From NCBI RefSeq assembly GCF_000003605.2, contig NW_003113472.1, forward strand, positions 188,177 through 225,709: a DNA stretch of 37,533 nucleotides. Reading direction: 5' to 3'. The notes under the pieces are model-generated. The model worked only from the letters and a program-made list of their open reading frames with translations. It was not told where the DNA came from and did no database searches. This document shows positions 1 to 37,533 of this stretch, piece by piece. The position numbers were made by a program, and so were the translations under genes. This DNA is from Saccoglossus kowalevskii (lineage: Eukaryota; Hemichordata; Enteropneusta; Harrimaniidae). How positions within the stretch are numbered: position 1 is the stretch's first letter; each line of letters opens with the position of its first letter.

Positions 1-1320
1 CTGTCTGTCCTGATATCATGGAATGATTTCAACTGTCTGTCCTGATATCATGGAATGATTTCAACTGTCTGTCCTGATATCATGGATTGATTTCAACTGT
101 CTGTCCTGATATCATGGATTGATTTGAACTGTCTGTCCTGATATCATGGATTGATTTGAACTGTCTGTCTGTCCTGATATCATGGATTGATTTGAACTGT
201 CTGTCTGTCCTGATATCATAGAATGATTTGAACTGCCTGTCCTGATATTATGGAATGATTTCAACTGTCTGTCCTGATATCATAGAATGATTTCAACTGT
301 CTGTCTTGATATCATGGATTGATTTGAATTGTCTGTCCTGATATCATGGATTGATTTGAATTGTTTGTCTGTCCTGATATCACTGATTCATTTCAACTGT
401 CTGTCCTGATATCATGGAATGATTTGAACTGTCTGTCCTGATATCATGGATTGATTTGAACTGCCTGTCCTGATATCATGGATTGATTTGAACTGCCTGT
501 CCTGATATCATGGATTGATTTGAACTGTCTGTCTGTCCTGATATCATGGATTGATTTGAACTGTCTGTCCTGATATCATAGAATGATTTGAACTGCCTAT
601 CCTGATATCATGGAATGATTTCAACTGTCTGTCCTGATATCATAGAATGATCTCAACTGTCTGTCTTGATATCATGGATTGATTTGAATTGTCTGTCCTG
701 ATATCATGGATTGATTTGAATTGTTTGCCTGTCCTGATATCACTGATTCATTTGAAATGTCTGTCCTGATATCATGGATTGATTTGAACTGTCTGTCTGT
801 CCTAATATCATGGATTGATTTGAACTGTCTGTCCTGATATTATGGATTGATTTTAACTGTCTGTCTGTCTGTCCTGATATCATTTATTGATTTGAACTGT
901 CTGTCTGTCCTGATATCATGGATTGATTTGAACTGTCTGTCTGTCCTGATATTAGGGATTGATTTTAACTGTCTGTCTGTCTGTCCTGATATCATTTATT
1001 GATTTGAACTGTCTGTCTGTCCTGCTATCATGGATTGATTTGAACTGTCTGTCTGTCCTGATATCATGGATTGATTTGAACTGTCTGTCTGTCCTGATAT
1101 CATGGATTGATTTGAACTGTCTGTTTGTCCTGATATTATGGATTGATTTGAACTGTCTGTCTGTCCTGATATCATGGATTGATTTAAACTGTCTGACCTG
1201 GTATCATTTATTGATTTGAATTGTCTGTCTGTCCTGATATCACTGATTCATTTGAACTGTCTGACCAGATATCATGAAATGATTTAAATTGTCTGTCCTG
1301 ATATCATGGATTGATTTGAA
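1..1320. repeat. 32-bp satellite array with CTGT slippage variants
   Basis: About 39 tandem copies of a 32-bp unit (CTGTCTGTCC followed by tgatatcatggattgatttgaa). The array is cut by the left window edge and decays at about 1260-1320. Unit length varies by 4 (32, 36, 40) through gain of extra CTGT at the unit start. Variants are ordered: the block with 'catagaatg', 'tcttgatatc' and 'cactgattca' at 211-390 recurs at 571-750, an offset of exactly 360 bp. A second local period of 112 bp (40+36+36) is seen at about 851 and 963. The open frame at 959-1219 arises because the 36-bp form is divisible by three, and it is not a gene. Confidence 0.95.
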
Positions 1321-1916
1321 ATATCTGTTCAACTATACAATCAGGCAATCTGTATTAGGTATACATGTATAAGGTGAAAGTGAGGATAGTAATTGGTATG
1401 TTAATAAGACACTGTAATGAAGCATTGGAATAAGGTGGGAGTGAGGATAATTAAAGGGACAGTATGTTGTATTACTGGAATAATGCATTGGAATAAGGTG
1501 GGAGTGGGGATAGTAAATAGAATGTTTGCAAGACATGACAGTGAATGATAAATTTTGTATAGACAAGATTATAGAGGGTATCACTGCAGACAATTTGTTA
1601 AGCATAACGTGAGAAGAATGAAAAGAGGAAACATACGTGATGCGGAATGATGAGATCTTACATATAAATATAATTGTAGAATTGATAATGCTTACTGTGA
1701 TTAGGAAATGTACAACAAATGTCATAAATACCGATTGGGTTGACCTTTGATCTGTTCGCAATGTGATCATACTTTAAGTTGACCTGCTTCTAACATAATT
1801 GTAAACTATGCACATACTGGCATCTAGGAATGTATTTTAACAAATAATCAATGAATGAGGATTTGGGGGTGAGTGAATAAGAAACTGATGATGCTCTGTG
1901 ATAAGGTTTAGACTCA
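1321..1916. other. non-coding; one short direct duplication
   Basis: No coding signal. The words gcattggaataaggtggga plus a few more bases occur at about 1422-1449 and again at about 1485-1512, a 63-bp offset, so this is a small diverged direct duplication next to the satellite. Confidence 0.6.
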
Positions 1917-2640
1917 TTTAGATTTGGTTTTGAATCTGTGCATATTAATTACATAATTTGCATAATAATTAGACATTTTCATTTGTTCCAATGATATCTT
2001 AAAGGGGCACTTCCAGTTAAGCCTAATCTCACAAGAAATTTACTTTCTGGATTAAAATAACAATGGATAACAAAAGATAGATTAACATTATAAACAACAT
2101 AAACAATAGTGTCCCATGATTCTTTGGTGCAATCCATGGGTTTGAGCGGTTCCCCTTTAAGAGCTACTCAACAAAACTTGGTGAATAGTTGTTCTGATTA
2201 ATTTAGGGCTGTAATCTGTACATATTAATTACCTAATTTGCATAATAATTAGCCATTTTTTAGCTATTCAAAATATATCTGAAAAACCACTTCACATTTC
2301 ACCTGCTGAAAGCCTCCATGGATTACCAAAATAATTGGGAAAAAGGAGTATCGGTGATGTGTTGAATGAAACGTGGTGTATATGTGGTCTGGAGTATTTC
2401 ACATCTACATGGATGACTAATTATCTAATTTACATAATTAAGTACCAGTCATCAGATTTCAATGAAATTTGGTACATTGGTGCTCTTGGATAATCAGTAG
2501 AAATGGTTATTTTATGGTTAAAATCTTTGAATATTTGTTATCTAATTTGCATAAATTAGCCTCTCAGTAACTCAGTACCCACTCATCAGATTTTAATTAA
2601 ACGCTGTACATAGGTACTCTGAGATAAACCACAAACTTTT
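1917..2640. repeat. degenerate dispersed-type repeat with ATTTGCATAATTAG words
   Basis: Four diverged copies of a motif like 'catattaatt ac.taatttgcataa.taattag' occur near 1941, 2221, 2425 and 2541. The first two are 280 bp apart. Flanking text such as 'ccactcatcagattt..aat.aaa.t.tgtac' also recurs (about 2447 and 2581). The block reads as old tandem or nested copies of one non-coding repeat. No protein can be assigned. Confidence 0.65.
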
Positions 2641-3820
2641 TCAGCATACATGAGTTCTTTCTGTGCTTTCTACTCTCAGTTTTGACCTGACTATTTTTTC
2701 TCATTCTCATATGGTAGTATCTCTATTGACCGTTTGATGCAGCAGGGTTTTCGTTTTCATTTCTCACTTGTACAGATTTTTTCCTCAGATTTATTGGAAT
2801 AAAGTCGTAATGTTAACATGAGTACATGTCGTGAAGTAATTTACAAATCTAGGTGCATACAGGCAGTCAGGGATAAGAGATAAATAAAACCATTCATGCC
2901 TTTGACCAATATTTTGTTTTCCAAACTACCATGTCCCCATAGTTATTTCAGCTATTGTAGTTCTCCGGTATTTAGGCCATTGCGGTTTTTCAAACAATGA
3001 CATTCCTTCTTTATGACTAGATGTGGCGTGTTAGATTCTAATTTTAGTCACCTTGAATGGCCCCCACAGTACAATATAGTACATGTCTGTTTGTTTTAAC
3101 CCATTATAGGGCCTCGTGTGGCTTACAATAAGTATTCTGCTGTCATTTAGATGGGTCAGGGCAGTATAATCCTGCAATCCCTTTGTAAAGGGCATGTGCT
3201 ACCCTCAACTTTTATTCAAATGCTTTTAATACAACCGACCACTAATATGCTTGGGAGTGATCAATCTTCTCTTGAAGACAATTTGGCTATTTTCTCCAGC
3301 AAAAATTTGTTAATATTATAAGGGGCAATTGACTCTTTGGATAAAATTGCACTGTTCAACTTAGTGAGGTCACTGAGTAACTATTATTGGTTTGCATTTA
3401 TTGGTTTCTAAGTCCTTGTGTTAAGTCATCATAGCAGCCAAGAATATAATGTACCCAATGTACCCAATATATTGATCCCCAATGGATTCAATCATGGCCA
3501 GATATTGATTTTTGATTTGTTTGGTTGATTTAAAATTCAGACAATGAAGGAGAGCATGTGATCAACTGGCCAGAGGGTATTTTACTTCCTATGGTTCGGA
3601 TTTGACCAGTGTCGACAGCCCTTACTACATGTTTGTAATGTGCAAATAAATTTGCATCAGATTCTAGGCATTGTGAAAAGTGCATAGTTACTTAGTTAAG
3701 AGTAGTCTATAAATGTATACTCCTCTAAATCTCTGCAGATTTCATTATGTATATGTAGATGCACCTGTGTCGTAAGACAATATTTGACGGCAGATGAAAA
3801 CAGAGAACTGTGTATTGAAA
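2641..3820. other. non-coding, no recognisable feature
   Basis: AT-rich sequence with no sustained open frame, convincing splice-bounded exon or repeat structure that I could see on either strand. Confidence 0.5.
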
Positions 3821-4072
3821 CATGTAAAAGGCTGGTGGCTGGTGACTTATACTAAACATGTAAAAGGCTGGTGGCTGGTGACTTATACTAAACATGTAAA
3901 AGGCTGGTGGCTGGTGACTTATACTAAACATGTAAAAGGCTGGTGGCTGGTGACTTATACTAAACATGTAAAAGGCTGGTGGCTGGTGACTTATACTAAA
4001 CATGTAAAAGGCTGGTGGCTGGTGACTTATACTAAACATGTAAAAGGCTGGTGGCTGGTGACTTATACTAAA
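3821..4072. repeat. 36-bp minisatellite, 7 identical copies
   Basis: Seven consecutive copies of a 36-bp unit beginning catgtaaaaggctggtggct start at 3821, 3857, 3893, 3929, 3965, 4001 and 4037. I read them as identical, followed by a 5-base partial at 4073. The unit is divisible by three and lacks stops in one frame on each strand, which produces apparent proteins (KHVKGWWLVTYT repeated on +, FYMFSISHQPPA on -). Lack of divergence points to very recent expansion or an assembly-sensitive length. There is no evidence of coding. Confidence 0.95.
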
Positions 4073-4516
4073 CATGTGATGGTGACCATCAATATTTAAA
4101 TACTCTGGACACTGTAACATGTTTAAATAATGAATACATGAATATTGGGTGCAATTCCTATATCATATTGTATCTGAGTTTACCTTGTTTTGACCTGGTG
4201 CTTTGCCACCTGTTGATTTCATGTGAATTATTTAGCAGGTCATGTGGAGGTCAGCTTTTGCAGGTCTTTCATCGCATACAAAACCACTTATTAAATTCTC
4301 TTGAGAGGAAGGATTTGTAAAAATCTAAATGAATGGTATTAGAACTGTTGGTGTTGATGTGTGTTGAGCAATTAGTGAGTGTCCTGTTGCACTTTACTAT
4401 CAACACAACTGGCCATTCCTTTAATTTTTATAAATATTTATAATTTTCACTAGTCAAATTTAAATGAGAAGTTTTTATTGGCAAATGGAATGACATTGGA
4501 ACATTTTCAAATTATT
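4073..4516. other. non-coding spacer
   Basis: No supported gene. Positions 4493-4512 (acattggaacattttcaaat) recur exactly at 17225-17244, so the sequence just left of the next element is probably part of a dispersed repeat. Confidence 0.5.
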
Positions 4517-5300
4517 AGTCCCCGTTCGGACTTCGTCCGAAAACGGGGACTTATGATTCGGTCTCCGTCCATCCGTCCATCCGTTTGTCTGTGCGTCCGT
4601 CGGGAGTCATATCTCATATTCCCTTGGACCGATTCTGTTCATTCTTTGCATGTGTCTAGTACTTTATGTGGGACATATGCACATGCAGTGGTTTAGCGAT
4701 TCGATTCAAAATGGCCGACTGGCAGCCATCTTGTTTTTTTGAAAATGTTGTATTTTGGACATGCTTTGTCAGTTGTCATTCAAACTTGGTACATAGATTA
4801 TACATGTTAGGATACATGTCCATGACGATTTATTTCGCAATTAGATTAAAGATGGTCGACTGGCAGGCATCTTGTTTTGGTTTTTTTATGTGGTATCTTG
4901 GACGTGCTCTGTCAGTTTTCATTCAAATTTGGCACATACATGTACTTTATACATGTTAGGATGCATGTCCATGACAATTTGTTTCAAAATCTGGTCAAGG
5001 ATGGCCGATTGACAGCCATCCGACGTTTTGGCGTTACTACTATATTTCCACAATTTATGTACCATTTGCATTCGTATTTGGCACATACATCATACATATC
5101 AGTGTGTTTCATTATCAGATCAAAGATGGTCGAATAACGGCTGTTTTTATTTTTGGCCATATTATTACTACACGGAACACATGTTTTACAATCTGTTGTA
5201 TACGCCACTTGGAACTCAAGTTTCAAGGACACGCTCGCGACAACCCCCCTGCTTTAATATGACAAGCTCAAAGAGAACTTTCAAAAATTTAACGGGGACT
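4517..5300. mobile_element. inverted-repeat-bounded non-coding element with internal direct repeats
   Basis: The block starts AGTCCCCGTT (4517-4526) and ends AACGGGGACT (5291-5300), perfect 10-bp inverted termini. The first 35 bases also fold on themselves: GTCCCCGTTCGGA, loop cttcg, TCCG-aa-AACGGGGAC. Inside is a Ccatccgtccatccg simple stretch, then four diverged copies of 'a.agatggccgactggcagccat' near 4708, 4849, 4998 and 5122, with 'catt..attt.g.acata' words between them. The word cattttcaa occurs near both ends (4502, 5305) but not flush with the termini, so I do not call it a target duplication. No transposase is visible. I recognise this as a repeat style common in bivalve genomes, but I cannot name the family. 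Confidence 0.75.
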
Positions 5301-8300
5301 GTGTCATTTTCAATGACTTGTGTTGTTATTATATTGGCTGGTTTGATTCAACTGCAATTTGAAATTTATAAATAATTGTACAAACAATGGGAATGGGTTT
5401 GTTGTGATGATAGTATATGAATGGGGTAATTTCATAATGAATATAAGTCTTAATGTATCATTGATACATATTGTATTAGACATCCATTTGTATGCATGCC
5501 ATATCATGCAAACATATTGTTTTTGTTCATTCAGTCTATTTAATATTCATTAGTTTTTTTTCTTTAATTATTAGTTTTCATTTACTTTTAAGTATAAATA
5601 GTCTATAGGTATGGTTTTTTATTCACTGCTCCTTCCAATAAATAGAGAAAACTTGGCTATATGGCAGAACTTGAACAAATGCGTCTGTCACAAAGTGAAC
5701 ACTTCAAACACTCTTCAGTGAATATTTTAAAATGTTTTTGTCAGCTCATAATTCTGAGAATGGCACCACATTCAATTTCATCTTCTCACTTAATGCTACA
5801 AATATACCTGACATATACATGATAAATACAATGTGTTCTACGACCAAATAACATAAATTTTGTGTTTCTGGTAACCCTTCCTACCCCTATTTTTTGGAAA
5901 ATTGTAATGTTTATTTCATGTAATGAGCACAAAATTGTTTTTTTTATGCAAATTAGCAATGATCATTTCACCATTGTTGTAATTTTTTTTTTATTTACTT
6001 CTTTCTCTGTAGCAAATGATTAGCTTTTTGTTGTATTAAAGGAAACATACATGTATCCTGCAAACTAACTTAGATGTCATTTTCACATCTGTTTCTATTC
6101 TTACAAAAACCTAGCTGTACAACTCAACTCAACTTGGGGAAAATAAAAAAAAATAAAATAAAAATTCCCGCCTACATACCCTGTATTTGTTTAGACTGTT
6201 ACCACAAATACCAAATTTGCTTCATTTGGCCTAAATGAAAATTGCATAAGAATTCAGATGCCACAGTGTACTTGGACTGTTTTATATAGGAGCAGTATTT
6301 CAATTCAAATAAACAGCTTTGTAGAGCTGGCATGTTTTAACTTGGTAATGTTTTCTTTGATTTTCGATGAAATCTAAGAAGTGCTGCTTTTTGACAAATA
6401 CAAAAAAAACAAAACAATAAGTTGAAAGAAAAAAAGCTAAACGTTGTGATGGTAAAACGTTTTATCGAAGACAGTCTTTGGTTTAAGCATACTTATTGTA
6501 TTTTCATAACCTAATTTCTATGAAACTTTATGCATGGATTGTGTCAGTGTAATTGAAATCTATGCTACTAGTACTTTTGCAATTCTAATATTGAGTTGTC
6601 ATAGTACATTTTCCAAAGTAGTAGTGCTATTCAAATCTATTATTTAAAAAAAGCCAATAACATTGCCATTTACATTTAAATATACTTTATTGGTTATTGA
6701 TACTTTTTGCTATGGATTCACTAAAGGTTAATATATTATTCCGATTTGTCTCCAACCTTTCTTCTATTGTGTACCTTCTGCATGGAGAGTTCAACTAATA
6801 AAATTACTTATTGTCCAGCGTCCCTTTGAGACGAATTCTAATCATTGTGTATTATGTATGGGAAGAAAGATTCAATAATAATGCCAATTATGGTGGGTAT
6901 GTAGTGGCATAGAATTAGGTTGGATAGTCTACGTAGACACAGTATGATGTTATTGATTAAGGTTTTCCAGACAGTTGTTAATTTTGTCTTCTTGTGTTTG
7001 CTACATTTTACCAATCTCAGTTTGAGAAACAACAGCATTATGTTGGCATTATGGATATGTATAAATATATATATACACCGGTGTATATATTCGATGATGA
7101 ATCAAGGGCCTTCTTTCTGTTATAACCTATTATTAATCTCTAAAAATAAACAATATTTGATATAAGTTTAAGTGGTTGAGTTAGACACAATTGATAATGT
7201 GTCATGCTAAAATAACTTTTATATTATTTGTAAGATCCAATTTGTCTTCATATACTATATAAACATTATCAGTAGCAAATATGTTTACTTAAAGGGTGGT
7301 GGTCGTTGCACTGTGTCCTGTCCCATGTGGGACTTGTAGCAACATACTCAACACGCACATAAAATACATTGTTTGTTTACATGAATTTCCACTACCACTG
7401 CCCTTTCAATAAAGTGTTTAAATGGTCAACAGTAGAAAGAATATAGGAAATGTGATTTTAAGCTTATATTCCCCTCTACTAGAGATGCACTTCTAATACA
7501 ATAACTGTGATAAAAATCAACTTTCCGAACCTAAAATTTACCAATTACCAATTTTATAATACCAGTATTGTCAATGTTCCCAGAGAAACTATTGAGTTAA
7601 CAAACTGGGAGCCACACATGTGTTTAAATAGAACTAGTTACTACCAGTAATACAGTCACTATCCCAGAATGCCTAGAAGTGGCAATTGTTGAGGATCCAC
7701 GAGTATGCCAAGGCACTCCAGTTTACATGTACATGTGTTCATGGATTTTTCATCTTTCCCCATCATTAGCTCACAGAAGCCATACTGTGAAAGCTCTTTG
7801 ATTTGGAGACCCCTTATGACTACTTAGCTTAGTGCCCTCAATTAAAAAAAAAAATAGTATTTCAATTAGTGTTAGTCATATGTAGAAGCTTTGGCCTTGA
7901 AATCCCTTGGTGTCTTTGCTGAAGTACAAGCTCAAGCTTTGTTAAACTCCAGGGAACGAATAATCTAAGCTTTTGTGTTTATTTTGTCTGGAGTTAGCTT
8001 TGAATTGGGTATGATTGATGTGCTGCATGTACTATACATGTCATCTGTGGTACCATGTAATTACTTTCTGGTGTGAACAGATTTCTGTTTTGTTCCTATC
8101 AATTGGATCTGTATTACCACACTGTGTAACACATCACCATTGATTCATTGTCAATTGATCAGTACATAACTGCCATTAATATATGGAATATAATATGAAT
8201 TATTATTGATTGCGTGTTTGTAATTGTAAAAAAATATCTGTGAGACATAATACATAGTTCTCTTGAGGATCAGTGCTTTGCATACATAGTATGGTAACAA

Positions 8301-8468
8301 CTGTCTCTTCCTAAATTCAGCATTCTGTACTTGAGAAAATAGAAATCATTCATATTTATTAAATTCATACATGTATGTATGTAGCTTTATAGGAAAGGAG
8401 GACACTTAGCTCCAATAATGAAACAACGAGAATATTGTCTGGATTTTAAGTACATGTAGTTTAAATTT
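5301..8468. other. non-coding, AT-rich
   Basis: No gene supported in 3.2 kb. Open frames are below 90 codons and have no recognisable content. It holds a perfect 22-bp palindrome (7069-7090, listed separately) and short A/T runs (for example 6139-6165). Confidence 0.5.
7069..7090. repeat. perfect 22-bp palindrome
   Basis: ATATATACACC is followed immediately by its reverse complement GGTGTATATAT, with no loop and a CCGG core. It could be a cruciform-prone spot or a dimeric protein site. No function is shown. Confidence 0.8.
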
Positions 8469-8723
8469 AAAAAACCTCACACAAACTGAACTATAATTTG
8501 CAATACTACTTGCTATGAACTATGCAATACTGCAAATTCTATTAATTTTACATTATCGTTGTGAGTGTAATATGATTATATGGTTTTGCTGTGGTACAAT
8601 ACCTACTTCCGAAAATTTCATATTTATAATATTAATAATATTTATAAATTATTGCATAATCATTGATGAATCTAGTTTAAATAGGTCAACAATAAACATA
8701 GTTCTGTTTGTGTGAGGTTTTTT
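8469..8723. mobile_element. small MITE-like element with 26-bp inverted termini
   Basis: The left arm 8469-8494 (AAAAAACCTCACACAAACTG...) and the reverse complement of the right arm 8698-8723 differ at about one position in 26. A weaker AGTTTaaa match extends outside both arms. The core is AT-rich with its own short inverted repeat (ataatattaataatattta, about 8625-8645). No coding capacity. The length of about 255 bp fits a miniature inverted-repeat transposable element. I could not fix a target duplication. Confidence 0.8.
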
Positions 8724-10190
8724 CAAACTTGAAGTTTAAAACCTACATACTTAATAGTGACATCATTGGAACTGAAGAGTGGCCTTTCTTCTCTCACTTC
8801 TTGCTCGCTTTAAGGACCTCGCCAGGAGTTTCTAAATCTCTGTGGCCTTGATTGCCATAACTGATTCATGTTGGCCATATATCTCTCCATTTCCTAGTTG
8901 CCTTACCTGAAAATTCATTAACTGCCATCTAAACATGTCTCACAATACTGTGAAACCAGAGCCAGTCATTGTAGCACAGGTAGACTAGTATGCTAGACTT
9001 TTTTCATCGCCTTTAACTGAGTAACTTTTAAATTGTTTGCTTATATCCTTATTTTGACCTAAAATAAAATTCTTTATATAAAATGAAACTAAAACTACTC
9101 ATGTCATGACCTAAAATAAAACACAAGTAGCCAAGTGAATGCTTCTAATATATATTATAGTGTTCACACTTATACAATCATTGTACATTGCCTGTCATAA
9201 CCTATTACGCAGACAGGTAGTTGGTTATAGTACTCTCCTGCTGCGATGCTCATAATATGTGATGGTTGTCATAGTAACCAGATATCGTCATCCATTGCAA
9301 TCAGAACTGTCTCTTCTTAGGGTTTTCAATCAGTCTGTTCTTACAAATGCTACTGTAACAATTTTATTTTCATGAACCTGTTTTTGTGTGATATGGTTTC
9401 AATTCTGATTACATGGGCTACTAATAGAGCAAATACAGTTTATTTATAGTGCCATTCTGTGCACAGAATGTGGCTCTTATTTCAACAGCGCTGGTTTTGG
9501 AAGATGCTCCTAGTAAATAATAAGTAATGATATTTATTCATTGCATGTTTAGGTAATTACATTATTTAGTATCTTCTATTCTTACATGCAACAATTGATT
9601 GAAAATGTGTTGGTATTTGTGAATAAACCCTCAGATAGTTTACATGACTACGGTTAATGCAGGTAATTGTGAATTTTAATCTCAATTAAATATTATATAT
9701 CTCATGTATGTTGTACTTTCATATTATGAGGATACCGAAAATAAAACAAAAAATAGGGTCACTAGACTAATTTGAGTCTTAAAATGTTAGCATTTTTACA
9801 CAGAAATCTATAGTTGGACTATTTCTTCATTTTTCAAAATTTCGCTTGGTGAAAAAGTCATATGTTGTTATTTGAATTCTAATGTTGTTAAAACATTTCC
9901 AAAAATTTACATAAGATATTCTTCATTGCTACTGTAAATAAACAGTACATTTCTTGTTTGGTTAAATAGTGTAAAATACATATAATTTAGTCAGTTTTCA
10001 ATACCATAGTAGTTTTCTATTATATGCAATGAGAAGTTTTCTCCCAAAAGGCATTGCATATGTGCAATAATTAAATGATTAGACATACATTTATTGATTA
10101 ATGTACTTGTGCATTGTTCCTTATGCAAACTGTCATTGAGAAATGTTTACATTGTCAATTGTTTAAAATATTGCATGGTGATGAGGGTAT
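8724..10190. other. non-coding; one MITE-end motif
   Basis: No gene seen. Positions 9417-9436 (gctactaatagagcaaatac) carry, in reverse orientation, the terminal motif TATTTGCTCTATTAGTAG shared by elements at 24844 and 34457. Confidence 0.5.
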
Positions 10191-10197
10191 GTCTCAA

Positions 10198-10937
10198 CAT
10201 GGAACTATAAACCCCAGGAAGAACAACGAAACTAAGAGGATTAAAAAAACCTTTGTCTTAGTTTATCTTACAGTGCTTTCGCTTTTGTTTCCACGACATT
10301 AGTCATACTCCATGTTAGTTGCCGCCGATACGCCCGTTTCAACCGCTTTGCTGGAAACGGAAAACTTGAAAAAAAAATTTCATATCTGCGCAGTAAAATA
10401 TTTCGTTCACTACGCATGCGCAAACAAGTCGGTCTGCAGGGTGACCTTCAGTGTACCGGAAATCATGCAACGGGTCGGAGTTTTAGCGAGTTTTCATAAT
10501 TTTTAATGTCGTTTTTAGATTACTTCTTGTTTTTTTCAACCCTCGAAAAAATAAGGTTGCGAAAGTTTGCGAAACATGGGGTTTGGTGAGCTGTTTGTTG
10601 TTGAGATATCCCGACTAATTCCGTGTTTCCCTTCGATCGCCAGAAGTGGCAATGTGTTTTTTTTTCCCGTTGAATGTCGATCATTTATCAGTGTTTTTGT
10701 CTTGGCGCCATTGTTTTTTTATGCTATAACCGGAACAACTCGGTCACGTGATCTCCCGGAGTCGTCCGAATGTCTCCGAAAATGACCGATAGTCGGAGAT
10801 AAACGTTCATTTGCGTAAATCGGCTTATTTTTTAATGCGACAAAATAAACAGTCAAAATAAACATTCGACATCGCGGCAACTATCATAGTTCAAAGGAAA
10901 CGAAGTGGTTGTTCTTCCTGGGGTTTATAGTTCCATG
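10198..10937. mobile_element. hAT-like non-autonomous element, CpG-rich core
   Basis: The termini are perfect 30-bp inverted repeats beginning CATGGAACTATAAACCCCAG, at 10198-10227 and in reverse complement at 10908-10937. GTCTCAA lies directly outside both ends (10191-10197 and 10938-10944). The right copy continues with C, so an 8-bp duplication GTCTCAAC with one C lost at the left junction is the simplest reading, as expected for the hAT superfamily. The 740-bp interior is unusually CpG-rich for this window and holds tacgcatgcgca and a CACGTG word. No transposase is visible, and the small open frames inside look like chance. Confidence 0.88.
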
Positions 10938-10945
10938 GTCTCAAC

Positions 10946-12323
10946 CACATAGATTTACAAATATAGTATATTCTCAGAATATACCGGTACTGGTATAACT
11001 AATATTCCAGGCATCATTGTTTTCATTTCAGGAGCTTGTCAGTTCTTGTAGTGTACGTATTATAGTATGTGTCTGGGTCAGGGTCAGTTTAGCTCCTATG
11101 AGACTGGTATAGAATGGCTGGGGCATGGATAGTTTCCTAAAATTTGATGCTGTTGGTTTATCACAAACATCCCACTTATTTAAATATGGAGCAATGCTTA
11201 AGCTGTACTTTGAAGTAGAACTTCATTTACCCTATGTGTACAATAGTGTTTTATAATACATCAACTTTGTGAACAATACTATGTTTATTTTACAATATTT
11301 TAGTTGTAATTGTAGCGAACAAAATAATGTAACAACCACTGATTTCTAGGCAGCAGTATGGTAGTGCAGTTCACGGTTCCTACTTCGGAATTGAGAGGGT
11401 ACCCAGTTTCAAGGCCGAATTGATAAAATTGCCTGCACGTATAAAGTATAAAAATAATTATATGGAATATCTGTATTTTTCGAAGGGTGCCAAGGCAAAT
11501 AATTGCCAATCATGCCTCTGTGAAGTACAAGCTCTGATTCATTTAACCAACCATACCTTATTGAATAAAATGTTCTTGAAATTTAGCGTTAAATTGACTG
11601 AACGTAACAATTATGACGCATATTAATCATAGGGTTTATAAGTCAGGTGAATCAACTTCTTCTAATATTTGGAAAGGTTGTACTGTACTGATCCCAAACT
11701 CTGGTTTTATTAGCTAACCATTGACTAATAAAGTTTACATTCAAATAAACTACTTTTTTACGTCACGATTTCTTTGTAAATAATATAACTGTTGTAGTGA
11801 CTTGTATGATGGTGGTTATGTTGCATCTTAGTGAACACACTGTATAAGTATAGGCAAACAGTTTTAGTTGACGTCATACTAAAAGGTCAAAGTGGTGTAC
11901 TGTTGTCCTTGTGAAGTTATTCAAAATATAGCTTAGAGAAAAATTTATATGTTTACTCGATGGTTCTGCCATTTTTGTAATACTGCCATTTTACAAGTTG
12001 TACATGCTTTGGGATAATGACTCCCATTCCCTTTCTCCAGTGTTCTGACTGTGCTGTAAAATAGTATACTGTAAAATACTTTATTTTCGCTTGGAATTAA
12101 TTTTCGCTATATTCACTGAAGGAATAATTCATTGAAAATAAAATCCAGCGTATGTACTTTTTTTCTTCTATATTTTACTTTCAACTTGTCAGAAATCAGT
12201 GAAAATAAATCCAATACAAAACAATGCACTTCTAATAGAGCCAATACACTATGACTGATGTTTGTGTCCAAGCTTTGGTAATCAGTTTCCCAACATTAAT
12301 TATCTGTCTGTTTGTTTTTTCAG
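10946..12323. other. non-coding; one weak exon-like segment
   Basis: No gene established. Positions 11032-11064 follow a good acceptor (tgttttcatttcag) and precede a gtatgt donor, with an 11-codon open frame in phase 0-0. The peptide (ELVSSCSVRII) is unrecognised and I do not call it an exon. The text gcacttctaatagagccaatac (about 12226-12247) is another diverged copy of the TATTTGCTCTATTAG terminal motif. Confidence 0.45.
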
Positions 12324-12381
12324 AATAATTGTCTGATCAACTTTCAAGAGATTACCACAGCTTACAAAAACTTAATTCCAG
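12324..12381 (+). CDS. candidate internal exon, J-domain helix-III-like peptide
   Basis: The 58-nt segment has a strong acceptor (tttgttttttcag) and a good donor (CAG/gttagt). Only one frame is open (phase 0 in, phase 1 out) and it reads NNCLINFQEITTAYKNLIP. The pattern F-x-E-I-x2-AY-x2-L is typical of the third helix of DnaJ J domains. The HPD-bearing helix I-II part is not visible upstream, so it would lie in an unseen exon or left of the window. The phase-1 end fits the TNRC6 chain exon at 25755, giving ...NLIPDDEYKDL. That join, over 13 kb, is inference. It may instead belong to a separate upstream gene or be a chance pseudo-exon. Confidence 0.4.
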
Positions 12382-13301
12382 GTTAGTGAAAATGTTTTCT
12401 TCATTTTTTTATTTTGTATATGTATGCATGTTTCTATGTGATTTAGACGATATTTATTTATACATGTGTACTGGCCGATACATCTGTATATTTAGGCCCT
12501 CACATCTGTATATTTCTAGGTGATTTATGCCCTTGTGTCTATAAAATATTTGCAAAAATATCAATTGAAAAAAAAGTACTAACCCAGTAATAAATCACAT
12601 TAGTCTATAATTACTTGTATTATTTGTGTACCTAGTATATATTTGATTAATTTTCCGGGACATGAAAGGAACATTTGAAATAATATTTATTGAGAAAATA
12701 CATATATATATATATATAGTTTGCCTTCATTATCATTGTTTGTGGTTTCAGCAATGTGAGAATGTTGTGATTTTTGTATGTGTTTATTAAATCAGTGTGT
12801 TAATCTATTCAAATACCTTATATACATGTATAATGAAATGTCAACAGTGATAAAACTAATAAAATACATAACAGTTAGAAAAAGAGAAAAAAATGACAGT
12901 TATTTTATAGTCAGAGTAGGTTGTATTTTATGATCTAGTAGGCAATAAATACAATTTTTGGTTTATTTTTTCTATTAGAGATGTGCTTGTAATGGATTAA
13001 ATATGGTAACAATATCAACATTGGATGATAAATCATGTGTATGATGTGTTTAGTGTTTGTATTTCATGTTGTGGGAGCTAGTAACTGGCAGTTGTCTGAA
13101 TTGTCTATATGAATAACTGGGTGAGAAGGTTGTTTTGTCAGTTGCAAAGTCAGAATAAAATGACTGTATCATATGTGAATTCAAAGGCTGAGCTTCTATA
13201 ATATACGGTACCAAACAAAAAAAAGGTAAAAATTTTATAAATCTATTTTAAAGATGAATTAATAAGTCAGTTATAGCCACAACAGTTCTGACCAAATTTA
13301 A
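12382..13301. other. non-coding; short AT microsatellite
   Basis: No gene seen. A run catatatatatatatatatag lies near 12701-12719. Confidence 0.5.
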
Positions 13302-14365
13302 ATGTATCCCAGACCAGACCATGTATCAGACGATTACATGGCTCCCTCTCAGATCAGACCATGTATCAGAAGAATACATTGCTCCCTCACTGACCAGACC
13401 ATATATCAGAAGAATACATTGCTCCCTCCTGCTCCCAGACCATATATCAGAATAATACATGGCTCCCTCCCAGACAAGACCATATATCAGAAGAATACAT
13501 GGCTCCCTCCCAGACAAGACCTTATATTTGAAGAATACATGGCTCCCTCCCACTTCCAGACCATGTATCAGAAGGATACATGGCTCCCTACCGCTCCCAG
13601 AGCATATATCAGAAGAATACATGGCTCCCTACCGCTCCCAGAGCATATATCAGAAGAATACATGGCTCCCTACCACTCCCTGAGCATATAATAGAAGAAT
13701 ACATGGCTCCCTCCTGCTCTCAGACCATATATCAGAAGAATGCATGGCTTCCTGACCAGACCATTTATCAGAAGAATACATGGCTCCCTCCCAGACAAGA
13801 CCATGTATCAGAAGAATACATGGCTCCTTCCCAGACAAGCTAGACCATGTATCAGAAGAATACATGGCTCCCTTCTGCTCTCAGACCATATATCAGAAGA
13901 ATACATGGCTCCCTCCCAGACAAGACCATATATCAGAAGAATACATGGCTTCCTCCCAGACAAGACCATATATCAGAAGAATACATGGCTCCCTCCCAGA
14001 CAAGCTAGACCATGTATCAGAAGAATACATGGCTCCCTCCCGCTTCCAGATCATGTATCAGAAAAATACATGGCTCCCTCCCAGACAAGACCATATATCA
14101 GAAGAATACATGGCTCCCTCCCAGACAAGACCATGTATCAGAAGAATACATGGCTCCCTCCTGCTCTCAGACCATATATCAGAAGAATGCATGGCTTCCT
14201 GACCAGACCATGTATCAGAAGATTACATGGCTCCCTCATAGACCAGAGCATATATCAGAAGAATACATGGCTCCCTCCCTGACCAGACCATGTATCAGAA
14301 GAATACATGGCTCCCTCACAGACCAGACCATGTATCAGAAGAATACATGGCTTCATCCCAACCAG
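13302..14365. repeat. about 40-bp minisatellite, each unit able to form a hairpin
   Basis: About 26 tandem units of 36-46 bp, core 'ccatatatcagaagaatacatggctccctcccagacaaga' (40 bp). Variants replace the last part with tgctctcaga, cttccaga, cgctcccaga or gaccaga. Units written with ccatgtat contain CCATGTAT and ATACATGG separated by the 7 bases cagaaga, an 8-bp perfect stem. The more common ccatatat form breaks one pair. Long open frames across the array on both strands (up to about 239 codons) arise from missing stops in the unit and shift register with unit length, so I do not call proteins. Confidence 0.93.
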
Positions 14366-15580
14366 GTATCAATAGAATCAACACATTATGGTCCCAGACT
14401 GGGTATTGACAGAACACATGAAAAGGTCACTTCGTTTTGCAGAGATGCTGATAATAAATACATGTACAATGTACCTGGTACTTCTATGAAATCAACAACA
14501 GTACATGTACATTATTCTGAATACAGGAAGCACCTGTCCCAACTATACATGTATGCTACAGTGCACCCTGTAATTTTAATACTGCTTTTGATTATTCATA
14601 ATAATAAACAATACAGTCAGAGTCTAAGAATGGAAGAAAATTTACCAGGTGGTCTGCCCCAAGCAGTAACTTACTTAAGAGTACATTCACATATTGCAGA
14701 ATTAAAATGTATCAATTTTTTTTCTATTTGATTAATACATGTTTTTGTTTTTTTAATTCATTTTGTGCAATAGACATTATTTCACTTGATGGAACATTCT
14801 AATAAATTTATATAAATATTGAAGATGCCACTATTATTCATTCATAGCTTGAATCTTGCTGTTATTACTCCATTCTTCAGGCATGTTCCAGCATCAGCCA
14901 GCATGTTTCTATAAAGTAAAATTTGTTCCATCTTCCGATCCCACCTTGATTTGTTAGATAAGAAACAAGCAGTAGCAAGTTCTGTGCATCTGCTTTGACA
15001 ATCTTGAAAGTGAATCTTCAAGGATATTAACCAGCCTGAACTTTTGTTAACGCAATATTTTACTGGAGTCACCAAAATTATTACATTCATATTCAATACA
15101 GACCACTGTGTTATCACTAAAATAATCATAGTCATCATGATGTGTCAAATTCAACACAAGTTCAATGCAACATATACAATGCAAGCCAAATTTGTTTCAC
15201 AGTAGCGCTTTGGTGAATACAGGTGCTAATAGTTGTGGGTAAGAAATCAGATAGGAAGTAAATGGGTATGCAAGTGAAATAACTGACAATTTTTAGTGTA
15301 TTTTTTCAATCACTAGAAATTGAGAAGAAAAAAACAAACAGGTGTACTGAAACTTATTGCTATTGAAGGAGACATATTCCCTGTTTTTATTAATTAATTT
15401 GAGCAAATCTGATGTTGCAGGGATATTATGAAGAACAATACATTCTGTGTTTGAATTTGTGTGGTCACATACCAATGAAATGTAAAGCTTTGTTGGGTTC
15501 TACTTTGAAAGCTCAATACGCCTTAATTAATATGTACCCGCTGATATATATGTTATTTTCCTGAAATATTTTGGTCATAC
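14366..15580. other. non-coding, no recognisable feature
   Basis: No supported exon. The open frame that continues out of the minisatellite to 14731 has no recognisable content, and the minus-strand frame at 14842-15138 is also unrecognised. Confidence 0.45.
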
Positions 15581-15890
15581 ACGCTACATGTTAAATTGAT
15601 CAGATTAAGCATTCATGAGCCATAAATGCACAAATTGTGGCCATTTTTGACAAAAATTTAAGATTAAAATTATTTTATTTTTCTCATTATAAAATTTAGC
15701 CATACATCCTATATGTAAATATTAAGTTGATGGGTTAAAGCACAAAGCTACTACATATGTCCTAAATTGTGGCCATTTTTGCCAAAAATCCAAGATTAAA
15801 ATTATTGTATTTTCTTGTAAGAAGCTATACGCTACATTTCAAATATCAAGTTGATTGTTCAAGGCTCCCCTGTGAAACACACGGCAAAAA
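15580..15890. repeat. diverged direct repeats, about 130 bp period
   Basis: The sentence 'attgtggccatttttgacaaa..t..aagattaaaattatt' occurs near 15634 and again near 15766 (132 bp apart). It is preceded each time by 'catac..c.a.at.t.aa.tt.a...gatt' (about 15576, 15701, 15826). Further weak copies may continue to about 16100 ('gacaaa', 'aaatcaaaga'). The organisation resembles the internal repeats of the 4517-5300 element. Confidence 0.65.
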
Positions 15891-16560
15891 TCAAAGATGG
15901 TAGCAAAATCATGTGACTGATCCAAATTATTTGTTTGAGTTTGGTATGGAGATGCAACATGGCAAATTTCAAAATAATTAGATAAATGTGGCTTCAGTAA
16001 AAAATGTAATTCCTGTTTAGAAGAAATCAAAGACGACAGACCAATCACAACAAGCGACTCAAACTTGTATAAGCAATATACATAGATGCTAAGAAACAAA
16101 TTTCAGTTCAATATGTTCATTGCTTCTGAAGAAGAAGATTTTAAGTGATTTTTTTACCATTTTTCGAGGGCAAAAAAGCATGGCAGAAAAAGTCATGTGG
16201 TTGCTAATGTTTTAATTTGTGAAATAGATAGCTCATATATCAATAATCCTACTACAAAAAGTCAGAATGGCCACTTCCAGTTCAACTTCTATCCAAGGTG
16301 GCTCCCAAACCATTGACCAATCAAAATTCTAAAGTTAAGTGCACTAGTTCTCATAGTTCCTGATATGCTTGAGAAGTTTCAGAAGTCTACAGGCAACAGT
16401 TTTTAAGTTCTAGGGTGATAAAGAAATGGCGACGGAAGAAGAAGAACAAACAGTGTAAATTCCTATCAGTGAAATAAAGCAAAGCTGTGTGGCGCGGTTC
16501 GCGTGGACGGGTTTCATGTTCTCTGCACGTAATAAGCTCGGTTATTAAGCATCCTTTTTT
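15891..16560. other. non-coding flank of SINE and repeats
   Basis: No gene supported. The minus-strand frames here and across the SINE are not recognisable. Confidence 0.45.
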
Positions 16561-16650
16561 GGGGATGCCCGGTGGCCGAGGGGAAGACGTGTAGTGGCGT
16601 GAAGCTAGGCGATTAGGTGCCGTACGTGAGCGCCGGTTCGAGTCACGCAC
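16561..16650 (+). repeat. tRNA-derived SINE head (tRNA-like, not a functional tRNA)
   Basis: The segment has a box-A-like TGGCCGAGGGG (16573-16583) and a box-B GGTTCGAGTC (16635-16644). The spacing of about 62 bases fits a class II (Leu/Ser-type) tRNA with a long variable arm. The acceptor stem does not pair and the T-stem has two mismatches, so it is not a working tRNA gene. This is what a tRNA-derived SINE promoter region looks like. The SINE body and its 3' end are not delimited. Confidence 0.75.
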
Positions 16651-17869
16651 ACACTATGTGTTTACTATAATTAGACATAGTCTTTACCTTGCCGTTTATT
16701 CGGTGTTATTTGCTTGCTAAAGCAAAGCACAGTCCTGTACAGTATATATCATTGTCCATATTTGGACATTGCATGAAATCATAGATGTCCTTATATTATT
16801 TATTATTTATTAAGGGTTAAAGAGGATTACTTTCTGGCTTTTCATTGGCCCCTAAACCTGCATAATGTAAAATCATTCAATTAAATACATATGTGTAGTT
16901 TTAGGTGTCTAGGGAATTGTAAAAAAAAACTAAAATGAAATAATTTCAATAAATTGAATAAGAATATCATTTGCACATTATTGTTATCAGCATGTTTTTT
17001 GTCTGGGTGGTAAAATTACATGCACATGTATATACACATGTATATACATGTTCCAGGGCTGCAGGCCTACATTATTCGAATGGTTCTGGCTGGCTCCATA
17101 CAAGCAAAATTTATAAAAAATTAAGTAATATGTACTTCTGGTGCAACAAAGGCATTTCCTTAATCGTTATAACAATTTATAAAATTCAAATTGAAACAAG
17201 AGGGTTATGTTGACCGATTGGATTACATTGGAACATTTTCAAATGATGCCCATGCATACTGTTATTATTGATTAGATGGTTTGATTTGATTGCCATTGTA
17301 ATTTATCAATATTTTTAAAAATCAAAAGAATGCCTTTGTTGAGCCAAGAGTAACTCTACATATTAACACAGGCATATATAATTTTGGTAACAACATTTTA
17401 GTATAAAAACAAGAATAAATTTTCTTCAAAGTGCTGTATATATGATGATTCTGCACTTTATTTATTACAGGTACTGGTTGAATGTCTGCTCATATTGTAA
17501 TATATATATCTTTTTTTGTGGGGTATCAGATAGGTTGGCATAGCAATATTAGTTCTATTTGATTTGTACTGATCGACAATCATGATTGTGGTAATTAATA
17601 TGTTTGAGGCTCTGCTGCTGACAATAATCTGCACAACCTTATAAATTGTGTTGTATGAGTTGTAACATGCTTTGTCTGGTGACCTCAAATTTGTTCTTAT
17701 CTTTGATTGGGGAAGTGATGCTATGAAGTGTAAAATGTTTCCTTACTTCGGATTCTACTGCCTAAAAATGAAATGTGTTATGTAAGATATCTTGCATAAA
17801 CTATGTCTGCATCATCTGTAACCTGACATTTCTGGCTCTAAATATTCCAAGACAGAACAGTTCACCGCC
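16651..17869. other. non-coding, possible SINE body then unique sequence
   Basis: The first about 100 bases may be the body of the SINE. The rest is AT-rich with short acatgtatatacacatg repeats near 17020-17050 and an exact copy (17225-17244) of the 20-mer also at 4493-4512. No gene seen. Confidence 0.45.
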
Positions 17870-18760
17870 CTTTTACCCCATTCAGCGAGCGTCTTTCCGA
17901 CCACAGGCCTTTGTTGTATTGACACAGATGGGGTCATAAGGAGGTCAGGGAGCAGTGTGCCGATCTATGAATATTAATGAGCAGCAAATGGTCTGCCATG
18001 TTTCTTGTATCACGTAGTTTAAATTTAATACAAAAACTAGGCGTCGTCTTCCATTCTACCTCAGTGGAACAGTTTACATTTGTCATTTACAAAGGGGGAT
18101 CGGGTGTTTCTTTACAATTTTCAAGAAATTTCTGCGTTTTGGTGCAAGGAAGGTGAGTAAACTGCGCACATAACTGCGCCATGATCAAATGACCTAGATT
18201 GTAATATGGCGTGTTAGAGAAAATGGCTACGATCGTTGGCGAGGCTTCTCTATTTCTTGTACTTAACGTAAGTTTGCTGGCGATGTGGCCTTGTGCATTA
18301 TTTGGGTATGTGTGTTTGCTGGAATTATCGAGGTGACAAAATGGCAGTTCACAATGCAAATAAAGTGTGGGCAATTCGGAATACAACTACCCTGATCGCC
18401 ATGTTACGACTCGATCGCCATGTTTAAAAACAACAACACTACGCCACATAGCTTCGCCGCTGCCTTGGAGGCGGTTTTTATTATTTTCTTTCGAAGCCAA
18501 TATAACGGTGTGTGCATCACTGAAAATTAATGAAACGCGTAAACATCGTATTTGTTTATGTCGTCGTTCAGGTCTGCCCCTTTGGGTGTGACATTGAAGA
18601 AGAAGAAGAAGCTAGAAATTGACGTCGCTGTCGCATTAACGACTTTGTTTAGTATATTCGCACAGAAATATGTTATGTAGTCTGGGTCTTGACTGTCGAC
18701 CACTTCCTGATTCTATCGACTGTTGCGCTCGTCCTTCTTGTAGGCTCTTTGCTTCTAGCA
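17870..18760. promoter_or_regulatory. CpG-rich block, candidate promoter / 5' exon region
   Basis: CpG dinucleotides are much denser here than in the flanks (for example around 18160-18300, 18380-18480, 18530-18660), and the block contains TGACGTCG (about 18620). It holds two good splice donors on +: AAG/gtgagt at 18152/18153 and AAC/gtaagt at 18267/18268. The first would end an untranslated leader exon, the second a short ATG-containing one. It lies upstream of the TNRC6 chain on the same strand, so I infer it is that gene's promoter region. No TATA box or transcription start can be fixed by eye. Confidence 0.45.
18223..18267 (+). CDS. weak candidate start exon in CpG-rich block
   Basis: An ATG in good context (A at -3, G at +4) opens 15 codons (MATIVGEASLFLVLN) to a strong donor, AAC/gtaagt, phase 0. 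The peptide is hydrophobic and unrecognised. Phase 0 does not fit the exon at 25755 (needs phase 1) or 25477 (needs phase 2), so an unseen partner exon would be required. It may be fortuitous. Confidence 0.18.
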
Positions 18761-20387
18761 TATATATTTACAGTGTTCTTGAAACATATTAGTGTATTTA
18801 AAATTAATCTGAATAGGCGTGATATATCGATTGATTTTTATTTCCCCCTTTTTTACATGCAGTTAAAATAAATAATTTCATGTGCTTGGAAGACTCAAAC
18901 AAAAAGAGTTTGGGTGTGACCTTCCAAGACCTTAAACATGAATGACCAGATCACCTTTGAATTTTGCGTTCAGTATTATTATTAACATGTTTTCATTGTG
19001 CTGCAGTGCTTATTATTTTTTATTCCAAGTGTTTCTATATTAATTCACCATTCTGCATTTTTAAACAGTTGTCTTCACTGTTTGGGATTTAAAAAAAAAG
19101 CATTTATTCGCTACCTAATTCAGTTTGTTGACAGTAACAAGCTAATACATGATTTTAACCCAAAAAAATCAAATCATAGCATTTTCAATGCACAAGTGCA
19201 GCTCTGGTTTGAATTCTTTAAAACTGAAAACATTAGTAACATGTTTTGTTTCTATCTACCATCTGAGAAAGAAAAAATCATCTTAAACATAACTATTTAC
19301 ACATGCTTTACACCTGAATTAAGTTCAAAAGAATGACAACATGACCAAGCATGTCAGCAATGATCCTGTCATTGTGTCTGTTGTTAGTACGGTTTTATCA
19401 TCAACTATTGTTAGTGAAGTATATACAGTATATAGCCCCATCAACATGTAAAAATACCCTCAAATCTGTGTATAGCAACCACCCAAGAGACTTCATTAAA
19501 ATGGTTCTTATAGACAGGTAGTCTTTATATAGAGATTAGATTATATTTTTATGGAGCACCTTACTTGTATATTTGCCCAAAATATAATGAAATGATACTG
19601 CTGCCACAAAAACATAAATTTGAGTTGACAAAATTATATAATGATGTAAGAAAATTAAATATTATCATATATACAGAATGTTAATTATTATCTTCGTTTC
19701 TAAACAAAGGTGAATCTGCAAAAATATTGCTGAAAAATATTCCTTATACACAGGTTTCTTATGCCTTGGGACTGCCTAAAAGTCTCATATAGAGGTGGTC
19801 ACTAATGGTTTGACTTTATTCAGTATATTTTTGTAGACATGCTTTGATATTACCTATGATACATCAGAAAGTATATTTAATTAAAAATAGTTTCTGCTAT
19901 TAGTGCCAGGCTGAAAAAACTGTTACCATGGAAACTACACATTGCTAATTGTGCTCTTGCTGTGTATTGTAATGCAGATATAAATATTACAGTGAAATGT
20001 AAAAATGATCAGTGGTTGTATATGTATTGATAAAGATCAGTTGTTTTGGTTTCATGTTTATGACAATATTTTTGCTCAAAATATCCATGTTCTTTGAGTG
20101 ACTGTTGTAAAACCAACTGTGGTGGTTTGCTGATTTCAAATAGTGTTAACATATTACCATGAAGTATGGTGTATTCTTGGAAGCAAGCTGCATGTCAGTC
20201 GATATTCCAGCTGTACTATCTTTGTGCATACTTTGAGGTATTCTCGTAATAACCTCATATTAATATTGATCAAAACAGTGCTGCATACATGATAGTATTC
20301 TAGAACAGAATTAGTCTATGTATTAGCAGCCTGTTGGTTGGCTGTTCCATGACATATTTATAAATGTTAAAATATTTAAAAAAAAAA
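18761..20387. other. non-coding, no supported gene
   Basis: A 112-codon open frame at 18998-19336 on + has no recognisable motif, is very AT-rich and has phenylalanine/isoleucine-heavy composition typical of chance frames, so it is not called. Confidence 0.45.
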
Positions 20388-20395
20388 GATTGTGC

Positions 20396-21130
20396 CAGGG
20401 GGGAATTGGCACGAGAGGACGCCATCCGATCTGAATGGAACGTTTCGATGTCAGTCGTCTGTAGCCCACCGTCAAAGCAACAACGTCCCGATTATAAACA
20501 GATGAAATAATTTCAGCAATTTCTTTACAGAATAATCCTCAACAAAACTTATAAACATTTCATAGACAAATACAGGCTCCAAAATTATGTCTATTGCAAA
20601 ACAATTCAACCGACAACCAGTTTGACGCCACAATTTCTTGCTGGAGCCAGAGTTCTACGCGTGATTTTATTGCGTTCAAAACTGTTCCATTTCAAACTGC
20701 GCATCCACACACACTGTGGTTTCTCGAAATGCATACTAATTAGGTGACTTGTCACTAATAAAAGTCACCGAAAACATTTTGAGCAATAGTACTAGAGTGT
20801 AATATAAACGTGCCTCTGCATTCTCCATGAATTTCGTAACTTGCTATGATCATGGTAAAGAGAAAACATGTGCTTACTTTCAACAGTTAGCTGGAGTCCG
20901 ATCGAAAACGTGTCTCAAAAAATACCTTTACATCATTTTTTCGATTATTTTTTTCAGCTCGTAACGATAGAATCAGTCAATTTAGAACTAACAATTTTTT
21001 ACATGTATGCTATCAGAAAGCATTTTGGAACAATTTTACTGAAAAGACGAGTTTTTCATTGCTCATGAATATTAATTTATGCAAATAAGACGATTATTTC
21101 AACCAATCGTGTCATGCAACTCCCCCCCTG
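20396..21130. mobile_element. hAT-type non-autonomous DNA transposon with perfect 8-bp TSD
   Basis: The element starts CAGGGGGGAATTG and ends in the near-complement CAACTCCCCCCCTG. It is flanked on both sides by GATTGTGC (20388-20395 and 21131-21138), a perfect 8-bp target-site duplication, and CAGGG termini are typical of hAT elements. The 735-bp interior is moderately CpG-rich and has no recognisable transposase, so it would depend on an enzyme in trans. It ends 230 bp before the candidate ATG exon at 21361. Confidence 0.9.
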
Positions 21131-21360
21131 GATTGTGCATTTCAGTATTCTCCTCAGGAAAATAGCATAGAGTATGGTCTAATTTACATAACAATATAAC
21201 ATGTTAATCACCTCTGTTGTATTCATTGTTGTGCTAAATTGGCTCTGCTGTTTATCACAAATACTGGAGACTCGGTATCTATACACCAGGCAGAAATTGA
21301 TACTTTGAAAAACTTGACAACAAACGAGCTGCTGTCTAATTGGTCTGACTGACTGTTGCG

Positions 21361-21395
21361 ATGTTTGGGTTGGGAGGCCAGTTAGGCACAATCTT
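21361..21395 (+). CDS. TNRC6: candidate alternative first coding exon of TNRC6
   Basis: ATG at 21361 opens 11 codons plus 2 bases (MFGLGGQLGTI) to a perfect GTAAGT donor at 21396. An in-frame TGA lies 15 bases upstream. Phase 2 out matches the phase needed by the exon at 25477, giving FKFIRKTLLFR and then DDEYKDL of the main chain. A possible acceptor (caccaggcag) near 21296 would let an untranslated exon from the CpG-rich block join here. The peptide is not recognised, and such phase matches can occur by chance. Confidence 0.4.
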
Positions 21396-24333
21396 GTAAG
21401 TAGCTTCTCTCAGGTTTTTAGGTAATGAAGTTAGTTTTTATTATGAAGGTAGTTTCACTTGGTAGTTATATGATACGTAATGTGCCAAACTTTGTGACTT
21501 CTAACAATTTTTCCTTTCAGTGTATAGGTTGCAAACTACTTGCGTTATATTACTGGTAGCGATGTCTATTTTTATGCCCTGATAGATTGTAGCTTATTGC
21601 AGTGTTGCTAAGCAAGGAAAAAATGGCTTGGTTTACTCAATATGGAGTCACTACATAAACAGTTTCTGTTTCATTTTTCTATGTACCCAAGTTTGAGTAG
21701 TATCACTTTGCCTTCCTATAAGGACATGGACCAGCCAGTTGTGGAAAGCGAAATACTATAAAAACATATTCACAAAATTTGTAAATATCCATACATTTAT
21801 TATACACTTTGTTAGAATTTTTTTTATCTGAAGGAATCCCACTTAGTAAATTGATTTTAGAATTTGAAAGAATGTTTGTCACCAACTCTTAATGATTAAC
21901 TTAACTGTCTTTGTTATTATTTGCGTGTATAACACAGAACAGCCATCTATTGGAAATATTCAACTAAACTAAAAGACGCTCTTTGTAATTGTAAAGCATC
22001 CTCCCCCCTTTCATCACTGCATGTTATGTGTTTTACTGTCTGAAATGCAATAATTTTAACTTGTTCCTTAATGTCATATGAATGCCAACAGTGCATAGCC
22101 CTGTTATTCATCAGCTGTTGGCACTTGTTTGGATGGGAATAAATTTATAGGCAGTACTGCAGACAGTCATGATTTTTGTTGTTGTATTTAATCATATTTC
22201 ATTGGTAGCATGCACATTCTCACGTCGTTCTAGAATCCCAATGTTTGCCATTTGAATTGAGGTTTTGGGAAATCAGCTTTGTAAATTTTTATTTTTAGGC
22301 CTGATAGAAATATTTTTTTTTTTTTTTTCAGGATTGATGTTGTTTATTGATTTGTAAGACAACTTATTTGATCACTGTAGTTTATAATTGTTGAGAAAAT
22401 CAATATTAATTGTAATGTTAAGATAGGTTAGTAGGTTATGGGTCAAATTCAAAACCAGATTGAACTGGATTAGGGTTGACCATCCTTCACTCTTTAAACA
22501 CTTTTGGTGCATCATTTTGCATAATATGTTATTTTTTTTTGATAATTTCTTCGATAATTTTGAACCAAATAAACATAATTTTTCATTGATTACAGGTCTG
22601 GATCAAATCTTTAGAGAACAAAAATGCATGTTTTCATTTTGGAAATGTTAATACAGGTTGGCACTCAGCACTCAAAGGATTAAACCAAGGCTTAATTATT
22701 AGCTAGGGCTTGTTTTGATGATAACTATCAAGTTCATCAATTCAAAACCTGGTGAATATTAACATTTAACAATAGAATGTAATTCTGTTTCTTTTACTTG
22801 TGAATTTAAAATTTTGCAAATATCCCAGAAACATCAAATCTGTATAGCCATCACACCATTCTGGTTGCACTCCTGGATAGTTCACTGCATATTCAAGTCT
22901 TGTGATTGCTGAAACGCTCTTCTCCGTTGTCAGAATCTGTAAAGACAAGGTTAATAAAGTATAATATTTGTCATTTAATTACATTTACAGTGTGTTACTT
23001 TTTTTTTTGATATGAAATAAAAGTAAAATTTGACTTAGTTTCATCGATCAGAAGCGATTATTTTTGATCACTTGATTTCTTTGGTAAAAAACATAGACCC
23101 GCCATTGTTTGTGACGCATTAGTTGACCGACATGTGTCCTTTGACCCGATGAGTCAAGCCATTAACCAATCAGAATGCTGCATGGTAATGCCGATAAAAC
23201 CCAAAGTTTTCCGAATGGTAGTGATCATAAAAATTACATTGCGGAAGTAAAGTAATGTCATAGCACAATGTGTTGGTATCGATTTAAGTTGAAAACTACA
23301 TTTTTGATTTTCTCAAGAGGTGATTAGCAATTTTTAAAAGGTAAAATAGGTCTTGAAAGAAGAGTTTTTACATGATTCGCAATGATATGAGTTAAAATGT
23401 ATTTTACCCAATCATGCAATAAACACATTTTTTTCTTTGATCATGTTATATCAAGGTGGAATTGATTTTGAAAGAATTTTAGCTTTTAATTTAAAGACTG
23501 AGTCGATCTTCAGACTAATGTTGTATTAACTTACAAACAAGGAGGTGCTAATATCACAAAATTGACTAGCCACATCCTGCGACTAGGTCTTTTGTTTACA
23601 AATTATAATCCAGGACTGGCAGGATGCATATCGGTAAGTAATTATAATAACAATCGCACAATAGTCCTGGTCGGAAGCATTTCTTTGGAGGTCGCTGATT
23701 TTGAGTGTCAGTCAGGCCGACCAGCGTAGCGAGATTCCTGTCAACAATAATGAATATTATTAGCGTAAAATAATAAATTAATATCAGAATGTTTTGTGTT
23801 GTGTTAGTGGCCATATAAATAAATAGTTGTGATTCAATTTAATGGAATGTTTGGTTCACATTGCACCTCATTCAGTTATTAATTATAATAGGTATTTTTG
23901 TTTACATTATATATGTTGCTACAGCGAGAAGAGTATGCATCATTGACAAATATGGATATTGCAAGTTGTTTCAATTTTCTTTATTTTACTTTGTGAAATG
24001 CCTACCATGCCTCATTGTTATTGCTGGCTGTGTTAGACACTGTTTTTCATTGTTTGGTTAATTCCTGTAGGTAGTACCTGAAAGGCATTATGTCTTGTAA
24101 TTAAGTTATCTGTGATGTTTTAACAGATTCAGTGGCGTTGCTGTCTGTAAGCAGTGAGAGTAGTGTTCAGAGGCCCATTATTATTACATCATTGGACATT
24201 TCCATTATGAGCAGTATCTTTTACAAATAGAAAGTCGTCTTTTAATGGTAATGCGGCTTTTCAGCTCGTAAAATGTTTTTCATATACTGTCAATCAAGGC
24301 GTTACTTTAGTTTATTATACCTGTGTTTGTTTG

Positions 24334-24334
<1 letters not shown>
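21396..24334. other. probable intron or 5' flank; no gene seen
   Basis: AT-rich. It includes a T17 tract before a good acceptor at about 22331 whose downstream frames close quickly, a segment shared with 35.1 kb (23117-23190, listed), and a weak exon-like piece at 23933-23969 after gctacag with a poor donor. None is called. Confidence 0.45.
23117..23190 (-). repeat. segment shared in inverted orientation with 35085-35160
   Basis: Here: 'ttgaccgacatgtgtcctttgacccgatgagtcaagccattaaccaatcagaatgctg'. The reverse complement of 35.09-35.16 kb reads similarly, with 'gtcctttgacc.atg.gtcaag', 'taa..aatcagaatgctg' and 'ttgacc.aca' all present in order. The matching copy lies inside the Tc-like element at 34658-35547, so this is a fragment of that family or of sequence it captured. 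Confidence 0.65.

Positions 24335-24403
<69 letters not shown>
24335..24403. repeat. (TG)34 microsatellite
   Basis: Uninterrupted TG dinucleotide run of 69 bases, preceded by tttgtttgttgt. It lies in the probable first intron of the TNRC6 gene. Likely length-polymorphic. Confidence 0.98.
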
Positions 24404-24407
<4 letters not shown>

Positions 24408-24843
24408 TAGGGGAAAGAACAGTTTTTAATACAGTCTAGCCATTAATCCAGTCAGGTCCTCTTTTGGATTATTTTACGTTTAATGAAGCAGGTATACATG
24501 TCAACATTTCCATACTAGCTGTACTGGCCATGCTGATACGAACATATAGTATCACCTTTTATTTAAACAAAATGACCTTGCTTGCATAATCAATTGGTAA
24601 CAGTTTTGCGGTAGTGTCTGATATATACTACACGTATTACACAGAAATCATGTATGTTGAGAAATCCTAACACATATGTATAAAATTTACTAATCATTCA
24701 TTGATAGCTAGTGTGGTGGTTGGAGTTGGATCTGAATCAGCAGACCCAAATTAGATTTTAACTTGAATCGATCTTTGCCCTCAGTGATGTGAAAATCAAT
24801 CATTCAAAACTACCACTAGTAGTAAAAAAATCACAAACTACTG

Positions 24844-25002
24844 TATTTGCTCTACTAGCAGTGCACAGATCTCCAATAAAAGAGCATGTGAACACAAAAT
24901 ATTATTTGTAGTATACCAAATCATTAATAATACTTATTTGAACAAATTTACGTAATTGTAATTTACGCAAAAGCATACACTACTACCGTAATAGAACAAA
25001 TT
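24844..25002. mobile_element. 159-bp MITE carrying a TA-CCG-TA excision-like scar
   Basis: The left end TATTTGCTCTACTAG and the reverse complement of the right end (AATTTGTTCTATTA...) are inverted copies of a motif seen also at 9417, 34457-34578 and 34644. Sister ends read CTATTAGTAG. This one reads (reverse strand) CTATTACGGTAGTAG, with three extra bases CGG between two TA (24984-24990). These match the last bases of the TA-flanked element now at 34658-35547. Confidence 0.65.
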
Positions 25003-25476
25003 TGGTTTAACATTGCTACTATTTTATCCTGCCTATTATCAATTTTTCCCTTTGTTCTCATTTGTCCAAATTAGCTTAGTTAAACCTAAATCTTGGTCCA
25101 GAAAATATGTTAGTATGTTAATGTATGCTTTGTAACAAATTCATGCTACATTACAGTTGCATATAATGTATTGTCATTGAAATATTGAGAATAAAAGTAG
25201 TGTTGTATCACTATCACCTGCTTTAAGGTGACATCAGTAATACAGTATTAAGAAAACTAGGTATATTTATGTTAAGATTGTGTGGGCAGTAAAAGTTGTG
25301 ATGCAATATTTATGATCAAGCAATATATGACACATAATCTTGGGTTGAGATGTACTGCTTTTCACACCTGTTAGTGTTCATATAACAGTGAATATATCTG
25401 CATTGCGACTCTTATAAAGTAGGGCAGTAACATGTCTGCACCAGACAATTGTGATTTATTGTGTCTCTCATTGCAG

Positions 25477-25508
25477 CAAATTTATTCGAAAAACTCTTCT
25501 GTTTAGAG
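25477..25508 (+). CDS. TNRC6: candidate small exon of TNRC6 5' end
   Basis: The acceptor tgtgtctctcattgcag is strong. The 32-nt segment is open in the frame with 1 base completing a codon, ten codons (KFIRKTLLFR) and 1 base left, ending at AGAG/gttaat. The donor is weak beyond GT. It links the 21361 exon (phase 2) to the 25755 exon (phase 1) in frame. Unrecognised, basic peptide. Confidence 0.38.
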
Positions 25509-25754
25509 GTTAATCTAAAGATATTATAATAAGCATGTGTTTTTTGTAATAATTCTTGGAATTGCCTACTGTGTCGTGTATTAAGTATTATTCAATCTGT
25601 GTTTTCTATAACATTTTATATTCTTTATTTGTCATCTAAACCATCTGGAGTGCGAACAATCTGTAATGGTAATAATTCATTGAGATGTGTTGAATATTGT
25701 GTTACTGATGCAATGGCGATTTAAATGGCATTTTTTTTGTTTGTTTGTTTACAG

Positions 25755-25786
25755 ACGATGAATATAAAGACTTAGATAGTAATCAG
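25755..25786 (+). CDS. TNRC6: TNRC6 chain exon 1 (32 nt)
   Basis: Excellent acceptor (ttttttttgtttgtttgtttacag) and CAG/gtgtgt donor. Only the frame with two leading bases is open (DEYKDLDSNQ), so it enters in phase 1 and leaves in phase 0. Acidic, no ATG, so a further upstream exon must supply the start. Confidence 0.6.
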
Positions 25787-28700
25787 GTGTGTACATGTTT
25801 TTTTTTTTAATAATATTATCTCTTACATATTTGTGGCATGTGTTAGTCAACCTATTTTAACCTTTTCAGCACCGAGATAAACCGGTTTCACTCGTGGACA
25901 CCACCATTTCATGGTATACTGGTCTGAAAAGATTATTGTTGTGACCTTTTCAAATATTGTGATTAAAAATACATTTGTGACTGCTTTAGTGCCATTTTTG
26001 CAGCAAATTTTTACCGTAAGATGGTCCGCCACATCAGATTTATTTTTTTTCTTTCTTGTTTTGTTTTGTGATGGGATTATTTCGTAATGACATTGCAAAT
26101 GAAACGGGAATGAGCTTTACAGACCCCACCTAGCAATCGACTGGTTTGTTTTTATTGATTGACTATTTTACCAAATTCAGACATAGTTTATACCGTTTTA
26201 TACATAGTTTATACATTTTCCAAAACTCATAAAATACAAAAATCATTATTTTTAACCCATTTTGCTTCCTTCTGACAAGATATATTGTTTACAGGATACC
26301 ACAAAACAATTTTATTTCGCAGCAACAGTTTTTTTTTTCTTAATTCAAATGAAAATTCATATTTTTAAGCATTTTTTGTTTTCACCAAATTTTATGTTTC
26401 TTCACCCGTAATGGTCAACTGTTGATAAATTCTCTCGGTACTTCATATGTTGTAGATGTATTAAACTTTCAAATGACATTCAACATACTCTTCGTATTCA
26501 CAAATACTACCTTGAATTTAACATTAAAAGATTTAACACCAAATCTTAAAATGTCAAAGTATCAACAAATGCTGTTTTTATCTCTTTTTTTTGACATTAC
26601 TCATCAACTATTTATAGCATATATTACAGTTTAAAACATGTTTTATATTTGTATACAATGCATTTTCATTTAGAACAAACCTTTACCTGTTCCAGAGTTA
26701 AATATTAAACCTTTAACCCAAATGTCATTGTTGAAGGAGTAGTTGAGTAATTAGTAGCATAAATGTTCTTGTGAATATTTTATCAGCTTTCGAATGAGGT
26801 ATGACATGAGATGACTGGGCTGTGTTTGTCTTAAAGCCCAAACACAAACACACAGCCCTCTAATTCTACCATTTTCTGTCAGTAAGCTGGCAGACAACAG
26901 AAACAATCAATAGAGAAATGGTGGTGAAAAAAATGAGTCCATAGGGCCTTCCTGTGACCAAATAAAATTCCCATGCAAAGAACTTTTCATATTTAAAGCT
27001 TTGGTGACGGCATAAACATTTTCATTATTCTATTAGTATTATTGAGGTTAAAGTTGTATTCCCACTTATTGTACCCTCTACACCAACAATTGCTGAGATA
27101 TTCATGAAAAAGGATATTCTAAACTAAGTTGGGTTTTGTTTTTTACCTTAGAAGTCTGTTTTCGTAAATACTGTGTTAAACTAGGTAGAAAAAAATTGTT
27201 TTATTTTTCAAGTGCATGAATTAATAGTGATTAAATAAATAATAAATAGTGTTTTTGTTTTTTTTCGGATGAAATACAAATTTATATGATTACCAAGATA
27301 CAATCTAGCCTCAGCAGGTTTAGCGAAAATTTCATGCATGTGGCAGTCAATGTTTTGTTGGAACTTTGTAGAAACATGTAAATCTGCCAAAAATTAACAC
27401 TGACATCTAAAATGTAAGATCACTTATATATCAAGAGATATCAAAATTTGCAACATAAGACACTCCAATACTCTCAAAATGAAATAGAAAAGAAAATGAT
27501 AGCAAAATATCGACTTTTAAAATATACAACTTCATCATTTGAAAATATTTATTGTTTGAGTGTTTTTTTCACGTACTAGTAATTGCGAAGTGGGAATGAA
27601 ATTTTAATGAGAACAGTGGTGGTTGTCCAATCAATGGTTTGCATAATACTCACTACCCGGTACACGTTTTCACTGTACCATGTTTACCTGTATTTTGTAT
27701 ACTTGTTAATTTAATGTTGTAACAATTTAAAAGTATTTTTTTGTGTTTTCCAATGTTACTAACGACATTGGGGTTAAAGTTGAATGTATTAGATGTATTT
27801 GAGTGATTAGTGAGGAAATATCTGGTGACAGTTTAATACTCAAAACAATTGCATCATTCTCTCTCTTCACTGCTTGGTACATAAAGCAGTAGCTGAAAAT
27901 TTTGGGGTGTATGTAATATCTGAAGTTCCTCCTTGTTAGTGGGAATTCCTATTCATCTGATGGATTCCCGAACAACACATGATTGTGACTTTCTTTAAGT
28001 TTAGTCATCAAGTTCTTTTTTTCCCAGTAGTTAATTAATACAATATTGTTTTTTTTTTCATGTCTCGCAGTTATTTTCAAGGCTATTTGAAAATGTGCTA
28101 TTATGCAAGAAACCAGGTAAGGACATGTTGTTTTATATAAGTAACTATAAATATTCCAGATATTTTGACTTGGCAACAATGTTCCGTCATGTGTTGTGGT
28201 ATGTATACCTGTGAGTAATAGTGGGATTATTCACTTCCATGGTGTATAGTGGTGTGTTGGGATTGATCTTTCGTTACATATAAGGGTTATTTAGTTATTC
28301 ACACTAGAGACTGAGAGGAATACTTTCACGTCTCTAACTGTGTTATTCTTGAACGCATTCCAATGAGACATAATGGCTGCACACTACCTGCTTACTGTAT
28401 TTGCTTAGTTTTGAAGTATGTATAGACTTGTGAAAGAGTCAGTTCATACAGGCTTGTTCTACTGTATCAGCTCTGTAAATTTGGCAATGTGTTGAAGTGT
28501 TTCGAGAGTCGAACAAATTTTATGACTTACATGTGCATGTCTACAAAAATGGATAAAGTACAATTGTACATACTGGATTGTAATCAGAACTAAGATGAAA
28601 ATCAGAGGTATGCATAATAAATTAATAGATCCTCATGGGTAAAAGTTGAGTTGTCTGTTAATCAGTCTCTAGGATTTCTTATAGATATCTTAAATTATAT

Positions 28701-31700
28701 TTGATTTTATTTGAAATTAGGCTAGCATTTCAAGAAATTGTTCTACTTTCTGCAATGTATTTATTTTCTTTATCCCGTAGATATCGGAGTATTCCTGTTC
28801 TTTGCTGCCGGCCAAAAACATTCTTCTTATGAAGAAATGTCCATGTACATCGATGATGAAGAGGAGGAGGACGCTGGAGAAAAAGAATTTGACTCCTTTG
28901 TTCAAATAATTAAGGCAAGTCTAAATTTGTTAGAATAGGCATTCACCTCTCCACAATCAGACATTATAATACCACTGCTAGTTCAACAATGTTTGGCTGT
29001 CTTCACGCTGTTTTCTGTTCTATATAAATATTTTTTGACATTCCAAATGACATGTATTGATGACATACAATTTTCACATATACAATGTATTTAATCAAAG
29101 AGGTACATGTTACATATTGAAAGTACATTTTCTGACTGAATATGCATCAGCGGCTGATAAGAACATGTTGCTTGTCAGAGTTCTGAGGTGAGATGCTGTC
29201 ATGCTATTGGTCAGAATCTTCTGTGGAATGCTGTGGAAAGGTGAATTGTGACCTTCTGATGGTCGCACATGGGGATATTGTCTTGTACATGTATTAGGGA
29301 TAATGCCAGGATATCATTCTCTGCACTTAAGACTCGTTTTGCAGCTTGCATGTTTTTACAGTACATTTACATGTGTTATTTTTATTATAGAATCGAAGGG
29401 GAAAAGGAAAGCCAGTATCAGACGCATTTACTGACGATAAACTGGCAAAATTGAAAGAAAGTTTAATTCAAGAGAGAGAAACTAGAAAACTAGACAAGGC
29501 AAAAAAGGTAATGCCAATTAATTTTGAAGTTGTATTCCCACTTGTATTGCATGCCATATCTTGTATTATGCATACCAAGTGCTTTAGTTCAATGTTTTCT
29601 AAACTGCTGTGTCATTTTTATTTTTGTCTTCAAATGAGATTATATCAATTCCTAATTATGCTTGTTTCCCTCATAGTTAGTTACATTGAGTAGATACAAC
29701 CGTTTTGAATACCAAAATGGCTGAAAATGTCTGGTGTTGATTGGTTTCCAGTTTACGCTGGGTTCACTTTTGGCTGGTTTGCGCTTTATACAGAGATAGC
29801 TTGATGGTGGTCTATATAGTTTAGACTGATTTAACTGAATCTTCTTCTTTTTCTCTCATTTTCAGCAATCTGGAAAGAAATCCAAACAGCAATCTGTGCC
29901 TGTCTGTAAGGTATCATCAGTTTAATAACATTTCTTAGGATAGTATGTTGATTCAACAACACTAGATTTTGTAAACCTCTTACTTCTTATCTTCAAATCT
30001 TGTTTCAGCCAAAGCAGAAATCAAAAAAGCAGCTGAAAGCCGAACAACGTCGGCGTGAGAAGGAGATGCAAGAGATTGCACATGATTTAAACGAAAAAGC
30101 TAAAGTTGATCAAGAGAAACTTGAAAAAAGAAAACAGGTGAGTAGAAATCAGTGTTTCACTTTTCTCAGTTGCTTAAGATTATGGCAACAAAGTATCTGT
30201 TGTCATTACAAAAATGATCATCCGATAAGTTTACAATGTTAATATACATATAATATAAATAATGTAATGTTATTCACATAGAAAAATATATCAGAATTAA
30301 TTTCCATTTGGAGAAAAATATGGTTATTAATATACTGAAACAGATATTCCATGCAAGATTAATTAATAATACTTCATGAATAAATTCAAATATTTTCTAA
30401 TGTTGTTCACACCTTGACGTTTCTGCTGCATTTTGTCACTGGGTGGTGTCTTGAAGGTTATTTTGGAGAGTGAATTATTTGTTCAGCTGTATGTGATAAC
30501 TATCACAGCCAGCATAGAGAATGCTTGTTCTATTTTGGTTTGAGTAAATAGTCTACCATATTCGGGTAGTAATATATAATGTTGAGAGATAAAATAACTG
30601 TATCACTGAAGTATAGTGTTTAGTAAGTATTCAATCCCGTCTGCAATTTCTGTCTTCAAATAGAACAACGTCATGCCAAAAAAATGATGTATTGTCTATT
30701 TCTAGGCTGAAATTAAGAGGCTAGAGGAAGAGAAGAAGAAGCAGGTTGAAGAAGATAAAATACGAAAAGAAAGGTGGATATTAGTTGATTATTTTCTAGC
30801 ACTGGCTGCTGCATGCTTCAAAATTATATTATCTCATCTAAAACAAAATTAATGTTAATCCCTGAGAAACTAGTCTAAAATCTCCTTCCCATTTACTGAG
30901 TCACTAGTTTCAAATGTGCGTCTTCAGCTAGAATATGCATCTTTATCATTGAAGTTAGTACATGATTACAAATTGCCAAATAGTGACCATCTTGAACAAA
31001 GAAACGTAACACTGCAAATATTACAACCCCTAATGTTTTGAAATCAGCACTTTGATGAATAAACAAACACTTTATTTACACTACTCCAAGAAATCGGTCA
31101 TGCTGAAACTTTTCTACAATGTTCACATGTACGAGCGTTCAGGAATTTTTTAGTGATGTTTAGTTGTTTCATTTTACAGCAATTTACGTTCTTTTGGAGT
31201 AAAACAATGTTTCTCAATTCGTATAGCCTGCTTGCGAAAATGAGGTATCGCATTAATCTTTCAGCTCATGAATATTCTTGAATATATTTGCAATATAGCA
31301 CAGTCCTCCCGGAGTTCCGCAGAGGACAAAATAGCTTCTTAAAGCCAGAAACCGTTGGTTTGATTTTTATCATCTCTGTAAATTTAGTCTAAATTTGTTA
31401 TTTTATTTTATTTATTCCCTCACAGAGAAATAGAAAAGGCTATCAGAGAAGCAGAAGAAAAAAAGAGGAGAGAAGTCCTCGAACGCGAAAACGAGCGTCA
31501 GCTTGGTATGGATGAAGAAGCTGAACGTAAAAAGCAACAAGAATTAAAGAAGAAAGAAAAAGAGAAGTTGAAGAAGAAGGAAGCAGAAGCTAAGAAGGTG
31601 GGTGTGTAACTACAGAGTTGATATCTGCACCAATTTATGAAACCACCTTGACAGGAACCCTCCCTACCATTGCTGGTCCAGTTTTATGTGTACACAGCAT

Positions 31701-32386
31701 CATCATCTTCTTCTGCAAAATCGTTGAACCTCTCACATCTGATTGCATAATAAAAATTGTATTGATAAAGAAGTTATTACATGGAAATTTTGTGATATCA
31801 CAATGATTTATGATGCTTTTGAAGTATCCCATTAACTAGCAGTAGTATTTGTATTGATAGCAGCTGATTTTTTTATGTAAAAGACAAAGATCATCATCGT
31901 TCTTGTGAATGGTTTAGTTTCTGATTAATTAATTAGGGTTAATGCTATGGTATAAAAAATATTTAGTATTTTGTCTGAAACTAATTGTCAATTTCAGTGT
32001 TTATTATTTTTTCTCCCACCAGTTTGCTGAACAAAAAGCCAAAGGTATGTAAATCATAAATTAATAGTTAGCCTACACTTTATGCAGATGCTTGCCAAAT
32101 CTCATTTGGTTAATGTAAATGCATGCGCTTTAGATGTATCAATAATCAAGAAATCCAAAATCCTATTTTGTATATTTAAAAAAATAAACTGCAGTCACTG
32201 CTGAAAATGCGTTATTGCATTCTTCTAATATTATTATGTTGATGAATAAGTATGTTGGAATAACGTTGGAACATTTTTAGCAAACGTCTCCATGATTATT
32301 AATTTGATATTATGTCACTTTTAGAAGCAGAACAAGCCAAAGTACAGGCTGCAAAGAGACAGCAACAACAGAACACACAGTTACAA

Positions 32387-32422
<36 letters not shown>

Positions 32423-34134
32423 TCGCGTTATCCTCGTGAAGTACCACCTAGATTCCAACAGCAACAACAAAAGAATCAACTAAAAAAGGAGCAGCAACCT
32501 AAAACAGTACAAACACAACTACCAAACGGTAAAAAAATGGGTAAGCATGTATAGATATAGATATGGGGTATCATATGAGTAACAGTACATTAATGGGTAT
32601 TTGCATGGATTTGTCTTTGTAATACCAACCATCTACTTCCCTGTTTATAATTACCAGATCTATATGCAAATATAAAATATAGGTTATGTTATTACAGTGA
32701 CATCACCTATGCATTGAAAACCACAGTGTAAGGAAGTCATTTTCAAATAATATAGAAATTTGAACAGGCTTTTGGATCAGAGAAAATATTTACATAATAG
32801 TCCTAAGACCCTCAATGCAGCTTTAGGAGAAGGATTGAAGGAGAAGAATGCAACCACATTTTGTATAAAGCTGTGAACATTACTTGTTATTTTATAACAA
32901 CATTGTCATTTCCACAGGAATTTAACATGTATTTCTTCAATGTTATATCAATTATGGAATTAACTTTTACCCAGCGTCGCCTGGTTTTTATGATGATACA
33001 TGTACGACTATTTATTAATTATATACAGGATACATTTGCATCAGTGTCTGCTCTAATGATATAGTTTCTGTGTGTTTACAGAGGATAAAATGGAGATTGA
33101 AGCCAGCAGTGATTTCTCTGTCTGGAATGAGCCAAGTAGTGGCTGGAATCATGTTGTTGTGGACGGAAAGGACCAGGATGCCTGGCCAGCAATCGGAGGA
33201 AAGGGTTTAGAGTCAGCTGCAATGATGGTAGACAATGATGATGAATCCATCAAATCTGGGAACAATACAGATAATGCTGCCTCTAATCCAAATTTTGATT
33301 TTAAAATGAATTCTATGTCCAATGTGCCTGGCCAGATGAACCATATTGGTCATTCTACGGGCGAAGCTCAGAATAAAGGATCAGGAAGTGCCAATTCTTC
33401 CACAAGTGCAAATGCCATGAATTTTCCTGATTGGAGTACAAAGTCGTCAAGTGGATCTTCTACTTGGGGTGCTACAAACGATAGTTTATCGTCAAGCTTG
33501 AACTCTGGCTCTGTTATCTCGCCTGTGAATAAACAGAGTCACGAAGGTGCTGGTGAACTGAACAATATGAGTATTAACTCTGGCTGGGGTGCGATTGGTA
33601 CCTTGGCAACTACATCTAATGTGTCCAGTCTGCGTGGATTTCCATCTAATGACATTGGTGGAAATAATACCACCCAATCAAACTCTTTAGGGAGCAACCC
33701 AACATGGACATCTGTAGTTGGCGGAGGTGGACGAGGACCTCAGCAAAACTCACAAAATGCAAACCTTAATGGAATGCAGAGTGGAAACATGGCACAAGCC
33801 ACAACCAGTACTGGCAATGGACCAAACCTCACATTTACTCAAGCTGCAATGCAAAATTCTGGGCCGCCTACCAATCCTGCCTCCCAGTCTACTCTACCCA
33901 CTTCTGGATGGGGGCTGAGCTCAGAAGGGCAGGGATTGTCTTTCTCTACAGGAAGTGGGAATAGTTTTCCCACGGGTGCTAATCCAAAGAGTACCAATCC
34001 GGTGTGGAATATACCTTCATCAGGATTTCCAGGTGCCATGTCTAGTGCGGATAAGCCGGGTAATCATTCTACTGATGGAGCACTTAATAATATTACAGAT
34101 GCTGCAAATGGTGCAGATTCTTGGCAGGGATCAG
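25755..34134 (+). CDS. TNRC6: GW182/TNRC6 homologue, 5' portion (11 exons, partial)
   Basis: GW182 proteins bind Argonaute through tryptophans in GW/WG context and recruit PABP and the CCR4-NOT and PAN2-PAN3 deadenylases, so microRNA targets are silenced in the cytoplasm and P-bodies. Eleven exons join with matching phases at every junction (about 678 residues, numbered from the split codon of the first exon). In order: unrecognised segment with FENVLLCKKP and an acidic DDEEEED (1-71); Lys/Glu-rich coiled coil (about 72-275); polyQ of 13 (276-288); RYPREVPPRF (290-299), a motif I know from vertebrate TNRC6A/B; then a tryptophan-rich low-complexity region with W-N-H-V-V-V-D-G, D-A-W-P and TDNAASNP (342-397), matching the TNRC6B order W..V.VDG.D..WP...TDN.ASNP. 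Identification is firm for the last two exons and by continuity for the rest. No start codon is fixed. The gene continues past the right edge, where UBA, PAM2 and RRM parts are expected. Confidence 0.85.
25787..28070. other. probable intron, 2.3 kb
   Basis: Bounded by the exon donor CAG/gtgtgt and acceptor tgtctcgcag. No exon or repeat stands out apart from the imperfect hairpin at 26817-26858. Confidence 0.55.
26817..26858. repeat. imperfect hairpin in intron
   Basis: gggctgtgtttgt and acaaacacacagccc are complementary except for a 2-base bulge, separated by about 14 bases. Too short and isolated to call a microRNA precursor. Confidence 0.5.
28071..28116 (+). CDS. TNRC6: TNRC6 chain exon 2 (46 nt)
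   Basis: Acceptor tttttttttcatgtctcgcag, donor CAG/gtaagg. Phase 0 in, phase 1 out, encoding LFSRLFENVLLCKKP and a split Asp. Unrecognised amphipathic stretch. Confidence 0.75.
28781..28914 (+). CDS. TNRC6: TNRC6 chain exon 3 (134 nt), GC splice donor
   Basis: Acceptor ctttatcccgtag. The codon split with the previous exon gives Asp, then IGVFLFFAAGQKHSSYEEM, an acidic DDEEEED stretch and FVQIIK. The frame closes at a TAG only after 28914. The donor reads AAG/gcaagt, the usual form of a GC-AG intron, and joining there preserves phase 0 into the next exon. The internal ATGs (EEMSMY) are alternative start candidates if no upstream exon is used. Confidence 0.78.
29391..29507 (+). CDS. TNRC6: TNRC6 chain exon 4 (117 nt)
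   Basis: Acceptor ttatttttattatag, donor AAG/gtaatg, phase 0-0. Encodes a basic then charged helix (NRRGKGKPVSDAFTDDKL ... ERETRKLDKAKK), the beginning of the coiled coil. Divisible by three, so skipping would keep frame. Confidence 0.8.
29866..29910 (+). CDS. TNRC6: TNRC6 chain exon 5 (45 nt)
   Basis: Strong acceptor (ttctttttctctcattttcag), donor AAG/gtatca, phase 0-0. Encodes QSGKKSKQQSVPVCK, a basic linker. A likely cassette exon by size and symmetry. Confidence 0.78.
30009..30137 (+). CDS. TNRC6: TNRC6 chain exon 6 (129 nt)
   Basis: Acceptor tcttgtttcag, donor CAG/gtgagt, phase 0-0. Forty-three codons, strongly charged (KKQLKAEQRRREKEMQEIAH ...), predicted single-helix or coiled coil. 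Confidence 0.88.
30706..30773 (+). CDS. TNRC6: TNRC6 chain exon 7 (68 nt)
   Basis: Acceptor tgtctatttctag, donor AAAG/gtggat, phase 0 in and 2 out. Encodes AEIKRLEEEKKKQVEEDKIR.., continuing the coiled coil. Confidence 0.87.
31426..31597 (+). CDS. TNRC6: TNRC6 chain exon 8 (172 nt)
   Basis: Acceptor tttattccctcacag, donor AAG/gtgggt, phase 2 in and 0 out. Encodes the most Lys/Glu-rich part (EKAIREAEEKKRREVLEREN ... KKKEKEKLKKKEAEAKK), comparable in position and composition to the short Lys/Glu-rich N-terminus of vertebrate TNRC6A/B. Confidence 0.9.
32023..32044 (+). CDS. TNRC6: TNRC6 chain exon 9, 22-nt microexon
   Basis: Acceptor ttattttttctcccaccag, donor AAAG/gtatgt. FAEQKAK plus one base. 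It is needed for phase: exon 8 ends in phase 0 and exon 10 requires phase 1. Confidence 0.8.
32325..32540 (+). CDS. TNRC6: TNRC6 chain exon 10 (216 nt), polyQ and RYPREVPPRF
   Basis: Acceptor tatgtcacttttag, donor TGG/gtaagc, phase 1 in and 1 out. After a helical AEQAKVQAAKRQQQQ comes a 13-residue polyQ written with mixed CAG/CAA (which limits slippage). Then SRYPREVPPRFQQQQQ and a basic tail to NGKKM. RYPREVPPRF is the diagnostic TNRC6 N-terminal motif. Confidence 0.93.
33082..34134 (+). CDS. TNRC6: TNRC6 chain exon 11 (1053 nt), GW/WG repeat region
   Basis: Acceptor tctgtgtgtttacag, donor TCAG/gtgagc, phase 1 in and 1 out, 351 residues. Ser/Asn/Gly-rich and disordered, with ten tryptophans: W in NEPSSGWNHV, DAWP, FPDWST, SSTWGAT, NSGWGAI, NPTWTS, TSGWGLS, NPVWNI and DSWQG. 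These are Argonaute-binding style motifs. In vertebrates this region sits in one giant exon. Here it ends at a clear donor and the next exon lies outside or was not recognised. Confidence 0.95.
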
Positions 34135-34456
34135 GTGAGCATTACTTTTTAACCCTCTATACACAGGTTTTTTTTAATTTCGTAGCTTAGATCTGGTCAC
34201 TTAAATGCTATTGACACAACAAACCAATTCTCTTTTTTTTTTTTTTTTTTTTTTTTTATAAATAGTTATAAATTTCAATGGCAATGGAATCCAACTTACC
34301 AATTAATATGCACAGTACACATAGACGTCATTTGAAAATGTTTGATGTTATTCCATTGGCCAATGGAAACCTCATTTCAGTTTAAATTTTGAAAATAAAA
34401 ACAATATTTATAAAAAAAAATCAGAGGGGATTTGTTATGTTAATAGTATATACTAT
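34135..34456. other. start of a large TNRC6 intron; T25 tract
   Basis: Follows the exon 11 donor. It holds an uninterrupted T25 run at about 34233-34257. No exon seen. Confidence 0.6.
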
Positions 34457-34578
34457 ATTTGCTCTACTGGGGAAACACATACAAATTTGTCTGCTTGATC
34501 ATTAAAATAAAACTTTTTTAAAACATGTGCACCCCTATGTCATTCACATAAGCACATGCGCTACTAATGGAACAAATA
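34457..34578. mobile_element. 122-bp MITE of the TTTGCTCTA family
   Basis: The left end TATTTGCTCTACTG and the right end (reverse complement TATTTGTTCCATTAGTAGCG) are inverted copies of the same terminal motif as 24844-25002. Non-coding. Confidence 0.6.
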
Positions 34579-34657
34579 AGATATATATGTATAGAGTACT
34601 TGAATGGCCAAAACATGCATTTCAAGATTGTCTGCAACCATAATATTTGCTCTATTA

Positions 34658-35547
34658 CCGTACTCAACCGCGTAAGCGGACATGCCCGGGCAAGCGCCCA
34701 CCCCCCACTTTTGCGCAATTTTTATATTTGGGGTCACATTCGGCAAAGCGCCCACCCTTCAAAATGCAACTAATTTAAAACTTGGTCTGTGTAACGAATC
34801 TTGGTAATCGTTTTTATATGATACAGCGTGGATATCAATCGCTGTGAACATGTTGTGAATGCGTAGAACACGGTAACCGTGCATAAACTATGCTTTGACA
34901 ATGACCTGTTAATACAAGTAAAATGCGATAAATATTTCATACCATATTCGGTTTACCTCTCAAAAATGGCTAGTTACTAGTTTTTTGGAAAAACCATGTC
35001 GTTTATTTGCTGAAATCAATTCCAACTTCTGCATTGCGTTACCGAAAAGTCTTCGAGAATTTCCGAAGAATTGTGTCAGTACAACACAGCATTCTGATTA
35101 GTTAATAACCAACTTGACCCATTAGGTCAAAGGACGCTGCTGTAGGTCAAATCTGCAATTGCATCATGGCAGAAAGTGATTTTCATCGAGAGTTTGCATA
35201 CGATCCAATAACTTCGTCAGTGGAAATAATATGACAATTTTGACTTCGACTGTGTTCCAACAGACTCAAATGTTTTTAATTCCGTAAATTATGGTGGTAC
35301 GTAATTAATATTGTAATAAAATGTGCGTATTTTTTGTGATCATTTCTGTTTCTTCATTGTGAAAATCAATGACAACGCAACTAATTTAGTAATTTGATTT
35401 TCCCTCAAAGACGTAATCTGTCACTTGATAAATCAAAATTTTCATTTGCACTCTTTTTCGAAGGGGGTGCTCGGGTAAGCGCCCACCCCTACAAAATCAT
35501 GATTTTTCTGAGTTGAGGCCCTTGGGCGCTGACACGGTCGAGTACGG
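34658..35547. mobile_element. TA-flanked (Tc1/mariner-like TSD) element nested in a MITE
   Basis: Termini CCGTACTCAACCGCGTAAGCG and, inverted, CCGTACTCGACCGTGTCAGCG match at 18 of 21. TA flanks both sides (34656-34657 and 35548-35549). Removing the 890-bp element and one TA restores CTATTA-GTAGTG, the end sequence of the MITE family seen at 9417. Subterminal AAGCGCCCACCC occurs three times in the same orientation (34691, 34746, 35477). No transposase is visible. The left outer piece (34644-34657) and right outer piece (35550 to about 35682) are the two halves of the host MITE. Confidence 0.82.
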
Positions 35548-35717
35548 TAGTAGTGTATAAGCTTGAATAAATTTCAGGTGTGTGTCTATGGTCAAAATAA
35601 GTAATAATTTTAATCATTAACTACACAACAACAATTATTTTTAGTGTGTATGTGCGTCTGTTGGAGATGTGCTCTAATATGGTATGTGTTAGCAGATTAC
35701 GTGCAATATTCACCATA

Positions 35718-35908
35718 TCTATTCTCACAGTCGGAGCTACATCACGATTTCCCAAACATTGCCAGGACCAATCACAAACAGGAAAAGACAATGAATTTTC
35801 GGATTAACACCTCTGTTTTCCCCCACGCTAGCCGAATTTTCCCCATGCTAATGAAAAAATCTTTTGTCTTCTACTGACTTTCTATTCCTGTCCGTCTGTG
35901 AGAATAGA
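35718..35908. mobile_element. 191-bp inverted-repeat element
   Basis: tctattctcacagtcgga (35718-35735) matches the reverse complement of 35891-35908 at 17 of 18. The interior holds gaccaatcacaaacagg and two near-copies of 'ttttcccc.atgcta.....aa'. No coding capacity. Target duplication not clear. Confidence 0.65.
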
Positions 35909-36506
35909 AAAAAACCATGTGTGAAGCAGTTTGTTGGTCTAATTCTACAACTCGTATATTATCATATTAAAATAGAAAAGTGAACAGGAAGTAAACATCA
36001 CATATCTCTACACATTGCAGCTGTGTTTTGTGTGGACTCTTCTGGACCACCGTACCACAATCTTTATGCTGCACCACTCAAAATCTGAGGGAATAAGAAA
36101 TATGTTTTACATGTATAGATGTATGGAACTCGTGTTGGAGTGACATCCTCTGCCCTTTCAGTATGCCTTGATTAATTTCTCTTGGCAATATTGGAATTTA
36201 TTGATATGCTGCTTTTTATTGATATTGCATGATCAGTGGGACAGGTTCAGTAGCTATAAATAATGTTGACTACCACTCTTGTTATACAAAGCATGTCGGA
36301 ATTGTTACTCAACAAATATATGGAGAGCAGACAAGTACATAGTCGACCATGTTAGAATGACTGTAGTTTGACCCAATATGCCAGTACATGTATATATCTT
36401 TCATCAAAGATGTACTATGAAAATAATTGCTTACAAAAGCATATTTGTGCTGTATGATGCTATGTTACGGCCTCTTAAATAACTGTGATGTTTTCATACA
36501 ATCTTA
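35909..36506. other. intronic, no recognisable feature
   Basis: No exon with a convincing acceptor and donor pair and no tryptophan-rich coding seen. Confidence 0.5.
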
Positions 36507-36516
36507 CAGTGAGTCT

Positions 36517-37225
36517 CAGAAGTATTGGGGCATCCAATTTGCAAACTAGCTAGCGAATTGGCTAACTGCTTGGGTTTTGACTAAACAGTTGGCTTTCCAA
36601 TCTCGCTGGCGCTGACACTTGACGAGTCAAAGTTGCATTAGGGGACATAGAATGTTTTTACGTAGCCTGGTAGATACATGTCTAGATTCCCCTGAATGAT
36701 TTGCTTTGCTACGAGGCGTGATAATGTAAAGTAGTTTCCCCAGTAAGCCTTAGAATGGCTACAGTCAGCTGGTGTAAAGCGATAATATGACATCCAATAA
36801 TCCGTCAATATTTACTAAATGGGGGCAGCCATCTTAAACACTGCTTGAAACTAAATAAAGAGACAAGTTGATAAACAGTTTCCTACAAATCAGGAAGAAA
36901 ATGATAAACTTTCACATCTAAATAATCCGTCGGGGTAACATTAGCCAACCGCTAAAAAAAATTTTGTGTGTGGTCAGTCCCTTGTATACGAATACCTCAT
37001 TACACATATAACACTTTCCCTGGTATATTTGAAAGCAAAATCGTCATCCATATGGCTGATGAGCTCCTAAAGTTTGAAGACCGTTCCCTGCTGTTATATA
37101 GATTCGCCCAGAGTGGGCCTGACAGGATGGCGTCAGTGAGATTGGAAAGCCAACTGTTTAGTCAAAACCCAAGTAGTTAGCCAATTCGCAAGCGAGTTTG
37201 CAAATTAGCTGCCCCAATACTTCTG
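36517..37225. mobile_element. element with about 95-bp inverted termini, Tc1-like left end
   Basis: The left arm from 36517 (CAGAAGTATTGGGGCA...) to about 36611 and the reverse complement of 37131-37225 share long exact runs, including aattggctaact and ttgggttttgactaaacagt, with roughly ten mismatches. On the left, TA-CAGTGAGTCT precedes the arm (36505-36516), the kind of end expected for Tc1-family elements. The right end lacks a matching CAGTG and reads ATTAATGATC, so the right terminus is damaged or the true border is CAGAAG. The 520-bp interior shows no transposase, and the 70-codon open frame at 36968-37180 is unrecognised. Confidence 0.8.
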
Positions 37226-37533
37226 ATTAATGATCTCTTCTCAATAGTTGTTCGGCAATATCTATCATGACTAAGAATTCATTATCCATTATCGATAGCA
37301 ATGTTGTTAACCATGGGATACTTCTTAATATTAAGTGACACATCCAATGTCCTGGACTTTGAGAGTGTGTACATGATTTAGATATACAGTAGCTATGAAT
37401 GAATATTGCAGTGTGTGGAAAATCACAAAATTATAGCTTACAAAATTATTTATTAAAGTTATTAATATTTGGGATGCCATAACAAACGTATTGCATAAAT
37501 TATTGGATTTTCCCCACTGAGCAATATCTGAGA
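37226..37533. other. intronic, no recognisable feature
   Basis: AT-rich sequence to the window edge. No exon seen. Confidence 0.5.

Follow-up and report, generated by a model that had tools for sequence, protein, structure and literature searches.

The question raised by this locus is whether a short candidate exon far upstream of a GW182/TNRC6 gene adds part of a J domain to the N-terminus of the encoded protein. The window, meaning the whole 37,533-nucleotide stretch of DNA analysed (C729:188177-225709), extends to the end of its contig and carries a plus-strand chain of 12 exons, which runs from 12324 to 34134 in one register and encodes 697 aa with 0 stops. Judged from the sequence, the first exon (E1) is probably a real coding exon of GW182/TNRC6, supplying what would be helix III, the second half of a J-type domain at the N-terminus. 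The chain is composed as follows, with exon boundaries marked by a slash here and below.

E1, 12324..12381, plus strand: candidate exon, NNCLINFQEITTAYKNLIP, J-domain helix III-like, phase 0 in and phase 1 out
E2, 25755..25786, plus strand: 32 nt, DDEYKDLDSNQ (first D common to E1), phase 1 to 0
E3, 28071..28116, plus strand: LFSRLFENVLLCKKP, phase 0 to 1
E4, 28781..28914, plus strand: acidic segment DIGVFLFFAAGQKHSSYEEMSMYIDDEEEEDAGEKEFDSFVQIIK, followed by a GC donor, AAG/gcaagt
E5, 29391..29507, plus strand: begins NRRGKGKPVSDAFTDDKLAKLKESL
E6, 29866..29910, plus strand: QSGKKSKQQSVPVCK
E7, 30009..30137, plus strand: Lys/Glu-rich, with a coiled coil probable by eye
E8, 30706..30773, plus strand: Lys/Glu-rich
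E9, 31426..31597, plus strand: Lys/Glu-rich, presumably the counterpart of the vertebrate TNRC6 N-terminus
E10, 32023..32044, plus strand: 22-nt microexon FAEQKAK flanked by strong splice sites
E11, 32325..32540, plus strand: poly-Q and RYPREVPPRF, which we take to be the TNRC6 motif
E12, 33082..34134, plus strand: first GW-rich exon of TNRC6, phase 1 out, fitting C3739:10107

The apparent GC donor after E4 is the sole non-GT donor of the chain.

The downstream part of this chain, which an earlier note on this DNA had assigned to TNRC6, is backed by a second contig, C3739. Specifically, the TNRC6-PABC_bdg model (PF16608) matches above its cut-off at C3739:18271-19065 (E values 2.0e-10 and 4e-12), the sole match found in the genome, with 0 of 14 control genomes, all of them prokaryotes, matched. 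A long WG-rich open stretch spans C3739:10028-11944, and a splice acceptor at C3739:10107 accepts phase 1, as left by E12. The single PF16608 match, together with an upstream GW exon that is phase-compatible with E12, supports the TNRC6 identity, and the remainder of the gene very probably lies on C3739; the first 8,102 bases of that contig are N, and the two contigs would be joined by phase and by this one match, without sequence overlap. By eye, a GW/WG-rich region of the Argonaute-binding type is recognised in E12 and in the WG-rich stretch of C3739, which also carries the PAM2-like motif PPEFKPGVPWK. Two RRM matches on C3739 both fall below cut-off, no Pfam model matches E12 or the GW exons of C3739, and the M domain (PF12938) is matched in 0 of 1 genome here and likewise in 0 of 14 control genomes. 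When the E1–E7 product is compared with the genome, it finds its own exons at five places on C729 and elsewhere one weak place, on C3273 (E 0.017), so that no second copy of the locus is found.

The vertebrate TNRC6A-C and insect Gawky proteins share with this locus the Lys/Glu N-terminal segment, poly-Q, RYPREVPPRF, the GW repeats, TNRC6-PABC_bdg, the PAM2-like motif and an RRM, here below cut-off. Unlike that family, the locus has extra N-terminal exons, the first of which resembles J-domain helix III. Vertebrate TNRC6 starts close to the Lys/Glu segment, and we know of no vertebrate or insect GW182 protein with any of these extra N-terminal exons.

The 58 nt of E1 are open in frame 0 alone and lie between an acceptor (...gttttttcag/) and a donor (CAG/gttagt), each scoring 8.8 bits on hand-entered consensus tables, in agreement with the earlier description of a segment at 12324-12381 with good splice sites on both sides and a single open frame. 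Its phase-1 end fits E2, the join reads NLIPDDEYKDLDSNQLFSRLF as had been claimed, and the register is kept through the whole 12-exon chain. The summed splice score of E1 is reached by 15 of the 8,782 plus-strand candidates of 20-250 nt, E1 counted, and by 0 of 7,106 on the minus strand; whole or partial TNRC6 exons account for 12 of the 14 candidates that score above E1, which leaves two (17907-17943 and 18065-18152) that are not TNRC6 exons. Because 2.65 candidates of equal strength are expected per strand in 60 shuffles drawn from the trinucleotide statistics of the window, the splice score of E1 is not significant by itself, and splice strength as sole proof of the exon was dropped for that reason.

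The likeness to a J domain provides a second line of evidence. The helix III pattern F..I..AY..L, known from DnaJ/Hsp40 J domains such as those of DNAJB1 and DNAJC10, is present in E1 (NFQEITTAYKNL). Against a home-made HMM built from 10 J-domain stretches of the same genome, E1 scores 8.3 bits, and it is the only one to reach at least 4 bits among 148 plus-strand exon-frames with a splice score of at least 12. The resemblance to DnaJ helix III put forward by the earlier note thus lies above shuffled controls: across 200 shuffled windows (plus strand only), 8.3 bits is reached by 0 of 15,275 exon-frames and 7 bits by 7 of them, from 3 of the 200 shuffles, in a test that takes as given a motif picked by the reader from many possible ones. 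When bare six-frame fragments are scored, E1 (7.0 bits) ranks second of 1,360 rows, and its score is reached by 8 of 57,859 rows from 40 shuffled windows.

The Pfam DnaJ model (PF00226) gives no match to E1, E1+E2 or E1–E7 up to E 10, and this check on the translated joins accordingly came back negative. A low Pfam score is expected from so short an exon, which aligns to 11 positions of the J model. On the joined N-terminus, Pfam and NCBIfam return no DnaJ and nothing at cut-off. The locus also differs from DnaJ/Hsp40 proteins in that HPD is not seen and helix IV, with its R..YD motif, is absent after helix III, where E2–E3 read DDEYKDLDSNQLFSRLFENVLL. The J-domain tail on TNRC6 that the earlier note proposed holds in part: the TNRC6 identity stands and a J-type exon fused to GW182/TNRC6 is likely, while a complete J domain is unproven, the HPD half being absent from the window and Pfam silent.

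Further evidence comes from the placement of introns in other J-domain genes of this genome. E1 begins in phase 0, six residues ahead of the helix III phenylalanine. At L007/L021, a locus presumed by our own label to be DNAJC10-like, a phase-0 intron sits in the loop between HPD and helix III, as at E1 (HPDKNP/gtaagt...ag/DDPLAHEKF), and in L005 an exon ends with a phase-0 intron in the matching loop (HPDKNPDEPEK/gttggt). These are 2 of the 11 J genes examined; in eight (L001, L002, L003, L004, L006, L018, L020 and L022) the loop has no intron, and the remaining one, L019, is split at or beside HPD itself. The precedent indicates that the shape of E1 is possible for a J-domain gene, although it is not the majority form.

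In the proposed gene model, the first half of the J domain, including the HPD tripeptide, would be encoded by an exon further to the left of the window, E1 would be spliced as drawn, and the E1–E2 intron would measure 13.4 kb. The plus strand of the window contains 0 HPD, as the earlier note had observed. The single HPD of the window is a minus-strand one near 17009; it follows a stop by two residues and falls within the fragment 17015-16884 that tops the bare-fragment ranking with 9.5 bits; as a first half of the J domain it was rejected, since it cannot join E1. To the left of the window, the readable sequence (122561-134704 and 139813-151085) holds one plus-strand HPD, at C729:150304, without J-domain context, in a 90-kb search region of which 66,583 bases are N, including the 37,091 that adjoin the window (151086-188176).

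The alternative that survives best is compatible with E1 as a TNRC6 exon. In this view an upstream promoter yields a long isoform that includes the J-type domain, and a promoter at about 18 kb or later yields a short isoform that starts near the Lys/Glu segment; we regard it as a tentative but serious possibility. In the interval from 12.4 to 28 kb, three segments are open from an ATG to a donor (at least 8 aa, donor at least 8 bits). The segment at 18420-18507 (donor 8.5 bits) leaves phase 1, as E2 needs, and this fit, together with the 13.4-kb gap, makes a second start near 18 kb possible; 17977-18152 has a strong donor, although it leaves phase 2 and, like 17998-18152, does not fit E2. Against a short form, the candidate first exons look non-coding.

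Less probable is that E1 comes from another gene, one for a J protein, with most of its length to the left of the window and its end somewhere between 12.4 and 25.7 kb, with TNRC6 starting downstream, for example at about 18 kb. Here the phase match between E1 and E2 would be accidental, for which there is one chance in three. The distance between the two exons and the phase-1 ATG segment at 18420-18507 favour such an arrangement, as do the strong candidate exons 17907-17943 and 18065-18152 (donor 12.5 bits), which can be entered from E1 in compatible phases (phase 1 out of E1, then 1 to 2, then 2 to 0). However, two non-TNRC6 candidates in 62 kb of non-exonic sequence do not exceed chance at the 2.65 expected per window strand, and 18065-18152 is open in three frames, as is often the case in non-coding sequence. 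Moreover, Pfam was run on 10 of the 119 window ORFs of at least 60 aa without a match at cut-off, and because five of these lie between E1 and E2, no other gene is recognised there. We consider a separate gene unlikely. As an observation in their own right, 17907-17943 and 18065-18152 exceed E1 in splice score with no gene found around them, and may be alternative promoter or 5′ UTR exons.

It is similarly improbable that E1 lacks any biological role and owes its open frame and good splice sites to chance, for although shuffles yield comparable splice scores on each strand and comparably high bare-fragment J scores (8 rows in 40 shuffled windows) and Pfam DnaJ is silent, none of the 200 shuffles combines the splice score with 8.3 bits of J likeness, and 2 of the 11 J genes examined have an intron at this place and in this phase.

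With E1 read as a TNRC6 exon, the long form would consist of a J domain, an acidic linker, a Lys/Glu coiled coil, poly-Q, GW repeats, PAM2 and an RRM. J domains contact Hsp70 by way of HPD and helix II, which stimulates it to hydrolyse ATP, and Hsp70/Hsp90 together with J proteins assist the loading of small-RNA duplexes into Argonaute; in the systems known to us, J proteins and Hsp70 act in this loading as separate soluble factors. The J domain on GW182 could dock Hsp70 and trigger its ATPase on clients held by the GW scaffold, which may be Argonaute as it is loaded with small RNA or recycled, or alternatively GW-body condensates that would be loosened. Both uses are suggested by analogy with the established biology of J domains and Argonaute loading. 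The further proposal, that GW182 has a functional J domain with an intact HPD upstream, that the scaffold recruits Hsp70 and so ties silencing to chaperone-driven loading of Argonaute or to the turnover of GW bodies, and that the module was lost in vertebrates and insects, stands in our view at an even balance. If it is true, a GW182 with its own J domain would physically link a chaperone step to the silencing scaffold, and an ancestral animal GW182 acting as co-chaperone becomes testable.

A comparable architecture may already be known. In work attributed to Moran et al. 2013 and Mauri et al. 2017, GW182 of the cnidarian Nematostella reportedly has a long isoform with a DnaJ domain, which would share the J-domain-on-GW182 arrangement. 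If so, the present locus would not represent a new architecture but add one more animal lineage to those with an ancestral one. In an open library with few subscription papers, no paper combines GW182 or TNRC6 with 'DnaJ domain'. The available portions of PMC4793324, PMC12768352, PMC11811051, PMC7283388, PMC6155107 and PMC8255926 do not describe a J domain on GW182, nor do the available portions of later papers on GW182 mention the Nematostella DnaJ domain. PDB sequence searches with E1–E4 and with the GW part, taken up to E 10, return 3, 1 and 1 matches, all weak and unrelated (best E 0.56, 0.66 and 0.33). For relatives in viral_contigs and genome_contigs, collections unsuited to a search for an animal gene, 0 of 48 and 0 of 148 pattern matches are confirmed.

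The window holds no tRNA and no Rfam match at gathering score. Tandem arrays occupy 1-1328, 3818-4077 and 13307-14365 with units of 32, 36 and 40 bp, the 36-bp array comprising 7.2 copies that are 100% identical, and the long ORFs inside these arrays are products of the repeats. At 34652-35553, inverted arms (27 nt, 85%) separated by 848 nt enclose GCGCCCACCCC-type stretches and may mark a mobile element. Another inverted repeat, at 36516-37226, has 97-nt arms that are 93% complementary and 517 nt apart, and resembles a small non-autonomous DNA transposon within a TNRC6 intron.
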